Below are positions 1 to 64,000 of a DNA stretch of 64,000 nt, one piece after another; the first letter of the stretch is position 1, and every line of letters starts with the position of its first letter. The notes under the pieces are model-generated. The model was given only the letters and a program-made list of their open reading frames with translations. It was not told where the DNA came from and did not search any database. Location of the stretch: NCBI GenBank assembly GCA_019455065.1, contig JACFNC010000016.1, positions 1 through 64,000 of the forward strand, read 5' to 3'. The stretch is from Rhodospirillales bacterium (lineage in GTDB: Bacteria; Pseudomonadota; Alphaproteobacteria; Rhodospirillales; Magnetospirillaceae). The position numbers were made by a program, and so were the translations under genes.

Positions 1-76
1 TCATGCTGGCGTCGACCCGCCTGTGGCTCAGGGCTTATGAGTCCACGACCTAGCCCCGGACCGTATTCTCAGCAAC

Positions 77-105
77 TTGACCGGGGGTGGACGCGCCGCT
101 AGGTT
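77..105 (+). promoter_or_regulatory. candidate sigma-70 promoter for glyQ operon
   Basis: A TTGACC hexamer at 77-82 is followed, after a 17-base spacer, by TAGGTT at 100-105, about 37 bases ahead of the glyQ ATG. The -35 match is good and the -10 match moderate. The rest of bases 1-141 shows no gene, RNA or clear Shine-Dalgarno sequence. The assignment rests on pattern alone. Confidence 0.4.
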
Positions 106-141
106 TCATCGATTTTCGCTGTCCACCCCTGGCTGACATTC

Positions 142-1008
142 ATGGCGCCTCGCCCAAGCTTCCAGTCGCTGATCCTGACCCTGCAATCCTTCTGGGCGGA
201 CCAGGGCTGCCTTATCCTCCAGCCCTACGACATGGAGGTGGGCGCCGGAACCTTTCATCCGGCGACCACCCTCAGGGCACTCGGCCCCGAACCGTGGAAG
301 GCGGCCTACGTCCAGCCTTCGCGCCGGCCGAAGGACGGACGCTACGGCGAAAATCCCAACCGTCTGCAGCATTACTACCAATACCAGGTATTGCTGAAGC
401 CCTCGCCCGAGAACGCCCAGGAACTTTATCTGGAGAGCCTGTGCCGGCTAGGCATCGACCCCAAGCTGCATGACATCCGGTTCGTCGAGGACGACTGGGA
501 GTCGCCCACCCTCGGCGCCTGGGGTCTCGGCTGGGAGGTGTGGTGCGACGGCATGGAGGTGACGCAGTTCACCTATTTCCAGCAGGTCGGCGGCATCGAA
601 TGCGACCCCGTGGCCGTGGAGCTGACCTACGGCCTGGAGCGGCTGGCCATGTATATCCAGGGGGTGGAGAACGTCTACGATCTCGACTTCAACGGCCAGG
701 GGGTCACGTACGGCGAGGTCTTCCTACAGGCCGAACGGGAATACTCGGCCCACAACTTCGAACGCGCCGACACCGACATGCTGCTGCGCCACTTTCTGGA
801 CGCCGAGTTGGAATGCCGCTCGCTCCTCGAAGCCGGCCTTCCGCTGCCCGCCTATGACCAGTGCATCAAGGCAAGCCATCGGTTCAACCTGCTCGACGCC
901 CGGGGCGTGATCAGCGTTGCCGAGCGGCAGGCCTATATTGGCCGCGTACGCGCCTTGGCAAAGGCCTGCTGCGAAGGCTGGCTGTCCAGCCGCGCGAAGG
1001 GGGCCTGA
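142..1008 (+). CDS. glyQ: glycyl-tRNA synthetase alpha subunit
   Basis: Class II aminoacyl-tRNA synthetase subunit that, with GlyS, forms the bacterial alpha2beta2 enzyme charging tRNA-Gly in the cytoplasm. The 288-residue product has the usual length. It begins with the family's FWADQGC and [11 protein letters not shown] segments and continues with the [23 protein letters not shown] block, which are characteristic of GlyQ and contribute to the catalytic core that binds ATP and glycine. The ATG at 142 gives the canonical N-terminus, although no strong ribosome binding site precedes it. The stop lies one base ahead of the glyS start, so the two subunits are translationally coupled, as expected for a stoichiometric complex. 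The identification is secure. Confidence 0.97.
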
Positions 1009-1009
1009 G

Positions 1010-3079
1010 ATGGCCGAGTTGCTCCTGGAACTGCTCTCCGAGGAAATTCCCGCGCGCATGCAGACCCGCGCCGCCGAGGATCTCGCGCGCTTGGTCGGCG
1101 ACGGACTCACCGCGCACGGCCTCGCCTTCACGCAGGCGCGCGCGTTCGTGACGCCGCGCCGGCTGGCGCTGGTCGTGGACGGCCTGCCGGTGGCCCAGCC
1201 GGACACCACCGAGGAGCGGCGCGGGCCGCGGGTCGGATCGCCGCAGCAAGCTATCGACGGATTCCTGAAATCGGCGGGGATCACGCTTGATCAATGCGAG
1301 CAGCGCGACACCGGCAAGGGCGTCTTCTGGTTCGCGGTCCTCGACCGCAAGGGCCGCCCGACGGGCGCCGTGGTGCAAGAGGTCGTGGAGCAGGCCCTCG
1401 CCGCCTTTCCGTGGCCGAAGTCGATGCGTTGGGGCGGCCATTCGGTGCGCTGGGTACGGCCGCTGCACCACATTCTTTGCCTGTTCGACGGCGAGATCGT
1501 GCCGGTGAGCTTCGGCCCGGCTTTGGCCGGCCGGACCACCGTGGGCCATCGCTTCATGGCGCCGGCGCCGTTCGCCGTGCGTTCGTTCCTCGGCTACGCG
1601 GACCGCCTGCGCGCGGCCAAGGTGATCCTCGACTCCGCCGAGCGGCGCGCCATGATCGCGGCGGAGGCGAGCCGGTTGGCGGCCGCCGAGGGGCTGGCCG
1701 TACGCGCCGACGAAGGCCTGCTGCAGGAGGTGGCGGGTCTCGTCGAATGGCCGGTGGTGCTGCTGGGCAGCATCGACTCCGCCTTCATGGACGTGCCGGC
1801 CGAGGTTCTCATCACCGCCATGCGCACACACCAGAAGTATTTTTCGCTGGTGGCGCCGGACGGCTCGCTGGCGCCGCGCTTCGTCGTGGTCGCCAATACC
1901 GAAACGGGCGACGGCGGGGCCCAGGTCGTTTCCGGCAATCAAAGGGTGCTGCGCGCCCGTCTGTCGGATGCGAAGTTCTTCTGGGACACCGACCGCAAGC
2001 AAAGCCTGGAGAGCCGGCTTCCCAAGCTGGCCGAACGCCTGTTCTACGCCGGCCTGGGCACGGTCGCCGACAAGGCGCAGCGGCTGCAGCGGCTGGCTCG
2101 TCACCTGACCTTCTACGTCTCGGACGCCGAGGCGGCCCATGCGGTGCGCGCGGCCGAGCTGTGCAAGGCCGACCTCGCCACCGAGATGGTGGGCGAGTTC
2201 CCCGAACTCCAGGGTGTGATGGGCCGCTACTACGCGCTCCATGACGACGAGGCACCACTCGTCGCCGAGGCCATCGCCGAGCATTACTCGCCGGTCGGAC
2301 CGAACGACCGCTGTCCGACCGCGCCCGTCAGCGTCGTCGTGGCGCTTGCCGACAAGATCGACTCGTTGGTCGGCTTCTTCGGCATCGACGAGAAACCCAC
2401 CGGCTCGAAGGATCCGTTCGCCTTGCGCCGCGCCGCCCTGGGCGTCATCCGGCTGATCACCGAAAACGGCCTGCGTGTGCCGCTCCTGCCCTTCTTCGGC
2501 CTCGCGCATGCCGAATACGGCGGCACGCTGTCGCGCGCGGCCGAGGACACCGGGGCCGACCTGCTCGAATTCTTTGCCGATCGGCTCAAGGTGCATCTGC
2601 GCGAGAGCGGCACCCGCCACGACCTCGTCACCGCGGTGTTCTCGGTCGGCGGCGAAGACGATCTGGTACGTATGCTGGCCCGGGTGGCCGCGCTCGAGGA
2701 CTTCCTCGCCACCGAGGATGGTGCGAATCTCCTCGTCGCCTACAGGCGCGCCGCCAATATCGTGCGCATCGAGGAAAAGAAGGACGGTACCGCGCATCGG
2801 GGCGTCGTCGATCCCGACCTGCTGGAGGCGCCGGAGGAACGCGCTCTGCTAGAGCGGCTGGAGGCGGTGAAGGCGGAGTTCAAGCCCCTGCTCAACGCGG
2901 AGCGGTTCGGCGAGGCGATGGCCGCGCTTGCCGAACTGCGCCGGCCGGTCGACGCCTTCTTCGACCGCGTTACGGTCAACGTCGGGATCGCGTCGGTGCG
3001 CGGCAACCGCTTGCGGCTGCTCTCGCAGATCGTGGCGACGATGGGGGAAATTGCTGACTTTTCGAAGATCGAGGGGTGA
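1010..3079 (+). CDS. glyS: glycyl-tRNA synthetase beta subunit
   Basis: Beta subunit of the tetrameric glycyl-tRNA synthetase, responsible for tRNA recognition. The 689-residue product starts [17 protein letters not shown], the typical GlyS N-terminus, so the ATG at 1010 is preferred over an upstream in-frame start at 917 that would overlap glyQ. The family segments [16 protein letters not shown] and the [27 protein letters not shown] region are all present. The C-terminal part has the anticodon-binding-like fold region ending [15 protein letters not shown]. It directly follows glyQ and is followed after four bases by ppdK, suggesting cotranscription of all three. Length and sequence look intact. 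Confidence 0.97.
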
Positions 3080-3083
3080 AGTC

Positions 3084-5762
<2,679 letters not shown>

Positions 5763-5810
5763 GCTGCCCGCCGGCGGACCGCGACGAACCGGGGGCGGGA
5801 GCGCAGAGGC

Positions 5811-5817
5811 GAGGGAG
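5811..5817 (+). promoter_or_regulatory. ribosome binding site favouring the GTG start of meaB
   Basis: GAGGGAG lies seven bases before the GTG at 5825. The alternative in-frame GTG at 5759 overlaps the ppdK stop, has no comparable site and would add a proline- and arginine-rich stretch not expected in the family, so 5825 is chosen. Confidence 0.6.
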
Positions 5818-5824
5818 ACATGAC

Positions 5825-6754
5825 GTGAGCCCCGCCCTGGAAGCGCTTCGGGCCGGCGGCAAACCCGCCATGGCGCGCGCCCTCGCTCGCATCGAGGCGG
5901 CGCCCGAGGCGGAGGATACCGTGGCCCTGCTTTCCGCAGCCCACGAGGCTCCGCTTGCCCATGTGGTGGGGATGACCGGCCCGCCGGGAGTGGGCAAGTC
6001 CACCCTGATGAACGCCCTGATCGCGGCGTGGCGCGGCGAGGGGCGCACGGTCGCCTGCATCGCCGTCGACCCGTCGTCGCGCCGGTCCGGCGGCGCCCTG
6101 CTTGGTGATCGCACCAGACTCGACACCGACCCCGAGGACAAGGGGGTTTTCGTGCGTTCGATGGCCGCCCGCGACCGCCTGGGCGGACTGGCCGGCCTCA
6201 CGGTGTCGGCGATGGTGCTCATGCGGGCGGTCTACGATGTGGTGCTGATCGAGACCGTCGGCGTTGGCCAGTCGGAAACCGACGTGGTCGGGGTGGCCGA
6301 CACCGTCCTGTTCTGCGTCCAGCCCGGATCGGGAGACAGCCTGCAGTTCATGAAGGCGGGCATCGTCGAAATACCCCACGTCGTCGTGGTGACGAAGGCC
6401 GACATGGGGCCCGCCGCCGCGCGCGCCCGCGCCGACGTCAAGGGCGCCCTCAGCCTTGCGGGCGAACGCGACGGCTGGCAGGTGCCGGTCCTAATGGTTG
6501 CCAGCCTGCAGCACGAGGGCGTCGGCGAGCTGGTGGCGGCCATCGACGCGCACGCCGCTTTCCTGGCGGAGGGCGGGCGGTTGGCAGCCGCTCGGCTTGA
6601 GCAGGCGCGGCAATGGCTGATGGAATCCGTGCGCGAACGCTACGGCCGCGAGGGGCTGAAACGGGCCGGCACGATCGCCCTTGCGATGGGCGAGTCGCCG
6701 TTCCGGCGGCTGGCGGCCATTGCGGCGAAACTAGGAGGCGACGGGCATGGCTGA
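5825..6754 (+). CDS. meaB: MeaB/ArgK-family G3E P-loop GTPase
   Basis: GTPase of the MeaB (methylmalonyl-CoA mutase chaperone, formerly ArgK) family, which gates adenosylcobalamin loading into and protects acyl-CoA mutases. The 309-residue product has the Walker A motif GPPGVGKST at residues 52-60, the family segments VDPSSRRSGGALLGDRTR and IETVGVGQSE, and VTKAD as the guanine specificity motif. The GTG start is chosen on its ribosome binding site; an upstream start at 5759 would give 331 residues. No mutase gene is in the window, so its client enzyme is encoded elsewhere. It starts 62 bases after ppdK and overlaps the following HIT gene by eight bases. Family membership is firm; the exact partner is unknown. 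Confidence 0.88.
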   Translation: MSPALEALRAGGKPAMARALARIEAAPEAEDTVALLSAAHEAPLAHVVGMTGPPGVGKSTLMNALIAAWRGEGRTVACIAVDPSSRRSGGALLGDRTRLDTDPEDKGVFVRSMAARDRLGGLAGLTVSAMVLMRAVYDVVLIETVGVGQSETDVVGVADTVLFCVQPGSGDSLQFMKAGIVEIPHVVVVTKADMGPAAARARADVKGALSLAGERDGWQVPVLMVASLQHEGVGELVAAIDAHAAFLAEGGRLAAARLEQARQWLMESVRERYGREGLKRAGTIALAMGESPFRRLAAIAAKLGGDGHG

Positions 6755-7172
6755 GGCGTCTGATTGCATCTTTTGCGCGATTGCGGCGGGCACGATCCCG
6801 AGCATCAGGGTATGCGAGGACGATGCCGCCATCGCCTTCATGGACATCAATCCCGCCAATCCGGGGCATTGCCTCGTGATCTCGCGAGAGCACGCGGACA
6901 ACCTCTTCCAGGTTTCGCCAGCCTCGCTGCAGGCGGTGGTACTGATGGCCCAAAAGGTGGCGCACGCCGTGTGGAAGGCCATGCGTCCGGACGGGCTGAA
7001 CTTGCTGCAAGCCAATGGGCCTGGGGCGGCGCAGTCGATCGGCCATTTCCACGTTCACGTCCTTCCACGACGGATCGATGACGACCTGGCCATGAACTGG
7101 ACGCTCAACCCCGGCGAGAGAAAGGCCCTAGAGGAGACCGCTCGCCGTATCCGCAGCGCATTAACACCTTGA
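6747..7172 (+). CDS. HIT family nucleotide-binding hydrolase
   Basis: Small histidine-triad protein of 141 residues, about the normal length for HINT/HIT hydrolases that cleave nucleoside phosphoramidates or dinucleoside polyphosphates. It begins with CIFCAIAAGTIPS, the usual metal-binding-like N-terminal segment, and carries the catalytic triad motif as His100-Phe-His102-Val-His104-Val-Leu-Pro. The ATG overlaps the end of meaB by eight bases, so it is probably the last gene of the glyQS-ppdK-meaB run. The substrate cannot be told from sequence. Confidence 0.92.
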   Translation: MAEASDCIFCAIAAGTIPSIRVCEDDAAIAFMDINPANPGHCLVISREHADNLFQVSPASLQAVVLMAQKVAHAVWKAMRPDGLNLLQANGPGAAQSIGHFHVHVLPRRIDDDLAMNWTLNPGERKALEETARRIRSALTP

Positions 7173-7224
7173 AACCGCCACATTCCGGCGACACAATGCC
7201 GCACCCTGAAAGCGCCCCAGGCGC

Positions 7225-7253
7225 TTGAAACGGCGCCATTCCTGACTGATAAT
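7225..7253 (+). promoter_or_regulatory. sigma-70-like promoter for the cytochrome c gene
   Basis: TTGAAA at 7225-7230 and GATAAT at 7248-7253 are separated by 17 bases, each matching the consensus at five of six positions, 41 bases before the ATG. The -35 box overlaps the right arm of a seven-base-pair hairpin (7210-7226) that may end the upstream transcript. Confidence 0.55.
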
Positions 7254-7294
7254 GCGCGCCCGATATGCACGCCTACCTCAAAGGGAGTAGCTGA

Positions 7295-7726
7295 ATGTTC
7301 TCGAAGACCCTCGTCGCCGGTTTGGCCCTCGCCATGGCGTTTGCCGGCTCCGCCTCCGCGGCTCAGTGCAAGTTCGAAGGGGACGCGGCCGCCGGCAAGA
7401 CGGCGGCCAACGCCTGCAAGGGTTGCCATCTGTTCGACGCCGGGAAGCCGTCGCGCCCCACCGGCCCGAACCTCAGCGCCATCTACGGCTCGAAGGCCGG
7501 CACCGTGGCCGACTTCAAGAAGTATTCGGACGCGATGCAGGCCGCCGCCGGCAAGGGCGTGACCTGGGACGATGCGAACCTCGCCGCCTACATCGCCGAC
7601 CCCAAGGCCTTCCTGGCCTCGGTCAACGGGTCCGAGATGAAGCATGGCATGATGTTCCAGCTCAAGGACGAGGCCAAGGTTGCGAAGGTCGTCGCCTATC
7701 TGAAGGCGCTGAAGGACTGCAAGTAA
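7295..7726 (+). CDS. secreted class I c-type cytochrome
   Basis: Periplasmic monoheme electron carrier. The 143-residue precursor has a signal peptide (MFSKTLVAGLALAMAFAGSASA, likely cut near residue 22) and one heme attachment site Cys41-Lys-Gly-Cys44-His45. A C-terminal segment with several methionines (SEMKHGMMFQ) can supply the axial Met ligand. The last stretch, VAKVVAYLKAL, is the C-terminal helix of class I cytochromes such as c2/c550. A good ribosome binding site (AAGGGAG) precedes the ATG. It is monocistronic, with its own promoter and a strong terminator. The redox partner is unknown. Confidence 0.92.
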   Translation: MFSKTLVAGLALAMAFAGSASAAQCKFEGDAAAGKTAANACKGCHLFDAGKPSRPTGPNLSAIYGSKAGTVADFKKYSDAMQAAAGKGVTWDDANLAAYIADPKAFLASVNGSEMKHGMMFQLKDEAKVAKVVAYLKALKDCK

Positions 7727-7751
7727 GCCCTGTCCGACGGGCCTAATTGGG

Positions 7752-7784
7752 AACACCGCCGTTCGCGTCGAGCGGCGGTGTTTT
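7752..7784 (+). terminator. Rho-independent terminator after cytochrome c
   Basis: A perfect ten-base-pair stem (7752-7761 with 7773-7782) around an 11-base loop runs into a T tract on the plus strand, 25 bases past the cytochrome c stop. The converging uspA gene ends just beyond, so the hairpin may also act on that transcript, although no T tract is present on that side. Confidence 0.8.
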
Positions 7785-7792
7785 CGCGTGCG

Positions 7793-8221
7793 CTATTCGC
7801 GCACCACAAGAACCGAGCATTTCGCGTGGCGAACAACGCGCGCCGCGTTCGGGCCCAGCAGGTAGTCCCGCAATTCCGGCCGGTGCGCCGCCATGACGAT
7901 CAGGTCCACCTTCAGCCGCTCGGCGAAATCCAGGATCGAGTCATAGATTCGCCCGCCGCCGACGCAATGCTGTACGGCGACGTCTTCAGGCACATGGTCG
8001 CGGACGAAGTCGTGCAACCGCTTCGTCGTCTCTTCCTTCAGCTTGGTTTCGTAGTTGGCTGGGAAATACTGGCCGACCATGGATAGACCGTAATCCGGCA
8101 CCACGGTCAGGACGTGCAGCCGTGATCCGAAGGTCTTTGCCTGCGCCAACGCGATGGGCAGCGCGCGCCGCCATGAGCTGTCGTGTTCAAGGTCGACGGT
8201 CAGCAGGATATCCTTGAACAT
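7793..8221 (-). CDS. universal stress protein, UspA family
   Basis: Single-domain UspA protein of 142 residues with a Rossmann-like nucleotide-binding fold. It starts MFKDILLTVDLEHDS and has the C-terminal signature of ATP-binding Usp proteins, a G followed by A-rich residues and S-V-L-V-V (GPNAARVVRHAKCSVLVVR). A strong site GGAGGAAAT precedes the ATG, which is only 13 bases after the TRAP permease stop. Usp genes next to TRAP transporters are known: TeaD modulates the TeaABC ectoine transporter in Halomonas. A role in tuning this transporter is therefore a reasonable inference, not shown by the sequence. Confidence 0.92.
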   Translation of the reverse strand: MFKDILLTVDLEHDSSWRRALPIALAQAKTFGSRLHVLTVVPDYGLSMVGQYFPANYETKLKEETTKRLHDFVRDHVPEDVAVQHCVGGGRIYDSILDFAERLKVDLIVMAAHRPELRDYLLGPNAARVVRHAKCSVLVVRE

Positions 8222-8234
8222 TGCATTTCCTCCG

Positions 8235-10820
8235 TCACGCCGTTACCGGGGCGCCGCGTCGCCGTGACCATTGCAACAGGACGACGATCCCAAGCAGGAC
8301 ACCGGCGGGAATGAACACCAACTGCTTGGGTGGCTGCGGGTTGGGCACCCTCGCAAGAAGGATCTGGTCGTCGAGTTCCAAGCCGGCCTTTTCGGCTGCG
8401 CTTCCGAAGCTGGCCGCATCGACCAGCACCTTGCCGTCCTCGGTGTACAATTCCAATCCCGCCGCCTCCAGGCGCTCCGCGCCGGACCCGCCGTCGGGGA
8501 TGGTGATAAGGGTCGAGTATTCCCTTGGCCTGCCCACGGCGTCCTGGCCAAGGACGCGCAACCTGAGCTGGTCGCCGGGAGCCACGGCGGCCGCGGCATC
8601 CGAGATGTCGGCCGGCTCGAACTCCTGCCAGGGCGGGACCAGCCGGTCCATGAAAAAGCCGGGGCGAAGCAGGGCGAAGGTCACCGCCAGCAACATCACG
8701 GTCTCGTACCAGCGGCTGCGGGTCAGGAACCAGCCCTGGGATGCGGCGGCAAACACAAGCATTGCCACGGTCGCCACCACGAAAGTGACGCCCCCGGTCA
8801 GGAAATCGACGTTGATGAGCAGCAGGTCGGTGTTGAAGATGAACATGAAGGGCAGCAGCGCCGTGCGGATCGCATAGCCGAAACCGATCAAACCCGTTTT
8901 GATCGGGTCGGCGCCGGAGATCGCCGATGCCGCGAAGGCGGCGAGACCGACCGGCGGCGTCACGTCCGCCATCACCCCGAAGTAGAAGACGAACAAATGT
9001 GCCGCGATCAGCGGCACGAGCAGGCCGTACTGCGTGCCCACCTCCACCAGCACCGGCGCCATCAGGGTGGCAACGACGATGTAGTTGGCGGTGGTGGGAA
9101 GGCCCATGCCCAGGATCAGGCTGATCATCGCCGTGAAGATGAGCAGCAGCATCAGGTTGCCGGCCGAGATCAACTCGACCACGTCGGCCAGGACGGCCCC
9201 GATGCCGGTCAGGGTGACCGTGCCGACGATGATGCCTGCGGCGGCCGTGGCGATGCCGATCGAGATCATGTTGCGGGCGCCGGCGATCAGCCCCTGCACG
9301 AGTTCGTCGCCGCCGCGCAGCACCGCGGACGCCAGCCTGCCATCGCCCCGGAAGAAGGCGGTCAGCGGGCGCTGGGTGAGCAAAATGAAGATCATGAACG
9401 AAGCGGCCCAGAAGGCCGACAGCCCCGGAGAAAGCTGTTCGACCATCAGGGCCCACACCAGGACCACCACCGGCAACAGGAAGTGCAGGCCGCTCTGGGC
9501 TATGGGACCGGGGTCCGGCAGCGTCAGAAGCGGCGCGTTGGGATCATCAGGCTCGAGATCGGGAAAGCGCGAAGCATGCCAGACGAGCCCAAAGTAGATC
9601 GCCAGCAAAGCGACGCCGATCACCCATGACGCGTAGGCGCCGGCGGCGATCTTGACCCAACCCACCGCGTAATAAACCACGTTGGCCAGGATAACCAGGC
9701 TGGCGACGACGATGCCGGTGGACAGAAGACTGCGCTGCCACGTCCGCTCGTGCGCACGCGGCAATCCCTTGAGGCCAAGCTTCAACGCCTCAAGGTGCAC
9801 GATGTAGAGGAGCGAGATGTAAGAAATCACCGCCGGCAGGAAGGCATGCGTGATCACCTCGCTATAGGGTATGCCGACATATTCGACCATGAGGAAGGCG
9901 GCGGCGCCCATCACCGGCGGCATGATCTGGCCGTCGGTCGAAGCGGCCGTTTCCACCGCTCCGGCCTTTTCGGGCGGATAGCCGACACGCTTCATCAAGG
10001 GAATGGTGAAGGTGCCCGTGGTGACGACGTTGGCGATCGAGGAGCCCGAGATGATTCCCGTCATTCCCGACGACACCACCGCCGCCTTCGCCGGCCCGCC
10101 GCGAAGATGGCCGAGCAGCGAAAAAGCGAGCTTGATGAAGTAGTTGCCGGCCCCCGCCTTGTCAAGCATGGCGCCGAACAGGACGAACAGGAAGACGAAA
10201 CTGGTCGAGACGCCGAGCGCGATGCCGAACACGCCCAGGGTGGTCGTCCAGAAATGGTTGGCGGCCAGTGCCAGCGAGGCTCCCTTGTGCGCGATGACTT
10301 CCGGCATGTAGGGGCCGGCGAACACGTAGATCAGGCTGATGACGGCGATGATCATCAGCGGCGGTCCGACCGCGCGGCGCGTGGCTTCGAGCAGCGTCAG
10401 CACGCCGACCACCCCGACCACGATGTCGGCCGTCGTCGGGGCCGCGGGTCGTCCCGCGAGGTCGCGGTAGAACAGAAAGACATACGCCGCGCAGAACGAA
10501 GCCACCAGGGCCAAGACCCAGTCGCCGAGCGGTATGCGGTGGCGTGGCGAGCGACGGAACGCCGGATAGGCCGTGAATGCTAGGAATATCGCGAACGCCA
10601 AGTGGATGGCCCGCGCCTCGGTATCGTTGAACACCCCGAAGCGCAGCATGAACGGCAGCGGCGATGCGTACCAAAGTTGGAACAGCGACCACACCAAGGC
10701 GACGACGATGATCACCTTGCCGGACAGCCCGTAAGGTGAGCGCGCGCCGGTATCGACGGCCACCAGATCTTCGAGATCGGCGGTCCGCACCTTCCTCTCC
10801 GGAGAGTCGTTCGCTGCCAT
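8235..10820 (-). CDS. TRAP transporter fused permease, 4TM/12TM type
   Basis: Inner-membrane permease of a TAXI-type tripartite ATP-independent periplasmic transporter, in which the small (DctQ-like, 4TM) and large (DctM-like, 12TM) subunits are fused; 861 residues. Hydrophobic segments begin near residue 33 and run to about residue 700. The DctM-type segments MTGIISGSSIANVVTTGTFTIP and GLPTTANYIVVATLMAP are evident. The last ~150 residues form a soluble extension resembling the DUF3394 tail of such fusions. It lies 99 bases downstream of a TAXI binding protein, with a terminator hairpin between them. Substrate class is not readable from the permease; the neighbouring aminotransferase and BKACE suggest an amino acid or keto acid. 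Confidence 0.93.
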   Translation of the reverse strand: MAANDSPERKVRTADLEDLVAVDTGARSPYGLSGKVIIVVALVWSLFQLWYASPLPFMLRFGVFNDTEARAIHLAFAIFLAFTAYPAFRRSPRHRIPLGDWVLALVASFCAAYVFLFYRDLAGRPAAPTTADIVVGVVGVLTLLEATRRAVGPPLMIIAVISLIYVFAGPYMPEVIAHKGASLALAANHFWTTTLGVFGIALGVSTSFVFLFVLFGAMLDKAGAGNYFIKLAFSLLGHLRGGPAKAAVVSSGMTGIISGSSIANVVTTGTFTIPLMKRVGYPPEKAGAVETAASTDGQIMPPVMGAAAFLMVEYVGIPYSEVITHAFLPAVISYISLLYIVHLEALKLGLKGLPRAHERTWQRSLLSTGIVVASLVILANVVYYAVGWVKIAAGAYASWVIGVALLAIYFGLVWHASRFPDLEPDDPNAPLLTLPDPGPIAQSGLHFLLPVVVLVWALMVEQLSPGLSAFWAASFMIFILLTQRPLTAFFRGDGRLASAVLRGGDELVQGLIAGARNMISIGIATAAAGIIVGTVTLTGIGAVLADVVELISAGNLMLLLIFTAMISLILGMGLPTTANYIVVATLMAPVLVEVGTQYGLLVPLIAAHLFVFYFGVMADVTPPVGLAAFAASAISGADPIKTGLIGFGYAIRTALLPFMFIFNTDLLLINVDFLTGGVTFVVATVAMLVFAAASQGWFLTRSRWYETVMLLAVTFALLRPGFFMDRLVPPWQEFEPADISDAAAAVAPGDQLRLRVLGQDAVGRPREYSTLITIPDGGSGAERLEAAGLELYTEDGKVLVDAASFGSAAEKAGLELDDQILLARVPNPQPPKQLVFIPAGVLLGIVVLLQWSRRRGAPVTA

Positions 10821-10878
10821 CGGATCCCCCGATACCTTGCCCGTCGGCGCCGACCTTCTGGGCGCTTCAGAGGGCCAG

Positions 10879-10908
10879 AAAAAGGGGCGGCCAGTTATTG
10901 GCCGCCCC
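10879..10908 (-). terminator. terminator-like hairpin between TAXI binding protein and permease
   Basis: On the minus strand a perfect ten-base-pair stem (10908-10899 with 10893-10884) with a five-base loop is followed directly by five T residues, starting 12 bases after the stop of the upstream binding-protein gene. It has the full form of an intrinsic terminator. Lying inside a likely operon, it would lower permease expression relative to the binding protein. Confidence 0.8.
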
Positions 10909-10919
10909 TGGGGTCGGGA

Positions 10920-11891
10920 CTACATCCAGCCCCGTTCCTTGTAGTACTTGACCGCCCCGGAATGCAGCGGGGCCGACAGTCCGGCCTTGAGCATCTCCTT
11001 GGGGTCGAGTGCCGCGAACGCCGGATGCTGCTTCTTGAAGCGCTCGATGTTGTCGAAGACCGCCTTGGTGATGGAGTAGACCACGTCGTCCGGAACCTTG
11101 GCGGAGGACACGAACGTGGCGCGCACGCCGAACGTCTTGGTGGGCTGTTCGTTGCCGCGGTACATCCCGCCGGGAATTACGGCCTCCGAATAGTAGGGGT
11201 TCTCGGCGACGAGTTTGGCGATCACCGGGCCGCTGACGTCGACCAGCACGGACTCGCAGGCCGTGGTCGCCTCCTGGATGGATCCATTGGGATGTCCGAC
11301 CGTGTAGACGATCGCATCCACCTTGTTGTCGCACAGCGCCTGCGACTGCTCACGCGGCTCCAGTTCCGACGCCAAGGCGAAGTCGCTCATCTTCCACCCC
11401 TTGGCGGCCATCACGACCTCCATGGTCCCGCGCTGCCCGGATCCTGGGTTTCCCACGTTCACCCGTTTGCCCTTCAGGTCGTCGAACGTCTTGATGCCCG
11501 CATCCTTGCGCGCCACCACCGTGAACGGCTCGGCATGAACGCTGAACACGGCGCGGAGGTCTGGGTCGGCACCGGACTTCTCGAACTGACTGGTCCCCTT
11601 CATGGAATGGAACTGCCAGTCGGACTGGGCGACGCCCAACTCGATTTCGCCGCTGCGCAGCTTGGTGAGGTTGGCGATCGAGCCGCCACCGGCGGGCGCA
11701 TTGCAGCGCAAGCCGGTCTTCTCGGTATCTCGGTTGACCAGTCGGCAAATGTTGGTGGCCACGGCATAGTAGACCCCGGTTTCGCCGCCGGAGCCGATGG
11801 TAATGAAACGCTGTTGGGCTGAGGCGGGCGGGGCCGCCACGACCATCACGGCTGCGGCCGCGAGGGCGGCCAATCTGAGCTTTCCGGACAT
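10920..11891 (-). CDS. TAXI-family TRAP transporter solute-binding protein (first copy)
   Basis: Periplasmic receptor that hands a substrate to the fused TRAP permease. The 323-residue precursor has a signal peptide (MSGKLRLAALAAAAVMVVAAPPASA). The mature protein shows the TAXI hallmark ITIGSGGETGVYYAVATNICRLVNRD, then CNAPAGGGSIANL and LGVAQSDWQFHS. A glutamate/aspartate ABC-receptor-like fold is expected. A strong AGGAG site precedes the ATG. It is the nearer of two tandem TAXI genes, 84 bases after the other one, and is followed by a terminator and the permease. The ligand is unknown; TAXI proteins studied so far bind glutamate, alpha-ketoglutarate and similar carboxylates. Confidence 0.93.
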   Translation of the reverse strand: MSGKLRLAALAAAAVMVVAAPPASAQQRFITIGSGGETGVYYAVATNICRLVNRDTEKTGLRCNAPAGGGSIANLTKLRSGEIELGVAQSDWQFHSMKGTSQFEKSGADPDLRAVFSVHAEPFTVVARKDAGIKTFDDLKGKRVNVGNPGSGQRGTMEVVMAAKGWKMSDFALASELEPREQSQALCDNKVDAIVYTVGHPNGSIQEATTACESVLVDVSGPVIAKLVAENPYYSEAVIPGGMYRGNEQPTKTFGVRATFVSSAKVPDDVVYSITKAVFDNIERFKKQHPAFAALDPKEMLKAGLSAPLHSGAVKYYKERGWM

Positions 11892-11975
11892 CTCTTTCTC
11901 CTCCGTTGCTTATGAAAGTATCTGGTTGATCGAAAGAGCTTTTTCCAATCTCCTTTGCCGCACCCGAAGCGCGGA

Positions 11976-12950
11976 TCATTTCAGTAGTCCTGCCTCCCTG
12001 AAATATCTGGCCGCCCCCTCATGGAGAGGTGCGGCCAGTTCCTTCCCAATCATAGCCTGCCTTTCGAGAATCGCCAGAGGGGGATACAGGCTGTTGAATA
12101 TACTGATGTTGTCGAACACCACTTTCACGATTTCATAGGCCGTATCGGCCGGAAGGCTGGCGGTGGTTACCACCGTCGCCGCCATGCCGAAGCTCTTCCG
12201 TGCCGCCTCCAGTCCGGAATAGGCGCCGGCCGGCACGGTCACTGGAGTCAGATAGGGGTGTGAAGCCAGATACTGCTGGACCGCCTGACCTTCGACCTCG
12301 ACCAACCGGGCTTCGCAGCCATCGACGGCACGGGAAACCGTGCCGCTCGGATGGACCGCGGCGAAGATCGCCGCATCGATCTGGCCATCGCACAAGGCCT
12401 CCACCTGCTGCGCCGGATCCATCTCGAGCATCCCCTCGAGATCGTTGGCGCGCCACTTTAGGGCATCGATGAGGGCCTGGGCCATACTGCGTTGGAAAGT
12501 GTCCGCCGGTCCCACGGCGATGCGTTTGTTCTTCAGATCGGCGACTGTCTTGATCTTGCTGTCCGCACGCGCCAGCACCACCAGTGTTTCCGTATGCAGG
12601 GTGAACAGCGACCGCAGTTCAGGGAATGGACCGTCGTCCTTGAAAGGGCCGCTGCCTTCAAAGGCCTGCATGTGGCCCTTCGACTGAACGATCCCCAATT
12701 CCAGGGTGCCGTCGCGCAGCCCGCCGATGTTGGCCCCCGATCCCGGCGTCGGCGCCACGAGGCAGTGGAGACCGTGGCGAGCCCGGTCGCGATTGATTAG
12801 CCGGCACACCGCGCCCCCCACCGGGTAGTAGTAACCCGTTACCTCGCCCGTTCCCAAGGCGATGCGGGTAGTCTTGCCCGCCTCCTGCGCGGAGACCGGC
12901 CCGGTGAGCATCGCGGCCACCGCTCCGAGAACCGTCAGCATCCCCCTCAT
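11976..12950 (-). CDS. TAXI-family TRAP transporter solute-binding protein (second copy)
   Basis: Second periplasmic TAXI receptor, 324 residues, with a short signal peptide (MRGMLTVLGAVAAMLTGPVSA). The mature part has IALGTGEVTGYYYPVGGAVCRLINRDR, GSGANIGGLRDG and LGIVQSKGHMQAF, aligning block by block with the neighbouring copy but clearly divergent. The ATG at 12950 overlaps the BKACE stop by four bases (ATGA); a longer upstream reading frame runs over the BKACE gene and is rejected because the signal peptide begins at 12950. Two receptors with one permease suggest either two ligands or one receptor used for sensing. Confidence 0.92.
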   Translation of the reverse strand: MRGMLTVLGAVAAMLTGPVSAQEAGKTTRIALGTGEVTGYYYPVGGAVCRLINRDRARHGLHCLVAPTPGSGANIGGLRDGTLELGIVQSKGHMQAFEGSGPFKDDGPFPELRSLFTLHTETLVVLARADSKIKTVADLKNKRIAVGPADTFQRSMAQALIDALKWRANDLEGMLEMDPAQQVEALCDGQIDAAIFAAVHPSGTVSRAVDGCEARLVEVEGQAVQQYLASHPYLTPVTVPAGAYSGLEAARKSFGMAATVVTTASLPADTAYEIVKVVFDNISIFNSLYPPLAILERQAMIGKELAAPLHEGAARYFREAGLLK

Positions 12951-13780
12951 TGGGCTGCTCCGGCCAAAATCGCGCGGGCGGTGGCGCCATCGGCGGGAAC
13001 CCTGCCGACCAGCCCCACCCCCCTGGCCAATTGGGCCACGAGCGCCGCGTTGTCGGGGGCAAGCCGTCCGTCCGCGCAGTAAAGATTGTTCTCGAACCCG
13101 ACGCGCGCATGCCCCCCCAGCGCCGCCGTCGCCATCGCGCAGGCATTCTCGAGGTGCCCGAACGCGCAGGTCATCCATGTCTCGTTGTCCTCACGGTCAC
13201 ACAGGAATGGCAGCAAGTCTTCGGGGCTTGACTGCTGGGTCGCGGAATATCGGCCGAGAACGAACAACGACGTGCCGCCCGGGATCACGCCTCGCGTCTT
13301 CAAGTCGCGATAACGCTGCCATTCGGACCGAGAATAGAGAATGAACTGCATCGACACCTTTTCCCGCCACATTTCTTCGAAAAAATCACCGGCCGCCCGC
13401 TCGCCCGCAGGGTCCGGAACGATCTCGCGCAAAGCCAGCGAGACCGCCTCTGGCCTCACGGCCCGGATCGTCGCCATCTGATGGGCCGCCGCATAGCGCC
13501 CGGCCGCCTCCGACGTGATCTGGATGACCATGTCCTCGGCCACTTCCTGGCGCACGGCGGCGATCGTTTGCCGGTAGGCGTCGGCGTCGAGCAGATGCCG
13601 GCCTTGAGCGTCCCGGACGTGCAGATGGATCATGCTGGCGCCGGCCTCACGGCAACTGGCCGCCGTCCTGGCCAGTTCCTCTGCCGTAATCGGCAGGTTG
13701 GGGTGATCGGCCTTCGTCCGGCGCGCACCGTTGGGGGCCACGGCGATGATGATGGGCCTGAGCTTGGCCGCGCCCGTCAT
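12947..13780 (-). CDS. BKACE-family beta-keto acid cleavage enzyme (DUF849)
   Basis: Zinc-dependent enzyme of the family whose founder, 3-keto-5-aminohexanoate cleavage enzyme (Kce), condenses a beta-keto acid with acetyl-CoA to give acetoacetate and a new acyl-CoA. The 277-residue product has the metal motif His52-Leu-His54 in MIHLHVRD and a glutamate (Glu230) in GFENNLY that matches the third zinc ligand of Kce. It begins PIIIAVAPNGARRTKADHPNLP, as in the family. It overlaps the aminotransferase upstream and the TAXI gene downstream by four bases each, so the three are translationally coupled. The specific keto acid cannot be told; the aminotransferase next door suggests it is made from an amino acid. 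Confidence 0.9.
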   Translation of the reverse strand: MTGAAKLRPIIIAVAPNGARRTKADHPNLPITAEELARTAASCREAGASMIHLHVRDAQGRHLLDADAYRQTIAAVRQEVAEDMVIQITSEAAGRYAAAHQMATIRAVRPEAVSLALREIVPDPAGERAAGDFFEEMWREKVSMQFILYSRSEWQRYRDLKTRGVIPGGTSLFVLGRYSATQQSSPEDLLPFLCDREDNETWMTCAFGHLENACAMATAALGGHARVGFENNLYCADGRLAPDNAALVAQLARGVGLVGRVPADGATARAILAGAAQ

Positions 13781-15111
13781 CCGCCGATCTCGGCCATTAC
13801 GCTGTCGAGGGTGGTGCCCAGCTTGTCGACGATCTCGCCGACGTGATGCGGTTCGATGATGAAGGGCGGCGCCAGCAACACGTGGTCGCCCCGCCGTCCG
13901 TCGATCGTTCCGCCCATCGGGTAGCACATCAACCCGTTCTCCATCCCACGCTTCTTGACGCGGGCGGCGACCCGAAGCGCAGGGTCGAACGGCTCCTTGC
14001 TCGGCCGGTCCGCGACCAGTTCTATCCCGATGAACAACCCCCGCCCCCGGATGTCGCCGACATGGGCGCCGCCGCCCAGCCGGGCGTCGAGCGCGGCGCG
14101 CAACTCGGCGCCGCGCTCGCGCACGTTGGCCAGCAGCCCACGCTCCCGGATCGCCCTCTGGACCGCAAGCCCGGCCGCGCATGCCGTGGCATGCCCCATA
14201 TAGGTGTGGCCGTGCTGAAAGAAGCCCGAACCCTTCGCGAAGGCGTCATGGATGCGGCCGCTGACCATGACGGCGCCGATCGGCTGGTATCCCGCGCCCA
14301 ACCCTTTTGCGATGGTCAGAAGGTCTGGCGCGATGCCTTCCTGCTCGCAGGCGAACAAGGTTCCCGTGCGGCCCATTCCGCACATCACCTCGTCGAGTAT
14401 CAGGAGCACCCCGTAGCGGTCGCAGATTTCGCGAATGCGCCTGAAATACCCCGGCACCGGAGGCACCGCCCCGGCCGTGGCGCCGACGACCGTCTCGGCA
14501 ATGAAAGCGGCGACAGTCTCGGGCCCGAGCCTCCGAATTTCCGTTTCGAGTTCGTCCGCCACCCGCAATCCATAAGCCTCTGCCGTCTCGTCTGGCCGCT
14601 GCCCGCGATACGCGTAGCAGGGAGAGATGTGCGGCACGTCGAGAAGCAGCGGCTGAAACTGCGCCCGCCGCCACTCGTTGCCCCCCGCCGAGAGGGCGCC
14701 GATGGTGTTGCCGTGGTAACTCTGCCGCCGGGCGATGATCCGCGACCGGCTCGCTTGACCGATTTCGAGGAAGTATTGACGTGCCATCTTGATGGCCGCC
14801 TCCACCGCCTCGGAACCGCCGGAAACGAAATAGACCTTCTCCAACCCGGCCGGCGCCGAGGCCACCAACTCCGCCGCCAGTTCCTCCATCGGCCGGTTGG
14901 TGAAGAATGACGTATGCGCAAAGGCGATCGCGTCGATCTGTTGCGTGATGGCCTTCCGCACGCCGGCGTCGCTGTGGCCGAGGCATGACACGGCGGCGCC
15001 ACCCGAGGCGTCGAGATACCGCCGGCCCTCCTGGTCGAGAATGAAAACGCCGTCGCCGCGCACGGCCACGGGAAGAGTCGGCCCGATCTGGCGGTGAAAG
15101 ACGCTGGTCAT
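13777..15111 (-). CDS. class III aminotransferase, PLP dependent
   Basis: Fold-type I aminotransferase of the omega-amino acid/acetylornithine group, 444 residues, close to the normal length. Visible features are the GGSEAVEAAIKMARQY cofactor-phosphate segment near residue 98, SYHGNTIGA near 131, LILDEVMCGMGRTG with Asp240 pairing to the pyridine nitrogen, and the Schiff-base lysine Lys269 in LLTIAKGLGAGYQPIGAVM. The ATG at 15111 gives the usual family N-terminus and has a GGAG nine bases upstream. It is the first gene of the TRAP/BKACE run and overlaps BKACE by four bases. It probably converts an amino acid, perhaps a beta-amino acid, to the keto acid used by BKACE. Assignment to a precise substrate is not possible. 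Confidence 0.92.
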   Translation of the reverse strand: MTSVFHRQIGPTLPVAVRGDGVFILDQEGRRYLDASGGAAVSCLGHSDAGVRKAITQQIDAIAFAHTSFFTNRPMEELAAELVASAPAGLEKVYFVSGGSEAVEAAIKMARQYFLEIGQASRSRIIARRQSYHGNTIGALSAGGNEWRRAQFQPLLLDVPHISPCYAYRGQRPDETAEAYGLRVADELETEIRRLGPETVAAFIAETVVGATAGAVPPVPGYFRRIREICDRYGVLLILDEVMCGMGRTGTLFACEQEGIAPDLLTIAKGLGAGYQPIGAVMVSGRIHDAFAKGSGFFQHGHTYMGHATACAAGLAVQRAIRERGLLANVRERGAELRAALDARLGGGAHVGDIRGRGLFIGIELVADRPSKEPFDPALRVAARVKKRGMENGLMCYPMGGTIDGRRGDHVLLAPPFIIEPHHVGEIVDKLGTTLDSVMAEIGG

Positions 15112-15465
15112 GATTGAGTCTCCGCTGGGACAGAACGACGGCGTCGTCGGGAACGGAAGCCGAATCATACCCGCCCTTGCCGCCAATGGCGACACCGGAG
15201 ACGTCTTTTTCGGCCGCTGACTGGCGAGAACGCGGCGCCTCTTCGGCTGTTGATCGGTCCGACATCGGTGGCGGAATGGTCGCCGCGTTGCCGCCGCGCG
15301 ACGTTTCACAGGTGATGGTCTATTTCGGCCCGGGTGCCCGAGCCAAGCGGGCGTTCGCCGCCGCTGCTTCGCTTGGTCGCGCGCCATATGCCCACCGGAA
15401 CGGCATTTGCGTTGCCCTATCCGATCGGGCTACGATGGCCGAAACGTCAGCCAGGGGGGTCACGG
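15112..15465. other. divergent intergenic region between the aminotransferase and apt
   Basis: These 354 bases separate two divergently read genes and should hold both promoters. A weak candidate for apt is TTGCGT at 15407-15412 with TACGAT at 15431-15436 (18-base spacer). No clear promoter was found for the minus-strand operon. Open frames run through the region in several phases, but their translations are arginine- and proline-rich and resemble no family, so no gene is called. Confidence 0.5.
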
Positions 15466-15981
15466 ATGGACATCAAGGACCATATTCGTCAGATTCCGGA
15501 CTTCCCGAAGCCTGGCATCCTGTTTTACGACATCTCCACCCTCCTCGCCCATCCCGACGCTTGGCAAGTGACCATGGGGCGCTTGGCCAATGCCGTGCGC
15601 GCCCATCATCCCGACGTGCTCGCCGGGATCGAGTCGCGCGGCTTCCTCGTGGCGGCGCCGCTCGCCCTCAAGCTTGGCTGCGGCTTCGTGATGGTGCGCA
15701 AGAAGGGCAAGCTGCCCGGACGCACGGTGCGGCACGAATACGCCCTGGAGTACGGAACCGACACGATCGAGGTTCAGGAGGACGCCATCCTGCCCGGCCA
15801 GCGCGTCGTCGTCCTCGACGACCTGTTGGCCACCGGCGGCACCCTGGCCGCGTCGACCGAACTGCTTGGCAAGCTCGGAGGCGTTGTCACCGGCGCGGCA
15901 TGCATCATCGAGCTTACCTTCCTCAACGGCCGCTCGCGCATTCCGGTGCCCTTCACTTCGCTGGTCCAATACGACGCGTAG
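15466..15981 (+). CDS. apt: adenine phosphoribosyltransferase
   Basis: Purine salvage enzyme converting adenine and PRPP to AMP and pyrophosphate in the cytoplasm. The 171-residue product has the family's [15 protein letters not shown] segment, GIESRGFL, the RKKGKLPG loop and the PRPP-binding motif [13 protein letters not shown]. The ATG at 15466 is preceded by an AGGGGGG ribosome binding site and gives the canonical [14 protein letters not shown] start; an upstream in-frame start adds an unrelated extension. A histidine kinase gene follows 39 bases downstream. The identification is secure. Confidence 0.96.
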
Positions 15982-15984
15982 CCC

Positions 15985-16015
15985 GGAAGGGCCGCCCGTG
16001 CGGAACTGGCCTTCC
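15985..16015 (+). other. inverted repeat between apt and the histidine kinase
   Basis: GGAAGGGCC (15985-15993) can pair with GGCCTTCC (16008-16015) with one bulged base. There is no T tract, and the right arm lies just ahead of the next ATG, where it would occupy the ribosome binding region. It may weaken transcription or translation of the kinase; that is inference only. Confidence 0.3.
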
Positions 16016-16020
16016 CCGAA

Positions 16021-19000
16021 ATGTCCGCTCTAGCGGCTCTGGAACTCCTCGTCCTCGGCGTCCTGGTCGCGTCCGCGGCGGCGGCGTTCGGCTTTGCGGG
16101 AACCTCCCGCTCCGCTTCCTCCCCTTCGCCCGCCGCACCGTGGGGCGCCGCGATGCTCGCCACCGGCCTCGCGGGCCTTTTCGAGCTGGCGGCCGCGCCG
16201 CTGCCCGGAATGCCCTGGCCGGTGGAACTGTTCCACGGCCTTGCGGCCGGCTTCTTCGTGACCGGCGCTCTGGCCTTTGCCGGGCGCCGGCCCGTCTTTG
16301 AGTGGTGGCTATGGTCGGTGATCGCCGCCGTCGTCTGGGCGACGGGCATGGAGGCCCTTCGCGGCGTCGTCGGAGCTGGGGAAAGGCCGCTGATCGGGTT
16401 GGGGGCCTTTCTGTTGCCCCTTGCCGGATGGCTGGTCCGCCACCGGGGAACGGGATCGAAGGAGGCCGGCAGGGCGGCAGCCTGGTTGTTCGCCCTGGCC
16501 GGCTTGAGCCAGTTGACCCGCCCCTTTGCGTCGGACGATGGCGAGGTCGGGCAGGCGTTGCTGGGAACCTCGCGGTTGATCGAGGCGCTTCTCGCCGTGG
16601 CGCTAATCCGTCTCACCCTGGCCGTCGAAACCCGCTCCAACCGCCGCGAAGGGGCGGCCCGCCTCGCCCAGCGTTTCAGCGAGGCGGCACAGAGCCTGAC
16701 CGAAGGTATCGCCATCTTCGACGACGACGACCGGCTCGTCCTCTGCAACGAGGAATATCGCCGGTCGCTGGGCCCTATCGCCGAACTGATTCGGCCGGGC
16801 ATCGCCCGCGAGGAAATCCAGCTTCTCGCCAGCCAGCGAGGCCTGGAGCCGGCCGTCGACGGCCAGGGGGAGGCACGTCTGATCGACCGGCGATGGATCG
16901 CGGCGCGCGAGGCGCGCATGGCCGAGGGTGGAGCGGTTGCGATCCGCACCGACATCACCAAGCGCAAGCTGGCCGAGGCCGAACTGCTGGACGGCCAGCA
17001 GCGTCTGCGCGGCATCCTCGACACGGTGGGCGAGGGCATCGTCACCATCGACGCCACGGGCAGGATCGAATCGTTCAATCGCGCCGCCGCCCGGATCTTC
17101 GGCTACGCGCCCGAGGAGGTGATCGGCCGCAACGTCAGCATGCTCATGCCCGAGCCGCACCGCAGCGCGCATGACGAATATATCCGGCGCTATCTCCGCA
17201 CGGGCAATGCCCATGTCGTGGGATCGGGCCGGCAGGTCCAGGGCTTGCGCAAGGATGGAGCCGTCTTCCCGCTCGAACTTTCGCTGACGGAACTGCCGCG
17301 CGAAGACGGGGTGGTGTTCATCGGCGTTCTTCAGGACACCACCGATCGCCGGTTTTTCGAGGAGGCGCTGCTTGAGAGCGAGCAGCGCTTCCGCGACCTT
17401 GCCGAAGCCGCCTCGGACTGGTTCTGGGAAGCCGACGACGAACTGCGCTTCACCTTCGTTTCGCCGCGGGTCCGCCAGATCATCGGCGTAACCACGGGCT
17501 TTTTCATCGGCCGCCGGGTCGTCGACTTGTCGGACGGCTCGCCGGATTGGGCCGAACACGCCAAGGCGCTGAACGCCCGGCAACCCTTCCGCAACTTCGT
17601 GTTCAATCAGGTTCTGCCGGACGGCCGCAACCGGTCCATCAAGACGTCGGGCAAACCCTTGTTCGCCTCGGACGGCCGGTTCCGCGGCTACCGTGGGACC
17701 GCGACCGACATCACCGCCGAGGTCGAGGCACGCGCATCCGCGGAACGCGCCCAGAGCCAGCTCATGGCCGCGCTGGAAAACATGAACGAGGCGTTCGCCT
17801 TGTGGGACGCCGATGATCGGCTGGTGCTGTGCAACCAGCGCTATCGTCACTATTTCCCCAAGCCGGATGTCATCATTCCCGGCGTGCCTTTCCGCACCGC
17901 CATCCGTTCCCTGGCTGAGAGTGGCCTTATTCAGCACGCGCGCGGCCGCGTCGAGGAGTGGATCGACGAGCGCGTCCAAAAGCACCGCAATCCGGCCGGC
18001 AGCCTGGAAATCCAGCTCTCCGACGGACAGTGGGTCCTGGCCAATGAGCAGGTGACCCCGCAGAATTTGGTGATCAGCGTCTATACGGACATCACGCCGC
18101 TGAAGCGCCGCGAACGCGAGATCGAGAAACGAACCGAACTGGCTCAGGCGATCATCGACAACATGCCGCAGGGCATCAGTGTCTTCGACGGCGAAATGCG
18201 ATTGATCGCGCTCAACCGCGGCGCCCAGGAACTGTATGATTTCCCCGCCGAGATGGTCAGGCCGGGCCAATTGCGGTTCAGCGACTACATGCAATTCATG
18301 GCCGAACGGGGAGAGCTGGGAGAAGGGAATATCGACGACCTCGTACGCGCCCGCATCGAAGCCGCGCGAGTTACCTTGGAGACCTTGTTCGAGCAAGGGC
18401 GCCCCGATGGGTCGACCATCGAAATCCGTCGGAACCACATGCCGGACGGCGGCTTCATCACCACCTACACCGACATTACCGAGCGCAAGCGGAACGAGCA
18501 GTTCTTGCGCGACGCCAAGGAGGCGGCCGAACGGGGCAACCGTGCCAAGGCGGCCTTCCTTGCCAACATCAGCCACGAGCTTCGCACCCCGCTCAATGCG
18601 ATCATCGGCTTCTCCGAAATCATGCTGGGCGAACTTTACGGCCCACTGGGTCATGGGAAGTATGGAGACTACGTTCACGACATTTACGAAAGCGGCTCGC
18701 ACCTGCTCAATCTGATCAACGACATTCTCGACATGTCGAAGGCCGAGGCGGGCAAGATCGAGCTCGACGAGACGGTTTTCGACCTTCAGCCGGCGATCGA
18801 ATCGACCATGCGCCTGGTCCGCGAGCGGGCCGAGCGCGCGAAGATCAAGCTACACTTGGAGGTTGCTGGGAACCTGCCGCGCGTGTCGGCCGATCAGCGC
18901 CGCATGCGGCAGATATTGCTGAACCTGCTGTCCAACGCGCTGAAATTCACCGAGATGGAGGGCAGCGTCACCGTCAAGGCGACCGTCTCCGCAAACGGCC

Positions 19001-19269
19001 TCTTGATCGAGGTTGCCGACACCGGCATCGGCATGCGCCCGGAGGACCTCTCCAAGGCGATGGAACCATTCGCCCAGATCGACAGCCGATTGAGCCGTAA
19101 GTACGAGGGAACGGGGCTTGGGCTGCCTCTGACCAAGGCCCTGCTCGAAGCGCACGGCGGCACCCTCGAGCTTCACAGTGTATACGGGCGCGGCACCCGG
19201 GCCATCGCGTTCTTGCCGCCGTCGCGCGTGGTCGCCCCTACAATGGCGTCGGACGAAGCGGAAGCGTAA
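16021..19269 (+). CDS. membrane-anchored multi-PAS sensor histidine kinase with a FixL-like PAS
   Basis: Sensor kinase of 1082 residues. About seven hydrophobic segments fill residues 1-200, followed by five PAS-like domains and a C-terminal kinase core. The core has the H box SHELRTPLNAIIGFSE with His852, the N box near 961-977 (LLNLLSNALKF), G1 as ADTGIGM and G2 as GTGLGLPLTKALLEAHGG. There is no receiver domain. The second PAS (about 330-445) resembles FixL: MPEPHRSAHDEYIRRY and then AHVVGSGRQVQG, with His398 at the position of the FixL heme ligand. The start has no clear ribosome binding site. The cognate response regulator is not evident; the converging PhoB belongs to the pst operon. 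The 3' end overlaps phnN by 32 bases. Confidence 0.9.
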   Translation: MSALAALELLVLGVLVASAAAAFGFAGTSRSASSPSPAAPWGAAMLATGLAGLFELAAAPLPGMPWPVELFHGLAAGFFVTGALAFAGRRPVFEWWLWSVIAAVVWATGMEALRGVVGAGERPLIGLGAFLLPLAGWLVRHRGTGSKEAGRAAAWLFALAGLSQLTRPFASDDGEVGQALLGTSRLIEALLAVALIRLTLAVETRSNRREGAARLAQRFSEAAQSLTEGIAIFDDDDRLVLCNEEYRRSLGPIAELIRPGIAREEIQLLASQRGLEPAVDGQGEARLIDRRWIAAREARMAEGGAVAIRTDITKRKLAEAELLDGQQRLRGILDTVGEGIVTIDATGRIESFNRAAARIFGYAPEEVIGRNVSMLMPEPHRSAHDEYIRRYLRTGNAHVVGSGRQVQGLRKDGAVFPLELSLTELPREDGVVFIGVLQDTTDRRFFEEALLESEQRFRDLAEAASDWFWEADDELRFTFVSPRVRQIIGVTTGFFIGRRVVDLSDGSPDWAEHAKALNARQPFRNFVFNQVLPDGRNRSIKTSGKPLFASDGRFRGYRGTATDITAEVEARASAERAQSQLMAALENMNEAFALWDADDRLVLCNQRYRHYFPKPDVIIPGVPFRTAIRSLAESGLIQHARGRVEEWIDERVQKHRNPAGSLEIQLSDGQWVLANEQVTPQNLVISVYTDITPLKRREREIEKRTELAQAIIDNMPQGISVFDGEMRLIALNRGAQELYDFPAEMVRPGQLRFSDYMQFMAERGELGEGNIDDLVRARIEAARVTLETLFEQGRPDGSTIEIRRNHMPDGGFITTYTDITERKRNEQFLRDAKEAAERGNRAKAAFLANISHELRTPLNAIIGFSEIMLGELYGPLGHGKYGDYVHDIYESGSHLLNLINDILDMSKAEAGKIELDETVFDLQPAIESTMRLVRERAERAKIKLHLEVAGNLPRVSADQRRMRQILLNLLSNALKFTEMEGSVTVKATVSANGLLIEVADTGIGMRPEDLSKAMEPFAQIDSRLSRKYEGTGLGLPLTKALLEAHGGTLELHSVYGRGTRAIAFLPPSRVVAPTMASDEAEA

Positions 19270-19837
19270 CCGGCTCCCGCGGCGCGGACGGGACCGTGCG
19301 CTTGCATAGGACGTCAACGAACCGCGCGATGGCGGTTGACAGCAACCCGTCGTTTTCGATCACGTAATCAGCATCCCACAAGACGCCCTCCCCGAAGGGA
19401 AGCTCTCCATCACCGCGCGGCGCAAGATCGCGGCGGGCAAGACGCGCCGCCAGGACGCGCCCGGGCGCACGCACTTCCACCACGGCGACGCGCCCGAACC
19501 GCCGCTTCGCGGCCGCCACCACCTGAGACGCCACGTTCGCCACCACCGACCGTCCCGCCTTCAGGTCAAGTTCCACCGAGGCCGGAATGGCATAGGATAT
19601 GCCGCCCTCCTTCCAGTGGAGGCAGAACGCTCCATCGCGCCGCAACCCCTCGAATTGGGCCGGCGTGACGGCTTGATGGACGACGCCATCGGCCGTGCTG
19701 TCGGGCAGCGTGATGATCCGGCGCGGGAAGACGAAGGACGGGTTGTCCGCAAGCTGCCGTCGGGCGCCTTGGATCAGGCTGCCCTTGCCGGCGCCGCGCG
19801 GCCCGGTCACACAGAAGAAGATGACTGAGGATGACAT
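19238..19837 (-). CDS. phnN: ribose 1,5-bisphosphate phosphokinase
   Basis: Converts ribose 1,5-bisphosphate and ATP to PRPP and ADP, the final step of C-P lyase phosphonate use. The 199-residue product has the guanylate-kinase-like P-loop GPRGAGKG (residues 12-19), the FPRRIITLPD segment, FCLHWKEGGISYAIP and RLARRDLAPRG, all typical of PhnN. It is the last gene of the pst-phoB run, 59 bases after phoB. No other phn gene is in the window, so it may act alone in PRPP supply or recycling of ribose bisphosphate. Its end overlaps the converging histidine kinase gene by 32 bases. Confidence 0.87.
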   Translation of the reverse strand: MSSSVIFFCVTGPRGAGKGSLIQGARRQLADNPSFVFPRRIITLPDSTADGVVHQAVTPAQFEGLRRDGAFCLHWKEGGISYAIPASVELDLKAGRSVVANVASQVVAAAKRRFGRVAVVEVRAPGRVLAARLARRDLAPRGDGELPFGEGVLWDADYVIENDGLLSTAIARFVDVLCKRTVPSAPREPVTLPLRPTPL

Positions 19838-19896
19838 GAGACCTACCTGTCGTTGACGCTCAAGTGGCCCCGTACCTGGGCCCGGTCAACCGCAAA

Positions 19897-20637
19897 TCAG
19901 GGTAGTTCCTTCGTCGCCACCCCGGCTTCGCCTTCGGTATCGAGAGCGTATCCAGCCGCGCGCACCGTGCGGATGGGATCAATTTCGTTCGGCAGATTTA
20001 GGGCCTTGCGCAGCCGCCGGATGTGGACGTCCACCGTCCGGGATTCCACGTAGATCCCGGGCCCCCATACCGCCTTGAGAAGCTCTTCGCGGCTGAACAC
20101 GCAGCCGGGGTTCTGCATGAAATATTGCAGCATGCGGAACTCGGTGGGCCCCAGATGGATCGCCCGTCCGCCGCGGCTGACCCGGTGGGCCGTGAGGTCC
20201 ATGGCGATGTCCTCGAAGGTCAGCACGCCCTTCGCCTGCGCCGGATGCCGGCGCCGCAGCAAGGCGCGCACCCGGGCCATCAGTTCAGGCAGCGAAAAGG
20301 GCTTGGTCATATAGTCGTCGGCGCCGGTGTTCAGGCCGCGTACCTTGTCGCCCTCCTCGCCGCGCGCCGTCAGCAGCATGATCGGCGTCTCGCGGGTTTC
20401 GGGCCGTCGCCGCAACTGCCGGCAGACCTCGAGCCCGGACATGACCGGCAGCATCCAGTCGAGGATTAGCAGATCGGGCGTGGTTTCCGCGGCCACCAGC
20501 ATCGCCTCCTCGCCGTCGGCGGCCTCGACGACCCGGTAGCCCTCCTTTTCCAGGTTGTAGCGCAGCAGGGTGACGAGGCCGGCCTCGTCCTCCACCACCA
20601 TGACAACGGGCTTTGTCGCGTCGATTCTGGCGTTCAT
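19897..20637 (-). CDS. phoB: phosphate regulon response regulator PhoB
   Basis: OmpR-type response regulator, 246 residues. The receiver domain has the acidic pair Glu16-Asp17, phosphoacceptor Asp60 in LLILDWMLPVMSG and the conserved lysine in TKPFSLPEL. The C-terminal winged helix includes LGPTEFRMLQYFM and the recognition part ESRTVDVHIRRLRKAL typical of PhoB. It begins nine bases after pstB, so it is part of the pst operon and presumably activates that operon through a Pho box. The usual partners PhoU and PhoR are absent from this locus. Short non-family residues at the C-terminus do not affect the call. Confidence 0.93.
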   Translation of the reverse strand: MNARIDATKPVVMVVEDEAGLVTLLRYNLEKEGYRVVEAADGEEAMLVAAETTPDLLILDWMLPVMSGLEVCRQLRRRPETRETPIMLLTARGEEGDKVRGLNTGADDYMTKPFSLPELMARVRALLRRRHPAQAKGVLTFEDIAMDLTAHRVSRGGRAIHLGPTEFRMLQYFMQNPGCVFSREELLKAVWGPGIYVESRTVDVHIRRLRKALNLPNEIDPIRTVRAAGYALDTEGEAGVATKELP

Positions 20638-20646
20638 GCGACCATC

Positions 20647-21471
20647 CTATCCGAAGCGGCCCGTCACGTAATCCTGGGTCCGCCGCTGGAACGGGCTGGT
20701 GAACATGACCTCGGTCTGACCGTATTCGATCAACCGGCCCAGATACATGAAGGCCGTGTTCTGCGAGATGCGGGCCGCCTGCTGCATGTTGTGGGTGACG
20801 ATGATGATGGTGTAGGTGCCGCGCAGTTCGTCGATCAGTTCCTCGATGCGCGACGTGGCGATGGGGTCGAGGGCCGAGCAGGGCTCGTCCATGAGCAGCA
20901 CGTCGGGATCGGAGGCGATGGCCCGCGCGATGCACAGGCGTTGCTGCTGCCCACCCGACAGGCCGAGCGCGTTGTCTTCAAGGCGTTCCTTGACCTCGTC
21001 CCATAGCGCCGCCGCCTCGAGCGACCGGCGGCAGGCCTCCTCGAGTTCCCGGCGGTCGCGCACTCCGTCCACCCGCAGCGGATAGACCACGTTCTCGAAA
21101 ATGGACTTGGGAAAAGGATTGGGCTTCTGGAACACCATGCCCATGCGCTTGCGCAACCCGATCACATCCACCCCGGGCGCGTAGATGTCCATGCCATCCA
21201 TGGTCATCCGGCCCTTTATCTTGAGATTGTCGATCAGGTCGTTCATGCGGTTGAGGCACCGCAGCAGGGTCGACTTGCCGCATCCGGATGGCCCGATGAG
21301 GGCGGTCACCATGCCCTTCTCGATTGTCATGTTGACGTCATGCAGGGCCTGCGCCTGTCCGTACCAAAGATTGAAATCCTTGATCTCGATGATCTCTCCT
21401 TGCGAGCTTTTCGCCTGATGGTATTCCGTAGGCTCGAAGGCATCGCGGGTTGTCGTGGCGGCGGCATCCAT
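20647..21471 (-). CDS. pstB: phosphate ABC transporter ATP-binding protein
   Basis: ATPase of the PstSCAB high-affinity phosphate importer, 274 residues. It has Walker [10 protein letters not shown] at residues 60-68, the PstB-specific [11 protein letters not shown] segment, the signature [16 protein letters not shown] and Walker [14 protein letters not shown] followed by the H-loop THNM. The ATG lies 10 bases after the pstA stop with AGGAG between them. It is followed by phoB rather than phoU, which is unusual. The identification is secure. Confidence 0.97.
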
Positions 21472-21480
21472 AAGCTGCTC

Positions 21481-23241
21481 CTAGAAATGGCCGACGGCAA
21501 ACTTCCGCTTGAGGCGGTTGCGGATGACGATGGCGGTCGCGTTCATCGCCGCCACCAGCCCGATCAACAGGAGCGTGGTGACAAAGACCATCGGCTTGCC
21601 GGCCTCGGAATTGCGCGACTGGAAGCCGACGTCGTAGATGTGGAACCCCAGGTGCATGAAGCTGCGCTCGAGGTGGACATAGGGGAAGTAGCCGTCGATC
21701 GGCAGTTCCGGCGCCAGTTTCACCACCCCCACCAGCATCAGCGGCGCCACCTCGCCGGCGCCCCGGGCCATCGCCAGGATGAGGCCGGTGAGGATGCCGG
21801 GCATGGCGCGCGGCAGCACGATGTTGCGGATGGTCTGCCACTTTGACGCCCCGCAAGCCAGCGAGCCCTCGCGCATCGACCGCGGCACAGCGGCCAGCGC
21901 CTCCTCGGTGGCGACGATCACCACCGGCACCGTGAGCAGCGCCAAGGTCAGCGACGCCCACAGCAGGCCGCCGGTGCCGAACGTCGGGCTCGGCAGGCGT
22001 TCGGGATAGAAGAGGTCGTCGATCGAGCCCCCGAGAATGTAGGCGAAGAAGCCGAGGCCGAACACGCCGTAGACGATGGACGGAACGCCGGCCAGGTTGT
22101 TGACCGAGATGCGCACGATCGACACCAGCCGCCCCTGCTTCGCGTATTCGCGCAGATACAGGGCGGTGATCACCCCGAACGGGGCAACGACGATGACCAT
22201 CAGCAGGGTCATGGCGAACGTGCCGAATATTGCCGGGAACACCCCGCCCTCGGTGTTGGCCTCGCGCGGCTCTTCCGAGAGGAATTCCCACCAGCGGCTG
22301 ACATACACCCCGAGCTTTTCGATAAGGGACAGATCGTTCGCGGCGTAGATACGCACAACCTGCGACAGCGGCATGGTCTTGTCCCGGCCACCGACGTCGG
22401 CGAGGGTGATGGTGACGGCGGCGTCGGCATCCTTGATGGCACGGGCTTCGGCCGCCAGGGCCTGGTACCGCTCCTCCAGCGGCTTCATGCGCCGCTCGGC
22501 GGCGGCCTGCGCCGCCAGCGCGGCAGGGCTGCCGGCGCCATGATCGAGAATGGCCCGCCGCACCGCCAGGCGCTCGCGCTCCATCTCATGGTTGACGGCC
22601 CCGATAAGCGAGCGCTCGATGTGGCGAATGCGCTGCCAGCGGTCCTGCGCCTTCGCCAGCTCGCTCTGCAGTTCGCCCGGCCTCAGGGACGCCGCGGTGC
22701 GCGTCTCGCCCCCCACCGCCAAGGCTTGGACCATGCCGACGAACGGGCCCCACTCCAGGCGCTCGACGAAAACCATCTCCGGCGGATAATCCACGCGCGC
22801 CACGGCGTAATCGGCGATCCAGCGAAAGTCCTCGTTGTACAGGTCGTAGTTGCCGATGCGATAGAGCCGGCGTTCGGCCCATCCATCGGCTGCCGCCACC
22901 GTTTGGCGCTGGGTCTCCGACAGGGATGACAGCAGTTCCGGCCCCGGCCTGAAGGGTTCGGTCCGCGACGGCTCGCCGGCCACGAGGCTTCCGTCCTCCA
23001 GCGTAACGACGGCGACGGGACGTGGCCAGAACGTGGCGATCCCGTTCCACAGCACGAGCACGAGGAATCCGATTATCAGGACGATTCCGATGGCGAGCGC
23101 GCCCCCATGCGCCCACAGGAACGGCTCTCCAAAGGCCGAGAGCTCCGCCGCGTGCGCGCGCCGGGGGCGCTTGGCAGGCACCTCGGGTCCTTTCGGCTCG
23201 ATTACCGTCATGGCTTCCTCGGCGTCATGTTCGACCCTCAT
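21481..23241 (-). CDS. pstA: phosphate ABC transporter permease PstA, long form
   Basis: Inner-membrane subunit of the phosphate importer. At 586 residues it is about twice the length of E. coli PstA. An N-terminal transmembrane helix (about 43-65) is followed by a large periplasmic insert rich in charged residues (about 75-270, DUF3333-like). The permease domain then carries the coupling segment MREGSLACGASKWQTIRNIVLP. The ATG at 23241 overlaps the pstC stop by four bases (ATGA); a second ATG ten codons later is also possible. Much longer upstream frames run over pstC and are not real. Family membership is firm; the role of the periplasmic insert is unknown. Confidence 0.94.
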   Translation of the reverse strand: MRVEHDAEEAMTVIEPKGPEVPAKRPRRAHAAELSAFGEPFLWAHGGALAIGIVLIIGFLVLVLWNGIATFWPRPVAVVTLEDGSLVAGEPSRTEPFRPGPELLSSLSETQRQTVAAADGWAERRLYRIGNYDLYNEDFRWIADYAVARVDYPPEMVFVERLEWGPFVGMVQALAVGGETRTAASLRPGELQSELAKAQDRWQRIRHIERSLIGAVNHEMERERLAVRRAILDHGAGSPAALAAQAAAERRMKPLEERYQALAAEARAIKDADAAVTITLADVGGRDKTMPLSQVVRIYAANDLSLIEKLGVYVSRWWEFLSEEPREANTEGGVFPAIFGTFAMTLLMVIVVAPFGVITALYLREYAKQGRLVSIVRISVNNLAGVPSIVYGVFGLGFFAYILGGSIDDLFYPERLPSPTFGTGGLLWASLTLALLTVPVVIVATEEALAAVPRSMREGSLACGASKWQTIRNIVLPRAMPGILTGLILAMARGAGEVAPLMLVGVVKLAPELPIDGYFPYVHLERSFMHLGFHIYDVGFQSRNSEAGKPMVFVTTLLLIGLVAAMNATAIVIRNRLKRKFAVGHF

Positions 23242-25850
23242 AGCTGGACCGCCCGCTTGCGGAACCGCTGGCGCACGACCTCCGCTGCCGTGTTGATGAC
23301 GAAGGTCATGATGAACAGGGTGAGCGCCGCCAGGAACAGGACCCGATACAGCGTGCCGTCCCTGACCGCCTCGGGCAGTTCGACGGCGATGTTGGCCGAC
23401 AGCGCGCGCAGTCCGTTGAACACGTTCCAGTCCATCAGGGGCGTGTTGCCGGCCGCCATGACCACGATCATGGTCTCGCCGACGGCCCGGCCCATGCCCA
23501 CCATGACCGCCGCGAACACGCCGCTGACCGCCGCCGGCAGGATGATCCGCACCGCCGTCTGCCAGGGCGTCGCCCCGCAGGCGAGGCTGGCGGCCCGCAG
23601 ATGCTCGGGCACCGCGTTCAGCGCGTCCTCGGCCAAAGTGTAGATCAGGGGAATGACGGCGAAGCCCATGGCGAAGCCGACCACCAAGGTGTTGCGCTGG
23701 ACGTAGGTGTCGACCATGCCGCCCCGCGCCTCGAAGCCCGACCAGGTCATCCCTGCGGCCAGGGCCGCACTGGCACACGCGGCCCCCCCCAAGACCACCA
23801 GCCAACGCAGCAGGGACTTCGCCTTCGCCGCGCCACCGCTGCCGCTGGGCACCAGTGCGGGGAGCCATCGCCCAGCCAGGCGATCGTAGGTCAGAGCCGA
23901 TAGAATGTAGGCTGCCGGCATGGCCAGGAAGAACACCAGCGGCGCGCCACTGCCGACGTCGCCGTTCGCCCAGGCCCTGACATCGCCGCCGAAGAACAGG
24001 TCCTCGAGCCAGGGTGCCGAGGCCACCGCCAGCACGCCCGCCAGCACGACGACCGCCGCCATGGTCAGGAACTTGGGCACCCCGGACAGCCGCCCCGCCA
24101 CCGTCAGCGGCAGGAATTGCCAGCCATAGGCCGCCGCAAGCAGGCTGAGGGGAAAGGTCAGGAAGGCCGCGAACACGGCCGCCAACCAAGTCTCGACGAA
24201 CGGCGCCAGGACCAGCGCGGCGATGAAGCCGAGCACCACCGACGGCAGCGATGCCATCATCTCCATCATCGGCTTGACCACCGCCCGCACCCTGGGCTGC
24301 ACGAACTCCGAGGTGTAGATCGCGGCCAACAGGGCGATGGGCACCGCGAACAGCAGCGAATAGACGGTCGCCTTGATGGTCCCGAAGATCAGGGGGACCA
24401 GCGAGAACTTCTCTTCGAAACTGTCGGTTCCGGACGACGACTGCCACGTGTAGCTTGGCGCGGGATAGCCCTCGTACCACACCTTGCCGAACAGGGTGCC
24501 GAGCGTGGTCTCAGGGTGGGGGACCGAGATGGACCAGAAGTCCGCCTGTCGGCGGGAATCCACCGCGTAGAGGCCGTTGTCGCGCGGGGACATGACCAGC
24601 CCGGCCGCGCCTTCGCCGGCGTCGAGACGCAGCAGGGTCTGCTCGCTGGTGGCGTGGCGCACCCAGATGTTGCCGTCGGCGTCGGCGGTGGCGAACATCT
24701 TGCTGCGCTTGCTGGGTGCGACCTTGACGATGGGCGCGGGCTGGCGCTCGAGCGGGTGGGCGAGCACTAGGCTGTAGCCGTCGGTGCTGGCGGCGTTGTG
24801 GTTCTGGATGCGGAAATAGACGTCTGCCGACCCGTCCGATGCCCCCACCACGATCTGCTGCTCGCCGATCAGGAAGCGGAACGCGGTGAGCCGCAAGTCG
24901 CCGGGCAGGACGTCGATGCGCTCGGCCAGCACCGGATCGTCGAAGTCCCGGGTATCGTACCGCAGGATCGTGCCGTCTTCGGCGGCAACGTAGACTTGGT
25001 CCGCCTTGTCGGTAAGCAGGACGAAGGCTGGCCTCAGCCCGTCGGGCAGGGGCGGCAGCGCGCTGGTGGAGACGCGGGTCGAGGCCTTGCGAGTGAGCAG
25101 GTTGACGCGGCTTTCGGCCAGACTGAGGCGCACCGCCCCAGCGTCGTCGATGGTCACGAACGCCCGCGTAGGCCGTTCGACGGTACCGCCCAGCCGGTAG
25201 TCCAACAGCCGGATGGGGCGATCCGAAACCCGCTGGGGCTCCTCGCTCTTGAAGGACAGCGCAACCTTGCGGACTTGGCCCCCCGCGATTGGCGTGTAGA
25301 CGGCCTCGCCGTCCGTAGCGTCGCGCTCGTCAAGCCGCCGCAGGCCGGCCGGCATGCCATTCGCCGCCAGCACCTGGATTGGGATGCCGACACTGCCGAA
25401 CCGCACGCTGCCATCCGCAAGGCCGAACATCACCTCCTCGCCGGCCAAGGTGGCCGCAAAGGCGGTGATGTCGGCGCCGCCAAGCCCGGCATCGACGTTC
25501 GCCACCATTGCGCCGGTGCGCAGGTGATGCGCGGCGAGGCGGCCGTTGGCTCCCAGTTCCACGGCGACGGTGTTGTACTCGTCCACGGCCGTGTAAAGCA
25601 CCGCCCCCTCGGCAGGCGGCAAACGATATTGCGTATGTGTGCCCACGGACCCGCCGGTGAACAACGGGACGACGACCTCGACCAGAAAAACCATGATGCC
25701 GGCCACGGCGAAGATCACCATCAAACCGCCCACCGTGATGGTGGCGTCGGCGATCCGGTCGGCGATCAACACCGCGCGGCTGGTTCTCTTGGGACGGCGG
25801 CGCCGGGCGGTTCCGCCGGCTTCGGGGCCGGTCAGGGACTCGTTGAGCAT
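23238..25850 (-). CDS. pstC: phosphate ABC transporter permease PstC, long form
   Basis: Partner permease of PstA, 870 residues against about 320 for E. coli PstC. A transmembrane helix near residues 30-60 is followed by a periplasmic region of about 400 residues whose repeating strand-like segments suggest a beta-propeller. The permease domain occupies roughly residues 490-860, with the coupling segment LRAASLACGATPWQTAVRIILP. Long PstC proteins with such inserts are known in proteobacteria. The start at 25850 is chosen because GGGAAGG lies six bases upstream; 25865 would add five residues. A 118-base gap with a hairpin separates it from pstS. Confidence 0.93.
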   Translation of the reverse strand: MLNESLTGPEAGGTARRRRPKRTSRAVLIADRIADATITVGGLMVIFAVAGIMVFLVEVVVPLFTGGSVGTHTQYRLPPAEGAVLYTAVDEYNTVAVELGANGRLAAHHLRTGAMVANVDAGLGGADITAFAATLAGEEVMFGLADGSVRFGSVGIPIQVLAANGMPAGLRRLDERDATDGEAVYTPIAGGQVRKVALSFKSEEPQRVSDRPIRLLDYRLGGTVERPTRAFVTIDDAGAVRLSLAESRVNLLTRKASTRVSTSALPPLPDGLRPAFVLLTDKADQVYVAAEDGTILRYDTRDFDDPVLAERIDVLPGDLRLTAFRFLIGEQQIVVGASDGSADVYFRIQNHNAASTDGYSLVLAHPLERQPAPIVKVAPSKRSKMFATADADGNIWVRHATSEQTLLRLDAGEGAAGLVMSPRDNGLYAVDSRRQADFWSISVPHPETTLGTLFGKVWYEGYPAPSYTWQSSSGTDSFEEKFSLVPLIFGTIKATVYSLLFAVPIALLAAIYTSEFVQPRVRAVVKPMMEMMASLPSVVLGFIAALVLAPFVETWLAAVFAAFLTFPLSLLAAAYGWQFLPLTVAGRLSGVPKFLTMAAVVVLAGVLAVASAPWLEDLFFGGDVRAWANGDVGSGAPLVFFLAMPAAYILSALTYDRLAGRWLPALVPSGSGGAAKAKSLLRWLVVLGGAACASAALAAGMTWSGFEARGGMVDTYVQRNTLVVGFAMGFAVIPLIYTLAEDALNAVPEHLRAASLACGATPWQTAVRIILPAAVSGVFAAVMVGMGRAVGETMIVVMAAGNTPLMDWNVFNGLRALSANIAVELPEAVRDGTLYRVLFLAALTLFIMTFVINTAAEVVRQRFRKRAVQL

Positions 25851-25856
25851 GGCCAT

Positions 25857-25863
25857 CCTTCCC
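25857..25863 (-). promoter_or_regulatory. ribosome binding site choosing the pstC start
   Basis: GGGAAGG reads toward the ATG at 25850 with a six-base spacing. It overlaps the alternative ATG at 25865, which has no comparable site of its own, so the later ATG is preferred. Confidence 0.55.
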
Positions 25864-25950
25864 ATTGCCGCACCACGGCACCGCGCGGGGAATGGTTATC
25901 CCATCCCCCGCCGCGAGGCAATTCGGCTCCGACCTTGCGCGGCCGGCGGA

Positions 25951-25966
25951 GCGGCCTTGTGGCCGC
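25951..25966 (-). other. hairpin between pstS and pstC
   Basis: GCGGCC and GGCCGC flank a four-base loop, 18 bases past the pstS stop. There is no T tract. A stem here could protect the 3' end of a processed pstS message, giving more binding protein than permease; that is an inference from position. Confidence 0.4.
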
Positions 25967-25983
25967 CCCCTCCTGTTGATCCC

Positions 25984-26952
25984 TCATTTCAGGCCGAACG
26001 TCTCGATATCTTCGTCCGCCAGTTCCTTGGTCACCGGGAAGTAGCCGTCCTTGACCACCGCCTGCTGCCCCTGCTTGGAGTAGATGAAGCGGATGAACTC
26101 GCCGCGCAGAGGCTCCAGCGCCTGGTTGGGGTTCTTGTTCACGTAGATGTACAGGAACCGCGCGATGGGGTAGTCGCCCGAGTAAGCATTCTCCGCCGTG
26201 GCGTCGTAGCATTCCTGGCCCTCTCTGAGCGCCAACGGTACGCTGCGCACGTCGGCGGTCTTGTAGCCGACCCCTGAATAGCCGATGCCGTATTTGTCGG
26301 TCGCCACGCCCTGCACCACCGTCGAAGAGCCCGGCTGCTCCTTCACGCTGTCCTTGTAGTCGCCGTTGAACAGGGCGACCTCCTTGAAATAGCCGTAGGT
26401 GCCGGACGCGGAGTTGCGCCCGTAAAGCGAAATCGGCTTGCCCGCCCACTCGCCGGTCATGCCGACGTCACCCCAGGTAACGACATCCTTGGACGCCCCG
26501 CCCTTGCGGGTCTTGGAGAAGATGGCGTCCACCTGCTGCAGTGTCAGACACTTGATGGGATTGTCCTTGTTGACGTAGACGGCCAGGGCGTCGACGGCGC
26601 TGCGGACCGCCATCGGCTTGTAACCGTAGGTTTTTTCGAAGCCGTCGATTTCCTTCGACTTCATCGGCCGCGACATGGGCCCGAACTGCGCCGTGCCGGC
26701 GATGAGCGCGGGCGGCGCCGTCGACGACCCCTTGCCCTCGATTTCGACCTTCACGTTCGGATAGGCGGAGCTGAACCCCTCGGCCCACAGGGTCATGAGA
26801 TTGTTGAGGGTGTCGGAACCGATGGATTTCAGGCTGCCGGAAACGCCGCTCACCGGCTTGTAATCCGGCAGCGCGGGATCAACCCCCTGCGCGGCTGCGG
26901 CTGCGGGGATCGCGCCTAGCAGAAGGGCGATCACGGCGCTGGGCTTGAACAT
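25984..26952 (-). CDS. pstS: periplasmic phosphate-binding protein
   Basis: Substrate receptor of the Pst importer, 322 residues with a signal peptide (MFKPSAVIALLLGAIPAAAAA). The mature protein has SLKSIGSDTLNNLMTLWAEGF, a GKGSSTAPPAL loop, the FGPMSRPMKSKEI segment and YGRNSASGTYGYF, which supply the phosphate-binding serine, arginine and aspartate residues in this family. The ATG at 26952 has GGAG seven bases upstream; an upstream GTG at 26967 is less likely. It is the first gene of pstSCAB-phoB-phnN and lies 75 bases after a Pho-box-like site. Confidence 0.95.
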   Translation of the reverse strand: MFKPSAVIALLLGAIPAAAAAQGVDPALPDYKPVSGVSGSLKSIGSDTLNNLMTLWAEGFSSAYPNVKVEIEGKGSSTAPPALIAGTAQFGPMSRPMKSKEIDGFEKTYGYKPMAVRSAVDALAVYVNKDNPIKCLTLQQVDAIFSKTRKGGASKDVVTWGDVGMTGEWAGKPISLYGRNSASGTYGYFKEVALFNGDYKDSVKEQPGSSTVVQGVATDKYGIGYSGVGYKTADVRSVPLALREGQECYDATAENAYSGDYPIARFLYIYVNKNPNQALEPLRGEFIRFIYSKQGQQAVVKDGYFPVTKELADEDIETFGLK

Positions 26953-27027
26953 GAAAATCTCCGTCACGGTCTTCGGGACGGGATCGCTCTGGTGAGCAAC
27001 CCCTGGCCCGCAGCATACCCACGGGCC

Positions 27028-27045
27028 ATGACCGTTCGGCGACAG
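27028..27045 (-). promoter_or_regulatory. Pho-box-like PhoB site upstream of pstS
   Basis: On the minus strand CTGTCGC and CGGTCAT lie in tandem with a four-base spacer, reproducing the 11-base period of the PhoB consensus (two CTGTCAT-like repeats). The first repeat matches five and the second six of seven positions. The site is 75 bases ahead of the pstS ATG, in the correct orientation. Confidence 0.6.
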
Positions 27046-27061
27046 TCGTGTTAAGGTTTTG

Positions 27062-27712
27062 TTACATTCCGCCGCGGCGAATGGCCGAGATGTTGCCGGC
27101 GTAATCGGGCGTCCGGAACACGGCGCTGCCCGCGACCAGGACGTTGGCGCCCGCCGCCATGATGCGGCCGGAGTTTTCCGCCGTGACGCCGCCGTCGACC
27201 TCGAGATCGATCGCCCGGTCGCCGATCATCTCGCGGATGCGCCGGATCTTGTCGATCTGCGATTCGATGAAGCTCTGGCCGCCGAATCCCGGATTGACCG
27301 ACATCACCAGGATCAGGTCGACCTTGTCGAGCACGTAGGCGATGGCGCCTTCGGGCGTCGCCGGGTTCAGCGACACGCCCGCCTTCTTGCCGAGCGACCG
27401 GATGAGCTGCAGGGTGCGGTCGAGATGATAGCCGGCCTCGGCGTGCACGGTGATGATGTCGCTGCCCGCCTTGGCGAAGTCCTCGACATAAGGGTCGACC
27501 GGGTCGATCATCAGGTGGACGTCGAAAACCTTTTTCGAGTGCTGCCTGAGCGCCTTCACCACGGCCGGGCCGATGGTGATGTTGGGGACGAAGTGGCCGT
27601 CCATGACGTCGACGTGGATGTAGTCGCACCCGCCCTCGTCAATGGCGCGGATTTCCTCGCCCAGCCTCGCGAAATCGGCGGACAGGATGCTGGGGGCGAT
27701 CTTGACGTTCAT
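27062..27712 (-). CDS. rpe: ribulose-phosphate 3-epimerase
   Basis: TIM-barrel enzyme interconverting ribulose 5-phosphate and xylulose 5-phosphate, 216 residues as usual. It has the N-terminal [16 protein letters not shown], the metal-binding [21 protein letters not shown], and [11 protein letters not shown] with the C-terminal VDGGV and AGSAVF phosphate-binding loops. It is the last gene of the cbb cluster (cbbE in that context), regenerating ribulose 5-phosphate for phosphoribulokinase. A repeat-bearing gap of 126 bases separates it from cbbO. No terminator is visible before the pst promoter. Confidence 0.96.
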
Positions 27713-27756
27713 GGATTCTCACTCCTGGTAGTCCGTTTCCCTTGTTACCTCTCCTC

Positions 27757-27826
27757 GTCATTCCCGCGAAAGCGGGAATCCATTCAGCACTGCGTTATGG
27801 GCCCCCGCGTGCGCGGGGCGACGACA
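27757..27826. repeat. REP-like paired hairpins, copy A
   Basis: ATTCCCGC-GAAA-GCGGGAAT (27760-27779) forms a perfect eight-base-pair hairpin, followed by CCCCGCG-TG-CGCGGGG (27803-27818). The layout GTCATTCCCGCG...GCGGGAATCCA is shared with copy B, in the gap on the other side of cbbO, and it lies between cbbO and rpe. Confidence 0.75.
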
Positions 27827-27838
27827 AAGAAAAGGCCC

Positions 27839-30151
27839 TCATCGCGTCAGCCCGGCGAACACGGCGGGCAGCCGCTCGGGCAGGCGCGCGACCTGATCGA
27901 GGACGGTGTAGCGGTTGGCGCCGAAGATGCGCCCCACATAGTCGTCGGCACGGGGGTCGAGGGTCAGGCAATAGGGCGTCACGCCCACGGCCTGCAACTC
28001 CTCCACCGCCTTGCGCGTGTCGTGGCGCAGGTATTGCGGATCGCGCACGTCGATGTCGGCCGGCTCGCCGTCGCTGACCAGCAGCAGCAGCTTGCGCCGC
28101 TGCGGCTGGCGGCGCAGGAAGCCGCCGGCATGGCGCAGCGCGGCCCCCATGCGGGTCGACAGGCCGCCTGCCATGCCGGCCAGCCGCGCCTTGGCGCCGT
28201 CGTCCCAGGGCTGGGCGAAATCCTTGAAACGGAAGTACTGCACGTCGTGGCGGCCGTCCGAGGCGAAGCCGTGGACGGCGAAGGGGTCGCCGATGCCGTC
28301 CACCGCCCACGCCAGCAGCGTCGTCGCCTCGCGCGCCAGTTCGAGCACCGGCCGGTCGGCGCCGGGCGGCGTCTCGTTGGTGCTTTCCGACAGGTCGAGC
28401 AGCAGCAGGACCGCGATGTCGCGCACCTGCGGGCGGTGACGGATGTTGATGCGGGGGTCGGGCTGGCGGCCCAGGCGGACGTCGGTCATGGCGCGCACGG
28501 CCGCGTCGATGTCGATGTCGTCGCCGTCCTCCTGACGGCGCAACCGCTGCACGCCGCGCGGTTGCAGGGCGTCGACCAGACGGCGCAGGCGCTGCGCCAC
28601 CGGCCGCTGTTCCACCAGGATAGCCTCGATTCGGGCCGGGTCGCCGCGCCGCGGCCGCTTCTCCAGCACCGTCGCCCAGTCGGGGCGGTGCAGTTGCACC
28701 TGATAGTCCCATTCCGGGTAGTGGTGGGGCTGCGGCGCCGGCTCCTTGCCTTCCAGCCGGTTCAGGCTCATCCCCGCCGGGTCGCCGTCGCGGAAGAACT
28801 CGCTTTCCAGCGTCCAGATTTCCTGGGCGTCGTCGCCCGCCAGCTCGGTATCGACCTCGTTGACCATCTCCATGACGTTGACCGTGCGTCGCACCTGCCG
28901 CGCAGCCTCGCCGTAGACCTCCTCCTTCGACCAGTCGATCTCCTCGTATTCCCAGACGAAGCGGTTGTCATCGCGATAAGGTGGGGCGAAACCCTCCAAC
29001 GCCCGCAGGCCGGGAACACCGGCCTCGGCTACGAGCCGGTTGTAGGCCGAAATGCCGACATCCCAGCTCAGGCGGTTGTCGAAGGGGGCGGCGGCGAAGC
29101 GGACCTCGAACTCGCGGGCCGCGTCGTCGGCCGCGGCGCCGTCCATCAACGCGATGCCCAGCCGTTGGATCGCCTCCACCGCCGGATGGGCGTCTTGCGG
29201 CAGGCGGATAAAGGGGCGCCACAAGGCCCGCAATCCGGGAAAGTCGCGAATGGCGAGGCGTTCGATGCGCCCGTCCTCGACGGCCCCGATGCACGCCATC
29301 TGCACCGGATTGAGCTGCTCGGCCGAGATCGGGGCGCGGGTGTAGACCATGTGGGCGGCGGCATGTGCCGCGGCGGCGCGGTACAGGTCGCGCCCCGGTA
29401 AGCCGTTCCAGTCGTCGAAGGCGTCGGGCAGGTGGATGACGCCGTTCTCGATATAGGGCTGGTAGCCCTGGCGGGTTTCGAAATCGCCGGATGTCGGGCG
29501 CAAAAAGAAGTCCCGCCCCCACAGGGCCCGCAGATACAGGTTAAGGCGGCGCTGGCTGTCGACGAACAGGGTGCCGCGCCGCTCCTTCTGCAGAACCGCC
29601 AGGCTGTCGGCGGACTGCAGGCCGAAATAGCCCTCCAGCGCCTTCAGGTCGCGGCCATGCGCCTGGGCGCCCCACATCGCCCAGCGGCGCAGGCCACCCA
29701 GCGTGAGCTTGCCGAACAGATCGTCGAGGCGCCCCAGCATCGGGCGCAAACCGCGCGGCGCCTTGGCCGACAACTGGTGGAGGAGACCGAGCCAGGCACG
29801 CAGCAGGGCAGCGTCCCCAAGCCTTCGGGCCGCGGTCGGCAGGGTGGCGAGGATGAGGGCGATGACCTCGCCGCTGACCATCGAGGCGAGTTTCATCGCC
29901 TCGGTCACCGCGTCGCCGATCGCCTCGTCGCCGACCTCCTTGGCAACCGCCGGCATCGCCTCCAGATAGGCGACGACGATGTTGCTTCCGCGCCCCAGGT
30001 CGCACAGCGCCTTGCCGCCATCCAGATAGGCCTGCAGCCCGGCCGGCCCCATGACCCGCGCCGCCTCGGCGAAACCCGCCTCCAGCGTCTCGGCCAGCCG
30101 GGGATCGGCCTGGGCGAGGCAGTCGCGGTAGGGATCAAGCGAGAGGGTCAT
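27839..30151 (-). CDS. cbbO: RuBisCO activation protein CbbO, von Willebrand factor A domain
   Basis: Adaptor of the CbbQO RuBisCO activase, in which the CbbQ AAA+ hexamer uses CbbO to remove inhibitory sugar phosphates from the active site. The 770-residue product is of normal length. A mostly helical N-terminal part is followed by an acidic linker and a C-terminal VWA domain with the MIDAS motif DLSES (about residues 586-590) in AVLLLLDLSESTN. The ATG at 30151 gives the start MTLSLDPYRDCLAQ; an upstream in-frame start would lie inside the repeat element and is rejected. It lies downstream of cbbQ, with repeat-bearing gaps on both sides. Confidence 0.93.
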   Translation of the reverse strand: MTLSLDPYRDCLAQADPRLAETLEAGFAEAARVMGPAGLQAYLDGGKALCDLGRGSNIVVAYLEAMPAVAKEVGDEAIGDAVTEAMKLASMVSGEVIALILATLPTAARRLGDAALLRAWLGLLHQLSAKAPRGLRPMLGRLDDLFGKLTLGGLRRWAMWGAQAHGRDLKALEGYFGLQSADSLAVLQKERRGTLFVDSQRRLNLYLRALWGRDFFLRPTSGDFETRQGYQPYIENGVIHLPDAFDDWNGLPGRDLYRAAAAHAAAHMVYTRAPISAEQLNPVQMACIGAVEDGRIERLAIRDFPGLRALWRPFIRLPQDAHPAVEAIQRLGIALMDGAAADDAAREFEVRFAAAPFDNRLSWDVGISAYNRLVAEAGVPGLRALEGFAPPYRDDNRFVWEYEEIDWSKEEVYGEAARQVRRTVNVMEMVNEVDTELAGDDAQEIWTLESEFFRDGDPAGMSLNRLEGKEPAPQPHHYPEWDYQVQLHRPDWATVLEKRPRRGDPARIEAILVEQRPVAQRLRRLVDALQPRGVQRLRRQEDGDDIDIDAAVRAMTDVRLGRQPDPRINIRHRPQVRDIAVLLLLDLSESTNETPPGADRPVLELAREATTLLAWAVDGIGDPFAVHGFASDGRHDVQYFRFKDFAQPWDDGAKARLAGMAGGLSTRMGAALRHAGGFLRRQPQRRKLLLLVSDGEPADIDVRDPQYLRHDTRKAVEELQAVGVTPYCLTLDPRADDYVGRIFGANRYTVLDQVARLPERLPAVFAGLTR

Positions 30152-30176
30152 GGAGACCCCCTCCCGCCTACGCGGC

Positions 30177-30290
30177 GTCCCGTCGCCCCCGCGAAAGCGG
30201 GGGCCCATAAACCTCGGTCGTCGATGGATTCCCGCTTGCGCGGGAATGACGGGAAAAAGTCATCCCGCTCCTCTCCCGCAAGCGGGAGAA
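30177..30290. repeat. REP-like hairpin cluster, copy B
   Basis: Three stems follow each other between cbbQ and cbbO: GCCCCCGC-GAAA-GCGGGGGC (30185-30204), ATTCCCGC-TTGC-GCGGGAAT (30228-30247) and TCTCCCGC-AA-GCGGGAGA (30272-30289). The second is the same stem as in copy A, in reverse order relative to its neighbour. Confidence 0.75.
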
Positions 30291-30301
30291 GGAGAACCTG
30301 A

Positions 30302-31102
30302 TCAGAAATACGTCGCGACCGCGGCATCGAGGGTATCGCGCATGTCGGCGTCGTCGGTGATCGGCCGCACCAGGGTCATGCGGCAGGCGGCCACCGGGTC
30401 GATGCCCTTGGCGATCAGGCTGCCGGCGTAGACCAACAGACGGGTCGAGAGCCCCTCGTCCAGCCCGTGCCCCTTCAGGTTGCGGGTACGATGCGCGATC
30501 TGCACCAGCTTGTCCGCCACCTCGCGGCCCACCCCGGCCTCGTGGGCGACGATCTCGGCCTCGACGGCGGCCGGCGGGTAGTCGAAGTCCAGCGCGCCGA
30601 AGCGCTGCTTGGTCGACTGCTTCAGATCCTTCATCAGGTTCTGGTAGCCGGGGTTGTAGGAGATGACGAGGAGGAAATCCGGGTGCGCCTTGACCAACTC
30701 GCCCTTCTTGTCGAGGGGCAGGCTGCGCCTGTGGTCGGTCAGCGGGTGGATGACCACGGTGGTGTCCTGGCGCGCCTCGACTACCTCGTCGAGATAGCAG
30801 ATGGCGCCGATGCGGGCCGCCGTGGTCAGCGGCCCGTCCTGCCAGCGGGTGCCGTTGGCGTCGAGCAGATAGCGCCCCACCAGGTCCGAAGCGGTCATGT
30901 CCTCGTTGCAGGCCACCGTCACCAGAGGCCGTCCGAGGCGCCACGCCATATACTCCACGAAGCGCGACTTGCCGGTCCCGGTCGGCCCCTTGAGCATGAC
31001 CGGCAGCCGCGCCGCATAGGCCGCCTCGAACAGCCGCACCTCGTCAGCCAGGGGGCGGTAATAGGGTTCGCTACCGATCAGATACTGCGTCGCGTCGAGC
31101 AT
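30302..31102 (-). CDS. cbbQ: RuBisCO activation AAA+ ATPase CbbQ
   Basis: MoxR-type AAA+ ATPase of 266 residues that powers RuBisCO reactivation together with CbbO. It shows Walker A GPTGTGKS (39-46), the CbbQ/NirQ segment [17 protein letters not shown], Walker B ending Asp105-Glu106, and the sensor region [11 protein letters not shown] with an arginine-containing [12 protein letters not shown]. It follows cbbS after 56 bases, the order typical of form IA operons without carboxysomes. Its close relative NirQ/NorQ serves nitric oxide reductase, but the neighbours make CbbQ certain. Confidence 0.96.
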
Positions 31103-31158
31103 GGATCACTCGCCATCCCAGTTCGTCATTGCGCTCCCCGCAACGCCCCCTCATCCAC

Positions 31159-31515
31159 CTACTTCGCCGGGCCGCGGAACACCACCATCGACGCGCCCTG
31201 CGACTGCTTGTAGTTGTCGTAGCCGATCAGGCGGACGTGATTGTTCGGATGGGCGCGGTGGCACGCCTCGATTTCGGCCAAGATCCTGTCGATGTCCGTC
31301 TCGCCGAACATCGGCAGCTTCCACATGTACCAGTAGTGGCTGAAGGCGTTCTCCGGCTCGATATGCTCGATCCCCGGGTTCCAGCCCTTGCTGACGATGT
31401 AGGCCACCTGGGCGCGGATCTGCTCGGCGGTCAGTTCCGGCAGGTAGGAGAAGGTCTCGAACTTGCGGCTGGCGGGATCGCTCAGGCTCGACTTGTAGTC
31501 TTCAACGGCACTCAT
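31159..31515 (-). CDS. cbbS: RuBisCO small subunit, form I
   Basis: Small subunit of form I ribulose bisphosphate carboxylase, 118 residues. It has [12 protein letters not shown], the [14 protein letters not shown] strand and [14 protein letters not shown], all hallmarks of the green-like small subunit. The C-terminus [20 protein letters not shown] is that of the proteobacterial IA type. An AAGGA site precedes the ATG. It lies 109 bases after cbbL, the gap being filled largely by a hairpin repeat. Confidence 0.97.
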
Positions 31516-31554
31516 CGGTTTTCCTTTCGTAGAGGCGTGGCTCTTTGCTCTCCC

Positions 31555-31613
31555 GTCACCCCCGGGCTCGACCCGGGGGTCATGGATTGCCGGGTCAAGC
31601 CCGGAAATGACGG
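31555..31613. repeat. REP-like paired hairpins, copy C
   Basis: ACCCCCGGG-CTCGA-CCCGGGGGT (31558-31580) and CCGGG-TCAAG-CCCGG (31590-31604) lie between GTCA and TGAC ends, so the whole unit is itself an inverted repeat. The stem sequence differs from copies A and B. It sits between cbbL and cbbS. Confidence 0.75.
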
Positions 31614-31624
31614 CGAGGGGTACC

Positions 31625-33043
31625 CTAGCGGTGCGCCACGTCCAGCTTGTCGACGACGTCGAACTCGAATTTGATTTCCTTCCAGGTCTCCATCGCCGTC
31701 TTCAGCTCGGGGCTGTGCTTGGCGGCGGCGGTCAGGATGTCCTTGCCTTCGCGTTCGACGTCGCGGCCCTCGTTGCGGGCCTGGGTGCAAGCCTCGAGCG
31801 CCACGCGGTTGGCGGCGGCGCCGGCGGCGTTGCCCCAGGGATGGCCCAGCGTGCCGCCGCCGAACTGGAACACGGCGTCGTCGCCGAAGATCGCCACCAG
31901 GGCCGGCATGTGCCAGACGTGGATGCCGCCCGAGGCGACCGGGAGCAGGCCGGGCATCGAGCCCCAGTCCTGATCGAAGAAGATGCCGCGCGAGCGGTCC
32001 TCCTTGACGTAGCGCTCGCGCATCAGGCTGATCCAGCCCAGCGTCGACTGGCGGTCGCCCTCCAGCTTGCCGACCACGGTGCCGGAATGCATGTGGTCGC
32101 CGCCCGACAGCCGCAGGCACTTCGTCAGGACCCGGAAGTGGATGCCGTGATACGGATTGCGGTCGACCACGGCGTGCATGGCGCGGTGGATGTGCAGCAG
32201 CATGCCGTTGTTGCGGCACCAGTTGGCCAAACCGGTATTGGCGCAGAATCCGGCAGTCAAAAAGTCGTGCATGATGATCGGCATGCCGAGTTCCTTGGCG
32301 AACTCGGCGCGCTTGTACATCTCTTCCGGCGTCGGCGCGGTGACGTTCAGGTAGTGGCCCTTGCGCTCGCCGGTCTCGGCCTCGGCCTTGCGGATGGCCT
32401 CCGCGACGAAGGAGAAGCGGTCGCGCCAGCGCATGAAGGGTTGCGAGTTGACGTTCTCGTCGTCCTTGGTGAAGTCGAGGCCGCCCCGCAGGCACTCGTA
32501 CACGGCGCGGCCGTAGTTCTTGGCCGACAGGCCGAGCTTCGGCTTGATGGTGCAGCCGAGCATGGCGCGGCCGTACTTGTTCATCTTGTCGCGTTCGACC
32601 TGGATGCCATGGGGAGGCCCGCCGCAGGTCATCACATAGGCGATGGGAAAGCGCACGTCCTCGAGACGCAGGCTGCGGATGGCCTTGAAGCCGAACACGT
32701 TGCCGACCAGCGAGGTCAGCACGTTGACCACCGACCCCTCTTCGAACAAGTCGATCGGATAGGCGATGAAGGCGTAGAAGGCGGTGTCGTCGCCCGGCAC
32801 GTCCTCGATCCGGTAGGCGCGGCCCTTGTAGTATTCGAGGTCGGTCAGAAGGTCGGTCCAGACGGTGGTCCAGGTACCGGTGGAGGACTCCGCGGCAACG
32901 GCCGCGGCGGCCTCCTCGCGGGGCACGCCGGCCTGCGGCACGACCTTGAAGCAAGCCAGGAGATCGGTGTCCTTGACCTGGTAGTGCGGTTCCCAATAGG
33001 TCTCGCGGTATTCCTTTACGCCCGCGCGATACGTCTTAGCCAT
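31625..33043 (-). CDS. cbbL: RuBisCO large subunit, form IA
   Basis: Large subunit of ribulose 1,5-bisphosphate carboxylase/oxygenase, 472 residues. The catalytic lysine is Lys167 in [10 protein letters not shown], and the carbamylated lysine is Lys193 with metal ligands Asp195 and Glu196 in [11 protein letters not shown]. Loop 6 is [12 protein letters not shown], with the lysine in place. The N-terminus [17 protein letters not shown] and the companion cbbQ/cbbO place it in the non-carboxysomal form IA group, rather than the red-like IC form common in alphaproteobacteria. A GGAG eight bases upstream supports the ATG. Confidence 0.98.
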
Positions 33044-33146
33044 TGCGTGACTCCACTCGGCTTTTTCGCCATGGTTGTATTGAGGCGGGCCGTCCTTCGG
33101 AGCGGCGGGCGCATCGGCCAGCCGCGCCGAGACACGGCCGTGTCCG

Positions 33147-34208
33147 TCAGTTCACTTTCGGATCGAGCGACCCCTTTGCGTAGCGGTCGGCCATGCCCTC
33201 CAAGGACACCACCTTGATTTTCGCCGCCATTCCGGCCGACCCGAAGGCCTCGTAGCGATCCTTGCAGATCTGGCTCATGCCCTTGGTCGCCTCCTTGAGG
33301 AACTTGCGGGGATCGAAGTTCTTTCTGTCCTCGGCCAGATGCTTGCGGACGGCGCCGGTCGAGGCCATGCGCAGGTCGGTGTCGATGTTGACCTTGCGCA
33401 CGCCGTGCTTGATGGCCTCGACGATCTCGGAGACGGGCACGCCGTAGGTCTGCCCCATGTCGCCGCCGTAATCGTTGATCATCGCCAGCCAGTCCTCGGG
33501 CACCGAGGACGAACCGTGCATGACCAGATGGGTGCTGGGGATGCGCGCATGAATTTCCTTCACGCGGTCGATCCTCAGCACGTCGCCGGTCGGCTTCTTG
33601 GTGAACTTGTAGGCGCCGTGGCTGGTGCCGATGGCGATGGCCAGGGCGTCGACCTTGGTCGCGGCCACGAATTCGGCGGCCTCGTTGGGATCGGTCAGAA
33701 GCTGGCTGTGGTCCAGGGTGCCCTCGGCGCCGATCCCGTCCTCCTCGCCCGCCTGGCCGGTTTCCAGCGACCCGAGGCAGCCCAGTTCGCCTTCCACGGA
33801 GACGCCGCAGGCATGGGACATGTCGACCACGGCGCGGGTGACCGAGACGTTGTAGTCGTAGGAGGCGGGTGTCTTGCCGTCCTCCCTGAGCGAGCCGTCC
33901 ATCATCACCGACGAGAAGCCGGACTGGATGGCGCGCACGCACACCGCCGGCGAGGTGCCGTGATCCTGATGCATGCACACCGGAATGTGTGGATAGGCCT
34001 CGAGCGCAGCCAGGATGAGGTGCCGCAGGAACGGCTCGCCGGCGTATTTGCGAGCACCCGCCGAACCCTGCAGGATCACCGGGCTGTCGACCGCGTCGGC
34101 CGCCTCCATGATCGCCTTCACCTGCTCCATGTTGTTCACGTTGAACGCGGGCAGGCCGTAACCGTTTTCCGCGGCGTGGTCGAGAAGCTGACGCAACGAT
34201 ACCAGCAT
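33147..34208 (-). CDS. cbbA: class II fructose-bisphosphate aldolase, Calvin cycle subtype
   Basis: Zinc-dependent aldolase acting on fructose 1,6- and sedoheptulose 1,7-bisphosphate, 353 residues. Metal and phosphate motifs are [16 protein letters not shown] with [17 protein letters not shown] and [11 protein letters not shown], followed by [11 protein letters not shown]. The tail [17 protein letters not shown] is shared by the CbbA/Fba subgroup. It sits 16 bases after transketolase and 103 bases before cbbL; the gap contains a 14-base palindrome (33131-33144) with no T tract. Confidence 0.95.
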
Positions 34209-34224
34209 TGAATCTTCCCCCTTT

Positions 34225-36231
34225 CTATTTCAGCCGCGCCACGGCGGCGTCGACCACGGCGTCGGCAGTGATGCCGAAATGCTCGTAGAGCTTCTCCGCC
34301 GGCGCGGAAGCCCCGAAGCCGGTCATGCCGATAACGGCCCCGTCGAGGCCCACGTAACGCTCCCAGCCGAAGGTGCCGAGCGCCTCGACGGCCACCCGCA
34401 CCGTGCCCTCGCCGAGCACCTTCGCGCGGTAATCCGCCGGCTGGCGGTCGAACAGTTCCCAGCAGGGCATCGACACCACGGCCGCGGCCACGCCCTTGGC
34501 CTTGAGCTTGTCGCGCGCCGCCATGGCCAACGACACCTCGGATCCGGTCGCCAGGATGGTCACCTGCCGCTTGCCGTCGGCCTCGGCCATCACGTAGGCG
34601 CCGCGTGCCGAGAGGTTGTCGTCGGTGTGCTCGGTGCGCAGCGTCGGCAGGTTCTGGCGCGACAGGGCCAGCGCGCTCGGCCCGCCCTCGTTGGCCACCG
34701 CCAGCGCCCAGCACTCCGCCGTCTCCACCGCGTCACAGGGGCGGAAGGTCAGAACGTTGGGCATGGCGCGCAAGCTGGCCACCGTCTCGATCGGCTGGTG
34801 GGTCGGACCGTCCTCGCCGAGGCCGATCGAGTCGTGGGTAAGCACGTAGATCACCCGCAAGCCCATCAGGGCCGACATGCGCAGGCCGGGGCGCAGATAG
34901 TCGGCGAACACCAGGAAGGTGCCGCCGTAGGGAATGAAGCCGCCGTGCAGGGCCATGCCGTTCATCACCGCGGCCATGCCATGCTCGCGCACTCCATAAT
35001 GGATGTAGCGGCCGGCGAAATCGGTCGGTGTGATGGACTTGGTAACCTTGGTGTGGGTCAGGTTGGAATGGGTGAGGTCGGCGGAACCGCCGATCATCTC
35101 CGGGATCACCGGAGTAAGCACCTCCAAGGCCTCTTGCGACGCCTTGCGGGTCGCCCAGGAAGGCTTGTCCGCACTGCACTTCTTCTTGAAGTCGTTGACC
35201 GCCTTCTCCCAGCCGGCCGGCAGCCGGCCTTGGGTGGTGCGATCATACTCGGCCCTGACGACGGACGGCGTCGCCGCGTAGCGCGCTTCCCAGGCGGTGC
35301 GCTCCGCGGCGCCCCGGCCGCCCGCGGCGCGCCACGCCGCCAGCACGTTGTCGGGAATCTCAAAGGCGGGATAGGGCCAGCCGAGCCCCTCACGCATGCC
35401 GGCCAGATCCTCGGCACCGAGCGGAGCCCCATGCGTCTTCTCCGATCCGGCCTTGGTCGGCGAGCCGAAACCGATGACGGTGCGGCAGGCGATCAGCGAG
35501 GGCCGGTCGGTGGTGCGGGCATGCGCAACAGCCGCGGCCACGGCCTCCGGGTCGTGACCGTCGACGCGGCAGACGTCCCAGTTGCTGGCCTCGAAGCGCT
35601 TCAGCTGGTCGTCGGAAACGCTCAGCGACGTGTCGCCGTCGATGCAGATGTGGTTGTCGTCCCACAGCACGATCAGCTTGCCCAGCCGCCAGTGCCCGGC
35701 CATCGAGACCGCCTCCTGGCTGATGCCTTCCATCAGGCAGCCGTCGCCCGCGATGACGTAGGTGTAGTGGTCCACCACGTCCTTGCCGAACCGCGCCTGC
35801 AGCATCTTCTCGGCGAGCGCGAAGCCGACGGCGTTGGCGATGCCCTGGCCCAGCGGCCCGGTGGTGGTCTCGGCGCCGCTGATGTGGCCGTATTCCGGAT
35901 GGCCGGCGGTGCGTGCCCCCAACTGGCGAAAATTCTTGATCTGCTCGATATCGACGTCGGGATAGCCGGTCAGGTAAAGCAGGCTGTAAAGCAGCATCGA
36001 GCCATGGCCGGCCGATAGGACGAAGCGGTCGCGGTCGGCCCAGCGCGGCTGCGCGGCGTCGAACTTGAGGAACCGGGTAAAGAGGACGGTGGCCACGTCG
36101 GCCATGCCCATCGGCATGCCGGGATGACCCGACTTCGCCTTTTCCACCGCGTCGGCGGAGAGGAAGCGGATGGCGTTGGCCATGTCCCGGTGACTGGCCT
36201 GGGTAAGTGCCTTCGTGGGCTGGGCTGTCAT
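34225..36231 (-). CDS. cbbT: transketolase
   Basis: Thiamine diphosphate enzyme moving two-carbon units in the regenerative phase of the Calvin cycle and in the pentose phosphate pathway, 668 residues. It has the [10 protein letters not shown] start region, [12 protein letters not shown], the TPP motif beginning GDGCLMEG, the catalytic-domain [18 protein letters not shown] and [17 protein letters not shown]. The ATG at 36231 has AGGGGA upstream; a TTG one codon earlier is ignored. It lies 19 bases after the prk gene. Confidence 0.96.
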
Positions 36232-36250
36232 CAATCGTCCCCTAAGTTCG

Positions 36251-37192
36251 TCAGACCGCGTAGTGGCCGAGCGCGGCCTTCACCAAATGGTAAGTGATCA
36301 GCAGCTGCGACAGGGCCAGCGGGTGGCTGAGCCTGGTTTGACGCTGATCGTCGATGTATTCGCCGAGATTGGAGCGCAGATGCCCGGCCTCGGGAATGAG
36401 GCTCCATAGCAGTTCCTCGACCGCCTTTGCACGCTTGTCTTCGATGTCGCCCGAAATCTCGAGGACATCGACGGGCTTGCCGTCGACATCGCGGGAGAGA
36501 TCGAGCCGGAAGCCGCTCTTGGCACCGGCGTCCAGAACGGGGCTGAGGTCGGGATGCGGCAAGGTGGGGCGAAGCGTATGGCGCACGTTGAGACGCGCCC
36601 CCTTCTCCTCGACGTTGTCGTGGGGCGGGTAGAACCGCACCACCATGTCGGCGAAGGTCCGCTGGGGCTGGATGAAATTGACGCTGTCGTATTTCCGCTT
36701 CTCCAGCGACTTCAGCACCTCTTCCGGCATGTAGCCGCGCTTTCCGCAATCGCGCTGGACCTTCCACTTCACGCGCAGGCTTTCGTCCGGCTCCAGATAG
36801 ACCTTGACGTCGTAGCAATCGCGCATCGCCCGCGTCGAATAGCCAAGGAGGCCTTCGAGAATGATGTATTCGCGCGGTTCCACGTATTCCGGCCGGTCCA
36901 GGGTGCCGCCGTTGTGGTTGTACACGGGCTTGAGGATGGGTTCGCCGGCGCGCAGGCATCGGATGTGCTGCTCGAGGATGTCGATGTAGTTGCCGCGCGG
37001 GTCGAGCGCCGAAATGCCGTTCTCTGCGCGCTCGACGCGGCTGTACTTGTGATAGTCGTCGGTGCAGATGCTGACAACCCGGTCGGGCCCCAGGATTTTG
37101 GCGATACCGGCGGTGAGCGTTGTCTTGCCGGCCGCCGAGTCCCCGACGATGCCGAGGATGATGGGACGGGAGATGCGACGGTTCATGGGCAT
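36251..37192 (-). CDS. cbbP: phosphoribulokinase
   Basis: Phosphorylates ribulose 5-phosphate to the RuBisCO substrate, the committed step of the Calvin cycle. The 313-residue protein is of the proteobacterial class I type, normally octameric and regulated by NADH and AMP in studied examples. It has the P-loop GDSAAGKT (17-24), [26 protein letters not shown] and [16 protein letters not shown] precedes the ATG by seven bases. It lies between fbp and tkt, with gaps of 18 and 19 bases. Confidence 0.96.
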
Positions 37193-37210
37193 GTCCGGTT
37201 CCTCGGGTCG

Positions 37211-38191
37211 TTAGGCCGTCGGCGCGCGGCGGTGGAAGGTGGTGAGGAGCTGCCGTTCGGCGAGCGGGCCGCCGATCATCAGCGTCTCGGTTTTCTCATG
37301 CGTGCGCGTCCGCTCCACCCCCTCGAACAGAAGGCCGGTGGTGATGCCGGTCGCGCAGAAAAAAACCTGATCGGAGCGCACCAGTTCCTCGAGCTGGTAC
37401 CAGCGGCGCATGTCCATGCCGGCGGCCTCGACGGCGCTCTTCTCCGTGGCGAGCTGAGGGTCGAGGCGGGCCATGAATTCGCCGCCCATCGCCCGGATGG
37501 CGCAGGCCGAAAGGATTCCTTCGGGCACGCCGCCGGTGCCCATCAGCGCATCGATCCCGGATTCGGGAATCGCCGCCATCAGCGCGCCCGCCACGTCGCC
37601 GGCCGGGTAGAGTGCCACTCGCGCCCCGGCGCGGTGCAGCCTTTCCACGAGATCGCGGTGGCGGGGTTTCTCGAGCACGTAGATGTTCAGGTCCGAGATC
37701 GGCTTGTCCAGGATCTGGCTGAGCAGGCGCAGCTTCTCCTCGGTCGGCGCCGCGGGATCGATCTTGCCTTTGACGGCGGGGGCGGCGGCGAACTTCTCCA
37801 TGTAGAAGGCCGGGCCGGGCTGGAACATGGTGCCGCGCGGCGCCATGCCCACCACCGCCATGGCGTTGGTCATGCCCTTCGCGAGATAGCTGGTCCCCTC
37901 GACCGGATCGACGGCGATGTCGAACTCCGCGGGCGTGGCGGGATCGCCGAAACGCTCGCCGTTGAACAGCTCGCCGACCTCGGCCTCGCTGCCTTCGCCG
38001 ATCACCACCACGCCGTTGATGCCGAGCTTCTGCAACTCGGCGTGCATGGCCGAGATTGCGGCCTGGTCGCCCTGGTTCTTGTCGCCCCGGCCGATCCACT
38101 CATAGGCGGCGCGTGCCGCCGCCTCGGTCGCCAGGCGGAGGCCGTAGGTGACCAGCGATGCCGCGGAATGCTCGCTGCGGATCACGCTCAT
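37211..38191 (-). CDS. glpX: class II fructose-1,6-bisphosphatase, GlpX type
   Basis: Hydrolyses fructose 1,6-bisphosphate, and in autotrophs also sedoheptulose 1,7-bisphosphate. The 326-residue protein shows GlpX features: AAYEWIGRGDKNQGDQAA, VVIGEGSEAEVGELFNGE, the metal motif VDPVEGTSYLAKGM and GTGGVPEGILSACAIRAMGG. As first gene of the cbb operon it plays the part usually given to cbbF. The 126 bases upstream, up to the regulator gene, must hold the operon promoter if there is one; no good -35/-10 pair was recognised there. Confidence 0.94.
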   Translation of the reverse strand: MSVIRSEHSAASLVTYGLRLATEAAARAAYEWIGRGDKNQGDQAAISAMHAELQKLGINGVVVIGEGSEAEVGELFNGERFGDPATPAEFDIAVDPVEGTSYLAKGMTNAMAVVGMAPRGTMFQPGPAFYMEKFAAAPAVKGKIDPAAPTEEKLRLLSQILDKPISDLNIYVLEKPRHRDLVERLHRAGARVALYPAGDVAGALMAAIPESGIDALMGTGGVPEGILSACAIRAMGGEFMARLDPQLATEKSAVEAAGMDMRRWYQLEELVRSDQVFFCATGITTGLLFEGVERTRTHEKTETLMIGGPLAERQLLTTFHRRAPTA

Positions 38192-38317
38192 GTGGCCATA
38201 CTCCTCGCCTTTCGTGAGTTGGCCGCATAATGCCGGGTAGGTTCAACGATGTGAATACCCCGGCGAGTTGGCGTGCGATCTCTTCCAGGCGGGGAACCCC
38301 CTGCCCGGGCGGGTGGG

Positions 38318-38947
38318 TCAGTGGCCCTCCCGGCCCTTCAGGTAGAAGGCCACGGCTTGGGCGCGGTTGCTGACCCCCAACTTGTCGTAGAGATTCTTCA
38401 GGTGGAACTTGACGGTGTTCAGCGAGATGTCGAGCTGGCCGGCCATCTGCTGGTTGGTGAGCCCGCCAGCCAGGGCCGAAAGCATCTCGCGCTCGCGGGG
38501 GGTGAGGCCGGCGAAGGGGTCGGCGGCCAGACGGGCCACGTCGATGAACGGGAACACCATGCGCCCGCCGGCGACCGCAAGGATCGTTTCCATGAGCTGC
38601 GAGGGCGGATCGTTCTTCGAGCAGAACCCAGCCGCGCCAAGGGCCATCGCCTGGCGCGGAACGTCAGGATTCTGGCTGCCGGTATAGACGATGATGCGTG
38701 GCGCCTCGGGCCTGTTGCGCAACGCCTGAAGGACTCCCCGCCCGTCAAGATAGGGCATTTCCCAACCGATGACGCCAACGTCGAAGGCGAGACGCTCGAC
38801 GGCGGCGAGAAACCGTTCTCCGTCGGCGGCCACGGCCAGCAAGCAGAACCGGTCGTCCTCGGAGAACAACTTGACGAGGCTTTGCTGGAGAAGGGGATTC
38901 TTCTCGGCAAGGACGATTTCGATCTGGCGTTTCTGCTGGGATACCAT
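38318..38947 (-). CDS. LuxR/NarL-type regulator with a degenerate receiver domain
   Basis: A 209-residue protein built like a NarL response regulator: receiver-like domain (about 8-125) and a C-terminal helix-turn-helix (about 145-205, GLTPREREMLSALAGG...NTVKFHLKNLYDKLGVSNR). The usual acidic pair is replaced by Glu15-Lys16, and the phosphoacceptor position, expected in D-V-x-x-x-D, holds Gly61 (FDVGVIGWEMP). The conserved Thr89 and Lys111 remain. It therefore probably works without phosphorylation. The ATG at 38947 is favoured by AAGGA five bases upstream; 38953 is the alternative. It lies just upstream of, and in line with, the cbb operon and may control it; no cbbR is present. Confidence 0.85.
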   Translation of the reverse strand: MVSQQKRQIEIVLAEKNPLLQQSLVKLFSEDDRFCLLAVAADGERFLAAVERLAFDVGVIGWEMPYLDGRGVLQALRNRPEAPRIIVYTGSQNPDVPRQAMALGAAGFCSKNDPPSQLMETILAVAGGRMVFPFIDVARLAADPFAGLTPREREMLSALAGGLTNQQMAGQLDISLNTVKFHLKNLYDKLGVSNRAQAVAFYLKGREGH

Positions 38948-39027
38948 GCGCATCCTTTTTTCCCGGCTGACCTACCCGGTTTAAATGAAAATAACCGAAT
39001 GCGCGATAAACGCAAATTGTCTGTGGA

Positions 39028-42000
39028 TTAGCCCCTCCCATCGGGCGGGGCCAAGGCTCCTCCCCGCTCCCTGCGCAGCATGCGCGTGATCTCCGCGGCC
39101 GGCACCGGCGGGCTGATGAGGTAGCCTTGGATCTCGTCGCACCGCAGGCGCCGCAAGATCGCTTTCTGCTCCGCGGTCTCCACGCCCTCGGCGATGATGC
39201 GGCGACGAAGGCTGTGGCCCATGGTGATGATGGTACGGATGATCTGTAGATCATCGGGATCGGTCACGATGTCGGCGACGAAGGACCGGTCGATCTTGAT
39301 GGTGTGAAGGGGGAACCGCTTGAGATAGCTGAGCGAGGAATACCCCGTGCCGAAATCGTCCATGGCCAGATGGATTCCCATCTCATGCAGTTCCCGCAGG
39401 ATCGACACCGCGTTTTCGGTGTCCTTCATGATCATGCTTTCGGTGATCTCCAGTTCCAGTCCGGCGGCCGTGATCCCGGCACGGTCGAGCATGCGTTCGA
39501 TGGTTTGGGCAAGGCCGGCCTGGCGGAGTTGGCGCACCGACAGGTTCACCGCGACGCGGATGTTCGGAAATCCAAGCTCCGCCCATTCCCGGTGCTGCTG
39601 ACAGGCCACCTCGATGGCCCATTCGCCCACCGTGCCGATCAGGCCGGTCTCCTCCATCACCGGGATGAATTTGGCGGGCGGAATCATGCCGCGTTCGCCG
39701 GACCGCCACCGCAGCAACCCCTCGACGCCGGTGATGCGCCCGTCGGACAGACTGATCTTCGGCTGATAGTACAAGTCGAACTCGCCGCGCTCGAACGCCT
39801 TGCTGAGGCCGCTCTTGATGACACGCCGCTCGGTGACCTCGAGATTCAGGTCGGAAGTGAAGAACTGATAGTTGGCCTTGCCATGCTCCTTGGCGCGGTA
39901 CATTGCGGCGTCCGCGTTCTTCAGCAACGTCTGGGCATCGGCCGCGTCATCCGGAAAGACCGTGATGCCGATCGATGCCGAGACCAAAGCCTCCTGACCA
40001 ACGAGGTCGAACGGCTGCTCGAGGGAGTCGATGATGCGTTGCGCGACCGGTGCCGCGCTTTGGCCATCGCCAAGGTTGGGCATGATGATGGTGAACTCGT
40101 CCCCGCCGAGACGGGCAACGGTATCGTAGGAGCGCACGCAACTGCTCAACCGGGCACCCGCCTCCTGCAAGAGGCGGTCGCCAATGTCGTGCCCGAGCGT
40201 GTCGTTGACGAGTTTGAAGCCGTCCAGGTCGATGAACATGAGGCCGACCCGTTGGCCCGATCGGGCCGAGACGCTGACGGCCTGGTTGAGGCGGTCGAGG
40301 AACAGCGCCCGGTTCGGCAATCCGGTCAGGGCGTCATAATTGGCCTGATAGCGGATACGTTCCTCGTCGAGCTTGCGCTGGGTGATGTCGCTGAGCACCA
40401 CGACGTACTGCTGGATGACGCCACGCTCGTCCGCGATCGACGAGACCGCAAGGCGCTCGGCGTAGTCCTCGCCGCTCTTGCGGCGGTTCCAGAGTTCGCC
40501 CTCCCAGCGCCCAAACTTGCGCACACCTTCCCATAGCGCCGCCGCGGCTTCCTTGTGCCTGGTTCCGCCGGTGAGAAAGCTCGGCAACTGGCCGATGACC
40601 TCCTCCGCGGAATACCCGGTGATCTCGGTGAACGCGGGGTTTACCGCGGTCACCCGCTGGTCTGAGTCCATCACGATGACGGCCTCGGCGGTGGTTTCGA
40701 AGACCGTCGCCGCAAGCCGAAGCTTTTCCTCCGAACGCCGCCGCTCGGTGACATCCCTGAACACCATGACGGAGCCGACCGCGGTGCCGTCCTCCTCGAT
40801 TGGTGCGCTGGCGAACTCGACGGGAAAAACGCCTTCGGTTCCACGCGAGAACACCATGTCCACGCTGGCGGGCAGGCGTCCCCCAAGCGCCGCCCGCAGA
40901 AGCTGGGCGCGCGTCCGGGCGGAGAGCGACGGGTCGATCAGTTCCGCCAGCGCGCGATCGACCAGCCCCTCGACCGGTCGGCCCGTCATCGCCGCCGCGG
41001 CGGGATTCGCGAAGACGATCACCCCGTCCTTGTCGAGCCCGATGATTCCTTCGTTCGCGGAATTCAGAATCTGCGCGTTCTGGCGCGACAGAAGTTCCAA
41101 CTCGCGAGTGCGCTCCTTGACCCGAAGCTCCAGGTCGTCGCGCGCGCGCCGGAGCGCCTCCTCGGCACGCTTCCGATCGGTGATGTCCCGCACCACACCG
41201 ATGAACAGACGCTGCCGGCCCTTGCGTAGCTCGGCAACGTTGAGCTCCATGGGAAACTCCGTGCCGTCGCGGCGCAACCCCTGGACCTCGCGGCCGATCC
41301 CCAACACCTTCGGCTTGTTCGTCCTGAGGTAGGCGGCGACGTAGCCATCGTGCTCGCCGCGATAGGGCTCCGGCATCAGCAGCGAGAGATTTCGCCCCAC
41401 CACTTCCGCCGCCTTGTAGCCGAATATCCGCTCGGCGGCGGGATTGAAGGACTGGATCGTCCCGCTGTCATCGGCGGTGACGATCCCTTCCGCCACCGAA
41501 TCCATGATCCCTTGGAGACGCTGCTCCCGCTCGCGCAGCGCTTCGGCGGAGCGCTTGCGTTCGCTGATGTCGCGCGCCTCCATCATGAACAACTGGTCGC
41601 TGTCGCCGCCCAGCGGCATGACCATGGTTTCGACGTCGATGACGCGCCCGTCGCGACCCAGGAATTTGAGTGGCACCGGATCCGCCTCTTCGGCCAAGGT
41701 GCCCAACCCCAGGTCGAGGAACTGCCGATAGTCGGGGTGCAGTATGTCGGCCAGCGGCCGACCGACCAGGTCGGATGCCTGCCCGGCCCCCAGCATGCGA
41801 ACGCCTGCGGAATTTATGAAGGTGATGAGTCCGTCATTGCATACGCAGGTGAAGTCGAGCGCCAGTTCGACCAGTCGGCGATACCGCTCCTCGCTGCGCA
41901 GTAAGATTTCGGCGGCGCGGGTGCGTTCGGTGATGTCCCTGGCGTGCGCCACCGTCAAGTCGGAGCCGGGCAGGGTTTGGACGGTCAATTCGACGTCGAT

Positions 42001-42282
42001 CGACTTTCCGTCGGAACGCACGAGGATCAACGGCACGGGATCGGGCTCGCCGATCAGTGCCTCGAGGCCGAGGGTCGCTATGTCGGCGAAGTCGGGATGG
42101 ATGAAGTCTGTCAGCCGGCGGCCGAGCAGTTCGCGGCTCTCTGCCCCCCCGATCATTCGGCTTCCCGCCGAATTGATGTAGGTGATGACACCCGCGCGGC
42201 AGACGCAGATCAGATCGGAAACAAGTTCCACCAAATGACGGTTGAGCTGGTCTTCCGCATCCGGGACCGCACCGTGCGGCAT
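39028..42282 (-). CDS. five-PAS diguanylate cyclase/phosphodiesterase (GGDEF-EAL)
   Basis: Cytoplasmic cyclic-di-GMP protein of 1084 residues with no obvious membrane segment. Five PAS-like domains occupy about residues 1-625; the third resembles FixL (MPEPYRGEHDGYVAAYLRT...LGIGREVQG) but has a lysine where the heme histidine would be. A GGDEF domain follows with an intact LGGDEF and an RxxD inhibitory site (RSYD). The EAL domain reads EGLLRW in place of EALLRW, and keeps ESMIM, DDFGTGYSSL and the EGVET segment, so it is probably active. It lies 80 bases upstream of the LuxR-type gene on the same strand and could be cotranscribed with it. Which activity dominates cannot be predicted. Confidence 0.93.
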   Translation of the reverse strand: MPHGAVPDAEDQLNRHLVELVSDLICVCRAGVITYINSAGSRMIGGAESRELLGRRLTDFIHPDFADIATLGLEALIGEPDPVPLILVRSDGKSIDVELTVQTLPGSDLTVAHARDITERTRAAEILLRSEERYRRLVELALDFTCVCNDGLITFINSAGVRMLGAGQASDLVGRPLADILHPDYRQFLDLGLGTLAEEADPVPLKFLGRDGRVIDVETMVMPLGGDSDQLFMMEARDISERKRSAEALREREQRLQGIMDSVAEGIVTADDSGTIQSFNPAAERIFGYKAAEVVGRNLSLLMPEPYRGEHDGYVAAYLRTNKPKVLGIGREVQGLRRDGTEFPMELNVAELRKGRQRLFIGVVRDITDRKRAEEALRRARDDLELRVKERTRELELLSRQNAQILNSANEGIIGLDKDGVIVFANPAAAAMTGRPVEGLVDRALAELIDPSLSARTRAQLLRAALGGRLPASVDMVFSRGTEGVFPVEFASAPIEEDGTAVGSVMVFRDVTERRRSEEKLRLAATVFETTAEAVIVMDSDQRVTAVNPAFTEITGYSAEEVIGQLPSFLTGGTRHKEAAAALWEGVRKFGRWEGELWNRRKSGEDYAERLAVSSIADERGVIQQYVVVLSDITQRKLDEERIRYQANYDALTGLPNRALFLDRLNQAVSVSARSGQRVGLMFIDLDGFKLVNDTLGHDIGDRLLQEAGARLSSCVRSYDTVARLGGDEFTIIMPNLGDGQSAAPVAQRIIDSLEQPFDLVGQEALVSASIGITVFPDDAADAQTLLKNADAAMYRAKEHGKANYQFFTSDLNLEVTERRVIKSGLSKAFERGEFDLYYQPKISLSDGRITGVEGLLRWRSGERGMIPPAKFIPVMEETGLIGTVGEWAIEVACQQHREWAELGFPNIRVAVNLSVRQLRQAGLAQTIERMLDRAGITAAGLELEITESMIMKDTENAVSILRELHEMGIHLAMDDFGTGYSSLSYLKRFPLHTIKIDRSFVADIVTDPDDLQIIRTIITMGHSLRRRIIAEGVETAEQKAILRRLRCDEIQGYLISPPVPAAEITRMLRRERGGALAPPDGRG

Positions 42283-42469
42283 TCCAATACCCCCGAAAAA
42301 TCGCCCGTATGGCGACCCCGATCGGCAACATACATTATTAATGTTTCAAGACAAAGCTCTCGGCATGGACCTCGCGCCGAACCACCGCGCCGGCCCTCTT
42401 CCTTTTGCGACGTTCGGTGGAAACAGTCGCGCTCCTGGCACGCGGCGACGCTCGGCGTTATAAAGACCC
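42283..42469. other. divergent intergenic region with an AT-rich patch
   Basis: The gap between the GGDEF-EAL gene and the Sel1 gene holds an AT-rich, near-palindromic patch around CATTATTAATG (42333-42343), which stands out against the GC-rich surroundings. It probably marks promoter DNA for one or both genes. No convincing -35/-10 pair was found. Confidence 0.4.
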
Positions 42470-43165
42470 ATGCGTTACTTGGCGACACTGGTCGGCGCAC
42501 TCCTCGCGACTTGGCAGGCCTCGGCCGACACCACGGCCGGCCGCGATGCCTTTCAGGTCGGAGACTACGGCACTGCGGCCAGGGAATGGTCGGAGGCGGC
42601 ACGGGCTGGCGAGGCCGACGCGCAGTACGGGCTCGCTTGGTGCCTTCAGTTCGGCAAGGGAGTGGGTCAGGACACGGCCACGGCCGCCTACTGGTATGAG
42701 AAGGCGGCCCGGCAAGGACATGCCGACGCGGCCTACGCCATGGGTCTACTCAGCGAGAACGGCGACGGGGTGACCAAAGACTTCGCCCAGGCCCTGGCAT
42801 GGTATACCGCCGCCGCCCGGTTCGGGGTGAACCCCGAGGCCGAGTACGCCGTCGCCCGGCTATACCAGCGCGGCCTGGGGTCGTTGCGCGATGACGAAGC
42901 GGCCATGAGATGGTTTCGCCGGGCCGCCGATCATGGACACCCGGCCGCCCAATACGTGCTGGGGGCGGCCTATGAACTCGGTTGGGGTGTGCCAGCGAAC
43001 GCCGGAACGGCCTATTATTGGTACAGCCTTGCCGACCGCGCCGGTCCAGCAAAGCTCAGAAACTACGACCCGACCTTCGATGCCGCGGCGGCCGTCGCGC
43101 GCCTTCGGCCCCGGTTGCCGGATTACGAGCTTCGCCGGATCGACGAGCGCCTGCGCGCGCCCTGA
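42470..43165 (+). CDS. secreted Sel1-repeat protein
   Basis: A 231-residue protein with a probable signal peptide (MRYLATLVGALLATWQASA) and about four Sel1-like (TPR-related) repeats, each near 36 residues: ADAQYGLAWCLQFGKGV, ADAAYAMGLLSENGDGV, PEAEYAVARLYQRGLG and PAAQYVLGAAYELGWGV. Such proteins act as periplasmic protein-protein scaffolds, often in envelope stress or signalling. It stands alone on its strand and converges with glgP, with stops six bases apart. No partner can be named from context. Confidence 0.88.
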   Translation: MRYLATLVGALLATWQASADTTAGRDAFQVGDYGTAAREWSEAARAGEADAQYGLAWCLQFGKGVGQDTATAAYWYEKAARQGHADAAYAMGLLSENGDGVTKDFAQALAWYTAAARFGVNPEAEYAVARLYQRGLGSLRDDEAAMRWFRRAADHGHPAAQYVLGAAYELGWGVPANAGTAYYWYSLADRAGPAKLRNYDPTFDAAAAVARLRPRLPDYELRRIDERLRAP

Positions 43166-43171
43166 AGCGCC

Positions 43172-45637
43172 TCACTCGCCCCGCGGGGCGTACCAGATTT
43201 CCCGGGCGTAATCCAGCACCGTACGGTCGCTCGAAAACTTGCCGATGCGGGCCACGTTGAGGATGGCCTTTCGATTCCATTCGTCCTGCTGAAGGTAGAG
43301 CGCGTCAGCCCGATCCTGCGCCGCGCTGTAGGCGGCGAAGTCGGCCGTGAGCATGTAATAGTCGCCGCCCGCCGTCAGGGCGTCGAAAATCGGGTGGAAG
43401 CGGTCGTTCTGGTCCGGGCAGAAATAGCCGTCGCGCACCATGTCGAGCACCTGCCGCAACTCCGCATTCTGCGCATAGGCCGCCCAGGCGTCGTAGTTCT
43501 CGGCGCGGCGCTTGGCCACCTCGTGGGCACGGAGGCCGAACAGGAACATGTTCTCCTCGCCCACCTCCTCGCAGATTTCGACATTGGCGCCGTCCCAGGT
43601 GCCGATTGTCAGGGCTCCGTTCATCGCCAGCTTCATGTTGCCGGTGCCCGAAGCCTCGGTGCCGGCTGTCGATATCTGCTGCGACAGGTTCGCGCCTGGA
43701 ATAATGAACTCGGCCGTCGCGACGTTGTAGTTGGGCACGAAAACCAGTTTCAGCTTGTTTCCAATCATCGGGTCGTTGTTGACCACGTCGGCCACGTCAT
43801 TGATCAGTTTCACGATGAGCTTCGCCATCGCATAGCCCGGGGCGGCCTTGCCGGCGATGACCACCGTGCGTGGGGTGATGTCAAGGCTGGGATTGGCGCG
43901 GATGCGGTTGTAACGGGCAATCACGTACAGGACGTTGAGGAGTTGGCGCTTGTATTCGTGGATGCGCTTTATCATCACGTCGAACATCGAGTTCACGTCG
44001 ACCGGCACGCCCAGCCGCTGACCAATCACCTCGGCCAGCCGGCTCTTGTTGTTCTGCTTGATCGCGGCGAACTCTTGGCGGAACGCCGCGTCCTCCGCCA
44101 GCGGCTCGAGCTTTTTCAGTTCGTCGAGTTCGGTAATCCAGTCCTCGCCGATGCGACCCGTGATGAGGTTTGCGAGACCAGGGTTGGCGTTGAGCAGCCA
44201 GCGCCTCGGCGTGACCCCGTTCGTCTTCGCCACGATCTTGCCAGGCTGCAGCAGGTCGAAATCGGCGAAGATCGTTTTCCTCATCAAATCCGTGTGGATG
44301 CGCGCCACGCCGTTGACCTTGTGGCTGCCGACGATCGCCAGATGTGACATGCGTATCCGGCGCTCGCCAACCTCGTCGACCAGCGAGGCTCGCCGTAGCA
44401 GATCGGCGTCGCCAGGGTGCCGATGGTACACGTCGCTCAGGAAGCGCTGGTTGATCTCATAGACGATCTGAAGGTGCCGCGGCAGAAGCCGCTCGAACAT
44501 CTCGACCGGCCATGTTTCCAAGGCTTCCGGCAGCAAGGTGTGATTGGTATAGGCGCAGGTGCGCGACGTAATCGACCAAGCCCGATCCCATTCGTAATGG
44601 TTGTCGTCGACGAGTATCCGCATGAGTTCGGGAATCACCAGCGCGGGATGGGTGTCGTTGAGCTGGATCGCGACGTAATCGGGCAACTCGTCGAAGGATC
44701 GGTGGCCCTTGCGGAAGCGCGCCAGGATGTCCTGGATGGAAGCGCTGACGAAGAAGTATTCCTGCTTGAAGCGCAGTTCCTTTCCACGTGCGGTCGAATC
44801 GCTTGGATAGAGGACCTTGGAAAGGTTCTCCGACTCGTTCTTGTCGCGCACCGCTTCGATGTAGTTGCCGGCGTTGAAGTATTTGAGGTTGAACTCGCGG
44901 GTGGACCGCGCCGACCAGAGGCGCAGGTTGTTGACCGTGCTGCCGCCATAGCCGGGAATGGGCAGATCGAAGGCCATCGCCATGACCTCCTCCGCGTCCG
45001 CCCAATGATGGCGCAGGACCCCCTCGGCATCCTTGTATTCCAGGATCCGGCCGCCGAAACGCACGGGGTAGATCACCCCCGGCCGCGGAAACTCCCAGGG
45101 ATTCCCGTAGCGCAGCCAGTTTTCCGGGGCTTCGACCTGCCATCCGTTCTCGATATGCTGGGTGAACATCCCGAACTCGTAGCGGATTCCGTAACCGTAT
45201 CCGGGGAGGCCCAGAGTGGCCATGGAATCGAGCAGGCAGGCCGCCAGCCGGCCCAATCCTCCGGTTCCCAGGGCCGGCTCCACCTCCCAGCCCTGCAATT
45301 CCTCCAGGTCGTATCCGACGTCCGCGATCGCCTGTTTGAACACGTCGTAGACGCCCAGGCTGATCATGCTGTTGGTCAGCGTGCGGCCGATCAGGAATTC
45401 CATCGAGAGGTAGTAGATGCGGCGCGAGTCGCGTTCGTAATAACTGCGCATCGATTGCATCCAGCGCTCGATGAGGCGATCGCGCACGGCAAAGGCGGCG
45501 GCGATGAACCAGTCTCGCGAGGTCGCGTATTCGGGATCCTTGCCGACCGAGTGGATCAGGTGGTTGAGCAGGCTTCGCTTGACCGCCTCACGGTCGTTGG
45601 CGGTGGCCGCCGGTTCCACCTTGTACTGGCTCAGCAT
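43172..45637 (-). CDS. glgP: glycogen/alpha-glucan phosphorylase
   Basis: Family GT35 enzyme releasing glucose 1-phosphate from glucan ends, 821 residues. It has the N-terminal YYLSMEFLIGRTL, GNGGLGRLA-like GTGGLGRLAACLLDSMA, GVTPRRWL and the cofactor region EASGTGNMKLAMNGALTIGTWDGANVE, with PLP bound to Lys669. It is the last gene of the glucan cluster, 99 bases after treY. It provides the phosphorolytic exit from stored glucan. The identification is secure. Confidence 0.97.
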   Translation of the reverse strand: MLSQYKVEPAATANDREAVKRSLLNHLIHSVGKDPEYATSRDWFIAAAFAVRDRLIERWMQSMRSYYERDSRRIYYLSMEFLIGRTLTNSMISLGVYDVFKQAIADVGYDLEELQGWEVEPALGTGGLGRLAACLLDSMATLGLPGYGYGIRYEFGMFTQHIENGWQVEAPENWLRYGNPWEFPRPGVIYPVRFGGRILEYKDAEGVLRHHWADAEEVMAMAFDLPIPGYGGSTVNNLRLWSARSTREFNLKYFNAGNYIEAVRDKNESENLSKVLYPSDSTARGKELRFKQEYFFVSASIQDILARFRKGHRSFDELPDYVAIQLNDTHPALVIPELMRILVDDNHYEWDRAWSITSRTCAYTNHTLLPEALETWPVEMFERLLPRHLQIVYEINQRFLSDVYHRHPGDADLLRRASLVDEVGERRIRMSHLAIVGSHKVNGVARIHTDLMRKTIFADFDLLQPGKIVAKTNGVTPRRWLLNANPGLANLITGRIGEDWITELDELKKLEPLAEDAAFRQEFAAIKQNNKSRLAEVIGQRLGVPVDVNSMFDVMIKRIHEYKRQLLNVLYVIARYNRIRANPSLDITPRTVVIAGKAAPGYAMAKLIVKLINDVADVVNNDPMIGNKLKLVFVPNYNVATAEFIIPGANLSQQISTAGTEASGTGNMKLAMNGALTIGTWDGANVEICEEVGEENMFLFGLRAHEVAKRRAENYDAWAAYAQNAELRQVLDMVRDGYFCPDQNDRFHPIFDALTAGGDYYMLTADFAAYSAAQDRADALYLQQDEWNRKAILNVARIGKFSSDRTVLDYAREIWYAPRGE

Positions 45638-45736
45638 GAAATTCGATCCTCTGGGTGAGTGTCGGTTCGCCCCTCAGCGGCAGAGACTGCACGCAACGCC
45701 CAATGCGGAGTCAAGGCGAAAAACCGGAGCAGACGG

Positions 45737-48583
45737 TTATCCCGCCCCCGCACCGATGAGCACGGCGACCGGGAACTTCGCGAACAGCGCGGACGCCTCC
45801 AGCCTGGGCGCACCACGTCCGCCGCTCCTGACGGGTACCACCTCGCCCCCGGTCAGGGCGTTGACGAAAATCCGCCCCCCCGTCCCGCGGGGAAGCTCCA
45901 CCTCCGAATTGCGCCATGCCGAACCCAATGGCGGGCGATCCCCGGGGTGTGGCCACAGACGGCCGACGAGCACCGGCCCCGCAACCACCATCACCTCGTC
46001 TTCGCGCCTTCGCGCGAACGCGCAGACATGCGCGGCACGAGGACCTCGCGCCGCGAGGGGTTCGTAGCTGCCACGCGAAAACAGCTCCGGGTGCCGGCGC
46101 CGCAGGGCCAAAACACGCTGGATGAGGGCGAGCTTGACGCCGCCGTCCCAGGGGTCGGCCAGCAGTTCGTCCAGGCCCGCCCGCTTCACCGTGTCAAGGA
46201 GCCGGCGTCGGGCCTCCCAGTCGACCGGTCGCCGGTTGTCCGGATCGACCAGATCGAGTTGCCAAAATTCGGTCCCACGGTAGATGTCGGGGACCCCGGG
46301 CACCGTAAGCTTGAACAGAATCTGTGTAAGGCCGTTTACCATGCCCACCAGGGCTATGCGGCGCTGCAGTTCCAAAAAATCGTCCAGGAAGGGATTGCGA
46401 CGGTTGGTTTCGGTGATGCGAACGGCGAACTCGACCAGAGCTTTTTCGTAGGTCTCGTCCGGGTGCGTCCAACTCGTGAGAAGCTTGGCTTCGCGGGCCG
46501 CCTTCACCGCCGCCTGGCCGAGCCGCTCGACGAACGCCATTGCGTCTTCCGGGGCGGCACCGGTCGGCCAGGCGCCCAGCATCGTCTGATACAGCAGATA
46601 CTCGTCGTTGGCGCCCGGAATTTCACCGGCCGCCGTCGATTGCTTGAAGGGCCGGTTGAGGCGCGCCCAGCGCTCGAGGCGCTGGCGCCATTCCTCGGTC
46701 ATCTCCGACAAGACGTCGATGCGCGCGCGCACGTCCTCGCCGCGCTTGGAATCGTGCGTGGCCGTGGCCAGCATGCAGTCGGGATGGCTGCGGCGCCGGT
46801 TCCGGTTCGCTTGGTGAAAGGCACCCACCGATAACCCGAAGCGGCGCGGATCGCCCCCCACCTCGTTCAGCGCGATCAGCCGGTTGTAGCGGTAGAGCGC
46901 GGTGTCCTCATATCCCTTGGCCATCACCGGCCCGGTGTACTGCTGGAAATGCATGGCGAAGTCGAATACGCTGCCCCGCTTGTAGAAGGCCCCGCGCCGC
47001 CGCACCAGCGACGTGTCGAGCACCGATTCCAGGAAGTCGTACACCGTGGTATCCCCATGCGCCGTCTTGCGTGCCCGCGCCACGGCCCAGCCGATATAGC
47101 GGCGGTCCTGATCGGATACGCGGCGCGGCGTGACGTAGGTGCGATAGATCGGAAACTGCGCGGCCACGTTGCGCAGGGCCTCGCCGATGGCGTTGCGAGT
47201 GAAGTCCCGCGACGCCCAGTGGCTTCCCGCGATGGCCGCGAGTTCCGTGGCCAGCACACCCAATTCACTGGCCATCGCCTCCCGCATGACAAGCATCTTG
47301 GCATCGCAGACGTCGGTCTCGAAATCGGCGCCGTAGCCGCTGAAGACCCGGTAGACACGATCCATCGCCTCGCCCTGATCGCCGTCCAGGAACAGCCCGT
47401 TGACCTGGTTCATGAACTCGTATCCGGTCGTCCCGGCGACCGGCCAGTCCCGTCGCAGGCGCTCGTGGTGGGCCAGAATCTTCTCGACCACCAGATAGAT
47501 GGGGCGTTCCTCCTGGGGGCGGTTCAACAGTTCTCCGGCGCGTTTCTGAACACGCTGACAGTATCTGGCCGGATCATGGAGACCGTCGATGTGGTCGATC
47601 CGCAACCCCTGTACCTTGCCCTCCGCCAAGAGCCTGAAGACCAGCTTGTGCGCCGTTTCGAACAGCGCCGGCATCTCCATGCGCAGGCCGGCGAGGTCGT
47701 TGATCTCGAAAAAGCGTCGATAGTTGATTTCGTCGGCGGCGACCCGCCAATACGCGATGCGGTAGTGCTGCGCTTCCAGGAGGCGATGAAGGGCGGTGAA
47801 GCTGCGGGGATCGCCCGGTTCACCCGCCAACCGCTCGAGCGCGCCTTCGATCGCCGCGCGCACGCCTGCCTCCTTCGCCGCCAGTTGGGCGAGCCTGGCC
47901 TTGACTTGGTCGGCATTCCGGCGGCGATCCGCCGTCTTGCTCAGCTTTGTGAGAGTGCGCAGGGTCTGCACCAGTTCGGCAAGCTTGCCGGCCGCGGGCG
48001 AGTCCGCCATTGCGTGCGCCGCCGCCGAGAGCAGCGACTGGTACTGCCTGATGGCAATAGGCAGGCGATGTTCGTAGTACCAGGCGCTGAAACTCCCTTC
48101 GGCGGGGTCGAACCGCAGCTTGATGTCGCCGCTTTCGAGAACCTTGCCATAGTGATCGCCGAGAACCGGAACCAGCACCTTGCCGCGCAGATCACGCCGC
48201 GCGGGGCTCCAATTGATGTCAAAGAAGCGGGCGTAGGGCGAGGCTTGTCCCCATTCCAACACGTCCAGCCACCAGGCGTTGTCGCTTCCGATACCGACAT
48301 GGTTGGGGACGATGTCGAGCAGGATGCCCATGTCGTGTGCGTCAAGAGCGGCCACCAGCCGATCGAACGCGGCCTCGTCGCCTATTTCTGGATTGAAGGC
48401 ATTATGGTCGACGATGTCGTAGCCGTGGGCGCTGCCGGGGCGCGCCTTGAAGATCGGCGAGAGATAGAGGTGGCTGATGCCGAGATCGGAGAGGTAGGGG
48501 ACGAGGCTTTCGGCATCCGCGAACGTGAAACCCGCGTGAAGCTGCAATCGGTAGGTCGCACGCGGTATGCGTGGTGGCGGCAC
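45737..48583 (-). CDS. treY: maltooligosyl trehalose synthase
   Basis: Rearranges the reducing end of a maltodextrin from an alpha-1,4 to an alpha,alpha-1,1 bond, the first step of the TreYZ route to trehalose. The 948-residue GH13 protein starts PRATYRLQLHAGFTFADAESLVPYLSDLG and has LDIVPNHVGI, a nucleophile region LRIDHIDGLHDP and a YLVVEK acid/base region, with ATATHDSKRGEDVRARI later, as in TreY. The GTG start lies three bases after the malQ stop, with a GGAGG site inside the malQ end. It works with TreZ encoded two genes upstream. Confidence 0.94.
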   Translation of the reverse strand: MPPPRIPRATYRLQLHAGFTFADAESLVPYLSDLGISHLYLSPIFKARPGSAHGYDIVDHNAFNPEIGDEAAFDRLVAALDAHDMGILLDIVPNHVGIGSDNAWWLDVLEWGQASPYARFFDINWSPARRDLRGKVLVPVLGDHYGKVLESGDIKLRFDPAEGSFSAWYYEHRLPIAIRQYQSLLSAAAHAMADSPAAGKLAELVQTLRTLTKLSKTADRRRNADQVKARLAQLAAKEAGVRAAIEGALERLAGEPGDPRSFTALHRLLEAQHYRIAYWRVAADEINYRRFFEINDLAGLRMEMPALFETAHKLVFRLLAEGKVQGLRIDHIDGLHDPARYCQRVQKRAGELLNRPQEERPIYLVVEKILAHHERLRRDWPVAGTTGYEFMNQVNGLFLDGDQGEAMDRVYRVFSGYGADFETDVCDAKMLVMREAMASELGVLATELAAIAGSHWASRDFTRNAIGEALRNVAAQFPIYRTYVTPRRVSDQDRRYIGWAVARARKTAHGDTTVYDFLESVLDTSLVRRRGAFYKRGSVFDFAMHFQQYTGPVMAKGYEDTALYRYNRLIALNEVGGDPRRFGLSVGAFHQANRNRRRSHPDCMLATATHDSKRGEDVRARIDVLSEMTEEWRQRLERWARLNRPFKQSTAAGEIPGANDEYLLYQTMLGAWPTGAAPEDAMAFVERLGQAAVKAAREAKLLTSWTHPDETYEKALVEFAVRITETNRRNPFLDDFLELQRRIALVGMVNGLTQILFKLTVPGVPDIYRGTEFWQLDLVDPDNRRPVDWEARRRLLDTVKRAGLDELLADPWDGGVKLALIQRVLALRRRHPELFSRGSYEPLAARGPRAAHVCAFARRREDEVMVVAGPVLVGRLWPHPGDRPPLGSAWRNSEVELPRGTGGRIFVNALTGGEVVPVRSGGRGAPRLEASALFAKFPVAVLIGAGAG

Positions 48584-48586
48584 TCC

Positions 48587-50827
48587 TCACCCTCCTCCAT
48601 CCAGTCGCACATGCGGCCGCTGACCCGGCGCGCATCGGTTGTCGTACAGGCGGCGCGCCAATTCGACGAGGCGCCGGTCGCCCAGCAGGGTGGCGATGTC
48701 CATGGACAGGCGGAATCGCCAGTTGGGATGCTGGTCGGTGGTGCCCGGAAGGTTGAGCTGGGTGTCGATGGCCAGCACGTCTTCGAGTTGGACCATCATC
48801 ACGTCACAGGGTGTCCGGTCGAGAAAGGCATGCACCGCGTCCACCAGGGCGACGAATTGCGCATCATCCAACCCCGCGTGAACGGGAAAGTCCTGCGGCA
48901 ACAGGCCTTCGGCCTGCAACACGGCAACGAGGCGCTGGCGGTCCAACTGGCGCAGACGCCGCTCGTCTTCCGCCATTCCCGGTTGGGGGTAGAGGCCGAG
49001 CTTTTCCCTCAGTTCGAGGTCGCGGCCCCGCCAATAGCCGACCATCGACGGCAGATCGTGCGTGCCTGACGAAACCAGGGCGTTCTCGAGATAGTCGCCG
49101 GGCGACTTGAACGCGCCATCGTCCCGGCGCTCGAAGACGAACAGGCGATACCCGAAGATCCCTTTCTCGAACATCCTCTCGCGAAACCCTTCGGGGACCG
49201 TCCCCAGATCCTCGCCGATGACCAGACAGCGGTTGCGCTGGCTTTCCAACGCAACGATCGCGAACAGCTCATCGACCGGATAACGCACATAGGCTCCCTG
49301 GTCGGGCGGTGCGCCGCGCGGCACCCAATAAAGACGCTGCAACTGCATGGCGTGGTCGAGGCGAAGCGCCCCGGCATGCCGCATGTTGGCGCGCAAGACG
49401 TCGATGAAGGGCTGGAAGGCGACCTCGCGCAGGGCGAGCGGATTGAATGGCGCTAGGCCCCAGTCCTGGCCGCGATGGTTGAGCGGATCGGGAGGCGCCC
49501 CCACCGTCACTCCCAGCGCCAGCAGGTCCTGACGGGCCCAGGCCTCTCCCCCATCGTCGGCAATGCCCACGCCCAAATCGCGATAAAGCCCGATCGGCAT
49601 GCCGCCTTGCCGGCAGGTCGCCGCGACCGAGGCGAGTTGCACCTCGGCCTGCCATTGGAGATACCAGAAAAATTCCACCGCCTGCCGGTGGGCGCGGGCG
49701 AATTCGGCGACCTCGGGGGTTTGCGGGCGGCGGAATGCCTCTGGCCAATGGCGCCAGTAGCCGAGATGCGGGTCGCGGCGCAGAAAATGCTCCTGCAGCG
49801 CCTCGAAGGTCGCGAACAGCTCGGCCGCCCGGCCGCCCTCGCGCTGGAAGGCGCGAAAAGCCTGTCCACGGTCCGACACCTCGCCACCATCGTCGCCCAG
49901 ATGGTGGCGGGCGAAGCTTTCGTAGACGGCCCTCAAGACGGGCATCTTCTGCTGCGCCACGCCCACGTAATCCACACGCTCGCGCCCGCGCACCTCCGCG
50001 AGTCCCCGGGCGAATTGCGGGTCGGATAGCATGGCGCGGGCCTCGGGACTTTCGGCGAGATCGGGCAACGCCTCGATGTCGAGGTAAAGCACGTTCACGA
50101 AGATGCGGCTCGACGGAGAGTAAGGGCTATACCGCTCCGGCCGGCTGGGAAAGAGCGCGTGCAGCGGATTGACGCCTATGGCGGCGGCCCCGAGTTTCGC
50201 CGCCCCTTCGGCCAGCGAGCGCAGATCGTGGTAGTCGCCCATGCCCCAGTCGTTCGCCGACCGCAAGGCATAGACATGCGCGCTCAGGCCCCACAACCGG
50301 CTTCCCTGTAACAGTTCGGCTGGCACATAGGCGCGGGGCGGTGCAACGATCACCAGCGTTTCGGCCGAGGCCTCGCCGTTCTCGACTCGGAGCCGGTGAT
50401 ACCCGGCCGGCGGCATGGCCGGCAACGTCAGGCGGCGACGGACGCGCGGGCCGTCCGCCAAGTCTCGCCAACCGTCCTCGGGCAGGTCGGCGGGACGGAA
50501 ATCGCCGCGGTGGACAATGCCGATCTCTTCGTCCAGAGACCATTGGAAAAGGTCGCCTTGGCGATTCGCGGCCAAGCTGAGGACCAGTTCGGGACGGCCG
50601 CCTTCCGTCCACACGACGACCGGCTCCAGCCACCGTCGCCACGGATCATCCTCGATCCGGCGCAGCGACCGGGCGAGGGCTTCGCCGGTGTCCGCGGCGA
50701 TCCCCATGGCGTCCACAAAGGCGCGCTTCGTGTCCGGGGATACCACGCGCCACTCGCCGAAAAAATCCCACCATCCGTCTTCGACGCCGAGCGTTCGCGC
50801 CAGCGTGTCGAGATCACCCGCCGCCAT
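48587..50827 (-). CDS. malQ: 4-alpha-glucanotransferase (amylomaltase)
   Basis: GH77 disproportionating enzyme that transfers maltodextrin units between chains, 746 residues including the N-terminal extension found in many proteobacterial MalQ proteins. Catalytic segments are LRLDHAMQLQRLYWVP (nucleophile Asp), VIGEDLGTVPEGF (acid/base Glu) and SGTHDLPSMVGYWRG (transition-state Asp). YALRSANDWGMGDY is a family signature. It lies between treZ (12-base gap) and treY (3-base gap). Its role is to keep chain lengths suitable for TreY and GlgP. Confidence 0.95.
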   Translation of the reverse strand: MAAGDLDTLARTLGVEDGWWDFFGEWRVVSPDTKRAFVDAMGIAADTGEALARSLRRIEDDPWRRWLEPVVVWTEGGRPELVLSLAANRQGDLFQWSLDEEIGIVHRGDFRPADLPEDGWRDLADGPRVRRRLTLPAMPPAGYHRLRVENGEASAETLVIVAPPRAYVPAELLQGSRLWGLSAHVYALRSANDWGMGDYHDLRSLAEGAAKLGAAAIGVNPLHALFPSRPERYSPYSPSSRIFVNVLYLDIEALPDLAESPEARAMLSDPQFARGLAEVRGRERVDYVGVAQQKMPVLRAVYESFARHHLGDDGGEVSDRGQAFRAFQREGGRAAELFATFEALQEHFLRRDPHLGYWRHWPEAFRRPQTPEVAEFARAHRQAVEFFWYLQWQAEVQLASVAATCRQGGMPIGLYRDLGVGIADDGGEAWARQDLLALGVTVGAPPDPLNHRGQDWGLAPFNPLALREVAFQPFIDVLRANMRHAGALRLDHAMQLQRLYWVPRGAPPDQGAYVRYPVDELFAIVALESQRNRCLVIGEDLGTVPEGFRERMFEKGIFGYRLFVFERRDDGAFKSPGDYLENALVSSGTHDLPSMVGYWRGRDLELREKLGLYPQPGMAEDERRLRQLDRQRLVAVLQAEGLLPQDFPVHAGLDDAQFVALVDAVHAFLDRTPCDVMMVQLEDVLAIDTQLNLPGTTDQHPNWRFRLSMDIATLLGDRRLVELARRLYDNRCAPGQRPHVRLDGGG

Positions 50828-50839
50828 TCACCCCCCTCT

Positions 50840-52627
50840 TCAGGAAAGAAACCAGGCCACCGACCAGCCCGGCAGGCCGCCGCGCAGGTCGTGGGTGGCG
50901 AACAAGCCCGCCCCGGGCGGCGAAGGCAATGCCGCCGCCGGCCCGGGCCCCAGGTTGGCTTGCAGCGTCAGACGGCTACCGTCGCCCATCCTCCAAGCGA
51001 CCAGAATACAGCGTTCGCCGGTCTGCCGATAGCCGTCGGCCCGCGCGCCGGCGAGGCGGGGCACCACGTAGCGGCCGCGCAACGCGAGCAGGTTCCGCGT
51101 GTAGTCCAGCCACTCGCGATGGAGGGCCACGCCCATGTCGGCCCAATTGAGCATCGACGCCTCGAAGGTCGACGGCTGGACCGGATCGGGAATGCGCTCG
51201 CGTGCTCGCTCGTCGCGGAATTCCGGAAAGGAGGCGAATTCGCGCCGCCGTCCGTCGCGCACCTGTCCGGCCAGCGGCTCGTCGAAATCGCAGAAATACA
51301 GGAAGGGCTGCGGCGCCGCCCATTCCTGCCCCATGAACAGCAGCGGCGGCGACGGCGCGAGAAGAAGAACGGCGGTTGCCGCGCGCACCGCCTCCGGCGA
51401 GGCCAGGGCCGTGATGCGCTCGCCCATCGCCCGGTTGCCGATCTGGTCGTGATTTTGCAGGAACGAGACGAAGGCGGTGGGGGGAAGATGGCCGCTGACC
51501 TCGCCGCGCGCCCGCCCGCCGCGGTGCGCGGAGGCCTCGCCCTGGTAGGCGAAACCTTCGGTCAGGACTCGCCCCAGCCGGTCCATCGCGTGATCGACGT
51601 AATCGGCGTAGTAGCCGCCCGTCTCGGCGGTGGTCAGCACATGCCAGACATGATGCGCGTCATCGTTCCATTGCGCATCGTACAGCGTAGGCCCCAGCAG
51701 CCGCGCCGCGTTGTCGTCGTTTTCCAGCACCAGGTGAACATGGCGTTCGCCGCCGATCTCGGCGCGAACCGTGCGGGCCAGCTCGGTCAGGAAAGAGGGA
51801 TCGGAATCGTCCATGATGGCGTGCACCGCGTCCAACCGCAGACCATCGAAGTGGTATTCCCGCAGCCAGTAAAGGGCGTTCTCGATGAAGAACTCGCGGA
51901 CCGTGCGGGAATGCGGGCCATCGAAGTCGATCGCCTTTCCCCAGGGCGTATGATGGCGATCGGTGAAAAAGCGCTCGGCATAGGCGTGCAGGTAGTTTCC
52001 CTCCGGCCCGAAGTGGTTGTAGACCACGTCCAGAAAGATCATGAGACCCCGCGCATGCGCGGCCTGCACCAAACGCTTGAGATCCTCGGGCCGTCCGTAG
52101 CCGCTGTCGGGTGCGAAGGGAAGCACCCCGTCATAGCCCCAGCCACGCTTTCCGGGGAAGTCGGCGACCGGCATCAGTTCCACCGCTGTCACCCCCAGCG
52201 AAACCAGATAGTCGAGCCGCTCCTCGACGCCGGCGAAGGTGCCGGCCTCCGTGAAGGTCCCGACGTGCAGTTCGTAGATTACCGCCTCCTCCCAGGGGCG
52301 GCCGCGCCATTCGGCATCCGTCCATTCGAAGGTCAACGGATCGACGACCTCGCTCGCCCCGGCGACGTCGTCGGGTTGGAACCGCGAGGCCGGGTCCGGC
52401 ACCTTCAGGCCGCCGTCGATGCGGTAGAGATATCGGCTTCCGGCGTGGGCCTCGTCGCACATCGCCTCGTACCAACCGTCATCGCTTGGCTGCATCGGCT
52501 TGACGCGCTCACCGAGACCGGTGGCAAGGCACAACTCGACACGCGCGGCGTCGGGCGCCCACAGTCGGAAGCGTACGCCCCCCGGGACGACCTCGGCCCC
52601 GAAGGGCAGGCGGCGACGTCTCCTCAT
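50840..52627 (-). CDS. treZ: malto-oligosyltrehalose trehalohydrolase
   Basis: Releases trehalose from the maltooligosyl trehalose made by TreY. The 595-residue protein has an N-terminal CBM48-like domain (FGAEVVPGGVRFRLWAPDA) followed by a GH13 barrel with GYDGVLPFAPDSGYG, DVVYNHFGPEGNYL, nucleophile [15 protein letters not shown], acid/base HLVLENDDN and LQNHDQIGNRA. The ATG at 52627 has GGGAGGT eight bases upstream and lies 35 bases after the glgX stop. A much longer upstream frame overlaps glgX and is rejected. Confidence 0.95.
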   Translation of the reverse strand: MRRRRRLPFGAEVVPGGVRFRLWAPDAARVELCLATGLGERVKPMQPSDDGWYEAMCDEAHAGSRYLYRIDGGLKVPDPASRFQPDDVAGASEVVDPLTFEWTDAEWRGRPWEEAVIYELHVGTFTEAGTFAGVEERLDYLVSLGVTAVELMPVADFPGKRGWGYDGVLPFAPDSGYGRPEDLKRLVQAAHARGLMIFLDVVYNHFGPEGNYLHAYAERFFTDRHHTPWGKAIDFDGPHSRTVREFFIENALYWLREYHFDGLRLDAVHAIMDDSDPSFLTELARTVRAEIGGERHVHLVLENDDNAARLLGPTLYDAQWNDDAHHVWHVLTTAETGGYYADYVDHAMDRLGRVLTEGFAYQGEASAHRGGRARGEVSGHLPPTAFVSFLQNHDQIGNRAMGERITALASPEAVRAATAVLLLAPSPPLLFMGQEWAAPQPFLYFCDFDEPLAGQVRDGRRREFASFPEFRDERARERIPDPVQPSTFEASMLNWADMGVALHREWLDYTRNLLALRGRYVVPRLAGARADGYRQTGERCILVAWRMGDGSRLTLQANLGPGPAAALPSPPGAGLFATHDLRGGLPGWSVAWFLS

Positions 52628-52662
52628 CGGCAGCACCTCCCTCCTCACGCCGCGGCGTTCGG

Positions 52663-54789
<2,127 letters not shown>

Positions 54790-54871
54790 CGCCGGGAGCC
54801 TCTGGCATGGAATTCCGAACGAGGCGCCCGCTTGGACGCCTGGTCATCCCCCTGAACGAGACGGGCCAACG

Positions 54872-57065
<2,194 letters not shown>

Positions 57066-57082
<17 letters not shown>

Positions 57083-60000
57083 CCGCCCTCGCCTCCTCGC
57101 CTTCCATCAGGCTGATCACGCCCCGCACCGGCACCGGCAGCCAGTTTGGCCGGTTGCCCGCCTCGTACCGAATTTCGTAACAGGCCTTTTCGATCAGAAA
57201 CAGGTGCAAGAGCCTCCTGGCCGCCTCGGGATCGGCGGGCAGGGATGGGCACCCCTCCATGGCCGACATATATCCGGCGAGAAACGCCCGCGCCGCCCGT
57301 TCCTCCCAGTCGCGGGCAAACGGCAGAATCTGGTCTATCGTACCCGGCCGCACGGTGTCGATGCGCAACAGCGTGCTCCATGCCGCATAGTTGAAAGAGC
57401 GCAGCATCCCCGCGACGTCGCGCAGTGGCGAGTCCTTGGCCCGGCGCTCCGCCAGGGGCCGTTCCGGTTCGCCCTCGAAATCGATGATGTAAACGTCGTT
57501 CTTCACCACCAGTACCTGACCGAGGTGGAAGTCGCCATGCAGCCGCGTCTTCACGGCGTCCAACCGACTTGGCACCGTTTCGGAGATGTGCCGGACGACG
57601 CGGTCGCCATGCTCGATCAGCCATTCCGCCTCCGGAAAGGCCGCCGTGCGGATCGCCTCCAACGCTCCCTCGGCCTGTTCTCGCGCCCGCCGCTCCCAGG
57701 ATTGCAGGTCGAGCGCGGTGACGGGTTCGGGGTCGAAATCGGTATCGCCGCCAAGGCTCAAAGCCCTGTGCAATTCTCCGGTGCGCGCCCCCATCGTCTC
57801 GATGAAGACCAGAATGTCGCGATGGGCCCCTGCCTCGATACGGGCTCGCACCTCGTCGGCCGGCAGCAGGCCGCTTTCGTCGAAAAAGCGCTCGAGATAG
57901 TGCGTCACCCACGCCCAGGCGTCGCCCTGATTGGACACGTAGCCGTGCAGTGAGGCGATGGTGGTGGGCCGCCCGGTGCCGTTCACCGCCGTCGCCGCGC
58001 CCAGCAAGGGCGGAGTGTTGGGGTATTTGGCGATATCGGTCAGGAAATAACCCATCTCGATCTCCGGGTTGATACCCTCCTCCGGCCTTCGCAAGACTTT
58101 CAAGATGGCCTGGTCGCCGATGACGACCGACGTGTTGCTCTGTTCCGCGGTCAATCGCCGCACGGCCGGCCGGACATCGAACGTCAAGTTGGCGATGGCC
58201 TTGGTGCGAAAGAAGCTGACCGAACCCTCGCTGCCGGGCACCGTGCGCTCCTCGCGAATGGCCTCCAGCATCGCCAGGGCGAAGTCGTCGTCCACCGTGG
58301 CATCGTAAATTGCGCCCATCCGCGCCCCGCGTCGGACCATGGCCACCACCGCCGACGGCACGCCGGACGTCATTTCGTCGCCCTGCTGGTCCCATGCCAC
58401 GCCGACGGGCAGGAAATAGGTGCGCATGCGGCCGTCCTCGCGCCGCACCATGACCATTGTCAGGTACCAGCTGCCATCGCCCATCCGCAAATCGGCGTAG
58501 CGGCTGATTTCGAGCGAGGAAATCCCCGCGTTCTTGTCCGCGTACCATCGCTGGCTGCGCAGGAAGCGCGGCAGGACCTCGGTTTCCAAAGCGCGGCGTG
58601 ACTGTCCGGTCAACATACCCGGCGTTCCCTCGCGAATTACCAATGTCACGAACTCCTCGACCTGCGGCGGAGCTTCGGCGTGCCAGTCCGGCGCATCGGT
58701 CTCGCTGGCGAGCAAGAACCAGTAGAAGCCGTAACCCGGCAGGGTGAGAAAATACGGAAGTTCGCCAATCGGCGGGAACGCGCTTTGGCCGGTCAGTTCG
58801 ACCGGAACCCGCCCGCGAAACTCGCCGAGCATCAGTTCGACCCCCTGCGCCGAACGCGCCAGATTGGCCACGCAGAGAATGGTTTCGCCCTCGTACTCGC
58901 GGAGGTAGGCGAGGATTCGGCGATTCGGCGGATACACGAATCTCAATGCTCCCCGCCCGAACGTCTTGCGCGATTGACGCACCGCGATCAGCCGCTTCAT
59001 CCAGTTTAGCAGGGAGGACGGGCTGCGCAGTTGCGCCTCGACGTTGACGGCGTGAAACCCGTACACCGGATCCATGATCGGCGGCAGATAGAGAGTGGCT
59101 GGATCGGCACGCGAAAAGCCGCCGTTGCGGTCCTCCGACCACTGCATCGGCGTGCGCACACCGTTACGGTCGCCAAGAAAGAAGTTGTCCCCCATCCCCA
59201 GCTCGTCGCCGTAATAGATGATCGGCGTTCCCGGCATTGAGAGCAAAAGGCTGTTCATCAGCTCGATCTTGCGGCGGTCATTGTCCATCAGCGGCGCCAG
59301 GCGCCGGCGGATGCCGACGTTGATGCGGGCCCGAATGTCCGCCGCATAGGTCGTCCACAGATAGTCGCGCTCCCGGTCGGTCACCATCTCGAGGGTCAAT
59401 TCGTCGTGATTGCGCAGAAAGATGGCCCACTGGCAGTTGTCGGGTATCTCCGGGGTCTGGCGCATGATGTCCGTGATGGGGTGCCGATCCTCGCGGGCGA
59501 TGGCCATGAACATGCGCGGCATGAGCGGGAAGTGAAAGGCCATGTGGCATTCGTCGCCCTCGCCGAAATAGGGCAATACGTCCTCGGGCCATTGGTTCGC
59601 CTCGGCCAGGAAAAAGCGGCCGGGATGGCTGGCGTCCAAGGCCGCGCGCAGGCGTTTCAGGACGGCGTGCGTTTCGGGCAGATTTTCGTTGTTGGTCCCC
59701 TCGCGTTCGCACAGATAGGGGACGGCGTCGAGGCGCAACCCGTCAACACCCAGATCGAGCCAGAACCGCATCGCCTCGATCACCTCGCGCACGACGCGCG
59801 GGTTGTCGAAATTGAGGTCCGGTTGGTGCGAGAAGAAGCGGTGCCAGTAATAGCCCTGGGCCACCGGATCGAAGGCCCAGTTGGAACGCTCCGTGTCCGT
59901 GAAGATAATCCGCGTGCCCTGATAGCGCTGGTCGCTGTCGCTCCAGACGTAATAGTTCCTGGCGGCCGAGCCAGGCTTGGCGCGCCGCGCCCTCTGGAAC

Positions 60001-60335
60001 CAGGGGTGGATATCCGAAGTGTGGTTGATGACGAGTTCCGTCAGAACGCGCAGGCCCCGCTCATGGGCCTCGCGGACGAAGCGGCGGAAGTCGCGCAGCG
60101 TGCCGTAGGCGGGATGGACGCTGCGGTAGTCGGCGATGTCGTAGCCGTCGTCACGCAACGGCGAGGGATAAAAGGGCAGCAGCCAGAGCGTGTCGACCCC
60201 AAGGTGCTGAATGTAATCGAGCTTCTGGCACAGGCCGCGGAAATCTCCGACGCCGTCGGCGTCGGAGTCGAAGAAGGCCTTCACGTGGAGCTGATAGAAA
60301 ACGGCATCCTTGTACCACAGGGGATCGGCGGTCAA
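57066..60335 (-). CDS. treS: trehalose synthase fused to maltokinase
   Basis: Two-step enzyme of the GlgE pathway in one 1089-residue chain. Residues 1 to about 545 are GH13_16 trehalose synthase ([22 protein letters not shown], nucleophile [17 protein letters not shown], acid/base [24 protein letters not shown]), which isomerises trehalose and maltose. The rest is maltokinase (Pep2/Mak) with its kinase signature [11 protein letters not shown] and [11 protein letters not shown], making maltose 1-phosphate. The start is a TTG, supported by AGGAG six bases upstream and by the absence of a better codon. It follows the GH13-GlgE gene after 10 bases. TreS-maltokinase fusions are known in other bacteria. 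Confidence 0.95.
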
Positions 60336-60341
60336 TTGGCG

Positions 60342-60346
60342 CTCCT
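60342..60346 (-). promoter_or_regulatory. ribosome binding site for the TTG start of treS
   Basis: AGGAG reads toward the TTG at 60335 with a six-base spacing and overlaps the stop codon of the upstream gene by one base. The site and the intact family N-terminus directly after the TTG decide the start. Confidence 0.6.
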
Positions 60347-63300
60347 CAGAAACACGGCGTACGATAGTCCACCGATGTCCACACCGTCGCGCGGAAGATC
60401 GCAGCCGGGTTCACTTCGGGGTCCAGACGCACGCGGTGGTCCTCGCCGCGCCAGAGGTGGCGCGCACCGGTCATCAGTTCCTCGACCTCGAAGGTCTCGC
60501 CAGGCGGCACCCCCATCTCGCGCAAGGGGAAACGAAGCGTCGCCTCATGCGAATCGAAGGGGTCGAGATTTACTGCGACGAAAATCATGTTGGCGCGGTC
60601 GAGTGTCATCTTGCCGTAAAACAGCACGTTGTCGTCGTCTGCCTCGTGGACGCGCAGGTTCTCGAACTCGTGGAGCGCCGGATTGCCGCGGCGGATGGCG
60701 TTGATCGCCCGGACATCGTCCCGGATGTTGCCGGGCCGGTCCCAGTCCCAGACCTTGTACTGGTATTTCTCGGAATCGAGGTATTCCTCCTTGCCCGGCA
60801 AGGCGCGGTTCTCGCACAACTCGTAGCCGTTGTAGATGCCGTAGAGGCTGGAGAGGGTGGCCGCGAGCACCAGCCGAATGCGAAATGCCGCGCGCCCCCC
60901 CGTCTGAAGAAACGGCGGCAGGATGTCGGGGGTGGTGGGAAAGAAATGCGGCCGGAAGTACTCACGCGACTCGCCATGGACCAGCTCGTTCATGTAGTCG
61001 GTCAGTTCCCGCTTGAAATTCCGCCATGTGAAATAGGTGTAGGACTGGGTGAAGCCGGCCTTCGCCAGAAGGCGCATCATCTTCGGCCGGGTAAAGGCCT
61101 CGGACAGGAAGATGATTTCCGGATGCCGCTGCTGCACGGTCCTGATCAGCCATTCCCAGAACGGCACGGGCTTGGTGTGGGGGTTGTCCACGCGGAATAT
61201 GGTGACGCCCTTGTCGACCCAGAACAGCACCACGTCACGCATCTCTTCCCACAGGGCGGGCGCGTGGGGGCCGTGGAAATTCACGTTGACGATGTCCTGG
61301 TACTTCTTGGGCGGGTTCTCGGCGTAACGGATCGTGCCGTCGGGCCGCCACAGGAACCATTCGGGATGCTCGCGGACGTAGGGATGGTCGGGGGCGCACT
61401 GGATGGCGAAGTCGAGCGCCACCTCCATTCCCATCTCCCGCGCCCTGGCCACGAAGCGCCGGAAGTCGTCGATGGTGCCAAGGTCCGGATGCACGGCCTT
61501 GTGGCCGCCCTCGGCGCTGCCGATGGCGTAGGGGCTGCCGGGGTCGTCCGGTCCGGCGACGAGGCTATTGTTGGGCCCCTTGCGATGCACGCGCCCGATG
61601 GGATGGATCGGCAGCAGATAGACCACGTCGAAGCCCATCGCCTTGATGGCCGGGAGGCGGGCCTCGCAATCCGCGAAGGTGGCGCCGCGCGTCGGGTCGC
61701 TTCCCTGCGACCGCGGCATGATTTCGTACCAGGCGGCGAAGCGCGCGGCCACTCGATCCACCACCACTTCCATCTCGCGGTCGTAGCGCACCGACCCGCT
61801 GCGGTCCGGATGACGCGCCATGATCTGCCGCAGCAGGGTGGCGTGCAGAAGGTCGAAGCGGTCGCCGTCGTCTTCCGTTGCGGCATAGTCCGCGAGCAAT
61901 CTCGTCAGCCGTTCTCGGTCTGCCGGGTCGGCGCGCCCCAGCGCGGCCTCGACCAGCGCCCTGCCCTCCTCCAGTTCGACCGAGACCGCCTGGCCCGCCT
62001 GCCGCTTCTTCGAGGTGTCGTCCCGCCAGGACTCGAAGGCGTCCGCCCAGGCCTCGATCGTATAGAGATAGCGCCCGTTCCGTTCGAGCGGGAAACGGCC
62101 CACCCAGCGGTCGTTGTCGAGGGGGGCCATCGCGACCTCGCGCCAGCCCGACGACGCCCCGTCGCGATACCGTACTACCGCGGCCAGCCGATCATGTCCG
62201 TCCTTGAGGATGTCGGCCGACACCTCGAGCATGTCGCCGACCTCGCGCTTGACCGGGAACCGCCCGCAGTCCACCTGCGGCCTCACGTCTTCGATGATGA
62301 TCGGCCGACTGCCGAGCCCCGCCATCACCGTGCCGCCCGCCGTCCGTAACCCCTCGGTGATCCCGCCCTCGAACACCTTCATCTCCAGCGGCCCCAGCGA
62401 CACGCGTTTCCCGGGCCGCGCGGTCGCCCCCGGGCTGATCTCGTCGAAAACCGGCGGCACCGGCGGCTCGGCCACGGCAAGCAACGCGGCCAGGTCGACG
62501 TCCTGCCCCTTTGTCTCGAGGTTTACCAAACCCAGCGCGCAGCCCGTTCCGTCTCGGCTGCGCCGCAGCAGCACGAGCACGCCCGCGTCGGGCGTGCTGA
62601 GGCGCACCTGCGGCCCTTCCTCACGCAGAACCCGGCTGGTCGCCTTCATGTGATTGATCTCGGCGATGAAGGGGCTCAGGTCGAATTGAGGCGTCTCCCA
62701 GTCGACGGGCCGGGTGCGGACCACGTCGAGCTTGCGGGTGAAGCCGTACTCGAAGCCCATCGGCATCATCCAGCCGGCGGAAAAAAAAGCGGAAAACAAG
62801 GCGCGCCGTCTGTAATGGGCCTCGACGTCGCCGTTTACTTCGGCGGCGAGGCGATCGGTGTCGTGACTCTCCGGAAACGTTATCGTGGGCGCGATGCGAC
62901 GCAGCAGATCGTACTGCTCGAGCATCCAGTCGCTTCGAAAATCCCACCACTTGGCGCTATTGAACAACCAATCGAAACCCGATCCGTGGAGGGCTTCTAT
63001 CTGCTCGGTGGTGCAGCCCAGGGTTTCGGCGGCGAATATCGCGTCCGGCGCCACCTCTCGGACCCTGGCGATGAGCGCCGACCAGACCTCGGCCGGCACC
63101 TTGTAGGCGGCATCGCAGCGAAAACCGACGAAGCCGAGACGCGCGTAATGGCGTGCAACTTCGGAAAAATAGTCGATCAGCGCTTCTCTGTTTTCCAAAG
63201 CCCCGTAGTCGATTTCGGCAAGATCGCCCCATTCCGTGAATTTGCCGGGATCGTCCGGGTCGACGGCACCCGGTGACCGCACCGAACCGTCCTCGTTGCG

Positions 63301-63639
63301 CAGATACCACTCGGGATGCTGGTCGACCAGCAGGGCGTCCTTGCTGGTGTGGTTGATGACGAGATCCATGATGACCGAAAGTCCGTGGCCCCGCGCGGCG
63401 TCGAGGAACGAAGCCAGCAGCGCGTCCTCGGATGCGTCGCTGTCGGCGCGCAACAGGGGATGCAGCCGATAGTAATCCTTGACCGCATAGAGGCTTCCCG
63501 AAAAACCCGGGTAATGAAAGGGGTTTACGAACACGCAGTCGAACCCCATGGCCGCTATGCGGGGAAGTTGGGTGTGCCACTGCGGAATCGGTCCGGCAAG
63601 CAGCGGAAAGAGGTTGTAGATCCGCAGTCCGTCTCGCAC
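60346..63639 (-). CDS. glgE: fusion of a GH13 domain with GlgE maltosyltransferase
   Basis: A single 1097-residue chain with two GH13 units. The N-terminal ~430 residues form an amylase-like barrel ([32 protein letters not shown]) with its three catalytic residues apparently kept: Asp in [11 protein letters not shown], Glu in IFAAETLG and Asp in [10 protein letters not shown]. The C-terminal ~660 residues match GlgE (GH13_3): a beta-sandwich N-domain ([20 protein letters not shown]), [24 protein letters not shown], nucleophile [10 protein letters not shown], acid/base FLSEAFTRP and [13 protein letters not shown]. GlgE extends alpha-1,4-glucan from maltose 1-phosphate. The GTG at 63639 has AGGAG seven bases upstream; a GTG at 63666 is rejected. 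It leads the eight-gene glucan cluster. The function of the extra GH13 domain is unknown. Confidence 0.92.
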
Positions 63640-63851
63640 GGGAAATCTCCTGGATTGGCCCGGCACCTCGGAAGTCCGGCGGCGCCTCGTCGGCGGCCGC
63701 CCTTACAGGCATTTTTCGCCTTCCGGCTCTCGTTTCAAGCCTCTGGCGCTAGTGACCGCGAATGTGCTACCGCTGAACCGGCATTAGGGAAGGCCACATT
63801 TATTGTTTTGATTGAATTCTCTCTCTCCAGGCCGTCAAGGAAACTCTGCGA
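63640..63851. other. divergent intergenic region upstream of the glucan cluster
   Basis: Some 210 bases separate the glgE-fusion start from the start of the last gene. The GlgE ribosome binding site (AGGAG, 63647-63651) is at its left edge. An AT-rich patch at about 63796-63828 stands out and probably carries the promoter of the plus-strand gene. On the minus strand a TTGAAA box (63750-63755) could be a -35 element, with only a poor -10 after it. Confidence 0.4.
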
Positions 63852-64000
63852 ATGTCCGCTACCGTGAAAACGCTCGCCGCCCTGGGCATCACTCTGGTCG
63901 CACTCCTGCTCTATGTCGCGATCTTCGTGTTCGGCCTGTATTTCGTGTTCTACGCGGCATTGGGGCTGACGTTTGTCATGCTGACGGTGCTGGTAGTCCT
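63852..64000 (+). CDS. small membrane protein, truncated by the window end
   Basis: An ATG preceded by an AAGGAAA site opens a frame that stays open to the window edge, encoding 49 residues here. The first part reads MSATVKTLAALGITLVALLL and continues with strongly hydrophobic residues broken by a short turn, giving two probable membrane helices. No family can be recognised from this fragment. It is divergent from the glucan cluster. Confidence 0.5.
   Translation, partial: MSATVKTLAALGITLVALLLYVAIFVFGLYFVFYAALGLTFVMLTVLVV

Follow-up and report, generated by a model that had tools for sequence, protein, structure and literature searches.

A candidate amino acid uptake-and-catabolism unit containing a DUF849 protein with replaced catalytic residues

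Within the 64,000-nucleotide stretch of Rhodospirillales DNA analysed here (the window; contig JACFNC010000016.1), an aminotransferase gene (AT) is directly followed by a gene for a DUF849 protein (BK) in which two catalytic residues of the related enzyme Kce are replaced, and the two genes adjoin in other alphaproteobacterial genomes as well. We give about even chances to the reading that they belong to an amino acid uptake-and-catabolism unit, in which a glutamate-type solute would be imported, AT would convert it to a keto acid and BK would carry out a metal-dependent step other than that of the BKACE enzymes, which split beta-keto acids with acetyl-CoA.

Open reading frame coordinates and profile matches bear out the six-gene unit at 7793-15111, entirely on the minus strand, that a sequence-only reading had proposed, together with its four-base overlaps. 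AT (13777-15111, 444 aa), a class III PLP aminotransferase that also matches PF00202 (318 bits), shares ATGA at 13777-13780 with BK (12947-13780, 277 aa; PF05853), which shares another ATGA at 12947-12950 with TAXI2 (11976-12950), a divergent TAXI receptor. TAXI1 (10920-11891), a receptor with a VcGluP-like predicted glutamate-type site, has no such overlap and starts 84 bases past TAXI2. A gap of 99 bases leads to the fused TRAP permease with its C-terminal DUF3394 (8235-10820; TIGR02123, 692 bits; PF06808; PF11874), and 13 bases after this starts UspA (7793-8221), of the universal stress protein family (PF00582, 95 bits). The gap between TAXI1 and the permease contains a hairpin with a T tail (10909-10883, minus strand), which is only suggestive as a terminator; the hairpin scan returned 6 terminator-like sites versus 5.5 expected in shuffled sequences.

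By its overall structure, BK belongs with Kce. It scores 230 bits against PF05853 (cut-off 24.8), and its confident model (pLDDT 95.6) matches Kce 2y7e with Z 34.2 and 33% identity over 261 residues. H46, H48 and E230 of Kce, which we take to be metal ligands, are kept in 39 of 39 clade members found by similarity and in 128 of 128 rows of a larger clade alignment; in the window protein these ligands (H52, H54, E230) and R226 are kept, and Y145 is retained in 36 of the 39. Among the residues of Kce, the excerpted text of PMC5741869 lists H46, H48 and E230 as crucial or important, and E143 and D231 as crucial for catalysis. It is the latter two that are replaced, by I147 and N231 in the window protein, and by Ile and Asn, respectively, throughout the clade, i.e. 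in all of the 39 members, which were chosen by whole-protein similarity, and in all of the 128 rows (120 distinct sequences; the repeats include a second, one-residue-shorter copy of the window protein and the locus pairs L121/L040, L137/L046 and L188/L032). Twelve further clade rows, of which one, L195, repeats the gene of L070, have Asn at 231 and Ile, once Leu, at 143. Of the two samples behind these counts, the 80 loci chosen by patterns do not provide independent evidence for N231, because one search pattern contains GFEN; the alignment that gave the twelve further rows omits L212, L109 and L111 (wrong frame or fragments) and L206 (partial). Both canonical residues are kept in 26 of 26 other PF05853 rows (25 distinct), which were the best Pfam scorers. 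E143 is also changed in some other low-scoring members, with D231 kept (L197-L199, L201, L204, L205), and D231N is seen only in the BK clade among the rows sampled. The genome has two other PF05853 copies on other contigs, C4 and C32, which score far above BK against this profile (364 and 315 bits); the former has canonical residues.

With E143 and D231 replaced across the clade, it would be premature to name BK a BKACE that depends on acetyl-CoA, and its residues point to a chemistry that probably differs from textbook beta-keto acid cleavage. The earlier claim that BK splits beta-keto acids with acetyl-CoA is thus not supported by these residues, and non-BKACE groups of DUF849 have been published. 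A true BKACE, which would form acetoacetate and an acyl-CoA from acetyl-CoA and the AT product, is still suggested by the Kce fold, the kept metal ligands and R226, and the mostly retained Y145. Yet BK falls far under the matched NCBIfam BKACE equivalogs, reaching only 142.9 bits against the Kce equivalog NF052387 with its cut-off of 382, and with the catalytic pair replaced in every aligned clade member we regard this alternative as unlikely.

The sequence-only reading had also suggested a search for the same gene order in other genomes, and among 385 sampled genomes of the class Alphaproteobacteria AT and BK turned out to be neighbours (less than 2.5 kb apart) in 40. BK relatives were found in 55 of these genomes, AT in 92 and TAXI1-type receptors in 85; AT and BK occur together in 46 versus 13.1 expected (Fisher p 7.6e-25, uncorrected for genome relatedness), and with this excess and the 40 neighbouring pairs the arrangement is not one of chance. 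In 6 further BK genomes both genes are present without being adjacent, and in 9 of the 55 AT has no match at the cut-off used. That AT and BK belong together is thus supported by their conserved adjacency. It seems very improbable that the two share no pathway and are neighbours merely through common ancestry of a locus that lies between apt and cytochrome c: an apt cluster is present in 10 of 41 loci and a cytochrome c cluster likewise in 10 of 41, but AT and BK also adjoin on plasmids with neither of these annotated nearby (in an incomplete gene table), their order is reversed in five genomes, and 38 of 61 same-strand pairs with AT before BK overlap, by exactly 4 bases in 29 and by 1 base in 9 (starts from an in-house gene caller, a few loci counted twice).

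The wider neighbourhood of these genes is more variable. AT and a TAXI gene lie within 6 kb of each other in 38 genomes, with BK adjoining AT in 25, no BK match at all in 12 and BK elsewhere in 1; at five loci with AT, TAXI and TRAP genes in this order and without BK, UspA comes next (the BK-less AT loci leave out L219, L222, L224, L225 and L232, where AT was missed by the gene caller). Conversely, 28 of 114 clade loci (three of them present twice) have no labelled partner within two genes of BK; the BK neighbourhood sets omit L057, L059, L142, L156, L174, L180 and L184, where BK was missing from the gene caller's output. Most labelled BK partners belong to families that presumably make keto acids, which would also suit a BKACE, and in other lineages clade BK is paired with a 3-hydroxyacyl-CoA-dehydrogenase-like protein in place of AT.

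At 18 annotated AT loci, clade BK stands beside AT or next but one in 6, a canonical PF05853 protein in 1 (L258), a CMD-type gene directly after AT in 7 and neither in 4. Only the three rhizobial proteins among these can be assigned firmly to the CMD family (PF02627, 34.7-39.3 bits, cut-off 23). The other four, from enterobacteria, resemble them only distantly (21-30% in the pairs compared), one reaching 20 bits against PF02627, below the cut-off, and three having no Pfam match. In Sinorhizobium meliloti (L072), the opposite strand carries two CMD-domain genes from other subfamilies, which begin 310 bases past AT; PMC3596328, the paper found for the S. meliloti orthologues, deals in its accessible part with the next operon, SMb20278-20285. 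GlnH (52%) and C45 (42-48%) are homologous across the two kinds of locus, those with BK and those with a CMD-type gene. GlnHPQ occurs in five annotated AT loci (GlnH of L078 scores 338 bits, cut-off 303) and gltS near one, and further AT loci have other transporters (an unassigned ABC, an amino acid ABC and a DctP-type TRAP transporter). At L258, the gene after a more distant AT (54.6% identical) encodes a PF05853 protein with E143 and D231 intact, so an AT of the wider family can adjoin a canonical BKACE; this locus backs a beta-keto acid as AT product as much as it backs acetyl-CoA-dependent cleavage. The earlier proposal that AT makes a beta-keto acid therefore stays plausible from L258 and from the dehydrogenase-like BK partner in other lineages, even if cleavage with acetyl-CoA is not supported.

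Both receptors are TAXI proteins by TIGR02122 (TAXI1 339 bits, TAXI2 251 bits, cut-off 84), and both match 8S4J (TAXI1 with 381 bits and E 3e-113, TAXI2 with 264 bits), the glutamate-specific VcGluP (PMC12344293, in excerpt). Ligand contacts of VcGluP include Y45, S75, Q93 and E125 (PMC11574862, in excerpt), and mutation of Y45 and Q93 is described in the accessible text as causing a large loss of affinity. All four are kept in both window receptors, and TAXI2 keeps H123 too. The kinship of TAXI1 to VcGluP with these contacts kept, along with GlnHPQ at several AT loci, makes the solute probably glutamate-like, and the earlier suggestion that it is an amino acid thus probably holds. An attempt to tell beta- from L-glutamate by TAXI residues was given up, as linked and unlinked receptors show no useful difference: when 70 AT/BK-linked and 20 unlinked receptors are compared, the most frequent pocket residue agrees at 12 of the 13 positions mapped. 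The transporter may therefore simply carry L-glutamate. An L-glutamate operon, in which TAXI-TRAP would import L-glutamate as the amino donor of AT and BK would convert the AT product in some unrelated reaction that depends on metal, is a possibility that we take seriously while doubting it. It would agree with the VcGluP-like TAXI1 and with a TAXI-TRAP system of C. sphaeroides, deletion of which abolishes sodium-dependent growth on L-glutamate (PMC12632250, in excerpt); by itself, however, it neither accounts for a DUF849 or, elsewhere, a CMD-type protein after AT nor explains a second, altered receptor, TAXI2.

Overall, we return to a unit in which TAXI-TRAP would import a glutamate-like amino acid, as judged by the VcGluP kinship and the pocket residues, and the PRK07483 aminotransferase would remove its amino group to yield a keto acid, as family and conserved linkage suggest. 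On this keto acid BK, which is predicted to fold as a Kce/DUF849-type TIM barrel and keeps the metal ligands, would act without the E143/D231 machinery, most likely by decarboxylation or another CoA-independent C-C step. BK would be accessory to AT and TAXI-TRAP, which are also found without it, and in some other lineages a CMD-type protein takes the position directly after AT. Beta-keto acids lose CO2 spontaneously. A specific beta-glutamate (3-aminoglutarate) route, which we consider rather improbable, would start with glutamate-type import, followed by conversion to 3-oxoglutarate by AT and decarboxylation to acetoacetate by BK; owing to the spontaneous loss of CO2, some genomes could then do without BK or have a CMD-type protein in its place. 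The acetoacetate could be activated by acetoacetyl-CoA synthetases, of which the genome has two matches (961 and 820 bits, cut-off 520.9), and BK of beta-proteobacteria would be supplied from 3-hydroxyglutarate by a 3-hydroxyacid dehydrogenase. The receptor pockets, which do not tell beta- from L-glutamate, and the canonical BKACE next to AT at L258 speak against this route.

In the open-access literature, most subscription papers being outside the scope of the search, we found neither a described unit of this kind nor a catabolic route for beta-glutamate. This compound is reported at 730 mM in Nitrosopumilus maritimus, and its abundance in the ocean is higher at depth than near the surface (PMC8269262, in excerpt), and a single KEGG reaction is given for it (PMC12502400, in excerpt); if the beta-glutamate route were true, the unit would provide genes for its removal. 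Furthermore, the BK unit is spread across many proteobacteria, and at least 558 pattern-matched stretches encode a BK relative (two patterns, so that a gene may count twice; residues checked in 80 loci). Where plasmid records name the protein, the clade is labelled '3-keto-5-aminohexanoate cleavage protein', a label that the rewired active site makes probably wrong.

Compared with known systems, AT falls among the PRK07483 aminotransferases (NF005685, 780 bits, cut-off 485), of which our searches found no characterized member, the nearest solved structures scoring about 305 bits. TAXI1 differs from VcGluP by S40G, D157Q and M201T, and the window has, beyond VcGluP and VcGluQM, the second receptor TAXI2 with G156F and G203V (VcGluP numbering); the C-terminal periplasmic extension of VcGluQM (PMC11574862, in excerpt) may correspond to the C-terminal DUF3394 of the permease. 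The BK clade shares with Kce and the BKACE enzymes the TIM barrel, H46, H48, E230 and R226, whereas, besides E143 (Ile, once Leu) and D231 (Asn), E141 is changed to Gln (or His), S82 to Thr (once Ser), G84 to Glu, P56 to His and I207 to Phe throughout, and A205 to Cys in all rows but one. In having a DUF849 fold probably without BKACE chemistry, the clade resembles BsfD as well as the DUF849 groups G6, with decarboxylation activity, and G7, without activity on any substrate tested according to the excerpted text of PMC4922564, G6 and G7 being compared here by their published activities. Structural neighbours of the BK model also include the DUF849 members ObcA and cis-epoxysuccinate hydrolase (5zmu, 5zmy), the chemistry of both, other than BKACE cleavage, being taken from structure titles and the latter being far from BK in sequence (23-24%).

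All six genes that the sequence-only reading had named at 7793-15111 are present on the minus strand, and the four-base overlaps that it claimed are borne out as an ATGA common to the class III aminotransferase (AT, 13777..15111) and the PF05853/DUF849 protein (BK, 12947..13780), and again to BK and the receptor TAXI2 (11976..12950). The other receptor, TAXI1 (10920..11891), starts 84 bases past TAXI2; the fused TRAP permease (8235..10820) starts 99 bases past TAXI1, behind a terminator-like hairpin from a hairpin scan whose site count was no higher than in shuffles, and UspA (7793..8221) follows 13 bases after TRAP. Elsewhere, the called ORFs at 27839-38191 resemble Calvin cycle genes and are a putative cluster for RuBisCO, transketolase, phosphoribulokinase and a LysR regulator.

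AT is a member of NCBIfam NF005685/PRK07483 (780 bits, cut-off 485). BK matches PF05853 at 230 bits, but its earlier identification as a beta-keto acid cleavage enzyme (BKACE) is not supported: it falls far below all matching curated BKACE equivalogs (best 142.9, cut-off 382), and two residues crucial in the reference enzyme Kce are replaced clade-wide. The crucial residues of Kce are H46, H48, E143, R226 and D231, with S82, T106 and E230 important, according to the BKACE study as summarised in PMC5741869. The clade formed by BK and its relatives retains H46, H48, R226 and E230 but has Ile at 143 and Asn at 231 in 39/39 members picked by similarity and in 128/128 rows (120 distinct sequences), named loci included; twelve more rows, to 36% identity, have the same replacements, except that one has Leu at 143, and one of them repeats locus L070. 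Glu 84, Phe 207 and His 56 are new and constant in the clade, and Cys stands at 205 in every clade row but one. All 26 non-clade rows (25 distinct), Kce among them, retain E143 and D231. The structure model of BK is confident (pLDDT 95.6) and lies nearest to Kce, at Z 34.2 and 2.3 A across 261 residues; as modelled, BK thus combines the Kce fold with a rewired active site. The window's own genome encodes two more PF05853 proteins, on contigs C4 and C32 (364 and 315 bits), the C4 copy with canonical residues.

Among 385 genomes sampled from the class (cut-offs E <= 1e-40 for BK, 1e-150 for AT, 1e-90 for TAXI1-type receptors), a BK relative was found in 55, AT in 92 and a TAXI1-type receptor in 85; AT and BK occur together in 46, against 13.1 expected. 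The search for the same gene order that the sequence-only reading had proposed shows that AT-BK adjacency recurs in 40/385 genomes, in five of them reversed, and that the full order exists, apart from an added RpiR gene, in Telmatospirillum sp. J64-1 (apt, RpiR, AT, BK, two TAXI, TRAP, UspA). This strain has the closest relative of the window BK (63%) and an apt 85% identical to the window's, which has no RpiR gene at the corresponding place. AT and TAXI lie <= 6 kb apart in 38 genomes: BK stands beside AT in 25 of these, is located elsewhere in one, and has no match in the whole genome in the other 12. Twenty AT-without-BK regions were fetched; the gene caller recovered AT in 15, of which seven have the order AT>TAXI>TRAP, five of these with UspA next. 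Because AT and TAXI-TRAP also occur without it, BK looks like an addition to them.

What stands close to AT varies across 18 annotated loci: a clade BK in six, a canonical-residue PF05853 protein in one, a CMD-type protein directly after AT in seven, and neither in four. The canonical case, with E143 and D231 retained beside an AT 54.6% identical, is on a plasmid of Sulfitobacter sp. SK012 from marine sediment, in a larger cluster with a CoA transferase, SMP-30 and sulfatases. The three rhizobial CMD proteins score above the cut-off of PF02627. Among the four from enterobacteria, the compared pairs are 84-96% alike, against 21-30% towards the rhizobial ones; one reaches 20 bits (cut-off 23) and three have no Pfam hit. 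NCBIfam models did not match the CMD-type proteins of loci L078 and L079. S. meliloti has, 310 bases beyond AT and on the other strand, two genes with CMD domains from other subfamilies. BK loci and CMD-type loci share homologous GlnH and C45 hydrolase proteins. Together this suggests, without proving, that the AT product can be taken by any one of BK, a canonical BKACE and a CMD-type protein. A beta-keto acid as that product would be consistent with all three, and a decarboxylation step with BK and CMD. The conjugative IncF plasmid pBH100-1 of E. coli carries an RpiR-AT-CMD-type block, i.e. amino acid catabolism alongside resistance genes, among tet(B), aph(3')-Ia and IS elements, with gltS nearby.

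Across 114 clade loci (three fetched twice), AT lies within two genes of BK in 69, and a 3-hydroxyacyl-CoA-dehydrogenase-like protein is encoded that close in 14; two loci have a BhcC-like aldolase there and one a D-amino acid dehydrogenase, which leaves 28 with none of these four. In AT-free partnerships the dehydrogenase-like gene precedes BK, often with a TctC-type receptor (L132, L134, L141, L152, L154, L161, L262 and others). At L056 and L061 the gene of the D-hydroxyaspartate-aldolase (BhcC-like) type replaces AT directly 5' of BK (467 bits at L056, the one scored; cut-off 690). A nitrile hydratase alpha-chain cluster, so labelled from one member identified by Pfam, is divergent to BK in L127, L151 (with one gene between), L159 and L193.

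Our boldest reading, every joint of which we infer, is that the unit runs from beta-glutamate via 3-oxoglutarate to acetoacetate. Glutamate-type transporters would import beta-glutamate, AT as a presumed beta-amino acid transaminase would yield 3-oxoglutarate, BK would convert this to acetoacetate as in the decarboxylating DUF849 group, and the acetoacetyl-CoA synthetases encoded in the genome could take over from there. Beta-glutamate is reported at 730 mM in Nitrosopumilus maritimus (PMC8269262) and as an osmolyte of methanogens (PMC1224877); KEGG is cited as holding one reaction for it (PMC12502400), and no paper on a catabolic route for it was listed in the open-access literature searched.

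As to import, TAXI1 scores 381 bits against the solved L-glutamate receptor VcGluP (8S4J), and a TAXI-TRAP system of C. sphaeroides is described as required for sodium-dependent growth on L-glutamate (PMC12632250). GlnHPQ lies beside AT or one gene off in P. pantotrophus, Rhizobium NXC14, two Pantoea and Phytobacter, and gltS near AT in E. coli pBH100; since other AT loci carry unassigned ABC, amino acid ABC or DctP-type TRAP systems, a glutamate-type transporter beside AT is a tendency. TAXI pocket residues did not separate linked (70) from unlinked (20) receptors, and with pockets so alike the ligand may, judging by these residues, be plain L-glutamate.

The glutamate contacts given for VcGluP include Y45, S75, Q93 and E125 (PMC11574862). 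Both TAXI1 and TAXI2 keep these, but TAXI2 (11976-12950) differs by G156F and G203V within an otherwise glutamate-type pocket; receptors of Telmatospirillum sp. J64-1 (L115) and of loci L171, L187, L033 and L052 vary there as well.
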